NCBI GenBank assembly: GCA_000171835.1
Contig: ABHC01000014.1
Coordinates: 1-64,000 of the forward strand
Direction: 5' to 3'
Origin: an alpha proteobacterium BAL199
GTDB lineage: Bacteria > Pseudomonadota > Alphaproteobacteria > Thalassobaculales > Thalassobaculaceae
DNA length: 64,000 nucleotides
Under the pieces are notes generated by a model that saw nothing but the letters and a program-made list of their open reading frames with translations, did no database searches and was not told the DNA's origin. Both the position numbers and the translations under genes were made by a program. Position 1 is the stretch's first letter. Each line of letters begins with the position of its first letter. Shown piece after piece: positions 1 through 64,000 of this stretch.

Positions 1-1
1 G

Positions 2-18
2 GGCTCTGGAGGCGAGTG
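2..18. repeat. IS left terminal inverted repeat
   Basis: GGCTCT at 2-7 and CGAGTG at 13-18 match the right end in inverted orientation. The spacer between the blocks is four bases shorter than in the right end. Confidence 0.6.
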
Positions 19-50
19 CGGGGCATGCAGAACCAACTCTTCGAGGTGGC

Positions 51-1250
51 TTGGGCATTGCCGAGCCGTGGTACGTCAACGGCGTCGACTTCGACGCGGC
101 CGAGAAGACCCTGACGATCGGTGTCGATTTCGTCGCCGGGACACGGTTTCCGGCGGCCGGCGTGGCAGGCGTGCATCCGGTCCACGACACCCAGATCAAG
201 CGCCTGCGGCATCTGAACTTCTTCCAGCACGAATGCTTCCTGGAGGTCAGAACGCCTCGCGTGAAGCTGCCCGACGGGCGGGTCGTGCAGGTCGAGCCCG
301 AGTGGTTCGGCAAGCTCGCCGGCTTCACCCTGCTGTTCGAGGCGCTGGTGCTGGCCATGGCCCGGCAGATGACCTTTGCCGCCGTGGCCAAGCTGGTCGG
401 CCTGTCCTGGCATCGCGTCCATGCGATCTGTTCGCGCTATGTCGATCTCGCCCTGGCCGAGGCCGATCTGTCGACGGTGACGGCGGTGGCGATCGACGAG
501 ACCTCCTGCCGGCGCGGCCACAACTACCTGACCATCGCCGCCGATATGGATGAGCGCAAGGTGGTGTTCGTCACCGAAGGCAAGGACGCCAAAACCATCA
601 CCCACTTCGCCGAATACCTGGCCGAGCACAAAGCCATGCCCGAGCAGGTCCGCTCGGTGAGCATCGACATGTCGCCGGCCTTCATCAAGGGCGTGGCCAG
701 GCAGTTGCCCAACGCGCGCATCACCTTCGACAAATTCCACGTCGTCGCCCATGCGTCCGCCGCCGTCGATCAGACCAGGCGCATCGAGCAGCGAACCGAT
801 CCGAGCCTCAAGGGGCTGCGCTGGAAGCTGCTCAAAGACCGCGACCGGCTGACTGACGAGGGCCGGGCCGACCTTGACGCGTTGATCGCTCAGGTCGCCA
901 CCAAACGCACGCCGCGCGCCTGGCTCTACCGTGAGAATTTGCGCGACATCCTCGAGCGCAAGCAGATCAACGTCGTCTCCGCCATGCTCAAGCAGTGGTG
1001 CACCAACGTCCTGCGTTCCAAGGTCGAGCCGATGAAAGACGTCGCCAGGATGATCCGTAGGCACTTCGACGGCATCGTCGCCTGGACCCAGACCCGCCAG
1101 ACCAACGGCTTCATCGAGGCGCTCAATGGCCTGTTTCAGGCCGCCAAACGCAAGGCCCGCGGCTACACCCGGTTCGCCACCATGCGCACCGTACTCTTCC
1201 TCATCGCCGGAAAACTCGACTTCACCCGGATCAACCCGCAGGCCGCATAG
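51..1250 (+). CDS. ISL3 family transposase (N-terminus frameshifted)
   Basis: This is a DDE transposase that would catalyse cut-and-paste movement of the surrounding IS. The frame open from TTG 51 encodes 399 residues. Candidate catalytic acids are D149 (VAIDE), D206 (SIDMS) and E356 (GFIEALN), in the order typical of ISL3 (DDE_Tnp_ISL3). The family's usual N-terminus (MQNQLFEVA then LGI.EPW) is present but split: ATG 25 opens a different frame encoding MQNQLFEVA, and the main frame resumes with LGIAEPW at 51. One base is missing near 50. TTG 51 has no well-spaced ribosome site of its own. The protein is otherwise full length with no internal stop. It could be a recent inactivation or a base-calling error; the family assignment is firm. 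Confidence 0.85.
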   Translation: MGIAEPWYVNGVDFDAAEKTLTIGVDFVAGTRFPAAGVAGVHPVHDTQIKRLRHLNFFQHECFLEVRTPRVKLPDGRVVQVEPEWFGKLAGFTLLFEALVLAMARQMTFAAVAKLVGLSWHRVHAICSRYVDLALAEADLSTVTAVAIDETSCRRGHNYLTIAADMDERKVVFVTEGKDAKTITHFAEYLAEHKAMPEQVRSVSIDMSPAFIKGVARQLPNARITFDKFHVVAHASAAVDQTRRIEQRTDPSLKGLRWKLLKDRDRLTDEGRADLDALIAQVATKRTPRAWLYRENLRDILERKQINVVSAMLKQWCTNVLRSKVEPMKDVARMIRRHFDGIVAWTQTRQTNGFIEALNGLFQAAKRKARGYTRFATMRTVLFLIAGKLDFTRINPQAA

Positions 1251-1252
1251 CC

Positions 1253-1273
1253 CACTCGAAATTCAAAAGAGCC
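1253..1273. repeat. IS right terminal inverted repeat
   Basis: CACTCG (1253-1258) and the terminal AGAGCC (1268-1273) lie immediately after the transposase stop and mirror the blocks at the left end of the element. Confidence 0.65.
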
Positions 1274-1376
1274 AGTAATCGACCGGCTGTCGAATGGGCG
1301 TTTCGGATGAGCCGACGGACTGGACGCCGGAAGCCTCGGCGCTATGGTGGCGCACCGACATTGGCGGAGCCCCGGA

Positions 1377-2063
1377 ATGCCCATCGACAAGATCGTTCCC
1401 ACCCTTGAAGCGGCCGTTGCCGGGATCGGCGACGGCATGACGATCATGATTTCCGGCTTCGGCTTTGCCGGCGTTCCGAACGACCTGATCGAAGCGGTCC
1501 TGAAGCTCGGGGCCAAGGATCTGACGGTCATCTCGAACAACGCCGGCACCGGCACCGAGGGACTGGCCGCCCTGATGGGCAGCGGCCGGGTGCGACGGAT
1601 CATCTGCAGCTATCCGCGTTCCAAGGGCTCCGACAAGTTCGATGCGCGCTATGCCGCGGGCGAGATCGAGCTGGAACTGGTGCCGCAGGGCACGCTGTCG
1701 GAGCGCATGCGCGCCGCCGCGGCTGGGATCGGCGCGTTCTACTGCCCGACCGGCGTCGGCACCGAGCTGGCGGCCGGCAAGGAAGTCCGCACGATCGAGG
1801 GTCGCGATTACGTGCTGGAGATGCCGCTGCGCGCCGACGTGGCACTGGTGCAAGCGCAGAAAGCCGATCGCTGGGGCAACCTTACCTACTCGAAGTCGGC
1901 GCGGAACTTCGGGCCGGTGATGGCAATGGCGGCCGACCTGACGATCGTGCAGGCGAAGGAGATCGTGCCGCTCGACGCCATGGACCCCGAGACGATTATG
2001 ACCCAGTCGATCTTCGTCGACCGGGTGGTGCACGTCGACAACGACCGGGAGTGGGACATATGA
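1377..2063 (+). CDS. pcaI: 3-oxoacid (3-oxoadipate type) CoA-transferase subunit A
   Basis: This is the alpha subunit of a family I CoA-transferase that moves CoA from succinyl-CoA to a 3-oxoacid, a step in beta-ketoadipate or ketone-body catabolism in the cytoplasm. The 228-residue protein has the family's N-terminal glycine-rich stretch (GFGFAGVPNDLI), the SNNAGTG region and a C-terminal TYSKSARNFGPVMA block. Start ATG 1377 was chosen over the upstream GTG/ATG-like codons because the family begins close to this methionine and GGCGGAG lies just upstream. Its stop overlaps the start of the next gene (ATGA at 2060-2063), so the two subunits are translationally coupled. The substrate (3-oxoadipate or acetoacetate) cannot be fixed from sequence alone; the other beta-ketoadipate genes are not in this window. 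Confidence 0.85.
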   Translation: MPIDKIVPTLEAAVAGIGDGMTIMISGFGFAGVPNDLIEAVLKLGAKDLTVISNNAGTGTEGLAALMGSGRVRRIICSYPRSKGSDKFDARYAAGEIELELVPQGTLSERMRAAAAGIGAFYCPTGVGTELAAGKEVRTIEGRDYVLEMPLRADVALVQAQKADRWGNLTYSKSARNFGPVMAMAADLTIVQAKEIVPLDAMDPETIMTQSIFVDRVVHVDNDREWDI

Positions 2064-2758
2064 GCACCGCCATGACCGCCGACAGCTTCACGCGGCTGAC
2101 CCGCCGGCAGCTTGCCTGGTGCGCCGCGCAGGCGATCCCGGACGGCTCCTACGTCAACCTCGGAATCGGGGTGCCGACCCTGTGCGCCAACGTGATGCCG
2201 GCGGACCGGGAGATCGTCTTGCACAGCGAGAACGGCGTGCTCGGGTTCGGCCCGGCCCCGGCGGCCGGGGCCGAGGATTGCGATCTGATCAACGCGTCCA
2301 AGGAATACATCACGATGCGGCCGGGCGGTGCGTTCTTCATGCACACAGACGCCTTCGTGATGATTCGTGGCGGGCATATCGACCTCGCCCTGCTCGGCGC
2401 GTTCGAGGTGTCGGGCACCGGCGACCTCGCGAACTGGACCACTGGCGACCGGAGATTCCCGCCGGGCGTCGGCGGGGCCATGGACCTCGCCGTCGGCGCC
2501 AAGGCGATCTGGGTGCTGACCGAGCACACCACCAAGAAGGGCGAGCCGAAGATCGTCGATACCTGCAAGTACCCGCTGACGGCGGCCGGAGTGGTGCGCA
2601 AGATCTTCACCGACCTCGCCGAGATCGATGTTTCGCCGGACGGGCTGGTGGTCCGCGCGATGGTCGAAGGTTTGACTCAAGAGGCGCTGCAGGCGATGAC
2701 GCAGCCGCCGATCCGGCTGGCCGACGACTGCCGGGTCATGGCGGCGCCGGCCGGCTGA
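2060..2758 (+). CDS. pcaJ: 3-oxoacid (3-oxoadipate type) CoA-transferase subunit B
   Basis: This is the beta subunit partner of the preceding gene. The 232-residue protein carries the catalytic glutamate in the SENGVLG motif, which forms the glutamyl-CoA thioester in family I CoA-transferases, and the GIGVPTL and GAFEVS.TGDLANW blocks typical of PcaJ/ScoB. The ATG at 2060 overlaps the stop of subunit A by four bases, which supports this start over the in-frame GTG at 2051. It is the last gene of the pair: a LysR gene follows on the opposite strand after 8 bases. The exact 3-oxoacid used is inferred only from general resemblance to PcaJ. Confidence 0.87.
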   Translation: MSTAMTADSFTRLTRRQLAWCAAQAIPDGSYVNLGIGVPTLCANVMPADREIVLHSENGVLGFGPAPAAGAEDCDLINASKEYITMRPGGAFFMHTDAFVMIRGGHIDLALLGAFEVSGTGDLANWTTGDRRFPPGVGGAMDLAVGAKAIWVLTEHTTKKGEPKIVDTCKYPLTAAGVVRKIFTDLAEIDVSPDGLVVRAMVEGLTQEALQAMTQPPIRLADDCRVMAAPAG

Positions 2759-2766
2759 CGCCAGGC

Positions 2767-3624
2767 TCAGGTGGCCAGTGTCTGCCGCAACCCGTCTACC
2801 GCCGAGTCGACGAATTGGCCGGCAGGACCGCTGCGGGCCGAAGGGCCTGGATACACGGCCAGTGTGACCGTACCGAGCGGTGGCAGGGCCCAGGCGCCAC
2901 CGACGTCGACCCGCCCGTCGCCGAGGCCTTCGGGCGTGCGCACTGTGACGCCGAGGCCGGCGCGGACAGCGGCGCGCACGCCGCCAAGACTGGGGCTGGT
3001 GAACACGATCTTCCAGGGCCGACCGGCACGGTCCAACGCCTCGATGCCGCGTTCGCGGAACCGGCACGGCGGCGGGAACGCGACGATCGGCACGACCTCG
3101 CCGGACGACACTGCGCTGTCGGCGCCCAGCCACAGCAGGGGCACCTCGGCGACCGGGATGGCGCCTTCCGTCAGCGGCAGGCCGAGCGCCATGGCCACGT
3201 CGACCTCGTCGCGAGCCAGCGCTTCGAGCGCGTCGACACCGCCACCGACCGAGACCCGCAGGTCGATCTCCGGGTGGTTGACTGAGAAGGTCTGCAGGAA
3301 GCCCGGCAACCAGGTTTCCGCATAGTCCTGCGGCAGGGCGACCCGCAGGATTTGGGACACGGCTGGCTCGGCGATGTCGCGCACCGCATCGTCGTTCAGG
3401 CGCAGGATGCGCCGCGCGTAGTCGACCAGCAGCAGCCCGCGCCGGGTCGGCACCAGCCGCCGACCGCTGCGGTCGAACAACTGTGCTCCCAGGCGGTCTT
3501 CCAGGCGCTTGATCTGCAGGCTGACCGCGGAAGGCGAGCGGCCGACATGCTGTGCGGCCGCGTCCAGGCCGCCGCCATCGACCAGCGCCAGCACGGTTCG
3601 GAGCAGGTTGGTGTCCAGGTCCAT
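2767..3624 (-). CDS. LysR family transcriptional regulator
   Basis: This is a DNA-binding regulator of about 285 residues. The N-terminal winged helix-turn-helix spans roughly residues 3-62 (AAAQHVGRSPSAVSLQIKRLE then LFDRSGRRLVPT), followed by a LysR substrate-binding domain from about residue 90. The start is placed at ATG 3624 (MDLDTNLLRTV), with ATG 3630 as alternative; the longer open frame upstream would run through the divergent promoter. It is transcribed divergently from an MFS gene starting at 3723, and a 25-bp near-perfect palindrome lies between them, so it most likely controls that transporter and itself. The inducer is unknown. The effector domain is somewhat shorter and more divergent than in textbook members. 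Confidence 0.87.
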   Translation of the reverse strand: MDLDTNLLRTVLALVDGGGLDAAAQHVGRSPSAVSLQIKRLEDRLGAQLFDRSGRRLVPTRRGLLLVDYARRILRLNDDAVRDIAEPAVSQILRVALPQDYAETWLPGFLQTFSVNHPEIDLRVSVGGGVDALEALARDEVDVAMALGLPLTEGAIPVAEVPLLWLGADSAVSSGEVVPIVAFPPPCRFRERGIEALDRAGRPWKIVFTSPSLGGVRAAVRAGLGVTVRTPEGLGDGRVDVGGAWALPPLGTVTLAVYPGPSARSGPAGQFVDSAVDGLRQTLAT

Positions 3625-3659
3625 TGGCATCTCAGTTTTATATTCCTCAAGTGTTTCGT

Positions 3660-3684
3660 GGTTCAATTCAATTTGAATCGAACC
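3660..3684. promoter_or_regulatory. 25-bp palindrome, probable LysR operator
   Basis: The arms GGTTC and GAACC flank the core ATTCAATTTGAAT. 11 of 12 arm positions pair around a central T; the exception is one position per arm (3665 against 3679). It sits in the 92-bp gap between the divergent LysR and MFS starts and contains T-N11-A spacings typical of LysR boxes. The base composition is much richer in AT than its surroundings. Confidence 0.6.
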
Positions 3685-3722
3685 GTGATCGGGTAATCTG
3701 TGAACCGATAACGGAGGAACCG

Positions 3723-4910
3723 ATGACGCGTTTCGCATTCTGGTCGTCGCTGCTGGCATCGGCGGTATTGCTGGGCCTCACGGTCGGATACCGGCAGACC
3801 TTCGGGTTGTTCCTTCCTGCGGTCACGGGCGATCTCGGGATCGGCCGGGAGGCGTTCGGGTTGGCGCTTGCCGTGATGAATCTGACCTGGGGACTGGCGG
3901 CTCCGCTGGCCGGTATGGTGGCCGACCGGCACGGCGCAGGTCGGATGATGGCCGCAGGAGCGCTGGTCTATGCGGTCGGCTTGGTCGGGCTGGCGACCGC
4001 CGGTTCGGCCGGACAGTTGATCTGGAGCGGGGCGCTGATCGGCCTTGGCTTGTCCGGTGCAGGCTTCACCGTGAGCCTGGCGGCCGCTGGCCGTCTGGCG
4101 CCCGAGACAGGACGTACCCAGGCAATCGGGACGGTCAGCCTCGGCGGATCGATCGGCCAGTTTCTCGCCCTGCCGGTCGTGCACCTGCTGATCCTTGGAG
4201 TCGGCTGGCAGGTCGGTCTGGGATGGCTGGCGGCATCCATGGCGTTGGCCGCAGGTGCCGGGCTGTTGGTCCGTGACCGGATATCAACCCAGCCGGGATC
4301 CTTCTGGGGCAGTGCCGGCACCGCCGTGCGGGACGCGCTGCGCGTGCCGTCGTTCGGGCTGTTGACCGTCGGGTTCTTCGTCTGCGGATTCCACCTCGCC
4401 TTCCTGGTCGTCCACCTGCCGGCCTTCCTGGTCGATCGCGGCCTGGACGCCAGTGTTGGTGCGGTCGCACTCACCCTGATCGGGTTGGCGAACATTGTCG
4501 GAACCATCCTATTCACCCGGGCCGGCGCGCGCTGGTCCCGTCGACGGGTGCTGGCCGGGCTCTATCTGGCGCGCACGGTCCTGATGGGTGGTTTTGTGGC
4601 TCTGCCGGTGACCGAGGTGACGGTCTACGGATTTGCGGTGCTGATGGGGCTTACCTGGCTGGCGACGGTGCCGTTGACCAGCGCCCTGGTGGCAGACCTG
4701 TTCGGCACGGCACGGCTGTCCACCCTGTTTGGAGTGGTGTTCCTCGGCCATCAGTTGGGATCGTTCGCCGGCGCATGGTTCGCCGGCGCGGTCTATGATC
4801 GGTTCGGCAGCTACGACCTGGTCTGGGGGGTGAGCGTGGCCATCGGGTTGGCGGCGGTCGGCCTGCATCTGGCGATCCGCGTACCGGAGACGGTACCGCA
4901 GTTGGCCTGA
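3723..4910 (+). CDS. MFS transporter
   Basis: This is an inner-membrane major facilitator superfamily permease of 395 residues with about 12 hydrophobic segments. The MFS signature between helices 2 and 3 is visible as GMVADRHGAGRMM, and FTRAGARWSRRR is the matching loop in the second half. ATG 3723 is preceded by GGAGG (3713-3717) at ideal spacing; upstream in-frame starts would overlap the LysR gene. The overall arrangement resembles the YbfB/OFA-like or CynX-like MFS groups that export or take up small organic anions. It is divergent from the LysR gene and probably regulated by it. No substrate can be named. Confidence 0.88.
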   Translation: MTRFAFWSSLLASAVLLGLTVGYRQTFGLFLPAVTGDLGIGREAFGLALAVMNLTWGLAAPLAGMVADRHGAGRMMAAGALVYAVGLVGLATAGSAGQLIWSGALIGLGLSGAGFTVSLAAAGRLAPETGRTQAIGTVSLGGSIGQFLALPVVHLLILGVGWQVGLGWLAASMALAAGAGLLVRDRISTQPGSFWGSAGTAVRDALRVPSFGLLTVGFFVCGFHLAFLVVHLPAFLVDRGLDASVGAVALTLIGLANIVGTILFTRAGARWSRRRVLAGLYLARTVLMGGFVALPVTEVTVYGFAVLMGLTWLATVPLTSALVADLFGTARLSTLFGVVFLGHQLGSFAGAWFAGAVYDRFGSYDLVWGVSVAIGLAAVGLHLAIRVPETVPQLA

Positions 4911-4914
4911 CGGT

Positions 4915-4943
4915 TTGGTTAATCAAGATGCCTTTCATACGAT
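4915..4943 (+). promoter_or_regulatory. possible sigma-70 promoter of the ABC operon
   Basis: TTGGTT (4915-4920), a 17-base spacer and TACGAT (4938-4943) lie in the AT-rich 115-bp gap before the ABC transporter genes. The match to consensus is moderate (3/6 and 4/6), so this is a candidate only. Confidence 0.3.
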
Positions 4944-5025
4944 GACATATTGAATTACGCTCGTCTCCAAGAACGATAATTTAGCCGTTGCTTGAACGAC
5001 GGTGAGTCGACTGGGAGGTGCTCGG

Positions 5026-6099
5026 ATGGCCGAAGTCCGGATTCGCGGCGTCCGCAAGTCGTTCGGCAATGTCGAAGTCATTCACGGTGTCGACGTCGAT
5101 ATCTCCGATGGCGAGTTTGTGGTGTTGGTCGGGCCATCGGGCTGCGGCAAGTCCACCTTACTGCGGATGATCGCCGGTTTGGAGCGGATCACCGATGGTG
5201 AGGTGATGATCGGCGGCCGGGTGGTGAACCAGATGCCGCCGAAGGAACGCGATGTCGCCATGGTGTTCCAGAACTACGCGCTCTACCCGCACATGAAGGT
5301 CTACGACAACATGGCCTTCAGCATGAAGCTGCGCGGGGCCGAGAAATCCGAGGTCGACCAACGTGTCCAGAAGGCAGCCGACATTCTGGGCCTGACGCCG
5401 TTCCTCGAACGATACCCACGCCAGTTGTCCGGTGGCCAGCGCCAGCGGGTGGCCATGGGGCGGGCGATCGTCCGCGACCCGCAGGTGTTCCTGTTCGACG
5501 AACCGCTGTCCAATCTCGACGCCAAGCTGCGGGTGCAGATGCGCACCGAGATCAAGGAACTGCACCAGCGTCTGAAGACCACCAGCGTCTACGTCACCCA
5601 CGACCAGATCGAGGCCATGACCATGGCGGACCGGATCGTGGTGATGCACGACGGCATCGTCGAGCAGGCGGGGGAACCGCTCGATCTCTACGACAACCCG
5701 ACGAACACCTTCGTGGCCGGCTTCATCGGCTCGCCTGCCATGAACTTCGTGCGCGGCACGGTGCGCGCCAACGGCGGTCCGGCCCGGCTTGAGGCGAAGG
5801 ACGGCGTGGCGCTGCCGCTTGGTGACGGTTGGTCCGGACAGGACGGCCGCTCGGTGGTCTATGGCATTCGCCCCGAGCATCTGGTTTTGGCCGAGGCAGG
5901 GCAGAGGTCGGTGGAGAGCGAGATCGCAGTGGTCGAGCCGACCGGCGCTGAGACGCTGCTGGTGTCGAGGGTCGCTGGTGGTGAGTTCCAGGCGGTGTTT
6001 CGCGAACGTCACGCTTTTCGGCCGGGGACCAGGGTTCAGTTGGCCCCGCTGCTGGACAAAGTGCACCTGTTCGATGCGGAGACCGGCCAACGACTCTGA
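5026..6099 (+). CDS. sugar-type ABC transporter ATP-binding protein (UgpC/MalK family)
   Basis: This is the cytoplasmic ATPase that powers the importer encoded by the next three genes. In the 357-residue product, Walker A GPSGCGKST is at 36-44, the Q-loop FQNYAL at 81-86, the ABC signature LSGGQ at 134-138, Walker B FLFDEP at 155-160 and the switch histidine at H192. A MalK-type C-terminal TOBE region follows from about residue 240. ATG 5026 has GGGAGG (5013-5018) upstream and is preferred to the in-frame GTG at 5002. MalK/UgpC-like ATPases normally serve CUT1 sugar or polyol importers, which agrees with the downstream binding protein and two MalF/MalG-type permeases. It is the first gene of a four-gene operon, an order (ATPase first) less common than binding protein first. 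Confidence 0.92.
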   Translation: MAEVRIRGVRKSFGNVEVIHGVDVDISDGEFVVLVGPSGCGKSTLLRMIAGLERITDGEVMIGGRVVNQMPPKERDVAMVFQNYALYPHMKVYDNMAFSMKLRGAEKSEVDQRVQKAADILGLTPFLERYPRQLSGGQRQRVAMGRAIVRDPQVFLFDEPLSNLDAKLRVQMRTEIKELHQRLKTTSVYVTHDQIEAMTMADRIVVMHDGIVEQAGEPLDLYDNPTNTFVAGFIGSPAMNFVRGTVRANGGPARLEAKDGVALPLGDGWSGQDGRSVVYGIRPEHLVLAEAGQRSVESEIAVVEPTGAETLLVSRVAGGEFQAVFRERHAFRPGTRVQLAPLLDKVHLFDAETGQRL

Positions 6100-6238
6100 G
6101 TCTGATGTACCGCTGGATTTCGGACGCGACAGTTTGGCGTCCGTGGTCGGACCGGGCGGATCGGCCGGACGACAGGACAAGGCATCCGATCCATCAAGCG
6201 ACGGCCGCAAACCGGCCGCATGAAGGGAGGAAGCGCTT

Positions 6239-7573
6239 ATGACGGACCACATCACCCGGGATGTATCCCGCCGGTCGGTTCTCAAAGGGTCAACAGCGTT
6301 GGCAGCGGGGGTCGCGATCGGTGGCGCAGGCAGCTTGGTCGACCAGACCCGGGCCTGGGCAGCCGACTCGCCATTCGAGCCTGAGAAGGGCGCCAAGCTG
6401 CGGATGCTGCGCTGGAACCGGTTCGTGGAAACCGAGGACATCCAGTTCGACAAGAGCATGGTTGCATTCACGGAGGCAACGGGAATCCAGGTGCGGCTGG
6501 ACAAGGAGTTTCTGGACGACATCCAGCCGAAGGCGGCTGTGGCGGCGAACGTCGGCGCCGGGCCGGACATCATCTGGGGGCCAATGGCAATCCCACACCT
6601 GATCCCGGACAAGCTGCTGGACGTCACCGATGTCGCCAACTATCTCGGCGGCAAATACGGCGGTTGGTACGAGTCTCCGGCGGCCTACGGGATCCGTGAC
6701 GGCAAGTGGATGGCGCTCCCGCTGTGCGTTTCGGGCAACTACATCAACTACCGGATCTCGGCGGTGCAGAAGGCCGGATTCGAGAAATTCCCGACCACCA
6801 CTGCCGACCTGATGAAGCTGACCAAGGCGCTGAAGGCCAATGGCAGCCCGGCCGGCATGGCGCTGGGCCGTGCCACCGGTGACGGTAACGCCTGGTGCCA
6901 CTGGGTCGTGTGGGCGCATGGCGGCAAGCTGGTCGACAAGGACGGCAACGTCACGATCAACAGTCCCGAGACCGCAGCCTCGCTCGAGTACGTGAAGGAA
7001 CTCTACGAGAACTGGATCCCCGGCACGGCGTCGTGGAACGACTCCAACAACAACAAGGCGTTCCTGTCAGGCGACGTCAGCTACACCAACAACGGCATCT
7101 CGATCTATGCGGCGGCGGTCCGGCAGAAAATGGACATCGCTGCCGACATCGATCATGCCTTCTATCCGATCGGACCGGTCGGCAAGCCGACCGAACTGCA
7201 ACTACCGTTCATGATCGAGGCGTTCAAGTACTCGAAGTACCCCAACGCCTGTAAGTTGCTGATGGCTTTCCTGATGGAGGGCCCGCAGTACAACGCGTGG
7301 CTGGAGCAGTCGGTTGGATACTTCACCCAGACCCTTAAGGACTACGAGAAGAACAAAGTCTGGACCGAAGATCCCAAGCGGGCGGTGTTCAAGGAAGCCT
7401 GCACCCGGACCCTCGACATGGGCTATGCTGGGTCGCTCGGCTACGCGGCGGCGGGTGCGCTTGCCGATTTCGTGATCGTCGACATGGTCAGCCAGGCCGC
7501 GACCGGCCAGACCAGCGTTAAGGAAGCGATGGAAACCGCCCAGAAGCGGGCTGAGCGATACTACCGCGTGTGA
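6239..7573 (+). CDS. ABC transporter solute-binding protein, Tat-exported
   Basis: This is a periplasmic binding protein of the extracellular solute-binding family 1 type (444 residues), expected to deliver a sugar, polyol or similar solute to the permeases that follow. The N-terminus has a twin-arginine signal (SRRSVLKGS, R11-R12) followed by an alanine/glycine-rich hydrophobic stretch and a probable cleavage after AWA near residue 41, so it is exported folded. GGGAGG at 6225-6230 precedes ATG 6239. A small inverted repeat (CGGCC 6202-6206 / GGCCG 6214-6218) lies just before the ribosome site. No ligand can be named from sequence. Confidence 0.88.
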   Translation: MTDHITRDVSRRSVLKGSTALAAGVAIGGAGSLVDQTRAWAADSPFEPEKGAKLRMLRWNRFVETEDIQFDKSMVAFTEATGIQVRLDKEFLDDIQPKAAVAANVGAGPDIIWGPMAIPHLIPDKLLDVTDVANYLGGKYGGWYESPAAYGIRDGKWMALPLCVSGNYINYRISAVQKAGFEKFPTTTADLMKLTKALKANGSPAGMALGRATGDGNAWCHWVVWAHGGKLVDKDGNVTINSPETAASLEYVKELYENWIPGTASWNDSNNNKAFLSGDVSYTNNGISIYAAAVRQKMDIAADIDHAFYPIGPVGKPTELQLPFMIEAFKYSKYPNACKLLMAFLMEGPQYNAWLEQSVGYFTQTLKDYEKNKVWTEDPKRAVFKEACTRTLDMGYAGSLGYAAAGALADFVIVDMVSQAATGQTSVKEAMETAQKRAERYYRV

Positions 7574-7584
7574 TGACGGGCGCC

Positions 7585-7614
7585 GCGGGAACGGTCTGCC
7601 AAGGTCGTTCCCGC
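7585..7614 (+). terminator. intercistronic hairpin after the binding-protein gene
   Basis: A perfect 9-bp stem GCGGGAACG (7585-7593) / CGTTCCCGC (7606-7614) with a 12-base loop lies between the binding-protein gene and the first permease gene. There is no following U-run, so it is more likely an mRNA-stabilising or partial attenuating hairpin than a full terminator. Such elements commonly keep binding protein in excess over permeases. Confidence 0.5.
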
Positions 7615-7647
7615 CGGCCTCCGCCCACCGTTTGAAGGAGACGCGGC

Positions 7648-8604
7648 GTGGCGACCGATGCCGAGCGGGTGAGGGCTCAACGGACTGAAAGCTTCAGCGA
7701 TCGCTGGACCCAGTTGAAGTACGACCACAACTGGCTCGGCTTCTGGTTCATGCTGCCGGCGGCGGCGTTCCTGCTGTTGTTCCTGACCTATCCGCTTGGC
7801 CTAGGCATCTGGCTGAGCGTGACCGATACCCGGATCGGGCGGGAAGGCGGTTTCATCGGGCTTGAGAACTTCGAGTGGTTGAACGAGGACCCGGTGTTCT
7901 GGCTCAGCGTCTTCAACACCTTTCTGTATACGACCGTGGCCAGCGTCATCAAGTTCGGTCTCGGTCTGTATCTGGCGATTTTGCTGAACAGCCACATGCC
8001 ATGGAAGGCGATCATCCGGGCGGTGGTGTTGCTGCCGTTCATTGTGCCGACTGTGCTGTCGGCGATTGCCTTCTGGTGGATCTACGATACCCAGTTCTCG
8101 ATCATCTCCTGGACGTTGATCGAAATGGGCTGGATCGACGAGAACATCAATTTCCTCGGGGAGCCGAACAACGCCCGGGCCAGCGTAATCGCTGCCAACA
8201 TCTGGCGCGGCATACCGTTCGTGGCCATCACCCTGCTGGCCGGGCTGCAGACCATCCCGCAATCGCTGTACGAGGCGGCGACCATCGACGGGGCGTCGCG
8301 CTGGCAGATGTTCAGGCACGTCACCTACCCGATGCTGACGCCGATCATCGCTGTGGTGATGACGTTCTCGGTGCTGTTCACCTTCACCGACTTCCAACTG
8401 ATCTACGCGATGACCCGCGGTGGACCGGCGAATGCCACGCACCTGATGGCGACGCTGAGCTACCAGCGGGCGATCATGGGCGGCAACCTCGGCGAGGGGG
8501 CGGCGATCTCCACCGCGATGATCCCGTTCCTGCTGGCCGCCATCCTGTTCTCCTGGTTCGGCCTGCAGCGCCGCAAGTGGCAGCAGGGCGAGAGCGACGA
8601 TTGA
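7648..8604 (+). CDS. ABC transporter permease, MalF-like
   Basis: This is one of two inner-membrane channel subunits of the importer (318 residues, about six transmembrane segments). The EAA-type loop that docks on the ATPase is visible as EAATIDGASRWQMFRHV, matching the BPD_transp_1 family. The first membrane helix begins near residue 32 (FWFMLPAAAFLLL) after a cytoplasmic N-terminal tail. The start is a GTG at 7648 preceded by GAAGGAG. It follows the binding-protein gene after a 74-base gap containing a stable hairpin, and is followed after 16 bases by the second permease. Confidence 0.9.
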   Translation: MATDAERVRAQRTESFSDRWTQLKYDHNWLGFWFMLPAAAFLLLFLTYPLGLGIWLSVTDTRIGREGGFIGLENFEWLNEDPVFWLSVFNTFLYTTVASVIKFGLGLYLAILLNSHMPWKAIIRAVVLLPFIVPTVLSAIAFWWIYDTQFSIISWTLIEMGWIDENINFLGEPNNARASVIAANIWRGIPFVAITLLAGLQTIPQSLYEAATIDGASRWQMFRHVTYPMLTPIIAVVMTFSVLFTFTDFQLIYAMTRGGPANATHLMATLSYQRAIMGGNLGEGAAISTAMIPFLLAAILFSWFGLQRRKWQQGESDD

Positions 8605-8620
8605 CCGGAAGAGGCGAGCC

Positions 8621-9532
8621 ATGACCACCAGCCCCGGCCATCCGGCGACCGGTCCCGCTACCGGCGTAGCCCGCGACGACAGCGAGGGCATGGATTACCT
8701 GATGTCGCTGCCGCGTCGGACGGTGACCGTATACCTGCCGCTGTTGTGCTTCCTGATCGTGCTGCTGTTCCCGTTCTATTGGATGGGGCTCACCTCGGTG
8801 AAGCCGAACGAGGAATTGATCGATCGCAGCCTGAACCCCTGGTGGGTGGTCGATCCGACCATAGCCCACTACTTCCACCTGATCGTGAACACCGATTATC
8901 CGCTGTGGATGTGGAACACGATGGTGGTGGCCGTGTCGGCGACGCTATTGTCGATCGTGGCCAGCGTGATGGCGGCCTACGCCATTGTGCGAATCCGCTA
9001 CTCCGGCTCGCGCTGGGTCGGCGGCATGATCTTCATGGCCTATCTGGTGCCGCCGAGCATCCTGTTCATCCCGTTGGCGCTGGTGGTGTTCCAGTACGGG
9101 CTGTTCGACAGCCCGATGGCGCTGATCCTGACCTATCCGACCATCCTCATCCCGTTCTCGACCTGGCTGCTGATGGGCTACTTCAAGTCGATCCCCTACG
9201 AGCTTGAGGAATGCGCGTTGATCGATGGGGCCAGCCGCTGGCAGATCCTGACCCGGATCGTGCTGCCGCTGTCGGTGCCGGGCATCATCTCGGCTGGGAT
9301 CTTCGCCTTCACCCTGTGCTGGAACGAGTTCATCTACGCGCTGGTGTTCATCTCGTCGTCGGAGAACAAGACCGTACCGGTAGCGGTGCTGAGCGAGTTG
9401 GTCGAGGGCGACATCTACCACTGGGGGCCGCTGATGGCGGGCGCCCTTCTCGGCTCGGTCCCGGTGTGCATCGTCTATTCGTTCTTTGTCGAGCACTACG
9501 TCTCGTCGATGACCGGCGCGGTGAAGGAGTAG
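8621..9532 (+). CDS. ABC transporter permease, MalG-like
   Basis: This is the second channel subunit (303 residues, about six transmembrane segments). The EAA loop appears as ECALIDGASRWQILTRI, and the MalG-like C-terminal half ends in a short cytoplasmic tail. A roughly 20-residue polar tail (threonine, proline and glycine rich) precedes the first helix. ATG 8621 has GGAAGAGG upstream. It is the last gene of the operon; the next gene lies on the opposite strand 8 bases away and converges. With the upstream genes it completes a CUT1-type importer. Confidence 0.9.
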   Translation: MTTSPGHPATGPATGVARDDSEGMDYLMSLPRRTVTVYLPLLCFLIVLLFPFYWMGLTSVKPNEELIDRSLNPWWVVDPTIAHYFHLIVNTDYPLWMWNTMVVAVSATLLSIVASVMAAYAIVRIRYSGSRWVGGMIFMAYLVPPSILFIPLALVVFQYGLFDSPMALILTYPTILIPFSTWLLMGYFKSIPYELEECALIDGASRWQILTRIVLPLSVPGIISAGIFAFTLCWNEFIYALVFISSSENKTVPVAVLSELVEGDIYHWGPLMAGALLGSVPVCIVYSFFVEHYVSSMTGAVKE

Positions 9533-9540
9533 CCGCCCGG

Positions 9541-10521
9541 CTACCGGGACCGATACCGGGATTTGCGCAGCGAGGAACCGGCGAACAGCGTGGTCGCCAG
9601 CGCCAGCGGGCCAAGATAGTAGATCAGCCGGTACGCCAGCATCGCCGCGATCAGCGGCTCCATCGGCAGTTCCGGCAGCATCAACACCATGGCCCCTTCG
9701 AATACCCCCAGCCCCCCGGGCACGTGGCTGGCCAGTCCGATGGACGTTGCCACCACATAGACCCCGACGAATCCGACCGGCCCGATCGGCATCACCGGCA
9801 GCAGCACGTAGAGCGCCAGAGCCGCCAACGCGATGTCGATGGCCGGGACCACGATCTGCAGCGGCGTCAGGATCGGACCGGGGGTCGTCAGGCGTCGACC
9901 GCGCCATTCGACCTCGCGATGTTTCATGCCGAAAACGAGATAGGCGATCAGGGCGAGCAGAAGAGCGGCACCGGCAGCGTGGGCCACGAGCGGCGGCCCG
10001 CCGATCAACCGGGAGATCCGCTCGGCCTCGCCGAACATTGTTACGCCAGCGACCAGCGCCGCACCCAGGCAGAACGTCCAGGCGGTGAATCCGCTGATCA
10101 GCACGATCTGCCCTACCGATACGCCGGCCGGGCTGTACAGCCGCAGGCGGGCAGAGCCACCGGTCAGCAGGGCGAAGCCGAGATTGTGGCTGAACACGAA
10201 AGCGCAGAACCCGCCGACCGCCGACCGCACCGGCGAGACCCTGGCGTGGGCGTAGGCGATGCCCAGGCGCTCGTATACCAGCAACGCCATGTAGCTCGAC
10301 ACGGTGAACGCGATGGACCACGCGATGCCGACATTCGAGAGCTTGCCGAACTCTTCGATGACGTCCGCCAGCCGGACATTCGAGAACTCCCGGTGCAGCA
10401 CCCAGGCGGCACCAGACAGCAGCGCCACTGCGATCAGTGCCTCGAGGGCGTGGCGGAGGCGGACAAGCATCACCGTCCGGCGGTCGCGTTCCGCCGGTGG
10501 CGGGGGAGAGTGTTCGTTCAT
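9541..10521 (-). CDS. lysylphosphatidylglycerol synthase TM-region / UPF0104 family membrane protein
   Basis: This is an integral membrane protein of about 326 residues with roughly eight hydrophobic segments and the GGxCxFVFSHN-like conserved patch of the LPG_synthase_TM (flippase-like, UPF0104) family. The C-terminal aminoacyl-transferase domain found in MprF is absent, so it resembles the stand-alone flippase-type domain, possibly acting on a lipid substrate. The start at ATG 10521 (MNEHSPPPP) is preferred, although no strong ribosome site precedes it; ATG 10572 is an alternative that adds 17 residues. AT-rich DNA (TATATA near 10532) lies immediately upstream. It converges on the ABC operon and is divergent from the dehydratase operon. 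Confidence 0.78.
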   Translation of the reverse strand: MNEHSPPPPAERDRRTVMLVRLRHALEALIAVALLSGAAWVLHREFSNVRLADVIEEFGKLSNVGIAWSIAFTVSSYMALLVYERLGIAYAHARVSPVRSAVGGFCAFVFSHNLGFALLTGGSARLRLYSPAGVSVGQIVLISGFTAWTFCLGAALVAGVTMFGEAERISRLIGGPPLVAHAAGAALLLALIAYLVFGMKHREVEWRGRRLTTPGPILTPLQIVVPAIDIALAALALYVLLPVMPIGPVGFVGVYVVATSIGLASHVPGGLGVFEGAMVLMLPELPMEPLIAAMLAYRLIYYLGPLALATTLFAGSSLRKSRYRSR

Positions 10522-10782
10522 GGCGGGGTTTATATATGCAGTCCGCGCGTTGATGCCATGTCCGTCGATCATCCGGCGGTTCGTGTGAGTTCTGGGGTGT
10601 GATTGACTTTGGCTCCCTCAATCGTGGCCCGCGCTCAATCTCCGAATCGGTGTCAGTGTCGAACGGCACTGATGATCGGCTCCGGCGGCGCGAGGATCGC
10701 TTGACCCCCGACGGTCCGGATGCTGGACTTCGGCGGGCCGCGTTCGCGGCCCCAAGACAGTCGGTATTCCGGGAGAAACACG

Positions 10783-12507
10783 ATGGTGCGCAAGCGCTAC
10801 GAAGATCTGCGCAGCTACCGCTGGTACGGCGCCGACGACCTGCGGTCCTTTGGGCACCGTTCGCGCACCCTGCAGATGGGCTACGACCGGGCCGACTGGA
10901 CCGGCAAGCCGGTCATCGCCGTGATCAACACCTGGTCGGAGATCAACCCCTGCCACACCCACTTCAAGGCGCGCGCCGAAGAGGTGAAGCGCGGGATCTG
11001 GCAGGCGGGTGGCTTCCCGGTCGAGTTGCCGGCGATCTCGCTGAGCGAGCCGTTCCAGAAGCCGACCACCATGATGTACCGCAACCTGCTGGCGCTTGAG
11101 GTTGAGGAACTGATGCGTTCCTACCCGTGCGACGGCGCGGTGCTGATGGGCGGGTGCGACAAGACCACGCCAGCGTTGCTGATGGGCGCGGCCAGCATGA
11201 ACCTGCCGTCGATCTTCGTGCCGGCAGGCCCGATGCTGCGCGGCAATTGGCGCGGCAAGAGCCTGGGCAGCGGCTCGGACACCTGGAAGTACTGGGCCGA
11301 GCTGCAGGTCGGCAATATCACCCGCAAGGACTGGGAGGAGATCGAGGACGGCATCGCCCGCACGCCCGGCACCTGCATGACCATGGGCACCGCCGCCACG
11401 ATGATGAGCTCGGTTGAGGGGCTGGGCATGTCGCTGCCGGGTTCGAGCGCGATCCCCGCGGCTGACTCCAACCACTCGCGCATGGCGAGCCAGTCCGGCC
11501 GCCGGATCGTCGAGATGGTCTGGGAGGACCAGAAGCCGTCCGACGTGATGACCGAGAAAGCGTTCGAGAACGCCATCACCACGGTCATGGCGCTCGGCGG
11601 GTCGACCAACGCGGTGATCCACCTGATGGCGATGGCGGGGCGGCTTGGCGTGCCGATCGACCTGGACCGGTTCGACGCCCTGTCGCGCAAGACGCCGTGG
11701 CTGGCCGACATCCGGCCGTCCGGCCGGTTCCTGATGGAGGATTTCTATTATGCAGGCGGCCTGCCGGCGATGCTGAGCGAGTTGAAGGAGCAGTTGCACC
11801 TGGACGCGGTCACGGTCAGCGGCAAGACCCTGGGCGAAGACATCGAGCGCGCCGACATCCACAACGAGGAGGTCATCCGCCGCAGCGCCAGCCCGCTCAG
11901 CAAGGAAGGCGGACTGGTCGTGCTGCGCGGCAACCTCGCGCCGGACGGTGCGATCATCAAGCAGACGGCGTGCGACCCGAAGCTGTTGAAGCACCGCGGC
12001 CCGGCGGTGGTGTTCGCCGATTACAACGACATGCAGGCGCGCCTGAACGATCCGGACCTGGACGTCACCGCCGACTCGGTGATCGTGCTCAAGCACGCCG
12101 GGCCGCAGGGCGGGCCGGGCATGCCGGAATGGGGCATGCTGCCGATCCCGAAGAAGATCCTGCAGCTCGGCGTGCGCGACATGGTGCGGATCTCCGACGC
12201 CCGGATGAGCGGCACCAGCTACGGCACCTGCGTCCTGCATGTGGCGCCGGAGAGCTGGGTCGGCGGCCCGTTGGCGTTCGTCCAGGACGGCGACATGATC
12301 GAGCTGGACGTGCACGGCCGGCGCCTGCACCTGGATGTGTCCGACGCCGAACTGGACGCCCGGCGCGCCGCCTGGATCCCGCCGGCCCGCAAGTTCGAGC
12401 GTGGCTTCGGCGCGATCTATGCCGAGCACATTACCCAGGCGGACAAGGGCTGCGACTTCGACGTGCTGATGGGCACCAAGGCGACGCCGGAGCCGGAAAT
12501 CCACTGA
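10783..12507 (+). CDS. IlvD/Edd family dehydratase, sugar-acid type
   Basis: This is a Fe-S dependent dehydratase (574 residues) of the dihydroxyacid/6-phosphogluconate dehydratase family. The candidate cluster cysteines lie in NPCHTHF, GGCDKTTPA and TPGTCMTMGTA, and the GGSTNAVIHL and SDARMSGTSYGTC blocks are intact. Overall it looks closer to the L-arabinonate/pentonate-type members than to biosynthetic IlvD. ATG 10783 has GGGAG (10771-10775) upstream; an earlier in-frame start has no support. It heads an operon with an SDR (14-base gap) and a TauD-type dioxygenase, which favours catabolism of a sugar acid rather than branched-chain amino acid synthesis. The substrate is inferred, not shown. 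Confidence 0.85.
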   Translation: MVRKRYEDLRSYRWYGADDLRSFGHRSRTLQMGYDRADWTGKPVIAVINTWSEINPCHTHFKARAEEVKRGIWQAGGFPVELPAISLSEPFQKPTTMMYRNLLALEVEELMRSYPCDGAVLMGGCDKTTPALLMGAASMNLPSIFVPAGPMLRGNWRGKSLGSGSDTWKYWAELQVGNITRKDWEEIEDGIARTPGTCMTMGTAATMMSSVEGLGMSLPGSSAIPAADSNHSRMASQSGRRIVEMVWEDQKPSDVMTEKAFENAITTVMALGGSTNAVIHLMAMAGRLGVPIDLDRFDALSRKTPWLADIRPSGRFLMEDFYYAGGLPAMLSELKEQLHLDAVTVSGKTLGEDIERADIHNEEVIRRSASPLSKEGGLVVLRGNLAPDGAIIKQTACDPKLLKHRGPAVVFADYNDMQARLNDPDLDVTADSVIVLKHAGPQGGPGMPEWGMLPIPKKILQLGVRDMVRISDARMSGTSYGTCVLHVAPESWVGGPLAFVQDGDMIELDVHGRRLHLDVSDAELDARRAAWIPPARKFERGFGAIYAEHITQADKGCDFDVLMGTKATPEPEIH

Positions 12508-12520
12508 GGGGAACGCGGCC

Positions 12521-13219
12521 ATGACCAAGACAGCCATCCTAACCGCCGCCGGGTCCGGCATGGGGGCAGCGATCGCCCGCAAGCTGGCCGCCGACGGGTA
12601 TTCGGTCGCCATCCTGTCGTCTTCCGGCAAGGGCGAGGCCCTGGCCAAGGAACTCGGCGGCATCGGGGTAACAGGCTCCAACCTGGAGCCCGGCGACCTG
12701 AAGCGGCTGGTCGACCAGACGGTCGAACGCTGGGGCCGGATCGACGCGGTGGTGAACTCCGCCGGCCACGGACCGAAAGGTCCGGTGCTGGACCTGACCG
12801 ACGAGGACTGGCACCGCGGCCTCGACGTCTATCTGATGAACGTGATCCGCATGACCCGGCTCGTCGTACCGGTGATGGAGAAGCAAGGCGGCGGCAGCAT
12901 CGTCAACATCTCGACCTACGCCACCTTCGAGCCGGAGGCGGCGTTCCCGACCTCCGGCGTATTCCGCGCCGGGCTGACAGCCTTCACCAAGCTGGTGGCC
13001 GACAAATACGCGGCCAGCGGAGTTCGGATCAACAACCTGCTGCCGGGCTTCATCGACAGCCTGCCGGAGAAGGAAGCCTTCAAGGCCCGGATCCCCATGG
13101 GCCGGTACGGGCGGGTCGAGGAGATTGCCGAGACTGCGGCGTTCCTGGCGTCGGATAAGTCGAGCTACATCACCGGGCAGAACCTGCGGGTCGACGGGGG
13201 CATCACCCGGTCGGTCTGA
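12521..13219 (+). CDS. SDR family protein with non-canonical active site
   Basis: This is a Rossmann-fold short-chain dehydrogenase/reductase homologue of 232 residues. The cofactor-binding motif TAAGSGMG is at 8-15 and the NSAGHG segment near 79. After the serine-containing strand (VNISTYATFEP, S131) the catalytic YxxxK is missing: the aligned positions read S145 and R149 in FPTSGVFRAG. A C-terminal LPGFIDSLPEKE and GQNLRVDGG tail are typical of the family. The loss of both catalytic residues suggests either altered chemistry or a non-enzymatic role. It is second in the dehydratase operon, so it could process the dehydratase product if active. Confidence 0.85.
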   Translation: MTKTAILTAAGSGMGAAIARKLAADGYSVAILSSSGKGEALAKELGGIGVTGSNLEPGDLKRLVDQTVERWGRIDAVVNSAGHGPKGPVLDLTDEDWHRGLDVYLMNVIRMTRLVVPVMEKQGGGSIVNISTYATFEPEAAFPTSGVFRAGLTAFTKLVADKYAASGVRINNLLPGFIDSLPEKEAFKARIPMGRYGRVEEIAETAAFLASDKSSYITGQNLRVDGGITRSV

Positions 13220-13251
13220 GGCAACAACGAAGAACGTCGGGAGGAAGCACC

Positions 13252-14127
13252 ATGGCCATGGCATCGCGCTACGACACCATCCAGATCGAGCCGATCGGCG
13301 GGTCGATCGGTGCGGTCATTCACGGCGTCGACCTGGGCGCGCCGCTGTCGAACCGACAGGCCAAGGAGGTGCACGACGCCTTCCTGGAGCACTCGGTGGT
13401 GTTCTTCCGAGACCAGAAGCTGGACGATCCGGAGCGGCAGAAGCGCGCCGCCCGGCTGTTCGGCGAGCCGGTGGCGATCCCGTTCGTCAAAAGCCTGGAC
13501 GGCCATCCGGAGATCATCGACATCGTCAAGGAGGCCGAGGACGCCGGGAAGTACAATTTCGGCGGCAGTTGGCACACCGATACGACCTTCCTCGAAACTC
13601 CGGCACTCGGCTCCCTGCTGTATGCCCTGCAGGTGCCGTCGCGCGGCGGCGACACCCTGTTCGCCGATCAGTACGCCGCTTACGAGACCCTGTCGGACGG
13701 CATGCGCCGGTTGCTCGACGGCCTGACCGCCGTCCATTCCGGCTCGCGCTCCTACGGCAGCCAGTCGAAGTTCCAGGGCGGCAAGAATCAGTCGGTTTCG
13801 ATGACCATCGACGCCAACGCCGACGGTGACCGGCTGGTCGAGCATCCGGTGGTCCGCACCCATCCCGAGACCGGACGGAAGTGCTTGTTCGTCAACCCGA
13901 ACTACACGCTGCGGCTGAAGGACATGACCGAGGCCGAGAGCAAGCCGTTGCTCGACTTCCTGTACGCCCACGCGATCCGTGACGAGTTCATCTGCCGGTT
14001 CCGCTGGCAGGCCGGGTCGGTCGCGGTCTGGGACAACCGCTGCACCATGCACCGCGCCGTCAACGACTACGACGGCGCCCGCCGCCACGTCCGCCGAGTG
14101 ACGTTGCAGGGCGACCGGCCGCACTGA
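13252..14127 (+). CDS. TauD/TfdA family Fe(II)/2-oxoglutarate dioxygenase
   Basis: This is a non-heme iron dioxygenase of 291 residues. The metal triad is visible as H108 and D110 (SWHTDTTF) and H267 (CTMHRAV), and R278 is at the spacing expected for 2-oxoglutarate binding. TauD/TfdA enzymes hydroxylate substrates such as taurine, alkyl sulfates or aryloxyacids, usually releasing a small group. ATG 13252 has GGGAGG upstream; ATG 13258 is a possible alternative. It is third in the dehydratase/SDR operon with a 32-base gap. The substrate is unknown; the context suggests a sugar-acid or related carboxylate pathway. Confidence 0.9.
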   Translation: MAMASRYDTIQIEPIGGSIGAVIHGVDLGAPLSNRQAKEVHDAFLEHSVVFFRDQKLDDPERQKRAARLFGEPVAIPFVKSLDGHPEIIDIVKEAEDAGKYNFGGSWHTDTTFLETPALGSLLYALQVPSRGGDTLFADQYAAYETLSDGMRRLLDGLTAVHSGSRSYGSQSKFQGGKNQSVSMTIDANADGDRLVEHPVVRTHPETGRKCLFVNPNYTLRLKDMTEAESKPLLDFLYAHAIRDEFICRFRWQAGSVAVWDNRCTMHRAVNDYDGARRHVRRVTLQGDRPH

Positions 14128-14220
14128 TTGGACCACGCGCGACGCCTTGCTGCGTTCGAAAAGGTTGGCGAACGGTATCGACCGGGGTAACCCTGTGGGC
14201 GACGCACGCAACCTGCGGGG

Positions 14221-15648
14221 GTGCCGATGGAGTTCGATGCGTTGCTGTTGTCGCGAATCCAGTTCGCGGCTGTCATCTCGTTCCACATCATCTTCCCGGC
14301 ATTCACCATCGGTCTTGCAAGCTGGCTGGTCGTGCTGGAGGCGCGGTGGCTGGCAACCCGCGATGAAACCTGGAAGCGGCTGTACCGGTTCTGGCTGAAG
14401 ATCTTCGCGGTGTCGTTCGGCCTCGGCGTCGTCTCAGGCGTGGTCATGAGCTACCAGTTCGGCACCAACTGGGCGCCGTTCTCGCTGTTCGCCGGCGAGG
14501 TGATCGGACCGCTGATGAGCTACGAGGTCATCACCGCGTTCTTCCTGGAGGCGTCGTTCCTGGGGATCATGCTGTTCGGCTGGGAGCGGGTCGGCGACCG
14601 GGCGCATTTTGTGGCCACGATCCTGGTCGCGGTCGGCACCCTGATCTCGGCGTTCTGGATCCTGTCGGCGAACTCGTGGATGCACACGCCGGCGGGTTTC
14701 GAGATCGTCGACGGCAAGGCGGTTCCGACCGACTGGTGGGCGATCGTCTTCAACCCGTCGTTCCCGTACCGGTTCGCGCACATGGTCGCGGCAACCTTCC
14801 TGTCCACCAGCTTCGCGGTGGCCGGCATGGCGGCGGTCGCGCTGCGGCGGCGATCGGATGACACCGGCGCGCGGCGCAGCCTGGCGATGGCGTTGGGGCT
14901 CGCGGCGGTGCTGGCGCCCCTGCAGGTGTTCATCGGCGACCTGCACGGCCTGAACACCGCGGAGCACCAGCCGGCCAAGCTGGCGGCCATGGAAGGTCAC
15001 TGGCGCAACGAGGGCGAGCACGGCGTGCCGCTGCTGCTGTTCGCCTGGCCGGACGAGGCGATCGAGGGAAACCGGGCGGAGATCGGCATCCCGCATCTGG
15101 GCAGCCTGATCATCACCCACAGTTGGACCGGCACGTTTCCGGCGCTGACGGAGTTTCCGGCGGATGAACGGCCGCCGGTGGCCGTGGTGTTCTGGACCTT
15201 CCGGGTGATGGTCGGCCTCGGTCTGTTGATGATCGTGGTGGCGTTCTGGGCCCAGTGGCGGCGCTGGCGCGGCCGGCTGTTCGAGGACGGGCTGTTCCTG
15301 CGGCTGCTGCCTTGGATGATCCCGTCGGGCTTCGTAGCGTTGCTGGCCGGGTGGTTCACCACCGAGATCGGCCGCCAGCCCTGGGTGGTGTACGGCCTGT
15401 TCCGGACCGCCGACGGGGCGACCGCGCTGGCCCGGCATCAGGTGCTGACGTCGATCGGCGGGTTTGCGGTGGTCTACTCCATCATCTTCGGGGCGGGGCT
15501 GTATTACGTCGGCCGGATGGTGCTGCGCGGCATCGTGCTGCCGGAGGGCGGCACCGCCGTTGAACCAGGCGGTCTGCAGCAGGCCAAGCGGCCGCTGTCG
15601 ACGATCGGAGAGACGCTGGATGGCGACGATTCAGCCGGGGGAGGGTGA
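14221..15648 (+). CDS. cioA: cytochrome bd-type (cyanide-insensitive) ubiquinol oxidase subunit I
   Basis: This is the haem-bearing subunit of a bd oxidase in the inner membrane, reducing O2 to water with quinol electrons. The 475-residue protein has about nine transmembrane helices. H22 (ISFHIIFP) corresponds to the high-spin haem ligand and the histidine of FAHMVAATF to the low-spin haem ligand; the conserved GRQPW is in the C-terminal third. The Q-loop appears short, as in CioA-type enzymes. The start is GTG 14221, with ATG 14227 as alternative. It pairs with the next gene; no cydX-like small gene was recognised downstream. Assignment to the CIO subgroup is inference from the short Q-loop. 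Confidence 0.93.
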   Translation: MPMEFDALLLSRIQFAAVISFHIIFPAFTIGLASWLVVLEARWLATRDETWKRLYRFWLKIFAVSFGLGVVSGVVMSYQFGTNWAPFSLFAGEVIGPLMSYEVITAFFLEASFLGIMLFGWERVGDRAHFVATILVAVGTLISAFWILSANSWMHTPAGFEIVDGKAVPTDWWAIVFNPSFPYRFAHMVAATFLSTSFAVAGMAAVALRRRSDDTGARRSLAMALGLAAVLAPLQVFIGDLHGLNTAEHQPAKLAAMEGHWRNEGEHGVPLLLFAWPDEAIEGNRAEIGIPHLGSLIITHSWTGTFPALTEFPADERPPVAVVFWTFRVMVGLGLLMIVVAFWAQWRRWRGRLFEDGLFLRLLPWMIPSGFVALLAGWFTTEIGRQPWVVYGLFRTADGATALARHQVLTSIGGFAVVYSIIFGAGLYYVGRMVLRGIVLPEGGTAVEPGGLQQAKRPLSTIGETLDGDDSAGGG

Positions 15649-15653
15649 GCGTC

Positions 15654-16685
15654 ATGTTCGAGCACTTCACCGACGCGACCGGGCTGGCACTGTGGCTGCC
15701 GCTGGCCTCGGCCGGTGTGATCGGTTTCTCGGTCGCCCTGTATGTTCTGATGGACGGCTTCGACCTTGGGGTCGGCATCCTGTTCCCGGGGGCTGCCAAG
15801 CCGGAGTGGCGCGACGCCATGATGGTGTCGGTGGCACCGGTCTGGGACGGCAATGAGACCTGGCTGGTGCTGGGCGGTGCCGGGCTGTTCGCGCTGTTCC
15901 CGGTCGCCTATGCGACGCTGCTGCCGGCGTTCTACTTGCCGCTGACCGCCATGCTGCTGGCGTTGATCCTGCGCGGTGTGGCGTTCGAGTTTCGGTTCAA
16001 GACCGAGGTGCACAAACCGTTCTGGTCGGCGTCGTTCCATGTAGGCTCGGTGGTGGCGACTTTCACCCAGGGACTGGTACTAGGCGCGTTCGTTGAGGGA
16101 AAGGCGATCGAGGTCGGTGCCGGGCACTGGGCGTGGCTGTCGCCGTTCTCGGTCTTCGTCGGTCTGGCGTTGCTGGCCGGCTACGGCCTGCTGGGGGCGA
16201 CCTGGATCGTCAAGAAGACCGAAGGCGAGATGCAGGCCTGGGCGCGCGATGTCGCCGGCCGGTTGGTGGCGGTGGTCGCCGTGGCGCTGGTGATTGTCAG
16301 CGTATGGATGCCGGTCATGGCGCCCGAGATCGCGGCGCGCTGGTTCGCCTGGCCCAATGTGGCAATGCTGGCTCCGGTGCCGATTGTCGCTGGCATATTG
16401 TGTGTGGCGATCTTCGTGTCGCTGCGTCGTGGCGGCGAGAGCCTGCCGTTCTACGGCAGCTTCGCGTTGTTCTTGACGGGATACGCCGGCTTGGCGGTCA
16501 GCCTGTTCCCGGCCCTGGTGCCCGGCCGCTACGACATCTGGCAGGCGGCCTCGGGGCCGTCGTCGCTGAGCTTCGCGTTGGTCGGGCTCGGGGCGCTGAT
16601 CCCGATGATCCTCGGTTACACCCTGTACAACTACTATGTCTTCCGTGGGAAGGTCCGGCTGGAAGATGTCGACGGGTATCACTAA
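15654..16685 (+). CDS. cioB: cytochrome bd-type ubiquinol oxidase subunit II
   Basis: This is the partner subunit of the bd oxidase (343 residues, about eight to nine membrane helices). The family N-terminus GFSVALYVLMDGFDLGVGIL and the WDGNETWLVLGG block are both intact. ATG 15654 has a strong GGAGGG ribosome site just upstream; an in-frame GTG at 15645 would overlap the cioA stop by four bases and is the alternative. It is immediately downstream of cioA, so the two are co-transcribed. The following gene is a sensor kinase after 145 bases, presumably with its own promoter. Confidence 0.93.
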   Translation: MFEHFTDATGLALWLPLASAGVIGFSVALYVLMDGFDLGVGILFPGAAKPEWRDAMMVSVAPVWDGNETWLVLGGAGLFALFPVAYATLLPAFYLPLTAMLLALILRGVAFEFRFKTEVHKPFWSASFHVGSVVATFTQGLVLGAFVEGKAIEVGAGHWAWLSPFSVFVGLALLAGYGLLGATWIVKKTEGEMQAWARDVAGRLVAVVAVALVIVSVWMPVMAPEIAARWFAWPNVAMLAPVPIVAGILCVAIFVSLRRGGESLPFYGSFALFLTGYAGLAVSLFPALVPGRYDIWQAASGPSSLSFALVGLGALIPMILGYTLYNYYVFRGKVRLEDVDGYH

Positions 16686-16754
16686 TCGTTGAGGCGGTGG
16701 CCTGATCGCAACCAGTCAGTTGGTGCAGAAACTACAAAAATTTCATCGATAATT

Positions 16755-16768
16755 TAAACAATTGTTTA
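16755..16768. promoter_or_regulatory. 14-bp perfect palindrome upstream of sensor kinase
   Basis: TAAACAATTGTTTA is a perfect palindrome in an AT-rich patch between cioB and the sensor kinase gene, about 62 bases before the kinase start. It looks like a dimeric-regulator operator; the regulator is unknown. Confidence 0.4.
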
Positions 16769-16830
16769 CCCACGTCCGTGATGATTGCAGCGGTCAAAGT
16801 CCGAATGAACGCCTTTCGCTTGAGGGGGCG

Positions 16831-18696
16831 ATGCGAGCCAACCCGACTTTGCAGATGTACCTGTTCTGCAGCCTGCTGGCGTTGTCGTGGCTGCCGATCG
16901 TTCTGCTCGCGACCTGGACCTATCAGAGTGTGGTGGATCGGGCGCGAAGCGAGGTTCATGAACGCCATCTCCTGGTTTCCCGCCATCTGACGCTCGCACT
17001 CGACCGCTACACCCGCGACGCGGAATCGGCGTTTCAGCTGGCCGTTGCGGATGCGATGCAAGGGAACAGCGGGATCCTGTCCGGGACTCCGTTGTCTGGG
17101 TTTCTGAGCGATTTGGGGTTCCGCCATGTCTGCGTCGTGGACAGTCAGCGTCGCATCCAGCGTGCGTACTGCGCCCTGAACTGTCCGGCTTCCGATGTCC
17201 TGCCGCTGCGCACCTTCGAGCAGATTGCCGACACCCTCTCAGCCATCGACGGTACGCCCGGCAAGGTCGTCTGGAGCGGTGTCATCGAGAGTCCGGCGGG
17301 AGTGCCTGTGATCATCCTGGCGCTGCGTCGCCCGGATGGTCTGATCGCGATCGGCGAACTGACGATGGACTATGTGCGCAGTCTTCAGGAGGCGGTCCGC
17401 TTCGGCGAGAAAGGTCACGCTGCGGTCGTCGACCGGAACGGGCGGGTGCTGGCGCATCCCCGTTCGGCGTGGGTGGATGAACGCAAGGACGTCTCCAAGG
17501 TAAGCGCCGTTCAGGCGATGATGCGTGGCGAATCCGGGGTCACGGAATTCTTCTCGCCGGCACTGCAGGCCGACATGATTGCCGGCTTCTCCACCGTCTC
17601 GCGCACCGGGTGGGGCGTCATGGTCCCGCAGCCAATCCACGAGTTGTACCGCCAGGCCCGCGATGTCGCCTGGGTCGCGGCTATTCTGGCCGTCGCGATG
17701 ATGTGCATCACCGGGATCGTCAGTTGGTTCCTGTCACGGCATCTGTCGAACGCGTTCGAGCCGCTTCGAGCGGTCGCATTGCGGGTGGATCGGGGCGACC
17801 TGTCGGCCCGGGTCGGCAACACGATAGCCCGGGGTGCCCCACGGGAGTTTCACGCCGTCGGCCAAGCCGTCGACGGCATGATGGACCGGTTGGCAGAGGC
17901 CAACCACAACGAGGTGGCGGCCCAGATCAACGCCCAACGCGCCGAAGACCTGCATCGCGCCAAGGCAGCTCTGCTCGCTCACGTCAGTCATGAACTGCGC
18001 ACACCGCTAAACGCAATTATCGGCTTCTCTGACGTGATCCGCGCCCAACTTCTGGGCCCGATCGGGCAATCCCGCTATCTCGAATACGCGAACGATATCT
18101 GGGCGAGCGGACGTAGCTTGCTCGGGCTTATCGATCGGGTGCTGGAAGTATCGCGCTCCGACCTGAGCTCCGACGTGCACGACGATGATGAGGAGTGGTT
18201 GAGCGTGTCAGAACTGGCGTCGCGGGCGCTCGATATCGTGAGTGCTGCGTCGACCGGCAGACGCCGTCGGGTGTTTGATGCAGAGCCGAACCTTCCGCTG
18301 GTGCGTCTGCACCGCGCGCGCTTCATGCAGGTACTGATCAACCTGATCGACAACGCCGAGAAATTCACCGACGACAATGGTTTGGTCCAGGTCTCCGTCA
18401 CCGTCGATGCCCAGAGCAGATTGACGATCGCGGTCCAGGACGATGGCATCGGCATGAACGATGACGACATCGCAACCTGCACGTCGGCGTTCGGCCGTAG
18501 CCGCGATCCGCTGGTCCGACAGCGAAACGGAGTCGGCCTCGGCCTTTCGCTCGTCGCCAGCATTGTCGATCGTCTCGGCGCAAAACTGACGATTGACAGC
18601 CGGTTGGGACGTGGCACGCGGGTGTCGGTGACCCTGCCGGAAGAGCGTTCGTTGCGCCCCAATCTGCGGGAACTTGCACCGGCGTTTGCCGGTTGA
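16831..18696 (+). CDS. membrane sensor histidine kinase (dCache-HAMP-HisKA-HATPase)
   Basis: This is an inner-membrane hybrid-less sensor kinase of 621 residues. TM1 (about 9-30) and TM2 (about 279-302) flank a periplasmic sensor domain of roughly 245 residues that looks like a dCache/PAS-like fold. HAMP follows (303-355), then HisKA with phospho-acceptor H387 in SHELRTPL, and a HATPase_c domain with N-box NLIDNAEKF, G1 DDGIGM and G2 GVGLGLSL. ATG 16831 follows GAGGGGGCG; the longer frame from TTG 16762 would start inside a palindrome. No response regulator gene is adjacent, so it is an orphan kinase here. The ligand is unknown; proximity to the oxidase genes does not prove redox sensing. Confidence 0.9.
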   Translation: MRANPTLQMYLFCSLLALSWLPIVLLATWTYQSVVDRARSEVHERHLLVSRHLTLALDRYTRDAESAFQLAVADAMQGNSGILSGTPLSGFLSDLGFRHVCVVDSQRRIQRAYCALNCPASDVLPLRTFEQIADTLSAIDGTPGKVVWSGVIESPAGVPVIILALRRPDGLIAIGELTMDYVRSLQEAVRFGEKGHAAVVDRNGRVLAHPRSAWVDERKDVSKVSAVQAMMRGESGVTEFFSPALQADMIAGFSTVSRTGWGVMVPQPIHELYRQARDVAWVAAILAVAMMCITGIVSWFLSRHLSNAFEPLRAVALRVDRGDLSARVGNTIARGAPREFHAVGQAVDGMMDRLAEANHNEVAAQINAQRAEDLHRAKAALLAHVSHELRTPLNAIIGFSDVIRAQLLGPIGQSRYLEYANDIWASGRSLLGLIDRVLEVSRSDLSSDVHDDDEEWLSVSELASRALDIVSAASTGRRRRVFDAEPNLPLVRLHRARFMQVLINLIDNAEKFTDDNGLVQVSVTVDAQSRLTIAVQDDGIGMNDDDIATCTSAFGRSRDPLVRQRNGVGLGLSLVASIVDRLGAKLTIDSRLGRGTRVSVTLPEERSLRPNLRELAPAFAG

Positions 18697-18708
18697 GATG
18701 ACGACCCT

Positions 18709-20754
18709 CTAAAACGTCATGCACAGCCGGGTCGCGTCGTAGATCGCGGCGTGGACGTTGCGCGAGGCCACGGCGTCGCCGATGCGGTACAGATGGAACC
18801 GTCCGTCGGGATTGCGCACCACGGTTTGCAGACGCACCGCGATCAAGGCTTCCAGGTCGACCGCACCGTCGTTGATCGAACCCGGCTTGAGCGCGAAGTA
18901 CAACTCGTCGAGCGGTAGGGTGCCGTGCTCGACCACCACCTGGTCGACCCGGCGCTCCATCATCAGTCTTCCGTACTCGTCCCACAGTTCGGCGACCAGC
19001 TCGTTGCCGTCGCGGCGCACCCGGTGCAGGCGTTTGTTCAGGGTGATGCGCACATCGTGCCGGGCAAACGCCTTGAAGTAGCTGGGGTAGTTGATGCCGC
19101 CGAGTTCCGGAGCCAGAACCCGCTCCGGCGTGGCGATCTCGAGTGTCGACCCGGCGGCGGCCATGAACTCGGCTGCGGTCATGCCGGGGTGGGCGCCGTT
19201 GTCGTCGAACAGCAGCACCCGTTCGCCCGGCTTGGCGGCGCCGGACAGGATGTCCCAGGTGGTGGTCACCTGATCCTTGCCGTCCGAGAGGAAATCGGTG
19301 TTCGGCAGACCGCCGGTCGCCACGATCACAACATCCGGTGTTTCCGCCAGCACCTCGTCAGCCTCGGCGTAGATGTTGCAGCGCAGATCGACGCCCAGTC
19401 GCTCCAGTTCGGCGACCCGCCAGTCGACGATGCCGACCAGTTCGCGCCGTCGCGGCAGGGCGGTGGCAAGCCGGAGCTGTCCGCCGGGCTGCGGAGCAGC
19501 TTCGAGAACGATAACGTGGTGCCCTCGCTCGGCCGACACCCGGGCGGCTTCAAGACCGGCTGGGCCCGCGCCGACCACGACCACGCGTCGCGTCGGACCG
19601 ATGCTGCGGGGGACAAGGTGTGGGATCGTCGCCTCGCGTCCGGTCGCCGGGTTGTGCAGGCACAACGCCTCGCCGCCGAAGTAGATCCGGTCGATGCAGT
19701 AGGCGGCGCCGACGCACGGACGAATGCGGTCTTCTTGGCCGGCCATGATCTTGGCAACGATGTGCGGGTCGGCGATGTGCGCCCGGGTCATGCCGATCAG
19801 GTCGACCCGCCCTTCCGCCACGGCGTGCCGGGCGGTTGCCACGTCGTTGATCCGGGCGGCGTGGAACACCGCCACCCCGGTCTCGGCCCGGATCCGGCCA
19901 GCCAGATCGAGATGCGGTCCGGCCGGCGTGCCCATCGGCGGGATGACATGGCTCAGCCCCTCGTCGGTGTCGATGTGGCCCTTGATGACGTTGATGAAAT
20001 CGATGTCGCCGGCGGCGGCCAGACGGCGGGCGATCTCGGTACCCTCGCGCTCGCTCAACCCGGCCTCGACATCCTCGTCGACCACCATGCGGATGCCGAC
20101 AATAAATTCGGGCCCCACCGCATCGCGAATTGCGGCGAGTGCTTCCAGTCCGAAGCGCATCCGGTTGTCCAGGCTGCCGCCGTACCGGTCGGTGCGCTTG
20201 TTGGTCAACGGCGACCAGAATCCGTCGAGGAAATGGCCGTAGGCCTCGATCTCTACCCCGTCGAGCCCGCCGTCCCGGCAGCGCCGCGCGGCAGCACCGT
20301 AGGCGGCGGCGATCCGCTCCAGATCGAAATCTTCGGCTTCCTTGGGGAAGGCTCGGTGCGCCGGCTCGCGGATCGGCGAGGGGGCGATGACCGGTAGCCA
20401 GTCGCCGGTGGTCGAACTGGTGCGCCGGCCAAGGTGGGTGATCTGGCACATGATGGCGGTGCCGTGCGCATGCACCCCGTCCGCCAGTTCGCGCAGCCAA
20501 GGCACGATGGCGTCGTCCCAGATGTGCAGGTTGCCGAACGCCGGCGGGCTGTCGCGGTCGACGATTGCCGAACCGCCGATCATGGTCAGCCCGATGCCGC
20601 CCTTAGCCTTTTCCTCGTGGTAGAGGCGGTAGCGTTCCGTCGGCATGCCGGCTTCGGAGTACGCCGGCTCGTGTGCCGTCGACAGAATACGGTTCTTCAG
20701 AACCAGATGCTTGAGCCGGTAGGGCTGAAGCAGGGGGTCTTTGCTCTGCGTCAT
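18709..20754 (-). CDS. DgcA/trimethylamine-dehydrogenase-like NADH:flavin oxidoreductase
   Basis: This is a large flavoprotein (681 residues) with an N-terminal FMN TIM barrel and a C-terminal FAD/NAD(P)-binding half (GAGPAG near 397), like 2,4-dienoyl-CoA reductase, trimethylamine dehydrogenase and dimethylglycine demethylase DgcA. The N-terminal NRILSTAHEPAYSEAGM and ITHLGRR segments recall the DgcA branch. Fe-S candidate cysteines are C347, C353 and C365; the position of the second canonical cysteine is A350. The start at ATG 20754 (MTQSKDPLL) is chosen over the upstream frame. It is last in an operon with a NIPSNAP protein and a TAXI/TRAP transporter, which fits oxidative demethylation or similar breakdown of an imported compound. 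The exact substrate is not known. Confidence 0.85.
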   Translation of the reverse strand: MTQSKDPLLQPYRLKHLVLKNRILSTAHEPAYSEAGMPTERYRLYHEEKAKGGIGLTMIGGSAIVDRDSPPAFGNLHIWDDAIVPWLRELADGVHAHGTAIMCQITHLGRRTSSTTGDWLPVIAPSPIREPAHRAFPKEAEDFDLERIAAAYGAAARRCRDGGLDGVEIEAYGHFLDGFWSPLTNKRTDRYGGSLDNRMRFGLEALAAIRDAVGPEFIVGIRMVVDEDVEAGLSEREGTEIARRLAAAGDIDFINVIKGHIDTDEGLSHVIPPMGTPAGPHLDLAGRIRAETGVAVFHAARINDVATARHAVAEGRVDLIGMTRAHIADPHIVAKIMAGQEDRIRPCVGAAYCIDRIYFGGEALCLHNPATGREATIPHLVPRSIGPTRRVVVVGAGPAGLEAARVSAERGHHVIVLEAAPQPGGQLRLATALPRRRELVGIVDWRVAELERLGVDLRCNIYAEADEVLAETPDVVIVATGGLPNTDFLSDGKDQVTTTWDILSGAAKPGERVLLFDDNGAHPGMTAAEFMAAAGSTLEIATPERVLAPELGGINYPSYFKAFARHDVRITLNKRLHRVRRDGNELVAELWDEYGRLMMERRVDQVVVEHGTLPLDELYFALKPGSINDGAVDLEALIAVRLQTVVRNPDGRFHLYRIGDAVASRNVHAAIYDATRLCMTF

Positions 20755-20839
20755 TCGCACAGAGTGATGGGGATGGTGAGCCGGTGGCAAGAACCGTCCG
20801 TCGCGACCGGCTGTGCGCGCCGTGGCTGATCGGATCCGA

Positions 20840-21475
20840 CTATTGCATCGGCGAGTGCGCCCAGGGCAGCAGGATGATCGACTGCATTTCCTCGATCATC
20901 TCCGGTACGGTCGCGAGGAACGTGCGCCAATCAGGGTCGCTCCGCCCGGCGAGCCGGATCTCGGCCCGGTGGTTCAGGCTCTGGTAAGCCCACAGGTGCG
21001 ACACCTCGTTGGGCGAACCGGCCTCGGTCAGCCAGATGCCGACGTTCCGACGGTATTTGTCCGGCGTCGTCAGGGCGTCGCGCAGGCTTTCGGCGAACGC
21101 GCGGGCCTTGCCGACCTTTGCGCGGTAGAACCGATACTCGTAGACATGGCCGCCACCTTCCGGGGCAATCGGCGGCTTGACGGCATGCATCAGCCGGACG
21201 TCCTGGCGCAGGATCAACGGGCTGGCCACAGGCAGGTATCTGGTGCGCCAGTCTTCGTGGCGCCCAAGGGCGGCTCGGAGTTCGAGGCGGGCGTTCAGGT
21301 CGGCATATGACCACAGATGCACGACCTGGTTCAGCGGGCCGATCTCGGTCAGCCAGTAGCCTTCAAGCTTGCCGTAGTCGTCCTTGCGGATACCGCGGCC
21401 GATGTCGGCCGACAGTCGGGCGAGTTCCGGTGCCTTGCCGATAGGGGTGGTGTAGGTGCGTAGCTCGTAGATCAC
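20840..21475 (-). CDS. NIPSNAP family protein, two domains
   Basis: This is a 211-residue protein made of two NIPSNAP (dimeric alpha-beta barrel) units. The first starts at the N-terminus (MIYELRTYTT) and the second near residue 113 (VYEYRFYRAKVGKARAF). Each has the VVHLWSY/VSHLWAY signature. The NIPSNAP fold occurs in small ligand-handling and stress proteins and in some bacterial catabolic operons, with unknown biochemistry. It sits between the TRAP permease and the flavin oxidoreductase genes, all on the minus strand, so it is probably part of the same pathway. Function cannot be assigned. Confidence 0.85.
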   Translation of the reverse strand: MIYELRTYTTPIGKAPELARLSADIGRGIRKDDYGKLEGYWLTEIGPLNQVVHLWSYADLNARLELRAALGRHEDWRTRYLPVASPLILRQDVRLMHAVKPPIAPEGGGHVYEYRFYRAKVGKARAFAESLRDALTTPDKYRRNVGIWLTEAGSPNEVSHLWAYQSLNHRAEIRLAGRSDPDWRTFLATVPEMIEEMQSIILLPWAHSPMQ

Positions 21476-21549
21476 GGCGGGCCTCCCTGGCTGCCGGATG
21501 CGGCCGGCCCGAACACGACACCGCTCGGGCCGACCAGCGCGATCCGTCT

Positions 21550-23400
21550 CTACACAGTATCAGGCGCCTCGCGGTTCTTCATCAGCAGGTTCAGGCCGGC
21601 GACCGCGGCGAGGATGCCGATGCCGATGGCGTCGGTGTATAGCCCCGGCTTGATCAGCACGATGGCCGCTGAAATCAGCGCCAGACGTTGCCAGAGCGCC
21701 AATGACGCCAGCAGGTAGCCGGCAAGCCCAGCCGCTAGGCACACGACGCCGAGCATCGCGGTGATCGCGGTAATCACGATCGTCACCGGCTCGCCGATCA
21801 TTAGTAGCGACGGGCCGAACACGAACATGAACGGCACGATGTAGCCGGTGGCGCCGAGTTTGAGGGCCAGCAGGCCGGTTTCCCACAACCCGGCGTTCGA
21901 CAGGCCGTTGGCGGCGTAGACCGCCAGTGCCACCGGCGGGGTGATGGCCGACAGGATGGCGAAGTAGAACGTGAACATGTGGGCGGCTTCGACGATGATC
22001 CCGAGCTTCACCAACGCCGGCACCAACAGGGCGACCTGCACGATGTAGGCGGGGGTGGTCGGCATGCCCATGCCGAGCACGATGCCGGCCATCATGGTCA
22101 GGACCAGGGCGAGCACCAGATGGTTCTGCGAGGCCGCCAGCACCAGGCTGGTGAACTCGATGCCGAGGCCGGTGAGCGAGATCACGCCGATCACGATGCC
22201 AGCACAGCCGCAGGCCAGCGCCACCGACACGGTGTTGCGCGCGCCCGAGACCAATCCGTCCAAGATGTTGGCCGGCGTCAGATAGTGACGGGTCGATTTG
22301 CGCAGTGCGGCCGCCACCAGCACCGAGGCAATGCCGAACAGCGCCGACAACGGTGCGCTGTAGCCGGCGACCAGCGCGCCGACGATCACGACCAGCGGCA
22401 GGAACAGGTGGCCCTGCTCCTTCAGCACGGTGAACAGGCGCGGCAGTTCGGAGCGCGGCAGGCCGCGCATGCCAGTACGCTTGGCTTCGAAATGCACTGC
22501 CAGGAAGACGGCCAGGAAATACATGGCGGCCGGGATCAGCGCGTAGGCCGCCACCGTCAGGTAGCTGACGCCCAGGAACTCGGCCATCACGAACGCGGCG
22601 GCGCCCATGATCGGTGGCATGATCTGGCCGCCGGTCGACGCAACCGCCTCGACGGCGCCGGCGAAGGCCGGGCGGTAGCCGAGCTTCTTCATCAGCGGGA
22701 TGCTGAAGGCGCCGGTGGTCATCACGTTGGCGACGGCGCTGCCGGAGACCGTTCCGAACAACCCGCTGGTGATGCAGGCCACCTTGGCCGGCCCGCCGGC
22801 GGTGTGGCCGGTCAGCGCCATGGCGAAGTCCATGAACAGTTTGCCGGTGCCGGTACGCTCGACCATGGCGCCGAACAGGATGAACAGCATCACGTAGGTC
22901 GCCGACACGCTGACCGGGATGCCGAAGATGCCCTCGGTGCCGAGATACATCTGCTCCATCAACTGCGGCAGGTCAGAGCCGGCGCCGAACACGGCGTAGA
23001 GGAGGAAGGTAATGGCTGTCAGGGGCAGCGCCAGACCGACGCAGCGCCGTGTGGCTTCGAGCAGAAGCAGGATGAGCAGCGATCCCAGCACCCAGTCTTC
23101 CGGGCGCAGGTCATCGACGTAGATCATCCGGTTGTTGATGTAGTCCTGGCCCCACAGGATGTAGCCGGACGCAATGATCGACAGGCCGGCAAGCACCAAT
23201 TGGCCGATGTCAGGCGTGCTGGAGCCGCCGGTCCTGGCCGGGAAGATCAGGAAGGCCAGCACCAGGGCAAACGCCACGTGGATTGCGCGGAAGCTGAGCG
23301 CATCGGGCGCACCGAACCAGGCGGTGTAGAGATGGTAGAGGGTCATGGCGAGGCCAACGGCCGTAATCAGACCCTGCGCGAGGCGCGTCCAGCGGGGCAT
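21550..23400 (-). CDS. TRAP transporter fused permease (4TM/12TM, TAXI type)
   Basis: This is a fused small- and large-subunit TRAP permease of 616 residues with about 16-18 membrane helices. The large-subunit segments VSYLTVAAYALIPAAMY and ALACGCAGIVIGVISLTG are typical of the TRAP fused family associated with TAXI solute receptors. It uses an ion gradient to import a carboxylate or amino acid delivered by the binding protein encoded just upstream (starting 24425). It belongs to the minus-strand operon TAXI receptor, permease, NIPSNAP, flavin oxidoreductase, with gaps of 80, 74 and 85 bases. Confidence 0.9.
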   Translation of the reverse strand: MPRWTRLAQGLITAVGLAMTLYHLYTAWFGAPDALSFRAIHVAFALVLAFLIFPARTGGSSTPDIGQLVLAGLSIIASGYILWGQDYINNRMIYVDDLRPEDWVLGSLLILLLLEATRRCVGLALPLTAITFLLYAVFGAGSDLPQLMEQMYLGTEGIFGIPVSVSATYVMLFILFGAMVERTGTGKLFMDFAMALTGHTAGGPAKVACITSGLFGTVSGSAVANVMTTGAFSIPLMKKLGYRPAFAGAVEAVASTGGQIMPPIMGAAAFVMAEFLGVSYLTVAAYALIPAAMYFLAVFLAVHFEAKRTGMRGLPRSELPRLFTVLKEQGHLFLPLVVIVGALVAGYSAPLSALFGIASVLVAAALRKSTRHYLTPANILDGLVSGARNTVSVALACGCAGIVIGVISLTGLGIEFTSLVLAASQNHLVLALVLTMMAGIVLGMGMPTTPAYIVQVALLVPALVKLGIIVEAAHMFTFYFAILSAITPPVALAVYAANGLSNAGLWETGLLALKLGATGYIVPFMFVFGPSLLMIGEPVTIVITAITAMLGVVCLAAGLAGYLLASLALWQRLALISAAIVLIKPGLYTDAIGIGILAAVAGLNLLMKNREAPDTV

Positions 23401-23480
23401 GCCTGGTCTCCGGAATAGGATGAGCGAGACGCGACGGCGGAGGCGGCGATGGCCGCCTCCGCGCTACGCAACCAGTCGCG

Positions 23481-24425
23481 TCAGAGGACGCCCTGTTCCT
23501 TGTAGAACTTGGCGGCACCCTTGTGGAGCGGCACGCCGGTTTCCACGGCCATCGACTTGGCGTCAGCCTTGCCAACCGCCTTGGCGATCGAGGCGAGGTC
23601 CGGGACGTTCGCCACGATGTTCTTCAGGACGTCGTAGACCAGCTTCTCGTCCAGGTCGCAGCGCGCGATGATGTGGGTCGAGTAACCGATGGTCGGCACG
23701 TCGGCGTCCTGGCCCGGATAGCTGCCGGCCGGAACGACGATGCGCTGGTAGCCGGGGTTGATGGCCTTCATCTTGGCGAGGCCGTCATCCGGCACCGGGA
23801 CGAGCGTGATGGCGCGCGCCGAGGCGAGATCCATGATGGCGCCCGCCGGAACCGTGGTGCCGAGGGTGAACCAGTCGGCGTTGCCGTCCTTCAGCTGATT
23901 GACGCTGTCGGTGTAGGAGCCGTAGCTGACCCGGGACATGTCGTCGTAGGTCAGGCCGTAGGCGGTCAGCAGGTGCTCGGTGATCGCTTCGCCGGTATTG
24001 CCCTTCTTCTGGGTGGTCAGCGCCTTGCCCTTCACGTCGGCCGGCGTCTTGATCCCGGAGGATGCGTTCGCGACGACCTGGAAGTACTGCGGGTACAGGG
24101 TGCCGACGTTGCAGACGTTGGCCGCCTTGGTCTCGAATGGCGGCTTGCCGTTGATGGCATCGACGGTCGACACCGAGTTGGCGAAGCCGAAGTCGGTCTT
24201 GCCCGATTCCACGGCCTTCACGTTGGCAATGCCGGCGCCGGGCAGGATCTGCACGCTGCTGCCGGCGATGTTCTGCTCAACGATGTTCTTGATCGCGCCG
24301 CCCAGCGGGTACCAGGAACCGCCCTGCGGGCCGGTCATCAGCTTGAGGTCCGCCGCCTGGGCCGACACGCCGAGACCGATCGACATCAACCCTGCGGCGG
24401 CGACGCGCGCCACTAACTTCGACAT
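23481..24425 (-). CDS. TAXI family TRAP transporter solute-binding protein
   Basis: This is a periplasmic solute receptor of 314 residues. A Sec signal peptide with cleavage around residue 24 (AQA-AD) is followed by the TAXI hallmark TGPQGGSWYPLGGAIKNIV, which in known TAXI proteins lies in the ligand pocket. The ATG 24425 start has GGAGG inside the longer upstream frame at ideal spacing. It is the first gene of the minus-strand TRAP operon. Known TAXI ligands include glutamate and sialic-acid-like or small carboxylates, so the substrate is open. Confidence 0.91.
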   Translation of the reverse strand: MSKLVARVAAAGLMSIGLGVSAQAADLKLMTGPQGGSWYPLGGAIKNIVEQNIAGSSVQILPGAGIANVKAVESGKTDFGFANSVSTVDAINGKPPFETKAANVCNVGTLYPQYFQVVANASSGIKTPADVKGKALTTQKKGNTGEAITEHLLTAYGLTYDDMSRVSYGSYTDSVNQLKDGNADWFTLGTTVPAGAIMDLASARAITLVPVPDDGLAKMKAINPGYQRIVVPAGSYPGQDADVPTIGYSTHIIARCDLDEKLVYDVLKNIVANVPDLASIAKAVGKADAKSMAVETGVPLHKGAAKFYKEQGVL

Positions 24426-24585
24426 TTCAGTTTCCTCCATGGGAGGGCCGACGTTCAGTCGCCTGCCCGATTGGTTGGGTACGGCCGGATTATTAACGCC
24501 GAGGCGATGACGGTCCAGACCACAGTGTCGTGTCGTCGTATCATCTGTTCACTAACGCTTGTAGTCGTGTTTGGGACCGGCTGCC

Positions 24586-24615
24586 GTGACTCAGAGGCAC
24601 TGCAGGCCCTATAGT
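24586..24615 (+). promoter_or_regulatory. possible sigma-70 promoter of tamA
   Basis: GTGACT (24586-24591), an 18-base spacer and TATAGT (24610-24615) lie 34 bases before the tamA start. The -10 is a 5/6 match, the -35 weaker. Confidence 0.3.
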
Positions 24616-24648
24616 CGAGGCTTCCCAACCGGTTTGACCGATGAGCTG

Positions 24649-26442
24649 ATGCGCGTTGTCATCTTCATTCTGCTTGCGCTCACCGTTCTCGGGCGGGCGG
24701 CAACTGCCGAGGTCAAACCTGCTCAGGGCGTGCAGTACACTGTCGCGTTCGCTGGCATGGAGACCGTGGCGGACCTTGCTGATCTGATCCGGCAAAGTTC
24801 GGCGCTGGTGTCGAAGACCGACGATCCTCCGCCGTCGCGGGCGGCGTTGCAGCGGCGTGTCGACGACGACCTAGAGCGCTTCGAGAGTGCGGCCCGGTCG
24901 CTCGGCTACTACGACGCGGAATTCAATGCCGCGATTCAGTCGGGTACTGCCGCGGGTGTGCCGGGGATCGTGACGGTCACGGTCGATCCGGGGACGGCTT
25001 ACCGGATCGGGTTGGTTGAGTTCCGGACGGTCGACGATGCACCGCTGGCAGTCGACGCTGAGCTGCCGACGAAACGGATCGGCCTCGCCGTGGGTGACCA
25101 AGCGCGGGCCGCCGATGTGGTGTCCGGGCAGACCACCGCGCTTCGGATCCTGCATGAGCGCGGGTACCCGCTCGCCGAGGCCGGCAAGCGAACGGTCTTG
25201 ATTGATCGGGACACGAAGGAGATGCGCGTCACCTTCCGGTTCAACCCCGGGCCTGCCGCCCGGCTTGGACCGGTCTCCGTGTCGGGTGCCGAGACCGTCG
25301 ATCCGGGCTTCGTCCTCCGCCGCCTGCCCTGGCGTTTCGGCGAGTCCGCCGATATCCGTAAGATCGAAGATGGGCGCCGCAACCTCGCCTCGACCGGTGT
25401 CTTTGAGACGGTCGATGTCCGGTTCGGCGACACCGTGGACACCGAGGGCCTGATTCCGGTCGAGGTGTTGGTAACTGAACGCGCTCCGCGCAGCATCGGG
25501 GCGGGCGTCAGCGCCTCGACGTCGGAAGGCCTTGGCGTCAATGCGTTCTGGACGCACCGAAACCTGTTTGGTGGTGCCGAGCGTCTTGACGTGAATGGCC
25601 GGGTCAGCGAGGTCGAGACCCATGTCACCGGGGACTTGCGGTTGCCGGACGTGATCCTCAACGACCAGGACCTGGTGTTGAGTTCCGGCCTGGTCAAAGA
25701 GTCGACCGACAGCTACGACTCGCAGAAAGTCAGCGTTGGCGGGCGCTTCGAGCGCCGGGTGAACGACATCCTTACCGTCGACTATGGCGTGGTCCTTGAG
25801 CGCAGTCTGATCGATGAGGGTGACGTCGAGAACCGATACACCCTGGTGGGTCTGCCGGTCGGCGCGACGATTGACACATCCGACGATCTGTTGAACCCGA
25901 CCCGCGGCGGACGGTCGCGCGTGCGGTTCACGCCGTATCTTGAATCCCTCGGCTCGACGATCAGCTTCTACTCCATGACCGCCCGCCACGCCCACTACAT
26001 CGCTCTCGACGACGCCCGCGACTTCGTCCTTGCCGGGCGTGCGGCAATCGGGTCGATCCTCGGCGCGTCGACGAACAACATCCCGGCGGACAAGCGGCTG
26101 TACTCCGGCGGTAGCGGATCGGTACGAGGCTACGGCCTGCAGAAGATCGGGCCACTCGATGGTGCAGGCGATCCGACCGGTGGTCGGTCCATGCTCGAGG
26201 TTGGCGCCGAATTGCGCTGGCGGATCCATGGCGACTTCGGGATCTTGCCGTTCATTGACGGCGGTCAGGTCTACGACACCGAGACCCCGGACTTCGGCCA
26301 GGAGCTGCAGTGGGCGGCCGGCCTCGGCTTTCGGTACTACACACCGATCGGCCCGATCCGCGCCGACATCGCGTTCCCGCTGAACCCGCGCAGCTCCGAC
26401 GATCGCTTCCAGGTGTACTTCAGTCTCGGCCAGGCGTTCTGA
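24649..26442 (+). CDS. tamA: TamA, Omp85-family outer membrane translocation protein
   Basis: This is the outer-membrane partner of TamB in the translocation and assembly module, which helps autotransporter and lipid transport to the outer membrane. The 597-residue precursor has a signal peptide cleaved after about residue 20 (ATA-EV), two or three POTRA repeats to about residue 270, and a C-terminal Omp85 beta-barrel with the VRGYG loop motif and a terminal phenylalanine (GQAF). The start at ATG 24649 gives a proper signal peptide; longer in-frame starts do not. It is directly followed by tamB after 3 bases. Confidence 0.92.
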   Translation: MRVVIFILLALTVLGRAATAEVKPAQGVQYTVAFAGMETVADLADLIRQSSALVSKTDDPPPSRAALQRRVDDDLERFESAARSLGYYDAEFNAAIQSGTAAGVPGIVTVTVDPGTAYRIGLVEFRTVDDAPLAVDAELPTKRIGLAVGDQARAADVVSGQTTALRILHERGYPLAEAGKRTVLIDRDTKEMRVTFRFNPGPAARLGPVSVSGAETVDPGFVLRRLPWRFGESADIRKIEDGRRNLASTGVFETVDVRFGDTVDTEGLIPVEVLVTERAPRSIGAGVSASTSEGLGVNAFWTHRNLFGGAERLDVNGRVSEVETHVTGDLRLPDVILNDQDLVLSSGLVKESTDSYDSQKVSVGGRFERRVNDILTVDYGVVLERSLIDEGDVENRYTLVGLPVGATIDTSDDLLNPTRGGRSRVRFTPYLESLGSTISFYSMTARHAHYIALDDARDFVLAGRAAIGSILGASTNNIPADKRLYSGGSGSVRGYGLQKIGPLDGAGDPTGGRSMLEVGAELRWRIHGDFGILPFIDGGQVYDTETPDFGQELQWAAGLGFRYYTPIGPIRADIAFPLNPRSSDDRFQVYFSLGQAF

Positions 26443-26445
26443 TCC

Positions 26446-29400
26446 ATGACGCGACGGATCATCGTGGTGGTGGCGCTGGCTTTGCTCGGCGCACCGATAG
26501 CGCTGGTACTCGCTGTCCTGATCGCCGCCAACACCGACTGGGGCCGCGCCCAACTGGCCGATGCCGTGCGATCGGCTACCGCTGCGGGACCTGTTCAGAT
26601 CGAGATCGGCCGCCTGACTGGATCGCTGCCTGGCCAGATTGGCATCGAACGTTTGCGACTCAGTGATGGGTCTGGCGTGTTCGCCGAACTCGACCGGGTC
26701 GAGGTGGCATGGTCTCCCTGGGCGTTGCTGACCGGAACCGTGGCGATCGAGGCCATCACCGCCAAGGGCGGTCGGATCGCTCGTGCGCCGGTGCTGCCCG
26801 ACACTCCGGCTCCGGGGCCTGTTGGTGGGGTGTCCCTGGCATTTCCGGCGCCTCCGGTGGTCGTTCGTCTCGGCGGTCTCCGGGTGGCCGATCTCCAACT
26901 CGGTGAGGCCCTGGTCGGTCGGGCCGCCACTCTGAACGCCGATGTTGCCTTGTCGGTGACTGGATCGGCGGCGACCGCGAAGGGATGGGTGGAGGCCATG
27001 TCTCAAGAAGGCGCCACGCGCCTTGACCTCGACCTCGCGGTGGTGCCTGACGACGGAACCTTGCGTGTGGAGCTGCGGGCGCACGAACCGGCGGGCGGTG
27101 TCGCGGCTGGCCTGCTTGGCGTGCCCGATCGCCCGCCGCTTGATCTCACCTTGGACGGCACCGGAACGCTGGCCGATTGGAACGGACGTCTGAAGGGCGG
27201 CTTTGGGACCGGTGCCGATGTCGACATGGCGTTAGGCGTCGTCAGCGGCGAGAACGGAACCCGGATCACCGTCGATGGCACGGTCGATGTGGGGGGCGTG
27301 CTGCCGGCACCGATGCAACTGGCAATCGGTCGCTCGCTCGGCCTTGGCCTGACGGTCCGGATCGCACCGGATGGCGGACTAGCCCTTGAGCGGACTGCGC
27401 TACGCACCTCGGCGGGGACATTGGACGGAACGGCGCGTATCGCCCCGGACGGGCAGCCGGCCGCAGCGGATGCAACAGTGCGGGTCGGGCGGTTGGATGC
27501 GCTGTCGGATATCGTGGGCGTCGAACTGGCGGGTGACGTGACGGTTCACCTGCGCCTGATTGACGATGGTCGCCGCGTCGAGGTGACGGCAACGGGCTCC
27601 CCGGTCGTGGCCTCAACACCGTTGAGCGGCCTGACACTCGACGTGTCGGCCCACGCTGACACGGCCCTTGCCGGCTTGCCGACGTCGGTCGCATGGACGG
27701 TGAGCGCCTCGGTGGACACGCCCGGGCTGCCCGATGTCGACATGCCGGCATTACTCGGTCCGCGGATCACAATGCGGGGATCCGGTACTGCCTCCGGCAA
27801 TGGCCAGCACCTCCAGGTCGACGGGCTGAACGTGATGTCCGACGCGGGGTTGATCGAGGCGACGGCCCGGTTGTCGGATGGTCGAAAGGTCGACCTGAAC
27901 GGCACGGTCACCCTGACCGATCTTGCCCGCTTCTCCGAGCTGGCCGGACGCTCGCTGTCCGGCTCGACGACACTCGGCGTCGACGGCAGTGTGTTGCTCG
28001 ATCCATTCGACGTGTCGGCCGTACTCGATCTGACGGCCGATGGCCTCGGGTTCGGCGACCCGGCATTGGATCGGCTGGTCGGGCCCGGACCCGAACTGAG
28101 CGCCGGTATCACCCTGGGCGCCGAGAGCCGGCTGTCGGTGCACGGGCTGGCGCTACAGATGGCGGCTGCCCGGGTCAATGGGGACGCTGAACTGGTATTG
28201 CCGGACGGGGCGCTGGACGGGCAGATCGAGGTGACAGCGCCGGATCTGTCGGTGGTTGGCCGTGCCTTCGCTGTGGATTTGTCCGGGCGAGGTGCGGTGG
28301 CGCTGGCCCTGGGTGGCACCCTCGGCGAACCGACAGCCTCGGCATCCTGGCGGTTGGCCCCGTTGGCCGTCCAGGGAACCCGGTTCACCGAGTTGACGGG
28401 GTCGGCAACCGTGGCGGGGCTGCCGCAGGCTCCGTCCGGCCGTCTCGACCTGCGGGCGTCGTCCGGCGGCGAGGCGGTTACCCTTGGGGCGGCCTATGCG
28501 CTGGCCGGCGACCGGCTGCGGGTGGAGGGGATTGCGCTGGACGGCGCCGGCCTGAAGGGCAGGGGCGAAGTCGCCGTGAACCTGTCCGGCCCGTCGGCCG
28601 ATGGTCGCGTTACGCTGGCGGCGCCCGACCTTGGCCGCGTGGGTGCAATTGCCGGGTTGCCGGTGACGGCTGGGACTTTGGACGCTGAGGTGACCTTCTC
28701 CGCCAGAAACGGCCAGTCGGCCAAACTGTCCAGCCGCATCCGGGATCTGGCTGTCGAGGGCTCCGCCCGTGTGAGTTCGATCATTCTATCGGGCGACGGT
28801 CGGTCATTGATCTCGAAGCCTTCAGGTTCGCTGCGCGCTGAATTTGGCGAAGTGCGACAGGGCGACGATACGGTGCTGAACCAGGGGCTTCTGACGGCGG
28901 AGTCCGACGGTTCGACCGCACGCCTTGCCCTATCGTTGAACGGCGAGGGAAAGCTGCCCTATCGGGTATCGGCGGGCGTATCGGCCAGACTCGGTAAGAA
29001 CCCGATGCAAGTCAGCATCGACAAACTCGACGCCGATGTGGCCGACGCGTCGATCGCGTTGCAGCGGCCGACCCGCATTACCCTCGGTGTGAAGCCGCGG
29101 ATCGACGACGTCGCGCTTCGCATTGATGGAGGCAGCCTGACCGGCGGTGGCCGCATCGACCCGCAGGACCTCGACATCAAACTGGCCGTGCGCGACCTGC
29201 CGGCGGCCCTGGCACGCTTGGCCGATCCGAACCTGAAGCTGACCGGCACGATCGACGCCGATCTCGTTCTGGCTGGTCCGATCAATGATCCGACCGGGCG
29301 TTTCACTATGTCGACGCCGGCGATCCGGACCACCGATCCGGCCCTGGCCGATCTGCCGCCGCTGTCCGCTACGGCGGAGGCTCGGATCGACAAGCGAAAG

Positions 29401-30831
29401 CTGACCGCAACGCTGGAGGCTTCGGTCGGGACTGGGGCCGAAGCGAAGCTGGCCGCTACGCTCGGTCTGGCGGCGGCCGCCAGTGGATCGCCTCCAAGCC
29501 TGGACGAAACCGCACCTCAGGACGTGAAGCTCGATGTCGAGGCCGCTCTCGAACAGCTTTCGGCCTACCTGCCGCTCAACGGTGGCCGGATGGCGGGCCA
29601 GGCATCGATCCATGTGACGGTAGCCGGCACGCCGGGTGAACCGGTGGTGAACGGCACCGCGTCGGTGAGCAATGGGGCGATCGACCAGCCGGCGATCGGA
29701 TTGTACCTGGAGAATGTCCGACTGGAGGCCAGCGGGCGGGGTGATCGTCTGGAGATCGAAACGCTGACGGCGTCGGCGGTGTCGGGCGGAACGCTGGAGG
29801 GCAGCGGCGGGGTTTCGTTCGATGTCGACCAGGGCATGCCGGCCGACCTGAAGCTGGTAGCGCGCCGGCTGGTGGCGGTGGACACCGACGAGGCGGAGAT
29901 AGTCCTCGACGCCGATCTGGCCTTTACCGGAAAGCGGCCGGACTACCGGCTTGCCGGCACGGTGACCGTGCTGCCGTCGGAGATCCGCATTCCGGACCAG
30001 CTTCCACCGTCGGTTGTCGAGTTGCAGGTGACCGAAGTGCGCAACGGCGTGGTGGTTCGGTCGCCGGAGGACAAGGAGAAGGATGGCGAGGTTGCATCGG
30101 CAGGCGTCCCGATCACCTTGGATATCAATATCGACATCCCCGGGCAGGTTTTCGTGCGCGGACGCGGTTTGGACAGCGAGTGGGGCGGCGACCTTACGGT
30201 GACCGGCCGGGCCGACGATCCCGACGTGAAGGGAGGGCTGCAGGTCCGTCGCGGCAAGTTTGATGGCCTCGGTCGAACCTTCACTTTCGAGCGCGGCCAG
30301 ATCGTGTTCGACGGCAGCCCGCCGGACGACCCGACCCTGAACATGGCGCTGGTTACCGAAGTGGCGGAGATCAAGGCGAAGGTCCTGGTGTCGGGCCGTG
30401 CCCAGGACCCGACCATCGTGCTGACCAGCGAGCCTGCCATGCCCAGGGAGGAGGTGCTGTCGCACATCCTGTTCGGGTCGTCGCGCGCGCAGTTGAGTCC
30501 CTTGCAGGCGTTGAAGCTGGCGCAGTCGGCGGCGGTGCTGTCAGGGCGGCTCGGCTCGGGCGGCGGCATCACCGACACCATCCGGGAAACCCTGGGGGCC
30601 GATACGCTCGATGTCGATGCCGGCGATGGGGCCGGCGGTTCGCGTGGCGCGTCGCTATCGGTCGGCAAGTATGTGGCGCCCGGAGTGTTCCTAAAGCTGC
30701 AACAGGGGCTGGGCGGGGCCGGCAGCAAGGCGGTAGTCGAGGTCGAGATCACCGACAGTATTTCCGTCGAGACCGACGTCGGTGCCGACTCTCAGAGTCG
30801 GGTGGGCGTGAACTGGAAGGTGGACTATTGA
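26446..30831 (+). CDS. tamB: TamB, translocation/assembly module inner-membrane protein
   Basis: This is a 1461-residue AsmA/TamB-like protein anchored by a single N-terminal membrane segment (residues 5-28) and spanning the periplasm. Most of it is repetitive beta-structure rich in glycine, valine and aspartate, and it ends in the TamB domain (DUF490) with the terminal aromatic signature VNWKVDY. It couples to TamA for outer-membrane protein and lipid transport. It starts 3 bases after the tamA stop. The length is within the family's usual range (about 1200-1500). Confidence 0.93.
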   Translation: MTRRIIVVVALALLGAPIALVLAVLIAANTDWGRAQLADAVRSATAAGPVQIEIGRLTGSLPGQIGIERLRLSDGSGVFAELDRVEVAWSPWALLTGTVAIEAITAKGGRIARAPVLPDTPAPGPVGGVSLAFPAPPVVVRLGGLRVADLQLGEALVGRAATLNADVALSVTGSAATAKGWVEAMSQEGATRLDLDLAVVPDDGTLRVELRAHEPAGGVAAGLLGVPDRPPLDLTLDGTGTLADWNGRLKGGFGTGADVDMALGVVSGENGTRITVDGTVDVGGVLPAPMQLAIGRSLGLGLTVRIAPDGGLALERTALRTSAGTLDGTARIAPDGQPAAADATVRVGRLDALSDIVGVELAGDVTVHLRLIDDGRRVEVTATGSPVVASTPLSGLTLDVSAHADTALAGLPTSVAWTVSASVDTPGLPDVDMPALLGPRITMRGSGTASGNGQHLQVDGLNVMSDAGLIEATARLSDGRKVDLNGTVTLTDLARFSELAGRSLSGSTTLGVDGSVLLDPFDVSAVLDLTADGLGFGDPALDRLVGPGPELSAGITLGAESRLSVHGLALQMAAARVNGDAELVLPDGALDGQIEVTAPDLSVVGRAFAVDLSGRGAVALALGGTLGEPTASASWRLAPLAVQGTRFTELTGSATVAGLPQAPSGRLDLRASSGGEAVTLGAAYALAGDRLRVEGIALDGAGLKGRGEVAVNLSGPSADGRVTLAAPDLGRVGAIAGLPVTAGTLDAEVTFSARNGQSAKLSSRIRDLAVEGSARVSSIILSGDGRSLISKPSGSLRAEFGEVRQGDDTVLNQGLLTAESDGSTARLALSLNGEGKLPYRVSAGVSARLGKNPMQVSIDKLDADVADASIALQRPTRITLGVKPRIDDVALRIDGGSLTGGGRIDPQDLDIKLAVRDLPAALARLADPNLKLTGTIDADLVLAGPINDPTGRFTMSTPAIRTTDPALADLPPLSATAEARIDKRKLTATLEASVGTGAEAKLAATLGLAAAASGSPPSLDETAPQDVKLDVEAALEQLSAYLPLNGGRMAGQASIHVTVAGTPGEPVVNGTASVSNGAIDQPAIGLYLENVRLEASGRGDRLEIETLTASAVSGGTLEGSGGVSFDVDQGMPADLKLVARRLVAVDTDEAEIVLDADLAFTGKRPDYRLAGTVTVLPSEIRIPDQLPPSVVELQVTEVRNGVVVRSPEDKEKDGEVASAGVPITLDINIDIPGQVFVRGRGLDSEWGGDLTVTGRADDPDVKGGLQVRRGKFDGLGRTFTFERGQIVFDGSPPDDPTLNMALVTEVAEIKAKVLVSGRAQDPTIVLTSEPAMPREEVLSHILFGSSRAQLSPLQALKLAQSAAVLSGRLGSGGGITDTIRETLGADTLDVDAGDGAGGSRGASLSVGKYVAPGVFLKLQQGLGGAGSKAVVEVEITDSISVETDVGADSQSRVGVNWKVDY

Positions 30832-30887
30832 AGCGTATGCCGCCATCACGCCGGCACCGTGCCTTGCTCTGAACAGGACCGACGCCC

Positions 30888-31337
30888 ATGACCGCCACGA
30901 CGTCCTCCCGGACCGCCGTCGATTTCGACCCGACCGACCCAGCCAGTTTCTCCTTCTGGACCGAGGAGCGGTTGCGCTACGGCGACCTCGATATGCTGGC
31001 GCATGTGAACAACAACGCGATCGGCGTATTTCTGGAAAATGGCCGGGTTCACCTGTTCCGGGCGTCGGGCGAGGATATTGCCGAGGGCCTGTCATGGGTG
31101 GTGCGCCGGTTGGAGATCGACTTTGTCCGGGAGATCCAGTTCCCGGGCACGGTGCGGACCGGCACCCGGGTAGCGGCGCTCGGCAATACGTCGTGCACGA
31201 TCCGGCAGGGCATCTTCGTGGATGGTGAGTGCCGCGTGACCTCGACGGCGATCGGCGTGTGCTTCGATCTTGTCGCTCGCAAATCGGTGTCGATTCCCGA
31301 TGTGGTGCGAACCCGGCTCGCCGCGCACCGGCCGTAA
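30888..31337 (+). CDS. hotdog-fold acyl-CoA thioesterase (YbgC/FadM-like)
   Basis: This is a small thioesterase of 149 residues. RYGDLDMLAHVNNN is the 4HBT signature, with the conserved aspartate (D in RYGDLD) and the HVNN motif that sit in the active site of YbgC-like enzymes. It hydrolyses acyl-CoA thioesters in the cytoplasm; the acyl group is not predictable. It lies 56 bases downstream of tamB on the same strand, with AGGA ahead of ATG 30888. Confidence 0.85.
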   Translation: MTATTSSRTAVDFDPTDPASFSFWTEERLRYGDLDMLAHVNNNAIGVFLENGRVHLFRASGEDIAEGLSWVVRRLEIDFVREIQFPGTVRTGTRVAALGNTSCTIRQGIFVDGECRVTSTAIGVCFDLVARKSVSIPDVVRTRLAAHRP

Positions 31338-31492
31338 CAACCTCTGCCCTATTGCACCATCGGCACGATCGTGACCTCGGTTTCGTGACCGCAGTCATGT
31401 CGTCCAGATAGTATATACGCACGAGGTGCGCTTTATGCTTGGCGCGGAGGGCTGCAACGCCCTATATCGTGGGCGTTCGCAAGGAGCCTTTC

Positions 31493-31771
31493 GTGACAAA
31501 GACGGCCGCCAACGACAGTGCAATGAAGCCCAGCGATTTCAAGCGCTGGCGCAAATCGCTCAAGCTGTCGCAGAAGGACGCGGCCGAGGTTCTCGGCCTG
31601 AAGCGGCGCGTCGTCCAGTACTACGAAAAGGGCGAGCGTGACGTCGAGGCGGTGACGATCCCGAAGTACATCCGGCTCGCCTGCTCCGCGGTGGCCTCCG
31701 GCGTTGAGGACTATGCCGGGCCGACGAAGGAGAAGCCGGCCAAGCCGAACGCATCCGACCAGGCCGGCTGA
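31493..31771 (+). CDS. small XRE-type helix-turn-helix protein
   Basis: This is a 92-residue protein with one helix-turn-helix at about residues 15-60 (SLKLSQKDAAEVLGLKRRVVQYYEKG), of the HTH_3/XRE type, and a lysine/proline-rich tail. GTG 31493 was chosen because AAGGAG (31481-31486) precedes it at normal spacing; ATG 31523 is an alternative. An imperfect palindrome (AGGGC at 31448 / GCCCT at 31459) lies upstream and could serve autoregulation. The upstream DNA is AT-rich (TAGTATATA near 31410). No toxin partner or phage gene is next to it. Confidence 0.75.
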   Translation: MTKTAANDSAMKPSDFKRWRKSLKLSQKDAAEVLGLKRRVVQYYEKGERDVEAVTIPKYIRLACSAVASGVEDYAGPTKEKPAKPNASDQAG

Positions 31772-31787
31772 CGTCCCAAGACGCGGA

Positions 31788-32729
31788 TCAGTTTACGGGC
31801 GTGACCAGCGGCTTGCCGGCGATCCCCAGCAGCAGGTTCTCCATCACCAACCGACCCATGGCGAGGCGGGTGTCATGGGTGGCGCTCGCCTGGTGCGGCT
31901 GCAGCACGACATTCTCGGTCATGTCCTTCAGCGCCTGCGGTACCCGCGGTTCGTCGGCGAACACGTCGAGGCCTGCGGCACCCAGACGGCCGTCCTTCAG
32001 CGCGGCAATCAGTGCATCCTCGTCCACTACACTGCCGCGCGCCACATTGATCAGCGTGCCGTTCGGGCCGAGGGCGTCGAGCACCTCGCGGTTCACGATG
32101 TGCTTGGTGCTGTCGCCGCCCGGCACGATGGCTATCAGGATGTCGACGTCACGGGCCATGTCGACCAGCGAGGCGTAGTGCTTGTAGGGCACGTCCTTCC
32201 GGGTGCGGGTGTGGTAGGCGATGTCCATCTTGAACGCCGCGCAGCGCTGGGCGATCTCGATGCCGATGCGGCCAAGCCCGAGGATACCGATCTTGCGGCC
32301 CCAGACTCGGTGGGTGAAGGTCATGTCGCCTTCGCGCTCCCACCGGCCCTCGCGGACATAGCGGTCGGCCTGGGGGATGCGCCGGCAGGTCGCCATGGTC
32401 AGCGCGATCGCGAAATCGGCCACCTCGTCGCTCAACACGTCGGGGGTGTTCGACACCTTGATGCCGCGGGCGGTTGCAGCCGCCACATCGACGCCGTCAT
32501 AGCCGACGCCGTGATGGGCGATGACCTTGACGTTTGGCAAGGCGTCCATGGTGGCGGCGTCGCACACCTTGCTGTCGGCGATGCCGACGCAGGTATCGCG
32601 CAGCGAGGCGAGCAGGGCGGCCGGATCCTTGGCTTCCCAGAGCTTGTGGACGGTGAAGTGCTCGTCCAGTTCCGCCATGGCCACGTCATACCAGGGTGAC
32701 AGGATCAGGATGTCGGGCTTCTTGGTCAT
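31788..32729 (-). CDS. D-2-hydroxyacid dehydrogenase (NAD-dependent)
   Basis: This is a cytoplasmic oxidoreductase of the D-isomer 2-hydroxyacid dehydrogenase family (313 residues), interconverting a 2-ketoacid and D-2-hydroxyacid (glyoxylate, hydroxypyruvate or a phosphonate-like substrate). The NAD-binding motif GLGRIG is near 151-156, and the catalytic R231 (NVARGS), E260 (DVFADEP) and H279 (LQPHQASAT) are all present. ATG 32729 has GGAGG upstream. It follows the DUF924 gene on the same strand after 19 bases, so the two may be co-transcribed. The actual substrate is uncertain. Confidence 0.88.
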   Translation of the reverse strand: MTKKPDILILSPWYDVAMAELDEHFTVHKLWEAKDPAALLASLRDTCVGIADSKVCDAATMDALPNVKVIAHHGVGYDGVDVAAATARGIKVSNTPDVLSDEVADFAIALTMATCRRIPQADRYVREGRWEREGDMTFTHRVWGRKIGILGLGRIGIEIAQRCAAFKMDIAYHTRTRKDVPYKHYASLVDMARDVDILIAIVPGGDSTKHIVNREVLDALGPNGTLINVARGSVVDEDALIAALKDGRLGAAGLDVFADEPRVPQALKDMTENVVLQPHQASATHDTRLAMGRLVMENLLLGIAGKPLVTPVN

Positions 32730-32748
32730 GAGGGCAGTCCTCCGGAAG

Positions 32749-33291
32749 TCAGAACGACGAATTCGGTTGGGTGAGGAACTCAAGCTCCTCGGCGGTGCTG
32801 GTCCGGCCGAGCGCGGCGTTGCGGTGCGGGAACCGGCCGAAACGCTCGATGATGACGCGGTGGCGCATGCCGTAGTCGATCAGCATGGCGTCGCCGAGTG
32901 CTGCGAAGAACGCCTCGCACCACAACTGATCGGCCAACTCCTCGCTGTGCTCGAACGGCAGGAACAGGAACAGGCAACGGTCGCGCGACGCGAACACATG
33001 GTCGCCGGCAGCAATGGCTCGGCGGGCGATGTCGCGGGCGCGGGCGTCCTGGGCAAAGGCTCGCGGATCGCCGCGATACAGGTTGCGCGACATCTGGTCG
33101 AGCACCAGCAGCAGGGCCAGCCGGCCGTCGGCCGTGGCCTCCCAGCCGGTGAGACCGCCGGCTGACGCTTCCGCATGCACTGCGCCGAATCGCGTGCGCA
33201 GCGTGGCATCGAATGCGTCGTTCTTTTCGAACCATTGCTGTGGCGTGCATTCGCTGAACCAGAACGCCAGAACGTCCTCTGGTAGTGTCAA
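32749..33291 (-). CDS. DUF924 family protein
   Basis: This is a 180-residue all-helical protein of the DUF924 family, with the motifs FWF at the N-terminus, LDQMSRNLYRGDPRAFAQD in the middle and FLFLPFEHSE later. Its function is not established. The start is a TTG at 33291, preceded by GAGGAG; this gives the usual DUF924 length. No ATG start lies upstream in the same frame near the family boundary. It is co-directional with the hydroxyacid dehydrogenase and divergent from the following lipoprotein gene, with a 159-base gap that should hold both promoters. Confidence 0.75.
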   Translation of the reverse strand: MTLPEDVLAFWFSECTPQQWFEKNDAFDATLRTRFGAVHAEASAGGLTGWEATADGRLALLLVLDQMSRNLYRGDPRAFAQDARARDIARRAIAAGDHVFASRDRCLFLFLPFEHSEELADQLWCEAFFAALGDAMLIDYGMRHRVIIERFGRFPHRNAALGRTSTAEELEFLTQPNSSF

Positions 33292-33450
33292 GATCCGCGC
33301 TCCTCGGTCCCGTTCGGACCTCCAGGATTGAACTCGGCCGCGACGATAGCCGATCGCCCGTCCCTGGCAAACGCCGTTGCGGCGAGACGTCGTCTTGCCG
33401 GATCGGCACCCAGGCCTCATGTGATGCGAATGTCGAACAGGAGATTACCG

Positions 33451-34050
33451 ATGCCTCGCCTCGCCTTGCTTGCCCTGGTGCTGCTGACCGGGTGCGTGAC
33501 CGCCCAGGACACCCTCACCGGGGTCGAGGCCGAGCCCCGGCGGCGCTTCCTGACGTTCGCCGGTTACCAGTCACCGGTGCTGCTGATCTCGGTCAACGCA
33601 CCCTTCCAACTGCCGCAGCCCGACATCGCGGTGCGCCTGACTGAGCACGCCAACGGGTCGGTTGTCGGTTCCGACGTGACCTACACGGCAACGGCGGCGC
33701 AGGCCAAGCACGCGAACTACCGGATCGTCGCGCGCTTCGATGCCGAGCAGGGAACTGATACCAAGGACGTCTGCAAGTCGGCATTTGGTCCGACGCCGGC
33801 GGCGCGCTACGCCGACCGCACCAACCTGTTCATGGCGTTCTGCGACAACGCTGAGCCGATCGCCGGAGCCAAGGTGTCCGGACCGAAGCTGGCCGGACTC
33901 AGCGATCCCAATCTGCGTGAGATGCTGCGAGCGGGAATGCAGGCGATGTTCCCAAGCGCGACCAACTCAGGACGGACCGGCTCGATGGGATCGATCCAGG
34001 TGAATCCGGTGCCGCATTTCCGCCTGAATCCGCTGGACGGAATCATCTAA
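33451..34050 (+). CDS. hypothetical lipoprotein
   Basis: This is a 199-residue protein with a lipoprotein signal peptide and a lipobox ending at C15 (LLTGC), so it is predicted to be lipid-anchored in the envelope. The mature part is a soluble domain with two cysteines (VCKSAF and FCDN) that could form a disulfide. No known domain was recognised. ATG 33451 is preceded by AGGAGA (33439-33444). It converges on the GST gene, overlapping it by 8 bases at the 3' ends. Confidence 0.75.
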   Translation: MPRLALLALVLLTGCVTAQDTLTGVEAEPRRRFLTFAGYQSPVLLISVNAPFQLPQPDIAVRLTEHANGSVVGSDVTYTATAAQAKHANYRIVARFDAEQGTDTKDVCKSAFGPTPAARYADRTNLFMAFCDNAEPIAGAKVSGPKLAGLSDPNLREMLRAGMQAMFPSATNSGRTGSMGSIQVNPVPHFRLNPLDGII

Positions 34051-34735
34051 CGGACTGGTTTTCGCCGACTGCCGCAGCGTCTTCGTCGACCGTGTGGACA
34101 ATCTCGCGGTGGCTGTGAGGATCGACGGTGAACGGATGCACCTGATCGAGAAATCGGGCTTGTCGGCGCACCGCTTCTATCCAGCGGGTGACGTTCGCGA
34201 AGCGGCTGAGTGGTAGGTTCGCTTCGTCGGCGCGGTGCACGTAGGCGAATACCGAGATGTCGGCAATGGTGTAGTCGGTCCCGCCGAGAAAGTCGGTCCG
34301 GACGAGCGCGCGGTCCAGGACCGCCAAGGCCCGCATGGATGCGGCGCGCTTGTGGGCGATCAATTCTGCGCCACGGTGCTGGTCCTTGCCGGTCTGCACC
34401 CACAGCCGCAGCGTCGCGATGCTTGATTGCACGTAGTCGGCCTCGAAGAACAGCCACTGAAGCACTGTCGCGCGATTATAGGGGTCGACCGGAAGGTATC
34501 GAGTTCCCTCGGCAAGGAAAGTCAGGATCGCGTTCGATTCCGCCAGCGTGCGACCGTCGTCCAACTCGATCGTGGGCACGGCACCGGTTGGATTCAGCGC
34601 GAGATAGTCATCACTCTGCCCCTCGCCCTCGAAGATGCTGACGAGCTTCGTACGGTAGGGCGTTGCAAGATGGTTGAGCAGAAGCCGGACCTTGTAGGCG
34701 TTCTGCGACGGCAGATAGTCGTACAGCGTAAGCAT
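34043..34735 (-). CDS. glutathione S-transferase family protein
   Basis: This is a two-domain GST-like protein of about 230 residues. The N-terminal thioredoxin fold carries NPTGAVPTIELDDG (cis-proline) and LAESNAI, the glutathione gamma-glutamyl contact. An all-helical C-terminal domain follows from about residue 85. It probably conjugates or reduces with glutathione; no substrate is implied. ATG 34735 was chosen, with a GTG at 34744 as an alternative. The 3' end overlaps the convergent lipoprotein gene. Confidence 0.85.
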   Translation of the reverse strand: MLTLYDYLPSQNAYKVRLLLNHLATPYRTKLVSIFEGEGQSDDYLALNPTGAVPTIELDDGRTLAESNAILTFLAEGTRYLPVDPYNRATVLQWLFFEADYVQSSIATLRLWVQTGKDQHRGAELIAHKRAASMRALAVLDRALVRTDFLGGTDYTIADISVFAYVHRADEANLPLSRFANVTRWIEAVRRQARFLDQVHPFTVDPHSHREIVHTVDEDAAAVGENQSVR

Positions 34736-34846
34736 CGCAACCACCGCCCCGGACCGTTTCCCAATCGACGAGGGTAGATTGCGTCAACGTCCCGGCCCAC
34801 CGCACTCCGGTTCTTGCGGTGCAGGCTGCGCCAGCATGAGGGCTGT

Positions 34847-36640
34847 TTAGAACTGATCCTCGTCCAGGGCCATCACCGTGCCGCCGCCGGCTTCGATCGC
34901 CGCCAGCAAGCCGGGGGCCTGGGCCAGCAGGTGGTCGGCGTAGTGGCGGACGGTTACCAGCTTGGTCTCCAGGTACCGGGCGTCGCCATTGGCGCCGCTG
35001 GCAAGTGCCTCGCGGGCAGCGAGTGCCGAGCGGGCCATCAGCCAACCGCCGGCGACCAGGCCGAACAGTTTCAGAAACACAGCGGACGGTGACGCAGCGG
35101 CGGCCGGATCGGTCGGCATGGTCGCCACTACCCAATCGGTGGCACGGGCCAACGCCTCGCGCCCCGACGCCAGGCGGTCGCGGATGATCGCGAGCGGGGC
35201 GTCTGCGTCGGCGAGTGCACCTAGGGTTGCGTCAACATCGGCGAGGAAGCCTTGCATTGCGGCACCGCCGTCGCGCGCCACCTTGCGGCCGATCAGGTCG
35301 AGCGCCTGGACCCCGTTGGCACCCTCGTAGATCGGGGTGATGCGGGCGTCGCGGTAGTGCTGGGCGGCACCGGTCTCCTCGATGAAGCCCATGCCGCCAT
35401 GCACCTGGACGTTGGTCGAGCAGATCTCGATCGCGGTATCGGTGCACCAAGCCTTGACTACCGGGATCAGCAGGTCGACCCGGGCCTGGGCACCGGCGCG
35501 GGTGGCCGCATCCGGGTGCCGGTCTGCGATATCGATGCCGGCGGCGACATCGTAGATCAGGCCGCGCATCGCTTCGATCTGCGCCTTCATGGTCAGCAGC
35601 ATGCGGCGCACGTCGGGGTGGTGGATGATCGAAACCGATCCGGTCGAGCCCTGGACAGCCCGGCTCTGCACTCGGGTACGGGCGAAGTCGGCCGCTTGCT
35701 GGTAGGCGCGTTCGGCCACCGCCAGCCCCTGCAGGCCGACCGCGAGGCGGGCGTTGTTCATCATGATGAACATGTACTCGATGCCGCGGTTCTCCTCGCC
35801 GACCAGGTAGGCGACCGCCCCCTCGTTCTCGCCATAGGCCATGATGCAGGTCGGACTGGCGTGGATGCCCAGCTTGTGCTCGAGCGACAACGGCTTGGCG
35901 TCGTTGCGGGCACCCAGCGAGCCGTCAGGGTTCACCAGGAACTTCGGCACGATGTACAGCGACAGGCCCTTGGTACCGGCGATGCCGTCGGGCGAGCGCG
36001 CCAGCACCAGGTGGATGATGTTGTCGGTGAAATCGTGGTCGCCGTAGGTGATGAAGATCTTCTGGCCGCGCAACCGATAGCTGCCGTCGTCGACCTTCTC
36101 GGCGCGGGTGCGGATGGCGCCCAGATCGGTGCCGGCCTGCGGTTCGGTCAGGTTCATGGTTCCGGTCCATTCGCCGGTCACCAGCTTCGGCAGGTAAGTG
36201 GCTTTCTGCTCGTCGGTGCCGACTTCACGCAGCGCGTCGATGGCAGCCTGGGTCAGCAGAGGGCACAGCCCGAAGGCGAGATTGGCGCCCTGCCACATCT
36301 CCTGCAGCGCGGTGGCGACCAGCCAGGGCAGGCCCATGCCGCCCCATTCCTCCTCGAACGGCGCGCCGTTCCAGCCGCCCTCAATGAACTGCCGGTAGGC
36401 GTCGGCGAACCCGTCCGGGGTGCGCACCACGCCGTTCTCCAGCCGCGAGCCCTGCTTGTCACCGACCGGGTTCAACGGTGCCAGCACGCCACCGGCCAGT
36501 TTGCCGGCCTCTGCCAGGATCTGCTCCACCAGCGCGCTGTCGGTGCCATCGAGCCCCGGCAGGGCGGTCACCCGGCCGAGCCCGACCACGTCGTCGATCA
36601 CGAAGCGCATGTCGCGCAACGGCGCGGCGTAGACACTCAT
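34847..36640 (-). CDS. acyl-CoA dehydrogenase (DmdC-like, long form)
   Basis: This is a flavoprotein acyl-CoA dehydrogenase of 597 residues, longer than the usual 380-400 because of an N-terminal extension and an extra C-terminal domain, as in the DmdC/3-methylmercaptopropionyl-CoA dehydrogenase branch. The N-terminus MSVYAAPLRDMRFV, MNLTEPQAGTDLGA (flavin loop) and EGANGVQALDLIGRK, with its probable catalytic base, are typical. It acts in fatty-acid or related acyl-CoA oxidation. The substrate is not determined; DmdC homologues are common and often act on ordinary acyl-CoAs. It is a single gene with no partner in the immediate neighbourhood. Confidence 0.88.
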   Translation of the reverse strand: MSVYAAPLRDMRFVIDDVVGLGRVTALPGLDGTDSALVEQILAEAGKLAGGVLAPLNPVGDKQGSRLENGVVRTPDGFADAYRQFIEGGWNGAPFEEEWGGMGLPWLVATALQEMWQGANLAFGLCPLLTQAAIDALREVGTDEQKATYLPKLVTGEWTGTMNLTEPQAGTDLGAIRTRAEKVDDGSYRLRGQKIFITYGDHDFTDNIIHLVLARSPDGIAGTKGLSLYIVPKFLVNPDGSLGARNDAKPLSLEHKLGIHASPTCIMAYGENEGAVAYLVGEENRGIEYMFIMMNNARLAVGLQGLAVAERAYQQAADFARTRVQSRAVQGSTGSVSIIHHPDVRRMLLTMKAQIEAMRGLIYDVAAGIDIADRHPDAATRAGAQARVDLLIPVVKAWCTDTAIEICSTNVQVHGGMGFIEETGAAQHYRDARITPIYEGANGVQALDLIGRKVARDGGAAMQGFLADVDATLGALADADAPLAIIRDRLASGREALARATDWVVATMPTDPAAAASPSAVFLKLFGLVAGGWLMARSALAAREALASGANGDARYLETKLVTVRHYADHLLAQAPGLLAAIEAGGGTVMALDEDQF

Positions 36641-36729
36641 GGCAGCCTCCCGTACGGACCCGACGCTCTGCGGCGACGGTCAATTCTCAACGCGTTCTAT
36701 CGCGGGAGGAGAAGGGGGGCAATTGGGGG

Positions 36730-37525
36730 CTACAGGAACTCTGGGTCGTACACTTTGGCCATGGTGGCTTTGTCCAGGAGTGAGCCGAACATCAGCAGTC
36801 GGCGTCGGGCGTCCCCCAGGTCGTGGCGTGGCACGCCGTGGAACGACCAGGGGCCATTGATGTAGGCGAACAGGCGATTGTCCTTCCAGCCGATCTCCTC
36901 AGCCTCGCGCAGGAAGGCGTCTCGGATGGCGGAGGGGATCGAGGTGTTCGACGGCCAGGCGAAGCCGAGCGATCGGTACAGCATGGTGCCGCGGCGCGGC
37001 TCCGGTGTTGGCTGGTCGGGATCGTCGAGATAGACGAAGCCGTTGACCACCACCCGGGCGTGGGTCGATGTCCGGTAGCAGATCGACCACGCCATTGTAT
37101 TCCGCCAACAGCGCATCGCTCTCTGAGAACGGTGTCTTCCCGAGCTTGCGGCGCCAATTCGGTCCGATCAACGGGCGGAACTTCTCCGACAGGTGCCGCG
37201 CCAGCCGGTGGCGGACTGCGCGACCCATCGGGACGGTGACGTGCCGAAGCGCTGCCCAGAACTGCTGCTCGCGTCCCTGTGTCGATTCCGCGAGCGCCGC
37301 GATCCGGAGCTGGTTGCGCTGAAAATAGTTGCTGGCCTTCAGTTGATCCGCGGTCGGCCAGAATTTGTCGAGTGACTGCCGCACGGCGCCCGGCAACACG
37401 TCGTCGATGATGATGTGCGGGAACGGTTTGGTTCGGATCGGCGCGCGCGCGATCCGAGCCTCGATGTCGGCGACCGCCTGAGGAAGGGTCATCGGCGTTG
37501 GCGCCGCCGGTACGATGTCAAGCAC
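36730..37525 (-). pseudogene. 2-oxoglutarate-Fe(II) oxygenase, frameshifted paralogue
   Basis: This copy is homologous over its length to the intact neighbour at 37646-38425. Its reading frame switches in the CCC run at about 37062-37064 (minus strand GAC-CCAC, one base more than the neighbour), so the N-terminal part (start near 37525 or 37492) and the C-terminal part (from 37090 downstream) lie in different frames. The metal motif is also changed: the neighbour's PHVDH reads PDIDH here, so the first metal histidine is aspartate. The C-terminal FHGVPRHD and RRRLLMFGSLLD remain. It is probably a decaying tandem duplicate, although a base-calling error at the run is possible. Confidence 0.8.
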
Positions 37526-37645
37526 GCCGAACCTGATGGTGCATTTCCAACCTCTGTATACGCTTCACCTGCCGATGCCTATCCGGATAGTGCTCGAGAG
37601 TGTCGGCGGTGCATCGCCGGGCGGCGCGCCGATCGGAGACGCGCA

Positions 37646-38425
37646 CTACTGCAATTCCGTGTCATAGACCTGGACCATTGTTTCCTGGTCGAGCAACGAA
37701 CCAAACATCAACAGCCGCCGCCGGGCGGTGCCGAGGTCGTGACGGGGCACGCCGTGGAATGACCATGGACCGTTGAGATAGGCGAGCAGACGGTTGTCGC
37801 GCCATCCGATGTCCACTGCCTCGCGCAGGAAACGGTCCCGGATGGCTTTAGGGATGACCTTGTTCGACGGCCAGGCAAACCCGTTCGAGTGGTACAGCAT
37901 GGTCCCGCGGCGCGGGTCGGGCGTCGGCTGATCGGGATCGTCCAGATACACGAAGCCGTTCACCACGACCCGGGCATGGTCGACATGCGGTACCAGATCG
38001 ACCACCCCGGAGTAATCGGCGAGCATGGCGTCGTTGTCGAGGTAACCGCCGCCATTGAGCGCCCGGCGCCAGCCGGGTCCGATCAACGGCCGGAACTTGT
38101 CGGCAAAGTGTCGTTGCAATCGGGCGCGCACAGCCCGGTTGCTTCGGACTGAGACCGCCCGCAACGTCCTCCAGAACGTCTGCTCGTCACCGTCGGAGGT
38201 TTGGGCTAGGCTCGATACCAGCAACTCGCCGCGTCGAAAGAAATTGGAAGACGCGAGCCGGCTTGCGTTCGGCCAGTACTGGTCGACCTGCCGACGCAAC
38301 CTCAGCGGCAACAGGTCATCGATGACGATGTGCGGAAATGGCCGAACCTGAATCCGGGTTCGGGCAATCCGCTGCTCGATCTCAATGACGGCTTCATTCA
38401 AGGATTTCGGTGGCGGAGCCGTCAT
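37646..38425 (-). CDS. 2-oxoglutarate-Fe(II) oxygenase family protein
   Basis: This is a non-heme iron oxygenase of 259 residues with a double-stranded beta-helix core. The metal triad is suggested by H147-x-D149 (PHVDHARV) and H224 (SFHGVP), and a downstream arginine (RRRLL, about 235-237) could bind 2-oxoglutarate. It resembles the prolyl-hydroxylase-like 2OG-FeII_Oxy group of bacteria, whose substrates are often proteins or carbohydrates. It has a frameshifted tandem paralogue 120 bases downstream (36730-37525). No neighbouring gene suggests a substrate. Confidence 0.83.
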   Translation of the reverse strand: MTAPPPKSLNEAVIEIEQRIARTRIQVRPFPHIVIDDLLPLRLRRQVDQYWPNASRLASSNFFRRGELLVSSLAQTSDGDEQTFWRTLRAVSVRSNRAVRARLQRHFADKFRPLIGPGWRRALNGGGYLDNDAMLADYSGVVDLVPHVDHARVVVNGFVYLDDPDQPTPDPRRGTMLYHSNGFAWPSNKVIPKAIRDRFLREAVDIGWRDNRLLAYLNGPWSFHGVPRHDLGTARRRLLMFGSLLDQETMVQVYDTELQ

Positions 38426-38488
38426 GTCGGAGCGGTGTACGATTGCAATGGGGTGCGCACTCTACGACAACTGCCACGGCGTGTCCGC

Positions 38489-39934
38489 TCAGAGCACCTT
38501 GCCTGGATTGAGAATTCCCTTCGGGTCGATCGCAGCCTTGACGGTGCGCATCAGGTCGAGCGACACCCCATCTTTGTAGTGGGCTAACTCCTCGCGCTTC
38601 AGCCGGCCGATGCCGTGCTCGGCGCTGATCGAACCACCCATTTCCACCACGGTGTCATGGACCACCCGGTTGAACCGCTCCCACTGGGCTAGGAAGGCCT
38701 TGCCGTCACTGCCTTCCGGCGCCTGCAGGTTGTAGTGCAGGTTGCCGTCGCCGACGTGGCCGAACGCCACCAGGCGCACGGTTTTGTCGACCGCCATCAC
38801 CTTCTTGAGTGCCGCCGCGTAGAACTCCGCGATCCGAGATACCGGCACCGAAACGTCGTGCTTGATCGACGCACCCTCGAGCTTCTGGGCTTCCGACGCG
38901 TTCTCGCGCAGCTTCCAGAAATCCTGGCGCTGTGCCTCGGACTGCGAGATCGCGGCGTCCAGCACCAGCCCGTCCTCGAACGCCGATTCCAGGATCGACT
39001 CCAGCTTGGCCGCCAGATCGCTCTCGCCGCTGGACGTCGAGACCAGTTCCAGCAGGACATACTGGTCGTAGCGGGTCTGGATCGGATCGTGGGTGTCCGG
39101 GAAGTGCTTCAGCACGAGGTCGACGACCAGGCGAGGCATGAACTCGAAGGTCTCGACCGCGTCACCGCTCTCGGCCCTCGCGCGGCCCAGCAGGGTCACC
39201 GCCGAGGCAACGTCCGGCACCGCGCAGAACGCGCTACGCACGTCGGTCGGCTTTGGGAACAGCTTCAGCACGGCGGCTGTGATGATGCCGAGCGTGCCCT
39301 CTGCTCCCAGGAACAACTGCTTCAGGTCGTAGCCGGTGTTGTCCTTGCGCAGTCCGCGCAGACCGTTCCAGATCCGACCGTCCGGCAACACCACCTCGAG
39401 GCCCAGCACCAGCTCGCGGGCATTGCCGTACTTCAGCACGTTGGTGCCGCCGGCGTTGGTCGACAGGTTGCCGCCGATCATGCAACTGCCTTCGGCCGCC
39501 AGCGACAGCGGGAAGTAGCGGTCGGCGTCGGCGGCCCGGTTCTGGACGTCGGCGAGCACGCAGCCGGCTTCGACGGTGATCGTGTAGTTGGCGGGGTCCA
39601 GATTGCGGACCCTGTGCATGCGGCCCAACGACAGAATGATCGCCGTCCCGTCGTCCTCAGGCGTCGAGCCGCCGCACAGCGACGTGTTGCCGCCCTGCGG
39701 GACGATCGGGATGCCGAACTCGTGGCAGATCGCGACCACGCCGGCCACCTCCTCGGTGGTTGCCGGCTTCACGACCAAGCGGGCCTTGCCCTTGTACAGG
39801 CCGCGCCAATCCTCGGTGTACGGCCGCATGGCGTCGGCACCCTCGATCCAGCCTTTCGGCCCGACGACGGTCTTGATGCGATCGAGGGCAGCGTCGCGGG
39901 TCCGCGCCTCGGCGACGGCGGCGGGAGCGGCCAT
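38489..39934 (-). CDS. FAD-binding oxidase (GlcD / D-2-hydroxyglutarate dehydrogenase-like)
   Basis: This is a soluble flavoprotein of 481 residues in the VAO/GlcD family, which oxidises D-2-hydroxyacids such as glycolate, D-lactate or D-2-hydroxyglutarate. PQGGNTSLCGGS is the FAD-binding loop, GLRGLRKDNTGYDLKQLF and GAEGTLGIIT follow, and the C-terminal HVGDGNLHYN and EHGIGRLKREEL are typical of the substrate domain. ATG 39934 follows AGGAG. It is not next to glcE/glcF, so a stand-alone enzyme is likely. Its precise substrate is not determined. Confidence 0.87.
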   Translation of the reverse strand: MAAPAAVAEARTRDAALDRIKTVVGPKGWIEGADAMRPYTEDWRGLYKGKARLVVKPATTEEVAGVVAICHEFGIPIVPQGGNTSLCGGSTPEDDGTAIILSLGRMHRVRNLDPANYTITVEAGCVLADVQNRAADADRYFPLSLAAEGSCMIGGNLSTNAGGTNVLKYGNARELVLGLEVVLPDGRIWNGLRGLRKDNTGYDLKQLFLGAEGTLGIITAAVLKLFPKPTDVRSAFCAVPDVASAVTLLGRARAESGDAVETFEFMPRLVVDLVLKHFPDTHDPIQTRYDQYVLLELVSTSSGESDLAAKLESILESAFEDGLVLDAAISQSEAQRQDFWKLRENASEAQKLEGASIKHDVSVPVSRIAEFYAAALKKVMAVDKTVRLVAFGHVGDGNLHYNLQAPEGSDGKAFLAQWERFNRVVHDTVVEMGGSISAEHGIGRLKREELAHYKDGVSLDLMRTVKAAIDPKGILNPGKVL

Positions 39935-40059
39935 CGAAATCTCCTGAAAGGACGAGCAAGGGCAAGATGTTCGCCAGGATATTAGGCCGCGCGGCACAGC
40001 GCACAACCCACCGTCTCGGATGCGCGATCCAGTGTGCCGCGCTTGGCCTTATCGGCGCA

Positions 40060-41022
40060 TCATATGCGTGGTGCCGCGGCGCGGCGCAGGCGATCGTTGA
40101 TCGCGGCTCCCAGTCCCCCTACCGGCACCCGCGCCACAGCAATGGCGGCAATACCCGGACGGTCCAACGCCCGTAGCGCGGCGAACAGCTTGGCCGCCGC
40201 CGCCAGAAGGTCGCCGGACGGGCTGAGATCGGCATCCGCGCCCGCAACCGTTGCCCCGAAATCCAGGAATGCTTCGCCCGGGCGGCGATCGGTGGCGTTG
40301 AGGCGGACCGGTGCCTTCGGTGCATAGTGGCTGGCCAGCATACCTGGAGCGGTGATCGCATCGCCCTCGACGGCCAGATCGATCGGCCCCAGCAGGGCTT
40401 CGATCTGTTCGCGGGTCACGGCACCGGGGCGCAGCAGGCGCGGGCGATCACCGGACAGATCGACCACCGTACTCTCCAGCCCGACCGGGCACGGTCCGCC
40501 GTCCAGGATCAGCGCCACCCGGCCGCCGAGTTCCTCGGCGACATGGGCCGCCGTAGTGGGACTGACCCGGCCGGAACGGTTGGCGCTGGGAGCGGCGACC
40601 GGACGGCCGACCTCGGCCAGCAGTGAACGGGCCGCGGCACTGCCGGGCACCCGCAGGGCAACGGTTTCGAGCCCCGCGCTGGTCAACCAGGCGATCGGAC
40701 AGCCGGGCCGCCGCTGGAGGACCATGGTCAGCGGTCCCGGCCAATGGGTTGCCGCCAGCCGCTTGGCGGCTTCTGTGGCCTGCCCAAGCGCAAATGCGGC
40801 GTCTGCGGTCGGGACATGGCTGATCAGCGGGTTGAACCGGGGCCGATCCTTGGCGGCGAAGATTCCGGCGACCGCATCCTCGTCGGTGGCATCGGCGCCG
40901 AGGCCGTAGACGGTCTCGGTCGGGAACGCCACCAGCGCGCCGCTGCGCAGCAGGCCGGCGGCCTCGGCGCGGGCGTCCGGATCGTCAACTGGGCGGGTCG
41001 GTGTGGGGGGCGGCGTGGTCAT
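40060..41022 (-). CDS. tsaC: L-threonylcarbamoyladenylate synthase (Sua5/YciO/TsaC family)
   Basis: This 320-residue protein makes L-threonylcarbamoyladenylate from threonine, bicarbonate and ATP for t6A37 tRNA modification. The N-terminal YrdC domain shows FPTETVYGLGADA, AAKDRPRFNPL and the PSANRSG motif. The C-terminal Sua5 extension (about residues 215-320) is present, so it is the long Sua5 form. It is divergent from the parA-like gene with a 117-base gap. The start at ATG 41022 has no strong ribosome site but is the only in-frame candidate near the domain boundary. Confidence 0.9.
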   Translation of the reverse strand: MTTPPPTPTRPVDDPDARAEAAGLLRSGALVAFPTETVYGLGADATDEDAVAGIFAAKDRPRFNPLISHVPTADAAFALGQATEAAKRLAATHWPGPLTMVLQRRPGCPIAWLTSAGLETVALRVPGSAAARSLLAEVGRPVAAPSANRSGRVSPTTAAHVAEELGGRVALILDGGPCPVGLESTVVDLSGDRPRLLRPGAVTREQIEALLGPIDLAVEGDAITAPGMLASHYAPKAPVRLNATDRRPGEAFLDFGATVAGADADLSPSGDLLAAAAKLFAALRALDRPGIAAIAVARVPVGGLGAAINDRLRRAAAPRI

Positions 41023-41139
41023 GAACCGGCTGGGTCGCGCAAAGCGACGCGTTCGTCAAGCCCAGGTGTGTTCGCAGGTGCAGCATGGACGTGGGCGCGC
41101 TACACTGCCGGATCGACCGCCGACCGAAGGAGGGGCCGC

Positions 41140-41796
41140 ATGACCGCCCGCGTTGTTACGATCGCCCAGCAGAAGGGCGGGGCCGGCAAGACCACGCTGG
41201 CTGCCCACCTCGCTGTCGCCTGGGCTCAGTCCGGCAAGTCGGTCGCAGTGGTCGATATCGACCCGCAGGCCTCGCTCAGTTCCTGGTGGGCGATGCGTGC
41301 AGAAATCGGAGTTCCGCCGCCGACCGGCGCCAAGGGCAAGGGCGGGCTGTCGGTGCACCGGATCACCGGCTGGCGCACCGCCAACGAAGTCGAGAAGCTG
41401 GCCCGGACCCATGACGTGGTGGTCATCGACTCTCCGCCGCACGCCGAGACCGAGGCGAAGATCGCGGTGCGCTCGGCCGACGTCGTTGTGGTCCCGTTGC
41501 AGCCGAGTCCGATGGACTTTTGGGCAACCAAGGCGACGCTCGATCTTGCCGCCGGCGAGAACACCGAGGCCCTGCTGGTGCTGAACCGGGTGCCGCCGCG
41601 CGCCAAGCTGACCGGGGCGATGACCGACAAACTGGCCGGGCTCGGCGCGAAGGTCGCCAAGGCCCGCATCGGCAACCGGGTCGCCCTGGCGGCGTCGTTA
41701 CTGGAGGGTCTGGGTGTAACCGAATACCAGAAGAGCGGGTCCGCGGCCGTTGAGATCAAGGCGCTGGCGGCCGAGATTCTGAAGGCGGCGGGCTGA
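41140..41796 (+). CDS. ParA-family ATPase, orphan
   Basis: This is a deviant Walker A ATPase of 218 residues. KGGAGKTT at about 12-19 with the signature lysine K12, and VVIDSPP (Walker B-like) in the middle, are in the right order. The ATG 41140 start has AAGGAGGGG upstream. No parB or parS-like site was recognised nearby, and the product is short, so it probably positions a cellular cargo rather than a replicon. Its 3' end overlaps the convergent thiM gene by 41 bases. Confidence 0.87.
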   Translation: MTARVVTIAQQKGGAGKTTLAAHLAVAWAQSGKSVAVVDIDPQASLSSWWAMRAEIGVPPPTGAKGKGGLSVHRITGWRTANEVEKLARTHDVVVIDSPPHAETEAKIAVRSADVVVVPLQPSPMDFWATKATLDLAAGENTEALLVLNRVPPRAKLTGAMTDKLAGLGAKVAKARIGNRVALAASLLEGLGVTEYQKSGSAAVEIKALAAEILKAAG

Positions 41797-42607
41797 TCCG
41801 AACACCGGCCAGGGTTCGGGCTTCGTCGAGGTTGAACAGCGCGTCGATCAAGGCGACCTGAAACGATGCCGGCCCCGCAGCGGCCACTGCTGCATGTTCC
41901 GCCGCCAGGCCAAACAGCGCCAAGGCCTGCGTCGTGGTTGCGAGCCTGTCGAAACCGGTGGTCCGGGTGGCGGCCAGGCAAGCGGCGATCACGGCGGTCG
42001 CAGAGCATCCCATGCCGGTCACCCGGGTCTGCATCTGGTGGCCGTTGCGAACCTCCAGAAGTCGGTCTCCGTCGGTTATCCGATCGATCTTGCCGGTAAC
42101 CGCAACCACGCAGCCTGTCGATCGCGCCAGACGTTGAGCGGCGCCTACCGCGGCTTCCGGGTCCAAGGTGCTGTCGACGCCTTTGCCGCCGCCGTCCCCA
42201 CCCGCCAGACTGAAGATCTCCGACGCGTTGCCCCGGATCACCGTTGGCCGGTGCGCCAGTAGCCCTCGCGCGACCTCGCTGCGGTACGACAGCGCTCCCA
42301 CAGCCACCGGATCCAGGACCCAGGGCGTTCCGTTGCGGTCGGCGGCGAGCACAGCCGACTGCATCGCTTCGGTACGGGCGGCCGACATCGAACCGAGGTT
42401 GATGACGAGGGAACCCGCCACGGCAGCGAGTTCCCCGGCTTCCTCGACGTTCTCGACCATTGCCGGAGAGGCGCCCAGCGCCAGCAACACGTTTGCCGTC
42501 AGATTGGTGACGACAAGATTGGTGACGCTGTGAACCAGGGGAGCCTGGGTGCGTACGGCTGCAAGCGTGTTCCAGGCGGCCTTGGCGTGATCGTCGATGG
42601 CAGGCAT
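41756..42607 (-). CDS. thiM: hydroxyethylthiazole kinase
   Basis: This is a ribokinase-like enzyme of 283 residues that phosphorylates 5-(2-hydroxyethyl)-4-methylthiazole in thiamine salvage. The substrate-binding TNLVVTNLTANVLLALG and the active-site C201 (VTGMGCSATA) are typical ThiM features. ATG 42607 has a GGAG site that lies in a hairpin downstream of a TPP riboswitch, so expression is expected to fall when thiamine pyrophosphate is high. No thiE or thiD gene is adjacent. The 3' end overlaps the orphan parA by 41 bases. Confidence 0.93.
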   Translation of the reverse strand: MPAIDDHAKAAWNTLAAVRTQAPLVHSVTNLVVTNLTANVLLALGASPAMVENVEEAGELAAVAGSLVINLGSMSAARTEAMQSAVLAADRNGTPWVLDPVAVGALSYRSEVARGLLAHRPTVIRGNASEIFSLAGGDGGGKGVDSTLDPEAAVGAAQRLARSTGCVVAVTGKIDRITDGDRLLEVRNGHQMQTRVTGMGCSATAVIAACLAATRTTGFDRLATTTQALALFGLAAEHAAVAAAGPASFQVALIDALFNLDEARTLAGVRISPPPSESRPPAP

Positions 42608-42615
42608 TGAGCGCT

Positions 42616-42637
42616 CCTTCGGGTCGGTGTCCGAAGG
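42616..42637 (-). promoter_or_regulatory. SD-sequestering hairpin downstream of TPP aptamer
   Basis: On the minus strand CCTTCGG (42637-42631) can pair perfectly with CCGAAGG (42622-42616) across an 8-base loop; the second arm contains part of the thiM ribosome site (AAGGAG). This is a plausible translational expression platform for the TPP riboswitch. Confidence 0.55.
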
Positions 42638-42675
42638 CCTGTCGGCGTGGGTGCATGCTGATAGCGCTGCAACAG

Positions 42676-42754
42676 CGACTCCCTCCGCCGGCATGACCCG
42701 GATCAGGTTCTGCGGGTGTGATCTCAGCCCGGACGGTCCGGGCACCCCGTGTCG
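42676..42754 (-). ncRNA. TPP riboswitch (thi box) upstream of thiM
   Basis: On the minus strand the conserved elements read in order: GGGGTGCCC, GGGCTGAGAT, then AGAACCTGATCCGGGTCATG and CGGCGGAGGGAGTC, closely matching the thi-box consensus (GGCTGAGA, ACCTGATC, ATGCC.GCG..GGGA). A closing P1 helix can form between CGAC (42754-42751) and GTCG (42679-42676). The aptamer lies 68 bases before the thiM start and 11 bases after the stop of the epimerase gene, so it either has its own promoter in that gene or is transcribed through it. Confidence 0.92.
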
Positions 42755-42765
42755 TGCCTATGGAG

Positions 42766-43653
42766 TTAGGAACGCTTGGCGGCGCTGTCCAGGTCAGGCA
42801 TCCCAGGGTCAAGGCAACGTGCCGGCGTCCATCCAAATCGATCGCGCGCCAACGCTCCGCTCATCCGTTGGCTGCGCGCGAAACCGCGGGCCCAGTCTCC
42901 GCGTTCGCGGGCGGCATGGTCTTCCGGGACAAGCTCGATCGCTGTCTCGCCACCAGCCATGAGGCGCGCCAGGGTGCCGACCGGGACGCCGTTGTCGGCA
43001 ACGCCGATCACCTGGCCGGTGAACGCCGCGTCTTCCAGCACCAACCGGTACAACTCGGCCAGGTCATCGGCGTGAACCAGCGGCCACATCACGTCCGGCG
43101 ATCCGACCACCTGGACCGGTTGACCTTTGCGGACGCGCTCCGCCATGGCGGCCAGAGGTCCGGTACGTTCGGCGTGTACCATCGCCGGGTGCACGACCGC
43201 GCCACGGATGCCGGGCTCGGCTAGGACCCGTCGCAGGTTCGGAACCATCCAGGCGAAGGCCGGCAGCGGGTCGAGCGTTGTCTCCTCGTCGATCGTCTTG
43301 TCCGGTGAGGGCCCCCACAGCCAGCATCCACCGGTGTAGATCAGTGACGGTCGCCGACTCGTTCCTGCGAGCGCGGGCAGGAGGGTGTCCAGCAGTGAGG
43401 AATCCAGAGGTCCCATGGCGTCGGTAAAGCTACAGGCGGCGTGGACCACGGCATCCAGGTCGCCCACAACCGCTCCGGCCCACAGGCGTGGATTGCCGAT
43501 GTCGCCGGCGATCGGTTCGGCGCCGATCTCCATCAGCCGTTCCGCGGCTTCCGGACTGCGGGCCAGACCGCTGACGGCATGTCCGGCGGCGATCAGGTTT
43601 CGCACGATGGCACCGCCGATCGCGCCGGTTCCGCCCAGTACGAGCACACGCAT
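42766..43653 (-). CDS. NAD-dependent epimerase/dehydratase family protein
   Basis: This is an extended-SDR protein of 295 residues with an N-terminal NAD(P)-binding motif GGTGAIGG (7-14). The middle part (VVHAACSF and LIYTGGCWLWG) resembles the NmrA/atypical SDR group, and a canonical YxxxK is not obvious (it has an FAWMVPNLRRV segment). It may use a nucleotide sugar or another small molecule, or act as a redox sensor. ATG 43653 is preceded by AAGGA. A 14-bp inverted repeat lies between the upstream lipoprotein gene and this start. It ends 11 bases before the thi box. Confidence 0.8.
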   Translation of the reverse strand: MRVLVLGGTGAIGGAIVRNLIAAGHAVSGLARSPEAAERLMEIGAEPIAGDIGNPRLWAGAVVGDLDAVVHAACSFTDAMGPLDSSLLDTLLPALAGTSRRPSLIYTGGCWLWGPSPDKTIDEETTLDPLPAFAWMVPNLRRVLAEPGIRGAVVHPAMVHAERTGPLAAMAERVRKGQPVQVVGSPDVMWPLVHADDLAELYRLVLEDAAFTGQVIGVADNGVPVGTLARLMAGGETAIELVPEDHAARERGDWARGFARSQRMSGALARDRFGWTPARCLDPGMPDLDSAAKRS

Positions 43654-43670
43654 GGCTGCATCCTTTATAG

Positions 43671-43684
43671 CAAGATAAATCTTG
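43671..43684. promoter_or_regulatory. inverted repeat upstream of the epimerase gene
   Basis: CAAGAT-AA-ATCTTG forms a perfect 6+6 repeat with a 2-base centre. It sits 18 bases before the epimerase start, in AT-rich DNA, and may be the operator of a repressor. No regulator gene is adjacent. Confidence 0.4.
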
Positions 43685-43716
43685 TTTAAAGAATGATGGA
43701 GGTCTTGGGAAGACCC

Positions 43717-44148
43717 TTAGCGCGGGATGTCAATCGTTCCCGGATTCGTACGGATGGTACCGGGGCGCTGGTCGATGGTTCCGACCGGCGGGCCCGGGAC
43801 AACAGGCTGCAGCTTGCGCTGCTGATCCAGGTCCCGGCGAAGATCGTCGATACCCTGCTGGGACGACGGCAGGCTGGGGCGGTCGGCCGGACTGACTCGC
43901 GGCGCCATGTCCGGTGTCGGCGACACCCTGGAGTTTGGTCCGGGGTTGATCCGCGACGTCTCGGCGGTTGAGCCCGGCATCGGATCGGATTGAGGTTGGC
44001 TTGGCGGCGCCGCCTGGATCGGGTGACGAGGAGCAGCGCGGACCGTGGGTGCCGGCGTCGATCCGGTCTCGCAGGCGGCCATCAGGAGCAGCGAGACCAC
44101 GGCGGTGGCGTTGCATGTGATCGACTGCCAGTTCCGCGTGGCCCACAT
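43717..44148 (-). CDS. hypothetical proline-rich lipoprotein
   Basis: This is a 143-residue protein with an N-terminal hydrophobic stretch and a probable lipobox ending at C26 (LLMAAC). The rest is low-complexity, rich in proline, threonine and serine, with a short helix (QQGIDDLRRDLDQQRKLQ) and a C-terminal repeat of GTIDQRP/GTIRTNP/GTIDIPR-like units. No domain was recognised. Its start lies 3 bases after the cysQ stop, so it may be co-transcribed. Confidence 0.65.
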   Translation of the reverse strand: MWATRNWQSITCNATAVVSLLLMAACETGSTPAPTVRAAPRHPIQAAPPSQPQSDPMPGSTAETSRINPGPNSRVSPTPDMAPRVSPADRPSLPSSQQGIDDLRRDLDQQRKLQPVVPGPPVGTIDQRPGTIRTNPGTIDIPR

Positions 44149-44151
44149 GCT

Positions 44152-44922
44152 TCAGCCGCCCCGGGCGATGAAATGTCCGTTCCGGAAGTCCGGCTTGGAA
44201 TACAGGAACGGCTGGCCGTCGAAGGTCGTGAGCGATCCGCCGGCGGCCAGCAGGACGGCGTGACCGGCGGCGGTGTCCCATTCCATGGTCGGCCCGGTGC
44301 GCGGGTAGATGTCGGCCTCGCCGCGGGCCACCAGGCAGAACTTCAACGCTGAGCCGCGCGATACCGACTCCTTGACGGTCAGCGTGGCGATATAGTCTTC
44401 CAGTTCCGGGTTGCGGTGGCTCTTGCTGGCCACCACGGTCAAGCCGCTGGCATCCGGCCGGCGCACGGTAATGGTACGCCGATTGCCGGCACCGTCTTCT
44501 TCCCAGGCACCTGCGCCGATCGCGCCGGCCCAGGCCATGCCGTCGACTGGGGTCAGAACGACACCCAGCACCGGCGTGCCGTCCTCGACCAGTCCGATGT
44601 TGACCGTGAAATCGTCGCGACGGTTGATGAACTCCTTGGTGCCGTCCAGCGGGTCGACCAGCCAGAACCGGCCGCCGGATACGTCGGGAATCCGTCCGGC
44701 TTCCACGCTTTCCTCGGCAACGACGGGGATGTCCGGAGTCAGCTTCTTCAAAGCATCGATGATGACGACCTCGGCGGCCCGGTCGGCGGCTGTTACCGGA
44801 CTGCCATCGGCCTTGCCGTCGACGGCAGTATCGACGCGGTAGTAGGGCAGGATGACCTTCCCGGCGTCACGGGCAATGGCGACGATGCTGTCGAGCAGGG
44901 CAGTGTTGTCGTACTCGGTCAC
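44152..44922 (-). CDS. cysQ: 3'(2'),5'-bisphosphate nucleotidase (CysQ)
   Basis: This is an inositol-monophosphatase-family enzyme of 256 residues that removes the 3'-phosphate from PAP to AMP. The metal-binding motifs are present: AEESV with its acidic residues and WLVDPLDGTKEFINR (DPLDGT, the Mg ligands), and EWDTAAGHAVLLAAGG in the C-terminal half. GTG 44922 was chosen because GGAG precedes it; a longer frame from TTG 44952 would overlap the upstream gene. It lies just downstream of the molybdenum hydroxylase gene (gap about 16 bases), and ends 3 bases before the lipoprotein gene. Confidence 0.9.
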   Translation of the reverse strand: MTEYDNTALLDSIVAIARDAGKVILPYYRVDTAVDGKADGSPVTAADRAAEVVIIDALKKLTPDIPVVAEESVEAGRIPDVSGGRFWLVDPLDGTKEFINRRDDFTVNIGLVEDGTPVLGVVLTPVDGMAWAGAIGAGAWEEDGAGNRRTITVRRPDASGLTVVASKSHRNPELEDYIATLTVKESVSRGSALKFCLVARGEADIYPRTGPTMEWDTAAGHAVLLAAGGSLTTFDGQPFLYSKPDFRNGHFIARGG

Positions 44923-44938
44923 TCGGTTCACTCCGGAT

Positions 44939-47275
44939 TCATTCGGCTGCAATGGCGGGACGGGCTGCCTGGATTGCCGACCACACCCGTTCGGGCGTCG
45001 CCGGCATGTCGATGTCGGTCACTCCAAGCGGGGCCAGTGCGTCCAACAGGGCGTTGATCACTGCCGGCGGCGCGCCGATGGCACCGGCCTCGCCGCAGCC
45101 CTTGACGCCGAGCGGGTTGGTGACACATCGGGTCGGGCTCATGGAGAAGCCGACCAGCGGCAGATCGTCGGCGCGCGGCAGGCAGTAGTCCATCAACGAG
45201 CCGCTGACCAGTTGCGCTTCGGCGTCGTAGACGCAGCGCTCGTACAGTGCCTGGCCGATGCCTTGGGCCACGCCGCCGTGGACCTGGCCTTCCAGCAGCA
45301 TCGGGTTCACTACCTCGCCGAAATCGTCGACGACGGTGTAGCGTTCAACCCGCACCACACCGGTGTCGGGATCGACCTCGACCTCGCAGACATGTGTCCC
45401 ATTAGGGTAGGTTGACGCCTTCGGCGTGTACGACTCGTTGGCCGACAGTCCCGGCGTCATACCCTCCGGGAGATGTGCCGGATCCTCGGCCCGTCGCGCA
45501 ATCTCGGCCAGCGACACCGTTCGGTCGGTCCCGGCCACCGTGAACCGTCCCTCGGCCAACTCGATGTCGGCCTCGGCGGCTTCGAGTGCGTGGGCCGCGA
45601 TCCGCCTGCCTTTCTCGATGACGACGTCGATGGCGGCCTTCAGCGCCGAACCGCCGGCGGGTAGCGAGCGCGATCCGTCGGTGCCGGCCCCCTTGGCAAT
45701 GGCGGCGGTGTCGCCCTGGATCACCGTGACCAGTTCGTTGTCGATGCCGAAGGCCTCGCTCACCAGTTGGGAGTAAGCGGTTTCGTGGCCCTGGCCGGTC
45801 GAGCGGGTGCCGATCGGTACCACAACCGTGCCGTCGGGCTGCACCCTCAAGTCGGCCCACTCCGGACCGCCGCCGCCGCACGCCTCGACATAGGTCGACA
45901 GGCCGATGCCGCGCAGTTTGCCGCGCTTGCTGCTGCCGGCCTTGCGGGCGTCGATGCCGCTCCAGCCGGATTCAACCAGGGCCTTGTCGAGATGTGCGCA
46001 GAAGTCACCGGAATCGTAGACCTCGCCGAGTGTGGTGGTGAACGGCATGAGGTCGGTACCGGCGAAATTCCGCCTGCGGATCTCGTCCGGCTCGATGCCG
46101 GTGACCTTGGCACACTGGTCGACCAATCGCTCCACGAGGTAGGCCGCCTCCGGTCGTCCGGCGCCGCGATAGGCGTCGACCGGCAGGGTGTTGGTGAAGT
46201 AGCAGCGCACCCGGACGTGAATGGCCGGCGTGGTGTACAGCCCGGCCAGCATGCCGGAACCGGCGACCGTTGGGATCGCCGGCCCGTACAGCGACAGGTA
46301 GGCGCCGAGGTCGGCCTTGGTGTCGACCGACAGGGCGAGGAACCGGCCGTCCGAATCAAGCGCCATGCGAGCGGTCGAGCGGTGGTCGCGGCCCTGAGTG
46401 TCGGAGACAAAGGATTCCGTGCGCTCGCCGATCCACTTGACCGGCCGGCCGAGCCGCTTGGCGGCCCACGCCACCAGCGCATGCTCGCGGTACGGGAAGA
46501 TCTTCATGCCGAAACCGCCGCCGACATCGGGCGACACCACCCGCATACTGGCCGGGTCGGCGTTCAGTATCCCACATAGTACGTCCCGCACGCCGTGCGG
46601 GCCCTGGGTCGAGACATGCAGCGTGTAGGTGCCGTTGGACGCGTCGTAGGCGGCGATCGCCCCACGCGGCTCGATCGAGTTCACGATGATCCGGTTGTTG
46701 ACCAGCGACAACTCGGCGACCTTGGCGGCTTTCGCGAAGGCCGCCTTTACCGCGGCCGAGTCGCCGGTTTCCCAGTCGACGCAGAGGTTGCCGGGGGCTT
46801 CGTCCCAGACCAGCGGGGCGTTGTCAGCCGACGCACTAACCACGTCTGACACCGCCGGCAACTGGTCGTAGGACACCTCAACGACCTCGGCGGCGTCGCG
46901 CGCCCGTTCCAGCGTCTCCGCGACCACCAAGGCGACGGCATCGCCGACGTGCCGGACCCGGTCGCGGGCCAGCAGCGGATAGGCAGGTCCGATCGCCGGC
47001 TTGCCGTCACTGCCGTTGATCAGCGCCGCGCAGGGCAGATCGCCCAATCCGTCGCCGGATACATCGCGGGCGGTGAGCACCGCCAGAACGCCGGGCATGG
47101 CAGCCGCATCGGCAACGTCGATGCCGGTGATCCGGGCGTGCGCCAGCGGTGCGCGTACCAGGACGGCACGGGCCATCCCGTCGATGGACAGGTCGTCGGT
47201 GTACTGTCCCTGACCGGTCAGGAAGCGCTGGTCTTCCTTGCGCTTCATGCCTTGTCCGACGCCGAATTTCGCCAT
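44939..47275 (-). CDS. molybdenum hydroxylase large subunit (xanthine dehydrogenase/CoxL form II type)
   Basis: This is the molybdopterin-binding large subunit (778 residues) of a xanthine-oxidase-family hydroxylase. The active-site loop reads AYRGAGR, which is the form II pattern rather than the AYRCSFR of true CO dehydrogenase. The glutamate of GCGEAGAIGAPP near the C-terminus is the catalytic base. ATG 47275 (MAKFGVGQG) is preceded by GAGG. Such enzymes normally need a medium (FAD) and small (2Fe-2S) subunit; neither is adjacent in this window. Substrate and partners are open. Confidence 0.88.
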   Translation of the reverse strand: MAKFGVGQGMKRKEDQRFLTGQGQYTDDLSIDGMARAVLVRAPLAHARITGIDVADAAAMPGVLAVLTARDVSGDGLGDLPCAALINGSDGKPAIGPAYPLLARDRVRHVGDAVALVVAETLERARDAAEVVEVSYDQLPAVSDVVSASADNAPLVWDEAPGNLCVDWETGDSAAVKAAFAKAAKVAELSLVNNRIIVNSIEPRGAIAAYDASNGTYTLHVSTQGPHGVRDVLCGILNADPASMRVVSPDVGGGFGMKIFPYREHALVAWAAKRLGRPVKWIGERTESFVSDTQGRDHRSTARMALDSDGRFLALSVDTKADLGAYLSLYGPAIPTVAGSGMLAGLYTTPAIHVRVRCYFTNTLPVDAYRGAGRPEAAYLVERLVDQCAKVTGIEPDEIRRRNFAGTDLMPFTTTLGEVYDSGDFCAHLDKALVESGWSGIDARKAGSSKRGKLRGIGLSTYVEACGGGGPEWADLRVQPDGTVVVPIGTRSTGQGHETAYSQLVSEAFGIDNELVTVIQGDTAAIAKGAGTDGSRSLPAGGSALKAAIDVVIEKGRRIAAHALEAAEADIELAEGRFTVAGTDRTVSLAEIARRAEDPAHLPEGMTPGLSANESYTPKASTYPNGTHVCEVEVDPDTGVVRVERYTVVDDFGEVVNPMLLEGQVHGGVAQGIGQALYERCVYDAEAQLVSGSLMDYCLPRADDLPLVGFSMSPTRCVTNPLGVKGCGEAGAIGAPPAVINALLDALAPLGVTDIDMPATPERVWSAIQAARPAIAAE

Positions 47276-47381
47276 GGAAGCCTCGCCTGCTAGCCTGGAA
47301 GTCCGCGCGATGGTAGCGGTGGGTCGATGCACCGCCAAGCCGCGATCCGGTGCCACCGTCGTCGATCTTCAGGAGGCCCGA

Positions 47382-48083
47382 ATGTGCGGGCGCTACAGTG
47401 TCACCACCGACCCGGAAGCCCTGCGGCGGATCTTCGGCGTCGACACCCTCATGAACCTCATGCCCCGGTGGAACGTAGCACCCACCCAGGAGGTTCCGGT
47501 GATCAAGGCCGATGATCGCATTGGTCGGATGCTGACCATCATGCGCTGGGGGCTGGTGCCGTTCTGGGCCAAGGACATTGGCATCGGGGCAAAGCTGATC
47601 AACGCCCGGGCCGAGACGGTGAACGAGAAGCCGGCGTTCCGCGGGGCCTTCCGGTACCGGCGCTGTCTGGTGCCGGCCGACGGGTTCTACGAATGGAAGA
47701 CCGAGGCCAAGGTCAAGCAGCCGTGGCGGATCGCGCGCCGGGACCGCGCGCCGTTCGCCATGGCCGGCCTGTGGGAACTGTGGGAAGGCACCGGCGAGGG
47801 CAGCGCACTGGAGACCTTCTCGATCGTCACCACCGAGGCCAACTCGGCGATCCGGGACATCCATCACCGGATGCCGGTGATGCTGTTCGGGGAGGAGCAG
47901 TTCCAGACCTGGCTCAAGGGCTCGTTGAAGGAAGCGGCCGGGCTGATGGAGCCATGCGATCCGGTGGTAATCGAGGCGTTCCGAGTCGATCCGAAAGTCG
48001 GCAACGTCCGCAACGACGATCCGTCCCTGATCGAGCCGATCACGCGGGCTCCAGCGATGCCAGCCCAGAGCAGCTTGTTCTGA
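47382..48083 (+). CDS. SOS response-associated peptidase (SRAP/YedK-like)
   Basis: This is an SRAP-domain protein of 233 residues that shields abasic sites in single-stranded DNA by a covalent thiazolidine link through the N-terminal cysteine. C2 (MCGRYS), the RAETV segment, PADGFYEWK and IHHRMPV are the family's key blocks. ATG 47382 has AGGAGG upstream and leaves C2 correctly exposed after methionine removal; longer frames would not. It is divergent from the molybdenum hydroxylase gene with a 106-base gap. Confidence 0.92.
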   Translation: MCGRYSVTTDPEALRRIFGVDTLMNLMPRWNVAPTQEVPVIKADDRIGRMLTIMRWGLVPFWAKDIGIGAKLINARAETVNEKPAFRGAFRYRRCLVPADGFYEWKTEAKVKQPWRIARRDRAPFAMAGLWELWEGTGEGSALETFSIVTTEANSAIRDIHHRMPVMLFGEEQFQTWLKGSLKEAAGLMEPCDPVVIEAFRVDPKVGNVRNDDPSLIEPITRAPAMPAQSSLF

Positions 48084-48113
48084 GGTCTATCGCGGTCGCC
48101 TTGCCGGAGCGCT

Positions 48114-49112
48114 TTATGGGCAGCGCGTGAGAATGTCCGAGGTCCGCGCCATGAAACCGCTGCGCGTGGTGTCACCTATCAACTGCAGATCGTTGGAGCC
48201 GAGCTTCTGGAAATGCTCCACCAGATCCGGCGAGCGCCGCACGAACCACGTGTAGTCGTCCTCCAGGGTCTCGACCACGGGGACTTTGAGCGATTCCGGT
48301 CGTCCGGGCGTCCCGACCACCAGGCCTTCCGCGTCGAACTCGATATACGACTCGTCGCAACGCCCGGGCGACCAGCGGCCGCGCAGCGACGGGGCGACGC
48401 CTCGATAGGTGACGACCTGACCGGTGGTCTCCGGCGTGACCTCGTCGGGGTTGGACGTGGTGGTCGCGTCGCCGCTCACCATCCCGCCGGTCAACTCCTG
48501 GAAGGTCGAGATCAATGGGCGGATCTGCGGCAGGTCGAACGCGATGCCGAGCGCCAGCACCGCGGCGCCGGTCAGCATCAACGCGATCAGGATGGTGCCG
48601 ATGACGAAGAACACCTGCCCGCTACGACGACGGGACGGTCGGAAGCTTGGCGGTGGGCCGACCGGCACATCGTCATCAAGCGGGTCATCGTCGTCTCTTG
48701 ACGTCATCCCACGCGGCGACCAGATCCGAGTTTCGGTGGCGTCGCCATCGTCGCTCGCCCGATGGATCGCATCGGCGAAGTCCTGGCCGCCGGGAACCGG
48801 CGCCGGTTCGTCATCGAGACCGTCATCGAGACCGTCATCGAGACCGTCGCCGAAACCGGCGTCGTCGCTGTCGCCGCTTTCCGACAAGGCCAACTCGATG
48901 GCCGTCCGGTCGACGAAGAAGATTTGGGTGAACTCCCAATCCCCGGCCGCTTCGTTGTAGGCACCCGCCAGAACCCGCACTTCGGCGTCCTCACCGGCGT
49001 CGAATTCGCGTACCAACGACGAGACAAGCACCGACACGGACTGCGCCCGCTCGAGCGTGTCCCAGGCACCGTCGACCTTCTTCTGGAGGAAGTAGACTTC
49101 GAAACGCCTCAT
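48114..49112 (-). CDS. hypothetical single-pass membrane protein with acidic repeat
   Basis: This is a 332-residue protein. The first 80 residues form a soluble domain (MRRFEVYFLQKKVDG start), then an acidic linker with DGLDD repeated three times (about 88-102), more polar linker, one membrane helix (about 167-190) and a periplasmic C-terminal domain with two cysteines (GRCDES and TRCP). No family was recognised. ATG 49112 is the start; the next gene on the same strand, a GGDEF-EAL protein, ends 12 bases upstream of it. The repeat is encoded by 12-bp units. Confidence 0.7.
   Translation of the reverse strand: MRRFEVYFLQKKVDGAWDTLERAQSVSVLVSSLVREFDAGEDAEVRVLAGAYNEAAGDWEFTQIFFVDRTAIELALSESGDSDDAGFGDGLDDGLDDGLDDEPAPVPGGQDFADAIHRASDDGDATETRIWSPRGMTSRDDDDPLDDDVPVGPPPSFRPSRRRSGQVFFVIGTILIALMLTGAAVLALGIAFDLPQIRPLISTFQELTGGMVSGDATTTSNPDEVTPETTGQVVTYRGVAPSLRGRWSPGRCDESYIEFDAEGLVVGTPGRPESLKVPVVETLEDDYTWFVRRSPDLVEHFQKLGSNDLQLIGDTTRSGFMARTSDILTRCP
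48810..48857. repeat. 12-bp tandem repeat in the hypothetical membrane protein gene
   Basis: Three perfect copies of GTCATCGAGACC (48810-48845) are followed by a degenerate fourth (48846-48857). They encode the DGLD repeat on the minus strand, in frame, so copy number changes would lengthen or shorten the acidic linker. Confidence 0.85.
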
Positions 49113-49124
49113 ACGACAGAGATC

Positions 49125-51614
49125 CTACCAGACCCGGTTTTCGGCGAGAAGGTGCCGCACGTTGTCGGCAGTCAACGGACGCGAGAACAGGAACCCTTGA
49201 GCGTAACCGCAGCCGATGGCGCGAAGCTGGGCCAGTTGCTCGGGCGTTTCCACGCCTTCCGCGATGACATCGAGGCGCAGATTCTGCGCCAGAACTGCGA
49301 TAGTTCGAACGATTTCAAGATTATGTCGGTTTCGGCCCATGTCCTGGACGAAGGATTTGTCGATTTTCAGCGTGTCGATCGGGAATTTATGCAGATAGCT
49401 CAGCGAGCTGTAACCGGTTCCAAAATCATCGACGCAGACTTTGATGTGCAAATCCTTGAGATGCCGAAGCATCTGGGCGGAACGCTGAGCGTTCTCCATG
49501 AGCGCGCTCTCGGTGATCTCCAGTTTGAGAAAACTGGCGTCCAACCCGGTTCCGTCCAGACTGTTCGTGACCATCTTCACCAGGTCAAGCTGGGTGAACT
49601 GGCGGCCGGACAGGTTGACGCTGATCTCGAACGGACCCTGGTCCGGAAATTCCTTGTTCCATTCGACCATCTGGGCGCAGGCGTTGCGCAACACCCATTG
49701 CCCGAGTTCCACGATCATCCCGGTCTCTTCGGCGATTGGGATGAACTCGGAGGGCGGAATGTCGCCGCGCTCCTTGTGCCGCCACCGAGACAATGCCTCG
49801 AAACCTCGGATTCGACCGTCCGCCAGCGAGACGATCGGCTGGAAGTTCAGGATCATCTCGTTTCTGTCGAGCGCCCGGCGCAGATCGGTCTCGACATCGA
49901 GAGGAGTGACGGTGGTGCCGCGCATCGCCGGGTCGAACGCGACGGAACGGGCCTTGCCCAACTCCTTGGCGCGGTACATGGCGAGTTCGGAGTCGCGCAG
50001 AATGTCCTCGGGCCTGACGTAGTTGTCGGTCGAGTGCGCAATGCCCATGGAGGCGGTCGTGAACACTTCCTTTCCGCCGAGCACGAACGGCGTCGACAGG
50101 GCCTTCTGGAGCATCTCCGACAGGGCGGTTCCTTCCTCCTTGTCGTGCACATCCTCCAACATGATCGCGAACTCGTCGCCGCCCAGCCGTGCGACGGTGT
50201 CGCCGAACTTTAAATTCTGTTCGAGGCGTCGCGCGGCGGCGATGATCAGGTCGTCCCCGTGAACATGGCCGAGGCTCTCGTTCACGACCTTGAAGCGATC
50301 CAGGTCGAGGTAGATCACCGCGAACTGGGCCGACAAGGATCGACGCTGACGGGCGAGTGCCTGACGGACCCGCTCCAGGAACAAAGTACGATTGGCCAAC
50401 CCGGTCAGGCTGTCATGCAGCGCGTCGTGGATTGCCTGTTCTTCGGCCCGCTTGCGCTCGGTGACGTCGGTCATCGATCCGGCGATGCGGTAGGCGTTGT
50501 TCTCGCCATCGCGCACGGCGAGGCCACGGACCAGCATCCAGCGGTATGTGTCGTCGAAGTGGCGAACCCGGTGCTCGCTCTCGAAGTTCGTGGCGGTCCC
50601 GTTGAGGTGCGCGTCGATTTGGGCGGTAACGCGCTGGACGTCTTCAGGATGGATGCGGCTGAACCATTCCTCCGCACCGTCCTCGATCTCGTCCGTGGCG
50701 TAGCCGAGCATCTGCTTCCAGCGGTCCGAGAAGAAGATCCGGTTGCTGCCGAGATTCCAATCCCACAAACCGTCGTTCGCACCTGCGGCGGCGAGCGCGT
50801 ATCGTTCCTCGCTCTCCCGCAACGCCCGCTCGGCTTTGCCGCGCTCGGTGACGTCGCTGTAGGTTGCGACCAACCCGCCATCGGCGAGTGGCCGGATCCG
50901 AACTTCAAGCAGTTGGCCTCTGGTATCCAGACGTTCGTAGATCGATGCCTTGGCGGACGTCGCCGTGGCGTAGGTCTGTTTGACCAGTTCGCTGGTATTG
51001 CCGGTGCCGAGGTCGCCGCGCTTGGCAAGGAACCTGATGATGTCGATCATCGGAGTGCCAACCTGCGCATAGGCGGGTGGCAGGTCCAGAAGCTCGAAAT
51101 AGCGGGCGTTCCAGGTAATCAGGCGATAATCCCGATCGAACGCGCACAGACCTTGGCTGATGTTTTCCAAGGTGCCGCGTAGCAGGGACGTGTAGCGTGC
51201 CGCGTCGTCGCTGTGGTGCTTTTCGTCGGTGATATCGCGGGTGATGACCACGCGGCCGCCATTGGGCATCCCGCGATCCTCGGTGCGCGCCCAACGGCCG
51301 TTGGGCTGCCGGGCTTCCGAGAACGACAACGGCAAGGCGTGCTGGCGGAGCCGCTCGGCCAACCAGAGGTCGGCATCATCGATGTAGTCATGCTCCTTCA
51401 GCGTGTTGGCGCTGAGCTGCACGATGTCGCGGAACCGCAGACCAGGGACCAACCGACCCTCAAGCTGCGGAAACATCCGCGACGCCGCGGCGTTGAACGC
51501 CACTAAGCGATCACTGGCGTCGAAGATCAGAAATGAATCCGAAATCGCATCGATCGCCGACTGTAGGGCGGCATCGACGGTCGCCGATCCGGTCAGCGGA
51601 ATCGCGGAACTCAT
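49125..51614 (-). CDS. PAS-GGDEF-EAL cyclic-di-GMP protein
   Basis: This is an 829-residue cytoplasmic signalling protein without clear membrane helices. At least three PAS-type domains occupy the N-terminal half (about residues 20-395). GGDEF follows (GGDEF motif intact in RLGGDEFAIML) and then EAL (FEALSRW and DDFGTGYSSLSYL). The inhibitory-site arginine is a lysine (KFGD, in place of RxxD), so product inhibition may be weak. The start ATG 51614 has GGAG. It would make and/or break cyclic di-GMP in response to a PAS ligand. Both catalytic domains look intact. Confidence 0.9.
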   Translation of the reverse strand: MSSAIPLTGSATVDAALQSAIDAISDSFLIFDASDRLVAFNAAASRMFPQLEGRLVPGLRFRDIVQLSANTLKEHDYIDDADLWLAERLRQHALPLSFSEARQPNGRWARTEDRGMPNGGRVVITRDITDEKHHSDDAARYTSLLRGTLENISQGLCAFDRDYRLITWNARYFELLDLPPAYAQVGTPMIDIIRFLAKRGDLGTGNTSELVKQTYATATSAKASIYERLDTRGQLLEVRIRPLADGGLVATYSDVTERGKAERALRESEERYALAAAGANDGLWDWNLGSNRIFFSDRWKQMLGYATDEIEDGAEEWFSRIHPEDVQRVTAQIDAHLNGTATNFESEHRVRHFDDTYRWMLVRGLAVRDGENNAYRIAGSMTDVTERKRAEEQAIHDALHDSLTGLANRTLFLERVRQALARQRRSLSAQFAVIYLDLDRFKVVNESLGHVHGDDLIIAAARRLEQNLKFGDTVARLGGDEFAIMLEDVHDKEEGTALSEMLQKALSTPFVLGGKEVFTTASMGIAHSTDNYVRPEDILRDSELAMYRAKELGKARSVAFDPAMRGTTVTPLDVETDLRRALDRNEMILNFQPIVSLADGRIRGFEALSRWRHKERGDIPPSEFIPIAEETGMIVELGQWVLRNACAQMVEWNKEFPDQGPFEISVNLSGRQFTQLDLVKMVTNSLDGTGLDASFLKLEITESALMENAQRSAQMLRHLKDLHIKVCVDDFGTGYSSLSYLHKFPIDTLKIDKSFVQDMGRNRHNLEIVRTIAVLAQNLRLDVIAEGVETPEQLAQLRAIGCGYAQGFLFSRPLTADNVRHLLAENRVW

Positions 51615-51763
51615 CACGCGCTCCGGCACGTCTTGCGAACCGCGTCGTAACAGCATTGGGCGACTAGGCTGCTATCTGGGTTCAAGCTCAGCACGTCCCC
51701 GACAATCGCTCGTCAATAAAACACATATCGAATTGCAACGTTATCAGAGGCAGACCGGAGCCG

Positions 51764-52453
51764 CTACCGTCGCGCCCGCGCCGTTTTGTCCACGACCGGT
51801 GGGTTGTCGGCGCCGAGGACGGCGATGCCGCGGCGGTGGCGATACAGCCGCCAGAGCAGCAGGGCGGCGGCTGATCGCTCCGGTTTCCAGGCCGCAGTCA
51901 GCCGCTCGGCAGCGCCGAGATCGGGGCGTTCCGGCAGATCCAGAGCCATCCGAACGCCTTCGCGCAACGCCAGGTCGCCGATCGGAAAAACATCGGGATC
52001 GCCGAGCGCAAACATCCGGTAGATCTCCGCAGTCCACCGCCCGATGCCCGGTAAAGCCATCAATTGGGCCGACACCTGTTCGCCCGGCAGTTTCTCCAAG
52101 TCGTCTGGATTCAGCGTGCCGTCCAACACCGCATCGGCCAAGGCGCGCCCATAACGCATTTTGGCGCGTGAGAAACCGACCCGACCGAGGGCCTCGTCGT
52201 CGAGGGAGTTGAAGCCGTCCACGGTGTCGCCGGAGGCTTCGACTAGGCGTCCCCAGATCGCGGCGGCCGAAGCGGTCGATACCTGCTGGCCGACCATGAT
52301 CCGCAGCAGCGACCCGAACCCCGGTTGCAGGATCCGTGGTTCCGGCGGGCCGATTTCCACCAGCACGGCGCCAAGAGCCGGGTGTGCTTGGCCGAGTCGG
52401 TACAGGCTTTCGGTCAGGGCGGTCTGGCGGCGTGATGCGCGATCAATGGTCAT
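51764..52453 (-). CDS. DNA-3-methyladenine glycosylase (AlkA-like HhH-GPD)
   Basis: This is a HhH-GPD superfamily base-excision repair glycosylase of 229 residues that removes alkylated purines. The helix-hairpin-helix is at LPGIGRWTAEIY, followed by the catalytic aspartate in DVFPIGD. The N-terminal AlkA-like domain is small or absent, as in many short bacterial versions. Its ATG overlaps the stop of the deacetylase gene (ATGA), so the two are translationally coupled. A 149-base gap separates it from the upstream start of the GGDEF-EAL gene. Confidence 0.88.
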   Translation of the reverse strand: MTIDRASRRQTALTESLYRLGQAHPALGAVLVEIGPPEPRILQPGFGSLLRIMVGQQVSTASAAAIWGRLVEASGDTVDGFNSLDDEALGRVGFSRAKMRYGRALADAVLDGTLNPDDLEKLPGEQVSAQLMALPGIGRWTAEIYRMFALGDPDVFPIGDLALREGVRMALDLPERPDLGAAERLTAAWKPERSAAALLLWRLYRHRRGIAVLGADNPPVVDKTARARR

Positions 52454-53304
52454 GGGGCCTGCGATCGCGGCGGTCCGATAACCTGCGCCGCCTCGCGCGC
52501 GGCCTCGGCCATGGTCAGGAACACCGCGCCGGCCTCCATCAAGTGGTCGACGAGCGCGGCCATCGCTTTCATGCGGTGACCGCGGCCCGAAACGAACGGA
52601 TGGAAGGTGTAGGTGATGACACCCCAGTCAACGGTTTCGCGCATGTAGTCGAAGTCGGCGACCCAATTGTCGACGACGCTGCGCCAGTGCGCGAGGCCGG
52701 GATTCAACGCGCCGTTGGACATCGTCGACCATTCGAAATGCGGGTAGTCGTCCAGGCTCCAACTCACCGGCATCTCGATCAGCGGCGTCTCCGCGCCAAA
52801 CGTTGCCGGCTCCAGCAGCGGCGCGGTGTCGCCCAGGCGTGGCCGATAGGGACGGTAGTCGTGGCCCATCAGGCTGGAGTCGTATTCGAAGCCATGCTCC
52901 ATCAGCAGCGACAGGGTGTGCGGCGACAGATCCCAGGACGGTGACCGATAGCCGACCGGAGGCTTGCCGGTGATCGACCGGATCGAGGCGATGCCGCGGA
53001 TCACCTCCTGGGTCTCATCCTCGAGTGACAGGTCGTTGGGACGGCGATGGGTCCAGCCGTGATGGGCGATCTCGTGCCCGGCTTCGACCAGCGGCGTCAC
53101 GGCGCCTGGAAAGCTCTCGATGGTGTGTCCGGGTACGAAGAAGGTTGCCGGGATGTGCCGGTCTGCCAGCAGCAGGTGGATCCGCTCGACCCCGACCAGA
53201 CCGAACTCGCCCCGCGACAGCGCGGTCGGGCTGACCATGCCCTTGGCGATCGGCAGAGACAGCGCGTCGAAATCATAGGTCAGGCAGGCGATGTGGCGGG
53301 GCAT
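52450..53304 (-). CDS. polysaccharide deacetylase family protein
   Basis: This is a NodB-homology (CE4) hydrolase of 284 residues. The first metal aspartate is in TYDFDAL near the N-terminus and the HxxxH motif is HHGWTH. The rest (GYRSPSWDLSP and DYPHFEW) is close to the peptidoglycan deacetylase and allantoinase/PuuE-like branch. Start ATG 53304 follows GGAGG. It is coupled to the DNA glycosylase gene by a four-base overlap, an unexpected pairing for the two functions. Substrate: an N-acetylated sugar or an amide. Confidence 0.85.
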   Translation of the reverse strand: MPRHIACLTYDFDALSLPIAKGMVSPTALSRGEFGLVGVERIHLLLADRHIPATFFVPGHTIESFPGAVTPLVEAGHEIAHHGWTHRRPNDLSLEDETQEVIRGIASIRSITGKPPVGYRSPSWDLSPHTLSLLMEHGFEYDSSLMGHDYRPYRPRLGDTAPLLEPATFGAETPLIEMPVSWSLDDYPHFEWSTMSNGALNPGLAHWRSVVDNWVADFDYMRETVDWGVITYTFHPFVSGRGHRMKAMAALVDHLMEAGAVFLTMAEAAREAAQVIGPPRSQAP

Positions 53305-53375
53305 AGCAAGGATCCTCCGGTTGGGGAGGCTAGCGTGCCGGGCAGGCGGCAAACAAGCCGAGCGGCGGGAGTGCC

Positions 53376-54392
53376 TTAGGCTGCCAGCCAGCTCTTCCGT
53401 TCGCCGGCGAACTGCGCGCCCGGATTGCCGTGAACAGTGGTGCGCCACATTCGGCGACGGTGGGTATCGGCGTCGAACCAGGTGGCGGAGTGGATGGTCG
53501 AGCGGTTGTCATAGATCACCAGATCGCCGCGGTCCCAGTCATGGGCATAGGCGAACCGCGGGCTCGTGTAATGCGACATCAATTCGTACAGCAGGCGGGC
53601 ACCGTCGCCGTCCGGTCCCGGCTGCATGCCGACGAACGGCCCGTCGACCCAGTCCATCTGCCCGGACTCGCACAGATACAGCGCGGGTTCGCTGGTCACC
53701 GGATGGATCCGAACCACCGGCTGGCGTTGCGGTGCCTCGCGCGGGGTCAGGGGATCCGGGGTCTCTCCGGCGCGGACCGCCTGTTCTGAACGGCGCCGGC
53801 CAGGTTGGGCGTGGATGCCTTCCAGGTTCGCAATTCGCTCTTTCATGGCCGCGGGCAACGCGGCATAAGCGCCGATGCCGTCGGCGTACAGGGTTTGGCC
53901 CTGGCCCTTTGGTGTCGGCAGGTCGGCGTAGAACAACGAGATGTCCGGCGGCGGACGACGATAACTCTGATCGGTGTGCCAGCCGCGTCGATGCGGGAAC
54001 TGCACCGGCAACTTTCCGTCGGCGGTCAGCGGCGGGTCGGGCCGCTCCGGGACCCGCGGTGTGGCCGGCGGGACGTTGGACACCACCAGGATCTCCGGCA
54101 CGTCGGCGTGGATGTTGTTCCGCGATGTGACGGTCTGCCGGTAGTCCTCGACCTCGGGACCGAACAACCGGCTGAGGCGGACCAGCAGTTCCGGTTGGTC
54201 AGAGATCGCATGCATGCCCTTCAAGATCAGCAGTCCGTGGGCGTCGTAGAACGCCTTGAGTAACGCCGCCGGAGCCGCCTCGGCGGCTGCGATTGCGGCC
54301 TCGGTATCGGCGTTCCCGGGAAACTCGACGATCCCGCCGAAGCTGATGTCAGGCAGTGGGTGGATGCGGAACTGCGAGGTGGCGTCAGACAC
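53376..54392 (-). CDS. TauD/TfdA family dioxygenase
   Basis: This is a Fe(II)/2-oxoglutarate dioxygenase of 338 residues. GWHTDQSY (metal H and D) and STIHSATW (distal H) followed by RRRMWRTT (2-oxoglutarate arginine) are all in order. The GTG 54392 start follows GGGAGCAGAG. It is monocistronic: the deacetylase gene on the same strand begins 71 bases further on. It is the second intact TauD-type protein in the window, but the two are not close paralogues. The substrate is unknown. Confidence 0.88.
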   Translation of the reverse strand: MSDATSQFRIHPLPDISFGGIVEFPGNADTEAAIAAAEAAPAALLKAFYDAHGLLILKGMHAISDQPELLVRLSRLFGPEVEDYRQTVTSRNNIHADVPEILVVSNVPPATPRVPERPDPPLTADGKLPVQFPHRRGWHTDQSYRRPPPDISLFYADLPTPKGQGQTLYADGIGAYAALPAAMKERIANLEGIHAQPGRRRSEQAVRAGETPDPLTPREAPQRQPVVRIHPVTSEPALYLCESGQMDWVDGPFVGMQPGPDGDGARLLYELMSHYTSPRFAYAHDWDRGDLVIYDNRSTIHSATWFDADTHRRRMWRTTVHGNPGAQFAGERKSWLAA

Positions 54393-54422
54393 GGTCTCTG
54401 CTCCCGGTTGGTGGGATTACCT

Positions 54423-56762
54423 TCACTTGGGCGGGCGGGCGGCATCGGAGGCGGGCTGTTCGTCGGATTCTACAGCGTCGCCTTGGCCGTCGTCCTCCTC
54501 TTCGTCCTCTTCCTTGTCGGGATCGGCGCCGAGGTCGACGTCCTGCGCCGCCATGACCAGGGCGACGATCGGCAGGCTTGGCAGCAGGCCGGTGACCTCC
54601 TCGCCGGTCGGACCGTAGAATCGCGGGCCGCGAATCGCGAACGGGAGAAAGACGAGGGACGATTCTCCGGAGTGCTGGGCGATATCGTCGGCGGTGACAT
54701 CGCTGACGATGACCTCGGCGTCGACCCGGTATTCCTCAAGGGTGGCAGTCAGGCGTTCGGTCAGGTCTTCGTCGTTCTCGTCGTTCTTCGGACGCGCCAG
54801 AACCCGGATCCTGGCGTTCTGCCAGCCTTCACTGCGCGTCACGAGATGGGCGAGCAGCAGCATCAGTTCGCCGGTCTTGCTGGGCCGCCACCAGACGTCG
54901 ATCACCCGGTCCTTGGCTTCGGCAGTGTCGAGCGTCTGCCATTCGCCGGCATCGGCATCGAGGATGATCAGATTGCAACCGATGCCGAACGCGGTCCGAA
55001 GGTTCCGGCTGAAACGCTGCGCACCGAGTGGCGCCATCAGCGACGACGAGCCGGCCGACCAGTTCACGATGACGGTGTTGGCCCGCACCGGCCCGATCCC
55101 GGCCGACTGCACGACCGCGGAGATGGTCTGATCGACATCCTCACCGGCAACGACCAGCGGGAACGCGGTGAACGCCCCTTCCTTGATGTCGGCTGTCAAC
55201 TCCTCCAACGCAGTCGCTCGATGCCTGCTCGCTTCGATACCTTCACCCTCCAGCACGCGGACAACCGTGGTCAGGCCGCTGCGGCCTTCGATCCAGCCGG
55301 CGAACTGCAGCAGGCGATGGCGCCGTTGCGATGAATCCGAGAACACCAGCAATTGCGGGCGCCAGTCGCGTGGATGCTCCTCGCCGGCCGCCGCGGCAAG
55401 CAGATGGCGCCGTGCCTCCTGCAGATGGTGGGAGCGCCGACTGTCGGCCCAGCGCGCCGGCGCGGCGCGCAACTCGAGGTACTGATAGATGCCGAACAGA
55501 ATCGCGGCCGCCGCTACGCCGGCGGCAATGTCGATCGCCAGCATGGCGCCCAGGCAGACCACCGCGCCGGCCAACCCGACATAGGGATGGTACAGCCGGA
55601 ACGTCGGGCGGAAGGACGGACTCTGCGCCCGCGCCTCGTAGTAGGTGGCGTAGTTCAGCAAGCCGTAGGAAATCAGGAAGAACATCGACACGACTGAGGC
55701 GATCAGGTTGAGGTCGCCCAGTACCACTACTCCAGCGGCGATCGCGGCGGTCAACAACACCGCGCGCTGCGGGTTCTCCGAAGGCCCTGCGCCCTGCGCG
55801 AACGGCTTCACGATCGGCAGGATGTCGTCCCTGGCCAGCGACTGAAGGATCCGTGGCGCCCCCATGAACGATGCCAGCGCCGACGACAAGGTTGCGGCGA
55901 TAACGCCGGCGTCGATCATCGGCCCGAACAGGGCAACGCGCTTCATCGCCAGATAGTCGGCCTGCAGGATCGGTCCCGGCACGGTCCCCGCCAGCAGGAA
56001 GGCGCAGCCGAAATACACGGCGATCGATAACGCCACGGCGGCGAACACACCGGTCGGGATGCTGCGCGACGGGTTGGCAAGATCGCCCGACATGCTGACG
56101 CCCTGGGTGAACCCGGTCACTGCCGGAAAGAAGATCGCAAAGGCGACTCCGAACGACAGGCCGTTCGTCGGATAGCTCCAGTTGGAAACCAGCACGTTGG
56201 TGTTCCAGGCGCCGAGCCCGCCGGCTGTGAACAGGACCAGGGCCGAGATCATGGTCGCCATCACCACGTACTGGAATCGTGTCGCCCAGTCGGAACCGAG
56301 CCACGCCAGGATTCCGAGGCCGAGAACGGCGCTGCCGGCCATCGCACGGACCAGCATCGGGTTGGAAGGCGGGAACAGTGCGGCCGTCACTTCGGCGAAA
56401 CCGATGCAGTAGAAGCCGACCGAGATCGCCTGGGCCAGAAACAACACCAGACCGATCGCGCCGCCGAATCCCAGGCCGAGCGTGCGCGAGATCAGGTAGT
56501 AGTCACCGCCGGCCTTGACCCGCAGGTTGGTGGATATCGCCGCCACCGAGAACGAGGTCAGGATCGAGATCGCGTTGGCGATGGCGATGATGATCAGCGC
56601 CCGCTCCAGGCCGGAGCCGCCGATCACGTAGCCGAGCCGCAGGAACAGGACGATGCCGAGAATCGTCAGGATACTGGGGGTGAACACCCCGGCAAAAGTG
56701 CCGAGACCCTGTCCGGATTTCGGATCGTCCGCCGTGGCGTCCGCGTCGCCGTTGGTCGACAT
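54423..56762 (-). CDS. SLC12/APC-type permease with cytosolic C-terminal domain
   Basis: This is an inner-membrane transporter of 779 residues. About 12 transmembrane helices in the first 450 residues match the amino acid permease/cation-chloride cotransporter (SLC12) fold; GTFAGVFTPSILTILGIVLFLR and VGFTQGVSMSGDL-like segments are near the start and middle. A soluble C-terminal part of about 320 residues (LLVFSDSSQRRHRLLQ onwards) resembles the CCC C-terminal regulatory domain, followed by an acidic tail (KEEDEEEDD). The ATG 56762 has GGTGG. It may move K+/Cl- or amino acids; specificity is not clear. Confidence 0.83.
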   Translation of the reverse strand: MSTNGDADATADDPKSGQGLGTFAGVFTPSILTILGIVLFLRLGYVIGGSGLERALIIIAIANAISILTSFSVAAISTNLRVKAGGDYYLISRTLGLGFGGAIGLVLFLAQAISVGFYCIGFAEVTAALFPPSNPMLVRAMAGSAVLGLGILAWLGSDWATRFQYVVMATMISALVLFTAGGLGAWNTNVLVSNWSYPTNGLSFGVAFAIFFPAVTGFTQGVSMSGDLANPSRSIPTGVFAAVALSIAVYFGCAFLLAGTVPGPILQADYLAMKRVALFGPMIDAGVIAATLSSALASFMGAPRILQSLARDDILPIVKPFAQGAGPSENPQRAVLLTAAIAAGVVVLGDLNLIASVVSMFFLISYGLLNYATYYEARAQSPSFRPTFRLYHPYVGLAGAVVCLGAMLAIDIAAGVAAAAILFGIYQYLELRAAPARWADSRRSHHLQEARRHLLAAAAGEEHPRDWRPQLLVFSDSSQRRHRLLQFAGWIEGRSGLTTVVRVLEGEGIEASRHRATALEELTADIKEGAFTAFPLVVAGEDVDQTISAVVQSAGIGPVRANTVIVNWSAGSSSLMAPLGAQRFSRNLRTAFGIGCNLIILDADAGEWQTLDTAEAKDRVIDVWWRPSKTGELMLLLAHLVTRSEGWQNARIRVLARPKNDENDEDLTERLTATLEEYRVDAEVIVSDVTADDIAQHSGESSLVFLPFAIRGPRFYGPTGEEVTGLLPSLPIVALVMAAQDVDLGADPDKEEDEEEDDGQGDAVESDEQPASDAARPPK

Positions 56763-56914
56763 GGTGCTTTCCACCTGGTTCTGGCCGGTGATGGCGGGCG
56801 CGCCGCCGAGTGCGAACAGCCCCAGATTGCCACAGATTTGCACGCGCTTCGCATCCTGGAATCAGACCGTCAGCGTTCTCTTGCCGGAGCGTCCATGGCG
56901 GCTATGCTCCGAGC

Positions 56915-57356
56915 ATGACGAGCGCTCCTCACAACGCGATCGAAGGTATCCGTCACGGACAGACCACGCTGACGGTGCGCACGCCTGGGCGTGGGTTCAC
57001 GGAGTTGACCGCAGAGGTCGAGGCGTTCGTTCGTGAGACTGGAATCGCCACCGGCCTGCTGACGGTGTACCTCGGCGTCGCTATTGATCCAGGAGAACGC
57101 CGACCCGGACGTCCGGGTCGATCTGGAGCGGTTCCTGTCCCGGCTGGCACCGGACGACCCGCGACAATACGTACACACGGCGGAAGGGCCGGATGACATG
57201 CCGGCGCATATTCGCGCAGCGGTCACCCAAACCTCGCTGTCGATACCCGTGGCCGCTGGCCGAACGGTGCTCGGCACCTGGCAGGGAGTATATCTTCTTG
57301 AACACCGGACGGCCCCGCACCGGCGTGAGGTCGTCCTTCACTTGATCGGAGCCTGA
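56915..57356 (+). pseudogene. YjbQ/UPF0047 family protein, broken by an out-of-frame deletion
   Basis: The N-terminal part (ATG 56915, MTSAPHNAIEGIRHG, then GIATGLLTVY) and the C-terminal part (SASLLIQENADPDVR onward to 57356) are in different frames. At the junction near 57070 the conserved RHT of the family motif is missing, consistent with loss of about 11 bases (any number equal to 2 modulo 3). The active-site histidine region (HTS) is therefore lost. The C-terminal part still reads to the normal end, with GTWQGVYLLEHR. The amidase gene starts 3 bases after its stop. Function in the family is uncertain (thiamine-phosphate-synthase-like activity has been reported). Confidence 0.82.
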
Positions 57357-57359
57357 GAC

Positions 57360-58640
57360 ATGACCGACGCGCCGAATATGTTGAGCGCCGTCGAGGCGGC
57401 CCGCCGCATCGAAGGTGGGACGCTGACCGTCGAAGAATTGACCGAAGCGTGCCTCGCTCGCATTTCCGAACGCGATCCGCAGGTGGGAGCGTTCATCCAC
57501 ATCGATCCGGAGGCGGTGCGGCAGGCGGCTCGAGGCGCCCGCGCCGACGGCCCTTTGCGCGGGCTGCCGGTGGCGGTGAAAGACATCATCGATACCGCCG
57601 ACCTGCCGACCGAATACGGTTCGCCGATCTACGCCGGAAACCGGCCGGCCGAGGATGCCGCCGTGGTGGTGCGCACCAAGGCCGCCGGCGGCCTGGTGAT
57701 GGGCAAGACCGTCTCCACCGAGTTCGCGTGGCGCACGCCCGGCAAGACCCGCAACCCGATCGATCTCGGCCACACACCCGGCGGCTCGTCCAGCGGATCG
57801 GCGGCAGCGGTGGCGGACGGCATGGTGCCACTGGCGTTCGGCACCCAGACCGCGGGTTCGGTGATCCGTCCGGCGGCGTATTGCGGGGTCGTCGGCTTCA
57901 AGCCGACCTTCGGAACCCACGACCGCCACGGGGTGAAGCTGTTGGCCGAGTATCTCGACACGGTCGGCACCTTTGCCCGCTCGGTCGAGGATGTGGCGTT
58001 CTTCGACTACGCCCTGCGGGGCAGTCCGCCGCCGCGGCTCGACGGGTTCGACGGCTCGGCGCCGCGACTGGCGATCCATGTGCCATTCGCCGACAAGATC
58101 GACGATGATGCCGCCGGTGCGCTGGAGCGCGCCCGGATCGCTGCCCAGACCGCCGGGGCATCGGTCGTCGGGCTGGTCGACTGGACGGCGTACGAGACCA
58201 TGGACCCGGTGCATGCCTCGGTCATGACCGCAGGCGCTGCCCGGGCGCTGGCCTGGGAGTACGACAACGCCCGCGACCAGCTCAGCGATTTCTACCGTGA
58301 GACCTTGGAGGCCGGGCGCAAGATTGACGACCACGCCTACTACGAGATGCAGGCCAAGGCCGATGCGTTCCGCAACGATGCAGCCGCCCGCCTGGACGGC
58401 ATTGACGCGATCCTGACGGTTCCGGCGTCCGGCACGGCGCCGGCCGGAATCGAATGGACGGGCGATCCGCTGTTCAACAAGGTCTGGACCCTGCTGCGCT
58501 GGCCGTGCGTCACCATCCCGGCGGGGCGCGGCTCCAACGGATTGCCGGTCGGCGTGCAGATCGTCACCGGTTACGGCGAGGACGCCCGCGCCCTGGCGGT
58601 GTCGTCCTGGCTGGAACGTGCGCTGGCCGCGGTGGAATGA
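57360..58640 (+). CDS. amidase signature family protein
   Basis: This is an amidase-signature hydrolase of 426 residues. The Ser-cisSer-Lys triad can be placed at K74 (VAVKDI), S143 (GGSSSGS) and S167 (GTQTAGSVIRPA). The fold should cleave a C-N bond of an amide. It is in the GatA-like superfamily, but no gatB/gatC neighbours suggest a metabolic amidase. ATG 57360 has GGAGCC about eight bases upstream. It follows the broken yjbQ gene on the same strand by 3 bases and precedes the creatininase gene by 166 bases. Confidence 0.89.
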   Translation: MTDAPNMLSAVEAARRIEGGTLTVEELTEACLARISERDPQVGAFIHIDPEAVRQAARGARADGPLRGLPVAVKDIIDTADLPTEYGSPIYAGNRPAEDAAVVVRTKAAGGLVMGKTVSTEFAWRTPGKTRNPIDLGHTPGGSSSGSAAAVADGMVPLAFGTQTAGSVIRPAAYCGVVGFKPTFGTHDRHGVKLLAEYLDTVGTFARSVEDVAFFDYALRGSPPPRLDGFDGSAPRLAIHVPFADKIDDDAAGALERARIAAQTAGASVVGLVDWTAYETMDPVHASVMTAGAARALAWEYDNARDQLSDFYRETLEAGRKIDDHAYYEMQAKADAFRNDAAARLDGIDAILTVPASGTAPAGIEWTGDPLFNKVWTLLRWPCVTIPAGRGSNGLPVGVQIVTGYGEDARALAVSSWLERALAAVE

Positions 58641-58806
58641 GTGGTTCTAGGATCGGCACCGGGACATGCCCTTCGCGGCCGACCGCTGGCCGGCACCTCA
58701 GGACGATAGAATAATATCCGTAAGATCAGTTGTTTCCTTCTATCGCCCAGAAGTGCGCGCGAAGCGAGCCACGAAGGGCCGACCGAACCGACGCAAGGAG
58801 AATCGC

Positions 58807-59553
58807 ATGCGCCTGCAACACATGACCTGGATGGAGGTTGACGCCTACCTGAAGGACAACAAGGGGATCATTGTGCCGATCGGCTCGACCGAGCAGCATG
58901 GACCGATCGGGCTGATCGGCACCGACGCGATCTGCCCGGAGGTCATTGCCGAGCGTGCAGCAGAGACCCTGAACTGCATCATCGGACCGACGATCTCGGT
59001 AGGGATGGCCCAGCATCACCTGGCGTTCGCCGGCTCGATCGCGCTGCGGCCGAGCACGCTGATCCTGGTGATCCGCGACTATGTGCTGTCGCTGGCCCGC
59101 AACGGTTTCGAGCGGTTCTATTTCCTGAACGGCCACGGCGGCAACATCGCCACCACCCAGGCGGCGTTCAGCGAGATCTACGCCGAGACCAGCCTGAACC
59201 CGGGATGGCAGCGCCCGCACATCCGCTGCAAGCTGGCCAACTGGTTCGGCTTCCCGCCGGTCACGGCGTTGTGCAAGGAGTTGTACGGCGACCGCGACGG
59301 CAGCCACGCGACCGCGTCGGAAGTGGCGGTTACCCAGTTTGCCTACCCCGAGCACATCAAGTCGGTGCCGATGGATCCCGCACCGCCACGCCCGCGAGGG
59401 TTCCTGGACGCCGACGACTACCGTTCGATTCATCCGGACGGGCGCATCGGTGCCGACAGCTTTCTGGCCACACCGGAGGCCGGTGGCCGGTTGGTGGCCG
59501 CTTCGGCCGCTTCGGTGATCGAGGACTACGCCGCCTTCATGAAAGAGGCGTGA
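58807..59553 (+). CDS. creatininase family protein
   Basis: This is a creatinine amidohydrolase-type metallohydrolase of 248 residues. The metal-ligand motif GSTEQHGP (E29, H31), D40 (GTDAICPE) and NGHGGN, plus the downstream glutamate in ASEVAVTQ, are all present. The family also contains mycofactocin-maturation and riboflavin/pterin amide hydrolases, so creatinine is not proven. The start ATG 58807 follows AAGGAG. A cytochrome b561-like gene begins 4 bases after its stop, suggesting a shared operon. The earlier open frame upstream has no support. Confidence 0.87.
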   Translation: MRLQHMTWMEVDAYLKDNKGIIVPIGSTEQHGPIGLIGTDAICPEVIAERAAETLNCIIGPTISVGMAQHHLAFAGSIALRPSTLILVIRDYVLSLARNGFERFYFLNGHGGNIATTQAAFSEIYAETSLNPGWQRPHIRCKLANWFGFPPVTALCKELYGDRDGSHATASEVAVTQFAYPEHIKSVPMDPAPPRPRGFLDADDYRSIHPDGRIGADSFLATPEAGGRLVAASAASVIEDYAAFMKEA

Positions 59554-59557
59554 AGCG

Positions 59558-60232
59558 ATGGCCCGCGGCGGCGAGGTGACCCGGGTCAAAGTTTGGGACC
59601 TGCCGACCCGGGTGTTCCATTGGACCTTGGCGGCGGCCGTCGCGGGTTCCTGGTACACCGGCGAGAACGGCATGACCGAGTGGCACGAGCGGCTCGGCCT
59701 GTCGATCCTGGCGTTGCTGGGATTCCGGCTGATCTGGGGCTTCGTCGGCGGCCGCTACGCACGGTTCACCGACTTCGTCTGCGGCCCGGTCAGCGCGTTC
59801 CGCTATCTGAAGGAGACCCTGGCCGGCCGGCACCCGCTGTACCTCGGGCACAACCCGCTGGGTGGCTGGTCGGTGGTGGCATTGCTGATCGTCCTCGCGG
59901 TCCAGGCGAGCATGGGGCTCTTCGGAAACGACGACATCTTGTACGAGGGACCGTTGTACTCGCTGGTCACCCACGACCTGTCGGCCCGCTTCACCGGCTG
60001 GCACATCTTGTTCTTCAACATCGTGCTGACGCTGGTGATCATTCACATCACCGCGGTCGTGGCCTACGCGGTGTTGCTGAAGACAGACCTGATCCGGCCG
60101 ATGATTACCGGTTGGAAGCAGATACCAATAGAGGATGCGCCCGATCGGATCGCGCGCACCCCGGCGTGGATCGCCGCCGTGCTGTTCGCCGGCTGCGCGG
60201 TGGCGGCCTGGGCGCTGACCCTGGTCGACTAG
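59558..60232 (+). CDS. cytochrome b561 family protein
   Basis: This is a di-haem membrane cytochrome of 224 residues with about four to five transmembrane helices. Candidate haem ligands include H21 (RVFHWTL), H43 (EWHERLG) and two histidines further on (GWHILFF, LVIIHITAV). It passes electrons between quinones and a periplasmic partner in the b561/Ni-hydrogenase-cytochrome fold. It starts 4 bases after the creatininase stop, so a shared operon is likely, an unusual partnership. The next gene is on the opposite strand and converges. Confidence 0.87.
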   Translation: MARGGEVTRVKVWDLPTRVFHWTLAAAVAGSWYTGENGMTEWHERLGLSILALLGFRLIWGFVGGRYARFTDFVCGPVSAFRYLKETLAGRHPLYLGHNPLGGWSVVALLIVLAVQASMGLFGNDDILYEGPLYSLVTHDLSARFTGWHILFFNIVLTLVIIHITAVVAYAVLLKTDLIRPMITGWKQIPIEDAPDRIARTPAWIAAVLFAGCAVAAWALTLVD

Positions 60233-60236
60233 GCTG

Positions 60237-61046
60237 TCAGGCGGCGTAGGGCGGCTTGGTGTAGCCCTTCGGCGACAGTGTGAAGATCTCCGCCCCGGTC
60301 TCGGTAACGCTGATGGTGTGCTCGAACTGGGCCGACAGCGAACGGTCGCGGGTGACCGCGGTCCAGCCGTCGTCGAGAATCTTCACTGCGTATTTGCCGG
60401 CGTTGATCATCGGCTCGATCGTGAAGAACATACCCGGCTCCAGCATCGGTCCTTCGTTCGGGCGGCCGTAGTGCAGCACGCTCGGCGGGGCGTGGAAGGT
60501 CCGGCCGATGCCGTGGCCGCAGAAGTCGCGCACCACCGAGAACCGCTGGGCCTCGGCGTATTCCTGGATGGCATGGCCGATCGCGCCGAGATGGGTGCCG
60601 GGCTTGACCGCCTCGATGCCCAGCATCAGGCAGTCATATGTGACCTCGACCAGCTTGCGGGCCTTCACCGGCACCTTGTCGCCGACCAGGTACATGCGGC
60701 TGGAATCGCCGTGCCAACCGCCCAGGATCACCGTCACGTCGATGTTGACGATCTCGCCGTCGACCAGCTTCCGCTCGCCCGGAATGCCGTGGCAGACCAC
60801 GTGGTTGATCGACGTGCAGATCGACTTCGGAAAGCCCTTGTAGCCGAGCGGCGCCGGTACAGCGTCGTGGGCTACAGTCATCTCGTGGCACAGCCGATCC
60901 AGTTCCTCGGTGGTGACGCCGGGGACGACGTGGTCGGTGATCATGTCGAGCACTTCGGCAGCGAGCCGGCCGGCCCGGCGCATGCCCTCGAAATCCTCTG
61001 GGCGATGCCGGATGATCTGGCGCGCCTCGGCCAGCGCTTCGCGCAT
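60237..61046 (-). CDS. map: type I methionine aminopeptidase
   Basis: This protein removes the initiator methionine from nascent proteins. The 269 residues carry the five metal ligands: D (NIDVTV), D (HGDSSRM), H (CGHGIGRTFH), E (FTIEPMI) and E (QFEHTIS). The N-terminal extension is short, as in bacterial type 1a enzymes. Upstream, between map and the oxidase gene, is an 83-base gap. A second, shorter methionine aminopeptidase lies at 63238-63987, so the cell has two. This copy looks like the housekeeping form because of the conserved N-terminal region. Confidence 0.93.
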   Translation of the reverse strand: MREALAEARQIIRHRPEDFEGMRRAGRLAAEVLDMITDHVVPGVTTEELDRLCHEMTVAHDAVPAPLGYKGFPKSICTSINHVVCHGIPGERKLVDGEIVNIDVTVILGGWHGDSSRMYLVGDKVPVKARKLVEVTYDCLMLGIEAVKPGTHLGAIGHAIQEYAEAQRFSVVRDFCGHGIGRTFHAPPSVLHYGRPNEGPMLEPGMFFTIEPMINAGKYAVKILDDGWTAVTRDRSLSAQFEHTISVTETGAEIFTLSPKGYTKPPYAA

Positions 61047-61129
61047 GCGGGTAACTCCGTCGGAAAGAACAGCCTCCCAATCTGCGCACGTGACCCTTTC
61101 AGGTCAAGACCTGGGCGACCGCACGCGGC

Positions 61130-62434
61130 TCAACCGAGGACCGAGAACGAGCTGTCGGGGTTGACCCGGCGGCGGCGCGAGAAGGTCGCGGTGTCGACCG
61201 TGTGTTCAACGTGCTTCAGGTGAAACGGCATGGCGCGCGCGTCATGATCGCCGCCGTTTTCGACATGCTCGATCAGCCGGGCCATCAGCCGGCCGGCCCC
61301 CGGGGCGTTCTTGAACTGGTTGCCGCTGGTGCCGATCGCCATGAAGAAACCGTCGACGCAGGACCGGTCGTAGATCGGGATCCAGTCGTCCGACACGTCG
61401 TACAGGTCGACCACGCCTTTCGGTCGGGACGCAACCGTCAGCGACGGCACCCGCTGGGCGAACCGATACGCCTGGGTGATCGCCTGCTCGCTCAAGTTCC
61501 GGTCGAAGCCGTCGGGGTCGACCACCTCGCGCGGGTCGCACTCCGGGTCTTCGCTGCCGACCAGGATGTGGTTGCCGGTCTCGGGTCGGACATAGCAGGC
61601 GATGTCGCTGTCGGAGACCACCATGCCTGAACGCGCCACGTCGAAGCCGTCCGGCGCGTCCACGTGCACCACCTCCTGGCGGATCGGCCGGGTCGTGATC
61701 GTCATGTCGCGTTCGGCCCCGGCCAGGGCGTTGACCTTGCCGGAATGTGGGCCGGCGACATTCACCACCACCGGGGCCGCGACCCGGGTGCCGTCGTCCA
61801 GTTCCACGCCTTGCACACGGCCGTTCGCGACCGGGATCGCGACCACCGTCCGGTTGAACAGGAACCGGCCGCCGGCCGCCTCAGCGGCGCGCTGCAGGTT
61901 GTGGCTGGCCAGTTGCGGGTCGTTGACGTAGCCGGCGGTCGGGAAGTACACGCCGCCGTCGAGCTGCCCGCCGGCCGGTGTGGCAAAGGCTGGGTCGTCC
62001 ATCCGTCGGGCCGGCCAGTAGCGCTTCAGATCGTAGATCGGCAGCGCCGTGCGGATCCGATCCGCGTCCCATTCCTCGAACGGGATGTTCAGGCGCGACA
62101 CCGTGTCGACGATGCGGGTCAGCCGACCGTTCTGCTCGGTCTTCATCACCAGACAGCCGCAGTCGCGAAACTCGGCAAGGCCGCGCTCGTCCGGCGCGCC
62201 GAGATAGTCGGCCCAGCCCTTCCAGTCGAAATAGGAGTCATACGCCAGCGCGGTGCCGTCCAGGGTCGAGTAGTGTACCCGGATGATGGCGCAGGAGTTG
62301 CCGGTCGAGCCGTAGCCGGCGGCCGGCAGGCGGTCGACGTTCAGCACGCGGCGGCCGGAGCGGGCCAACTCCAGCCCGATCGCGGCGCCGATGACACCGG
62401 CTCCGATGACGATGGCGTCGTAGGTCTCGCTCAT
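61130..62434 (-). CDS. FAD-dependent oxidoreductase (DAO family)
   Basis: This is a glycine-oxidase/sarcosine-oxidase-like flavoprotein of 434 residues. The N-terminal dinucleotide-binding motif GAGVIGAAIG is near 12-21, and a C-terminal GTSGNQFKNAPG.GRLMA segment closes the FAD site. It probably oxidises an amine or a 2-hydroxyacid in the cytoplasm. It lies 10 bases downstream of sfsA on the same strand, so co-transcription is likely. No partner gene (for example sarcosine oxidase subunits) is adjacent. Confidence 0.86.
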   Translation of the reverse strand: MSETYDAIVIGAGVIGAAIGLELARSGRRVLNVDRLPAAGYGSTGNSCAIIRVHYSTLDGTALAYDSYFDWKGWADYLGAPDERGLAEFRDCGCLVMKTEQNGRLTRIVDTVSRLNIPFEEWDADRIRTALPIYDLKRYWPARRMDDPAFATPAGGQLDGGVYFPTAGYVNDPQLASHNLQRAAEAAGGRFLFNRTVVAIPVANGRVQGVELDDGTRVAAPVVVNVAGPHSGKVNALAGAERDMTITTRPIRQEVVHVDAPDGFDVARSGMVVSDSDIACYVRPETGNHILVGSEDPECDPREVVDPDGFDRNLSEQAITQAYRFAQRVPSLTVASRPKGVVDLYDVSDDWIPIYDRSCVDGFFMAIGTSGNQFKNAPGAGRLMARLIEHVENGGDHDARAMPFHLKHVEHTVDTATFSRRRRVNPDSSFSVLG

Positions 62435-62444
62435 CTTCGTGGCC

Positions 62445-63155
62445 TCAGACGATGACGGGAAGCGGTCGGCGCAGGGTGATCCGTTCCGGGGTGATCGCGC
62501 AATCCCAGGCCAGCACCTCGACCCCGGTCGCCGCCGCGCGGGCCAGGCCGGCGGCGTAGCGCGGGTCGATGTCGGCGGCAGCGATCACCCGGTCGCAATC
62601 CATGCGCTGCACGCAAAACATCATCACGGCGCGATGGCCGTCGGCGGCCATGGTGGCCAGTTCCTCAAGATGCTTGGCGCCGCGCACGGTCACCGAATCA
62701 GGAAACTCGGCGGCGCCGGGGTTCGGGCCGTCCATCCGGCGCAGGTGGACGTTCTTGACCTCGACATAGCAGAGGCCGCGAGCCGGATCCTCCAGCAGCA
62801 GGTCGATCCGGCTGTTGGTGCCATAGCGGACTTCCCGGCGTTGGCTGGCGTAGCCGGCAAGGTCGGGGATCACGCCGGCGGCGATCGCCTCGGCGACGAT
62901 GGCGTTCGGACGGCCGGTGTGGATGCCGACGAGACCGCCGTCGGCTTTCAGCAGTTCCAGGGTGTACGGCAACTTGCGCTTCGGGTCGTCCGAGCGCGAC
63001 AGCCAGGCGTGGAGGCCGGGGGTGTTCAGTCCGGTCATCGCACCGGGGTTCGGGCAATGCGCGGTGACGGTCGTACCGTCGAGGTCGATATCGGCCAGGA
63101 AGCGCTTGTAGCGCCGAATCAGGCGGCCTTCGAGAAGCGGGCGTGGCAAGTCCAT
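62445..63155 (-). CDS. sfsA: SfsA family protein (DNA/RNA nuclease-like)
   Basis: This is the SfsA protein of 236 residues. It was first described as a regulator of sugar fermentation genes, and the family fold is nuclease-like (PD-(D/E)XK type). The motifs [22 protein letters not shown] and YVEVKNVHL (the probable E-x-K) are clear. ATG 63155 ([10 protein letters not shown]) is chosen over a long upstream frame because it matches the family start. It sits between the two methionine aminopeptidase genes. Functional detail beyond the family name is not certain. Confidence 0.9.
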
Positions 63156-63237
63156 GGCCGGCACCGTAGTGCGCGGTTTGGACCGGCGCCACCCATCTCG
63201 GACGGACAACTGATCCCTCTGTGAACCCGTTCTCTCA

Positions 63238-63987
63238 TCACCCTGGCAAGGTGAGGACACTGGGACCGCTGCGCGTAGCGACGACCGTGTGTTCGTACTG
63301 AACGGTCGCGGCACGTGGCTGACTATAGAGCGTCCACTCGTCGTCACCGTCCTCGGCCCATTCCGCGCCGAGAGACAGGAACGGTTCGACGGTGAAGGCC
63401 AGGCCGTCATGGATGATCCGCGAGTCAGAAGGGTTCGGCCACGTTGCGATCTCCGTCGGCTCCTCGTGCAGGGAGCGGCCGACGCCATGGCTCGCGAGGT
63501 TCTTCACCAGCGAGTATCCGTTTGCTCGGGCGAAGTGCCCGACAGCCTCGCCAATTCCTGCCAGCGGCTTGTTGGCCTGTGCTTGCCGCAAACCAGTCCA
63601 CATCGCACGGCGTCCGTCGCGGCAAAGCTTGGTAGTCGCGCGCGAGACCGGTGGCATCGCGAAGGACGCGCCGGTATCCGCGAAGAAGCCGCCCAGTTCC
63701 GCCGAGACGTCGATGTTGACGAGGTCGCCCGGCTCGATGCGGCGAGGGCCGGGGATGCCGTGGGCAATCTCCTCGTTGACGCTGATGCAGGTCGCGCCGG
63801 GAAAGCCATACGCCAGTTCCGGTGCTGGCCGAGCCCCGCCTGCCTCCAGGACAACTCGGCCGATCTCATCGAGCTCTGCGGTGGTGATACCCGGTTCGAG
63901 CGCTCTTCTCATCGCTTCCAACGTGTTGGCGACGAGGCGGCCGACCCGTTGCAGTCCGGCAAGTTCATGTTCGTTTGAAACCGTCAT
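63238..63987 (-). CDS. type I methionine aminopeptidase, second copy
   Basis: This is a metallopeptidase of 249 residues with the same fold as the map product. All metal ligands are present: D (NIDVSAE), D (FFADTGAS), H ([10 protein letters not shown]), E (FTVEPFL) and E (VQYEHTV). It differs from the first copy in its loops and lacks that copy's N-terminal extension. ATG 63987 has AGGA upstream, close to the window edge. The role beside the housekeeping enzyme is unknown; extra MetAPs are common in alphaproteobacteria. The coding sequence appears complete. Confidence 0.88.
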
Positions 63988-64000
63988 CGGGGTTCCTGGT

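What the first reader, a model, noticed from the sequence alone, without database searches (positions are those of the whole stretch)
18709..24425. TAXI/TRAP importer, NIPSNAP protein and DgcA-like flavoprotein in one operon
The four minus-strand genes run receptor, fused permease, two-domain NIPSNAP and demethylase-like flavoprotein, with gaps of 74-85 bases. This suggests import and oxidative breakdown of one compound, for example an N-methylated amino acid, betaine or alicyclic carboxylate. NIPSNAP proteins have no settled biochemistry, so a fixed place in a catabolic operon would be a clue to their role. This is the best candidate for a poorly described pathway in the window.
Basis: inference. 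Interest (0 to 1): 0.55.

Follow-up and report, generated by a model that had tools for sequence, protein, structure and literature searches.

The report
Importer, NIPSNAP and demethylase gene array
Four neighbouring genes in a Thalassobaculum bacterium look like one pathway, but gene neighbourhoods in relatives suggest a sugar-acid importer, a NIPSNAP protein of similar company and an N-methyl amino-acid demethylase that came together only in this lineage.

Summary
Four same-strand genes (TAXI receptor, fused TRAP permease, two-domain NIPSNAP, DgcA/HpbA-type flavoprotein) lie at 24425-18709 with gaps of 80, 74 and 85 bases.

The reading as one conserved pathway does not hold well. All four were found together only here: 1 of 36 family genomes and 1 of 385 class genomes (capped scoring). 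Two relatives have three of them: one MAG TAXI-permease-flavoprotein, and T. fulvum TAXI-permease-NIPSNAP.

Elsewhere each part keeps other company. TAXI orthologues have hydroxy-acid or sugar-acid genes nearby in 44 of 80 loci and amine-demethylation genes in 0 of 80; the flavoprotein has 1 and 11 of 40. The NIPSNAP has SMP-30 lactonase, short-chain dehydrogenase, enolase-type dehydratase or class II aldolase directly beside it in 14 of 25 class-level loci.

Best reading: an aldonate or 2-hydroxy-acid importer with a sugar-acid-type NIPSNAP, followed by an N-methyl amino-acid demethylase that probably serves another route. The bolder reading is that two-domain NIPSNAPs are mutarotase- or lactone-isomerase-like enzymes of oxidative sugar-acid pathways. 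That is testable but untested.

The parts
23481..24425 (-). TAXI-family TRAP solute receptor, 314 aa, N-terminus like a signal peptide (alternative start 24440)
21550..23400 (-). fused TRAP permease (TIGR02123), 616 aa
   Evidence: a homologue was found in 76 of the 80 TAXI loci
20840..21475 (-). two-domain NIPSNAP protein, 211 aa, GTG start
18709..20754 (-). HpbA/DgcA-family flavoprotein, 681 aa (FMN domain, Fe-S motif, NAD(P)/FAD part)
19660..19716 (-). Fe-S motif C347-x5-C353-x11-C365; position 350, a Cys in trimethylamine dehydrogenase, is Ala
10783..12507 (+). IlvD/EDD-type dehydratase, above the L-arabinonate dehydratase cut-off; homologues lie beside some TAXI orthologues elsewhere
   Evidence: NF009559 986.4 bits against 882
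12521..13219 (+). short-chain dehydrogenase next to the dehydratase
13252..14127 (+). TauD/TfdA-type dioxygenase; 85-91% identical at the same locus in three relatives
5026..9532 (+). ABC importer with MalK-type ATPase, receptor and two permeases, upstream of the dehydratase
30888..31337 (+). 4HBT thioesterase; homologues near some TAXI orthologues
31788..32783 (-). D-2-hydroxyacid dehydrogenase; homologues near some TAXI orthologues
38489..39934 (-). GlcD-like FAD-linked oxidase (below the GlcD cut-off); homologues near some TAXI orthologues
1377..2758 (+). CoA-transferase subunits A and B; homologues near a few TAXI orthologues (1 of 20, 2 of 80)

Best explanation
The array joins parts with separate histories. 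The TAXI receptor and fused permease most likely import a 2-hydroxy acid or aldonate (a pentonate such as arabinonate is the best single guess) for dehydratase/aldolase breakdown; this species' L-arabinonate-type dehydratase lies 11 kb from the TAXI gene in the same window. The NIPSNAP is most likely an accessory protein of the same kind of chemistry. The flavoprotein is most likely an N-methyl amino-acid demethylase of the HpbA type, placed behind the importer in this lineage, that serves a quaternary-amine route rather than the imported compound. Shown: gene identities, order, spacing, and the usual neighbours of each part. Inferred: substrate class, co-transcription, and lack of metabolic coupling between importer and flavoprotein.
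For: Importer: 20 class-level TAXI loci showed an IlvD-type dehydratase in 8, an HpaI-type aldolase in 7 and an Ldh2-type dehydrogenase in 6; the same searches gave 0 of each in 40 flavoprotein and 20 class-level NIPSNAP loci, and in 27 family NIPSNAP loci only T. fulvum's dehydratase. In 80 loci from titled records, 44 have a sugar-acid or hydroxy-acid gene within 6.5 kb and 0 an amine-demethylation gene. One representative each of GlcE, GlcF, hydroxypyruvate isomerase (also above the 2-oxo-tetronate isomerase cut-off) and tartronate-semialdehyde reductase from there passes its NCBIfam cut-off. In two genomes of genus g9 (L364, L365; one titled Nisaea sp.) the importer (82%/74%) lies next to the dehydratase, with CoA transferase, thioesterase and D-2-hydroxyacid dehydrogenase near. 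Receptor pocket: by the alignments the two decisive glutamate residues of VcGluP, Y45 and Q93 (PMC11574862, passages read), fall on W38 and N83, invariant in the 15 aligned sequences, own included. Flavoprotein: amine genes in 11 of 40 loci; directly behind MttB in T. fulvum (L352) and G026 (L354); in one clade with the HpbA-named protein and the seven MttB-linked ones, apart from the three dgcB/etf-linked ones. NIPSNAP: directly beside it, same strand, SMP-30 in 5 of 25 class-level loci, SDR in 5, enolase-type in 3, class II aldolase-type in 1.
Against: In G030 the flavoprotein follows the permease on the same strand with only a 70-codon open frame between. In G010, another genus, a 79%-identical flavoprotein lies at the syntenic locus, between a different TAXI/TRAP pair (34%/44%) and TauD plus dehydratase. 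L118 has an IlvD-type gene (38%) at an MttB-enolase-flavoprotein locus. These suggest the flavoprotein could belong to the acid pathway. 36 of the 80 TAXI loci show no gene of the sugar-acid list. No homologue of the HpaI-type or DHDPS-type aldolase, the Ldh2-type or the TPP enzyme was found in the window itself. The family lists and profiles were drawn up partly from the same loci, the 20 and 80 loci overlap, and related genomes are not independent, so the P-values are descriptive only. A TAXI system of another alphaproteobacterium, Cereibacter sphaeroides, is reported to serve L-glutamate uptake (PMC12632250, passages). 29 of 40 flavoprotein loci show no amine gene of the list. The window's dehydratase is not in the operon.
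Confidence: 0.5

Rival explanations
1. One reading: one operon that imports a methylated amino acid or betaine through TAXI/TRAP and demethylates it with the flavoprotein, NIPSNAP helping.
For: Tight same-strand spacing; TAXI-permease-flavoprotein in G030; flavoprotein of the HpbA/DgcA family.
Against: The four were found together in 1 of 36 family and 1 of 385 class genomes. TAXI orthologues have none of the six amine families within 6.5 kb in 80 loci. T. fulvum keeps the importer without the flavoprotein here and has its flavoprotein behind MttB elsewhere.
Confidence: 0.2
2. One coupled pathway, but for a hydroxy or sugar acid: the flavoprotein has been recruited to oxidise an intermediate of that route (for example an N-methylated or amino sugar acid) together with TauD and the dehydratase.
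For: Flavoprotein, TauD and dehydratase stay at one locus in this genome, G030 and G010; L118 has MttB, an enolase-superfamily gene, the flavoprotein and an IlvD-type gene.
Against: TauD and dehydratase lie on the opposite strand, with the two cytochrome bd-like genes and a histidine kinase between them and the array in this genome. A BamA-like and a TamB-like gene (names from sequence, recalled), with no evident metabolic link, are kept at the same locus in T. fulvum and G010, so shared order may be simple descent.
Confidence: 0.25
3. The array has no functional logic: flavoprotein and NIPSNAP are chance arrivals behind the importer.
For: Presence and absence differ among three genomes of the genus; the NIPSNAP here is a divergent second copy (76% to the copy on C65, which is 88% identical to G030's).
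Against: Importer and two-domain NIPSNAP orthologues independently show related sugar-acid or lactone company.
Confidence: 0.05

Closest known systems
TAXI-TRAP transporters (VcGluP/VcGluQM of Vibrio cholerae; L-glutamate TAXI of Cereibacter sphaeroides)
   Same: TAXI receptor with a TRAP membrane component; receptor homologous to solved TAXI proteins
   Different: Y45 and Q93, decisive for glutamate in VcGluP, are W and N here. TAXI ligands named in passages of PMC12344293 are glutamate, 2-oxoglutarate/2-hydroxyglutarate and phthalate; aldonates are not among them.
HpbA, N-methyl-L-proline demethylase, as annotated on Paracoccus plasmids
   Same: 58.7% identity over the full length (H12); same clade and same three-Cys motif
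   Different: Here behind a TAXI importer; the annotated relative has a betaine-type ABC importer downstream. HpbA biochemistry (Kumar et al. 2014) is recalled; the paper is not held.
DgcA of the dgcAB-etfAB dimethylglycine route
   Same: 49-51% identity and the same three-Cys motif in the three dgcB/etf-linked rows
   Different: Separate clade in the quick tree; no dgcB homologue beside this gene.
L-arabinonate-type (Dahms-like) pentonate breakdown
   Same: Dehydratase above the NF009559 cut-off in the window and in L209 beside a TAXI orthologue; aldolase and glycolate-branch genes near orthologues
   Different: No aldolase of the types searched was found in this window; the pathway assignment is from recall of the enzymes.
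NIPSNAP family (PF07978; solved single-domain proteins 2ap6, 1vqs, 1vqy, 5ixu, 5kak, 5k9f)
   Same: Both halves match the family
   Different: Tandem two-domain form; neighbours point to sugar-acid and lactone chemistry. The solved chains are named hypothetical, uncharacterized or NIPSNAP domain protein.

Membership tests
TAXI-TRAP transporter | TAXI receptor above the family cut-off beside a TRAP fused permease above its cut-off | tested here: met
   TIGR02122 and TIGR02123
Glutamate-specific TAXI | Tyr and Gln equivalent to VcGluP Y45 and Q93 | tested here: not met
   W38 and N83 by sequence alignment, invariant in 15 sequences
HpbA-type N-methylproline demethylase | full-length homology to, and same clade as, a protein annotated HpbA | tested here: met
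   58.7% identity; one clade of 34 rows, SH-aLRT 100, quick tree. The named protein is itself only annotated.
HpbA-type N-methylproline demethylase | N-demethylation of N-methylproline | not testable with these tools
   needs an enzyme assay
DgcA proper | clade and gene linkage with dgcB and etfAB | tested here: not met
   dgcB/etf-linked rows form another clade; none among the neighbours here
Four-Cys Fe-S flavoproteins (TMADH type) | four cysteines CxxCxxC...C for the [4Fe-4S] cluster | tested here: not met
   second Cys is Ala350
NIPSNAP | PF07978 above cut-off | tested here: met
   142.5 bits, two stretches
RhaM-like mutarotase or lactone isomerase | same fold and mutarotase or isomerase activity | not tested
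   AlphaFold model unusable, pLDDT 33.5; the profile found only NIPSNAP chains in the PDB and, weakly, ABM in Pfam, neither for nor against
L-arabinonate dehydratase (window 10783-12507) | score above the NF009559 cut-off | tested here: met
   986.4 against 882 bits

The most novel reading that the evidence does not exclude
Two-domain NIPSNAP proteins of Alphaproteobacteria are enzymes of oxidative sugar-acid breakdown, acting on the aldose or aldonolactone stage like a mutarotase or lactone isomerase (the dimeric alpha/beta-barrel fold is shared with such enzymes; recalled), and this TAXI clade imports the matching aldonates. That would give NIPSNAPs a first biochemical role and TAXI transporters a new ligand class.
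Probability: 0.15. Interest if true: 0.7.

Novelty: new member of a known kind. Interest (0 to 1): 0.35.

Why it matters
As one pathway the array is weak evidence. Taken apart it gives two testable leads: a TAXI clade whose genomic company points to sugar acids or hydroxy acids, where few TAXI ligands are known, and a neighbourhood signature for two-domain NIPSNAPs (SMP-30 lactonase, SDR, enolase-type dehydratase, aldolase), a family without settled biochemistry.

Tried and rejected
A single methylated-amine operon was set aside as the leading reading because of the neighbourhood split. A glutamate ligand was set aside because both decisive pocket residues differ. Strict DgcA membership was rejected by clade and linkage. 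A general NIPSNAP-TRAP link was looked for: a TRAP large permease was found within 6.5 kb in 1 of 25 class and 8 of 27 family NIPSNAP loci, against 2 of 40 class and 1 of 14 family flavoprotein loci; the profile missed G010's permease at the cut-off used, which would make the last figure 2 of 14. This is not a general rule.

The neighbour profiles were built from neighbours of these same NIPSNAPs. Enolase-type genes are not special to NIPSNAP: they lie within 6.5 kb in 4 of 25 NIPSNAP, 4 of 40 flavoprotein and 3 of 79 TAXI loci. The three two-domain NIPSNAP loci of another family found in the phylum sample (L372-L374) have none of these neighbours in their same-strand run.

A structure of the NIPSNAP was predicted from two sequences, gave pLDDT 33.5 and was not used. 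A fold link to RhaM could not be tested. The careful flavoprotein tree did not finish; the quick one is used. The NIPSNAP tree does not resolve whether the window copy is sister to T. fulvum's (support 0.08).

Paper searches on NIPSNAP with operon/flavoprotein, bacterial/gene cluster, gluconolactonase, dimeric alpha-beta barrel and operon/catabolism listed nothing that looked relevant by title and abstract. One on TRAP transporter with L-arabinonate dehydratase listed one paper, which was not opened. Passages on TAXI in PMC4545795 gave no ligand. These searches do not show that nothing is in print.

Left out of counts: one of the 80 TAXI loci could not be anchored (79 used); L377 was fetched but repeats part of L234 and was not counted. 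In the tree grouping the label 'MttB_next' also took in a distant 28% homologue of locus L115; the seven true neighbours are meant above.
Full report
What is there. The window is G000:C56:1-64000 of a 6.1 Mb genome in 69 contigs. Its same-genus relative G029 is Thalassobaculum fulvum KCTC 42651: the TAXI match on a 417,488-base contig agrees in length and place. On the minus strand lie a TAXI receptor (24425-23481), a fused TRAP permease (23400-21550), a two-domain NIPSNAP (21475-20840) and a 681-aa flavoprotein (20754-18709). Promoter and terminator scans show no clear internal break. Co-transcription is plausible but not shown.

Do the four genes travel together? In the 36 genomes of the order (all one family) the NIPSNAP is found in 28 (E up to 1e-10), the flavoprotein in 19 (1e-100) and the TAXI receptor at 80% identity or more in 5. 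Contiguity was read from coordinates and from the neighbourhoods fetched. Only this genome has all four. G030 (L351, the MAG M30B52) has TAXI-permease-flavoprotein with a 70-codon open frame where the NIPSNAP would be, and its flavoprotein frame is broken near codon 38, an assembly error or a real lesion. T. fulvum (L056/L270) has TAXI-permease, an opposite-strand gene of the lipocalin-like cluster, then NIPSNAP, and no flavoprotein here. G010, of another genus, has a 79% flavoprotein at the syntenic locus, with a different TAXI/TRAP pair (34%/44%) two genes away on the opposite strand. In 385 class genomes the flavoprotein is in 53, TAXI in 34 and NIPSNAP in 24 (E limits 1e-100, 1e-60 and 1e-40, with only the best 3, 5 and 8 candidates per genome scored). 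By coordinates no genome but this one has two of them close together; G359 has TAXI and a 36% flavoprotein homologue about 25 kb apart on one contig. Many assemblies are drafts, so a link across contigs would be missed.

Company of the importer. In 20 class-level loci TAXI orthologues lie near an IlvD/EDD-type dehydratase in 8, an HpaI-type aldolase in 7 and an Ldh2-type dehydrogenase in 6. L209-L211 also carry a thioesterase and, variously, a D-2-hydroxyacid dehydrogenase, CoA transferase and GlcD-like oxidase. Homologues of the dehydratase, thioesterase, D-2-hydroxyacid dehydrogenase, CoA transferase and oxidase lie in this window too, scattered over 1.4-39.9 kb; the aldolase, Ldh2 and TPP enzymes do not. 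The dehydratase passes the L-arabinonate dehydratase cut-off both here and in L209. Among 80 loci from titled records a permease homologue was found in 76, the flavoprotein in 1 (G030) and the NIPSNAP in 1 (T. fulvum). 44 of 80 have at least one hydroxy-acid or sugar-acid gene within 6.5 kb and none an amine gene; the 40 flavoprotein loci give 1 and 11, and the 25 NIPSNAP loci 0 and 0 on the same lists. One representative each of GlcE, GlcF, hydroxypyruvate isomerase and tartronate-semialdehyde reductase passes its cut-off; the aldolase and Ldh2 representatives lie below the equivalog cut-offs of their best models, so their exact substrates are open. Dehydratase, aldolase and a glycolate/glyoxylate branch are what pentonate breakdown through a 2-keto-3-deoxypentonate would need (established pathway, recalled).

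Receptor pocket. In the alignment to 8s4j (I take this chain to be VcGluP, from recall) VcGluP's Y45 and Q93, the residues whose loss costs 213- and 990-fold in affinity (PMC11574862, passages read), fall on W38 and N83; E125 falls on Q113. The alignment to the Thermus protein 1us4 in the same call agrees for the first two. All three positions are invariant in the 15 aligned sequences, own included. Glutamate bound in the same way is therefore unlikely. The ligand itself is unknown. A Cereibacter sphaeroides TAXI system is reported for L-glutamate (PMC12632250, passages); whether it belongs to this clade was not tested.

The flavoprotein. The best solved homologues are a chain named NCR (6qkg), 2,4-dienoyl-CoA reductase (1ps9) and trimethylamine dehydrogenase. 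Full-length plasmid homologues of 58.6-58.9% are annotated HpbA. In a quick tree of 50 rows it falls in a 34-row clade (SH-aLRT 100) with the HpbA-named protein and the seven MttB-linked ones, apart from the dgcB/etf-linked clade. Neighbours at class level include MttB in 7, GbcA and GbcB in 3, DgcB in 3, DMGDH in 3 and SHMT in 2 of 40 (families of the representatives; the names GbcA, GbcB, DgcB and DMGDH are recalled). In T. fulvum and G026 it directly follows MttB on the same strand. This genome has three MttB genes, all on other contigs. The second cysteine of the Fe-S motif is absent in all 46 sequences of at least 45% identity, own included (43 of them C-x5-C-x11-C), with the three dgcB/etf-linked ones among them, and present in four more distant homologues.

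The NIPSNAP. Both halves match PF07978; each of 22 two-domain homologues matches it, and the only other Pfam match under 0.1 is a weak one to ABM in two members. In 18 of 27 family loci it stands between two opposite-strand genes; in four genomes of genus g11 a TauD gene lies 106-131 bases upstream on the same strand. At class level the immediate same-strand neighbours (25 loci, gap under 150 bases) include SMP-30/gluconolactonase in 5 (three families), SDR in 5, enolase-type in 3 (one family) and a class II aldolase-type in 1. SMP-30 was found within 6.5 kb in 5 of 25 against 0 of 40 flavoprotein and 0 of 79 TAXI loci, SDR in 15 against 1 and 9, enolase-type in 4 against 4 and 3. The profiles were built from these neighbours and the loci share ancestry, so the counts are descriptive. 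The enolase-type protein of L242 scores best, below cut-off, with galactonate dehydratase; the aldolase-type protein of L238 scores best, below cut-off, with a dihydroxyphthalate decarboxylase and is followed by DctP-type TRAP genes. On a Variovorax plasmid a 36% homologue precedes a branched-chain-type ABC importer beside an acyl-CoA cluster, a different company. This suggests, without proving, a role in sugar-acid or lactone chemistry, which agrees with the importer's company.

Verdict. The unity of the operon is doubtful: importer and NIPSNAP point to sugar acids or hydroxy acids, the flavoprotein to methylated amines. The TAXI-permease-flavoprotein order in G030 and the shared locus in G010 keep a coupled pathway open.

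Noticed in passing
19660-19716: The Fe-S motif lacks the second Cys (CVGAAYC-x11-C). The loss is shared by all 46 sequences of at least 45% identity examined, dgcB-linked ones included, so the family may hold a cluster with three Cys ligands.
   Followed up: partly
G000:C65:33290-33922 (L054): A second two-domain NIPSNAP (76%) with a Lipocalin_5 gene on the other strand; homologues of the pair are side by side in G030, T. fulvum and two genomes of genus g8.
   Followed up: partly
5026-14127: MalK-type ABC importer, L-arabinonate-type dehydratase, SDR and TauD dioxygenase form a second catabolic stretch; parts of it keep company with this locus in relatives.
   Followed up: partly
51-1250: ISL3-type transposase at the window's left edge, next to the CoA-transferase genes.
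   Followed up: no
L248:8995-11677: On Sinorhizobium meliloti pSymB a 58.7%-identical flavoprotein is followed at 46 bases by a gene annotated dimethylsulfoniopropionate lyase. Whether this flavoprotein is StcD, which lies on pSymB (PMC12239276, passage), was not determined.
   Followed up: no
L350:13781-14260: In G010 a glutathione-dependent formaldehyde-activating (GFA) family gene ends 10 bases from the end of the flavoprotein gene, convergent.
   Followed up: no
L378:8013-13048: A Variovorax plasmid carries a NIPSNAP (36%, full length) as first gene before a branched-chain-type ABC importer, beside an acyl-CoA catabolic cluster.
   Followed up: no
L351:7295-9400: The flavoprotein frame of MAG G030 is broken near codon 38, by assembly error or mutation.
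   Followed up: no
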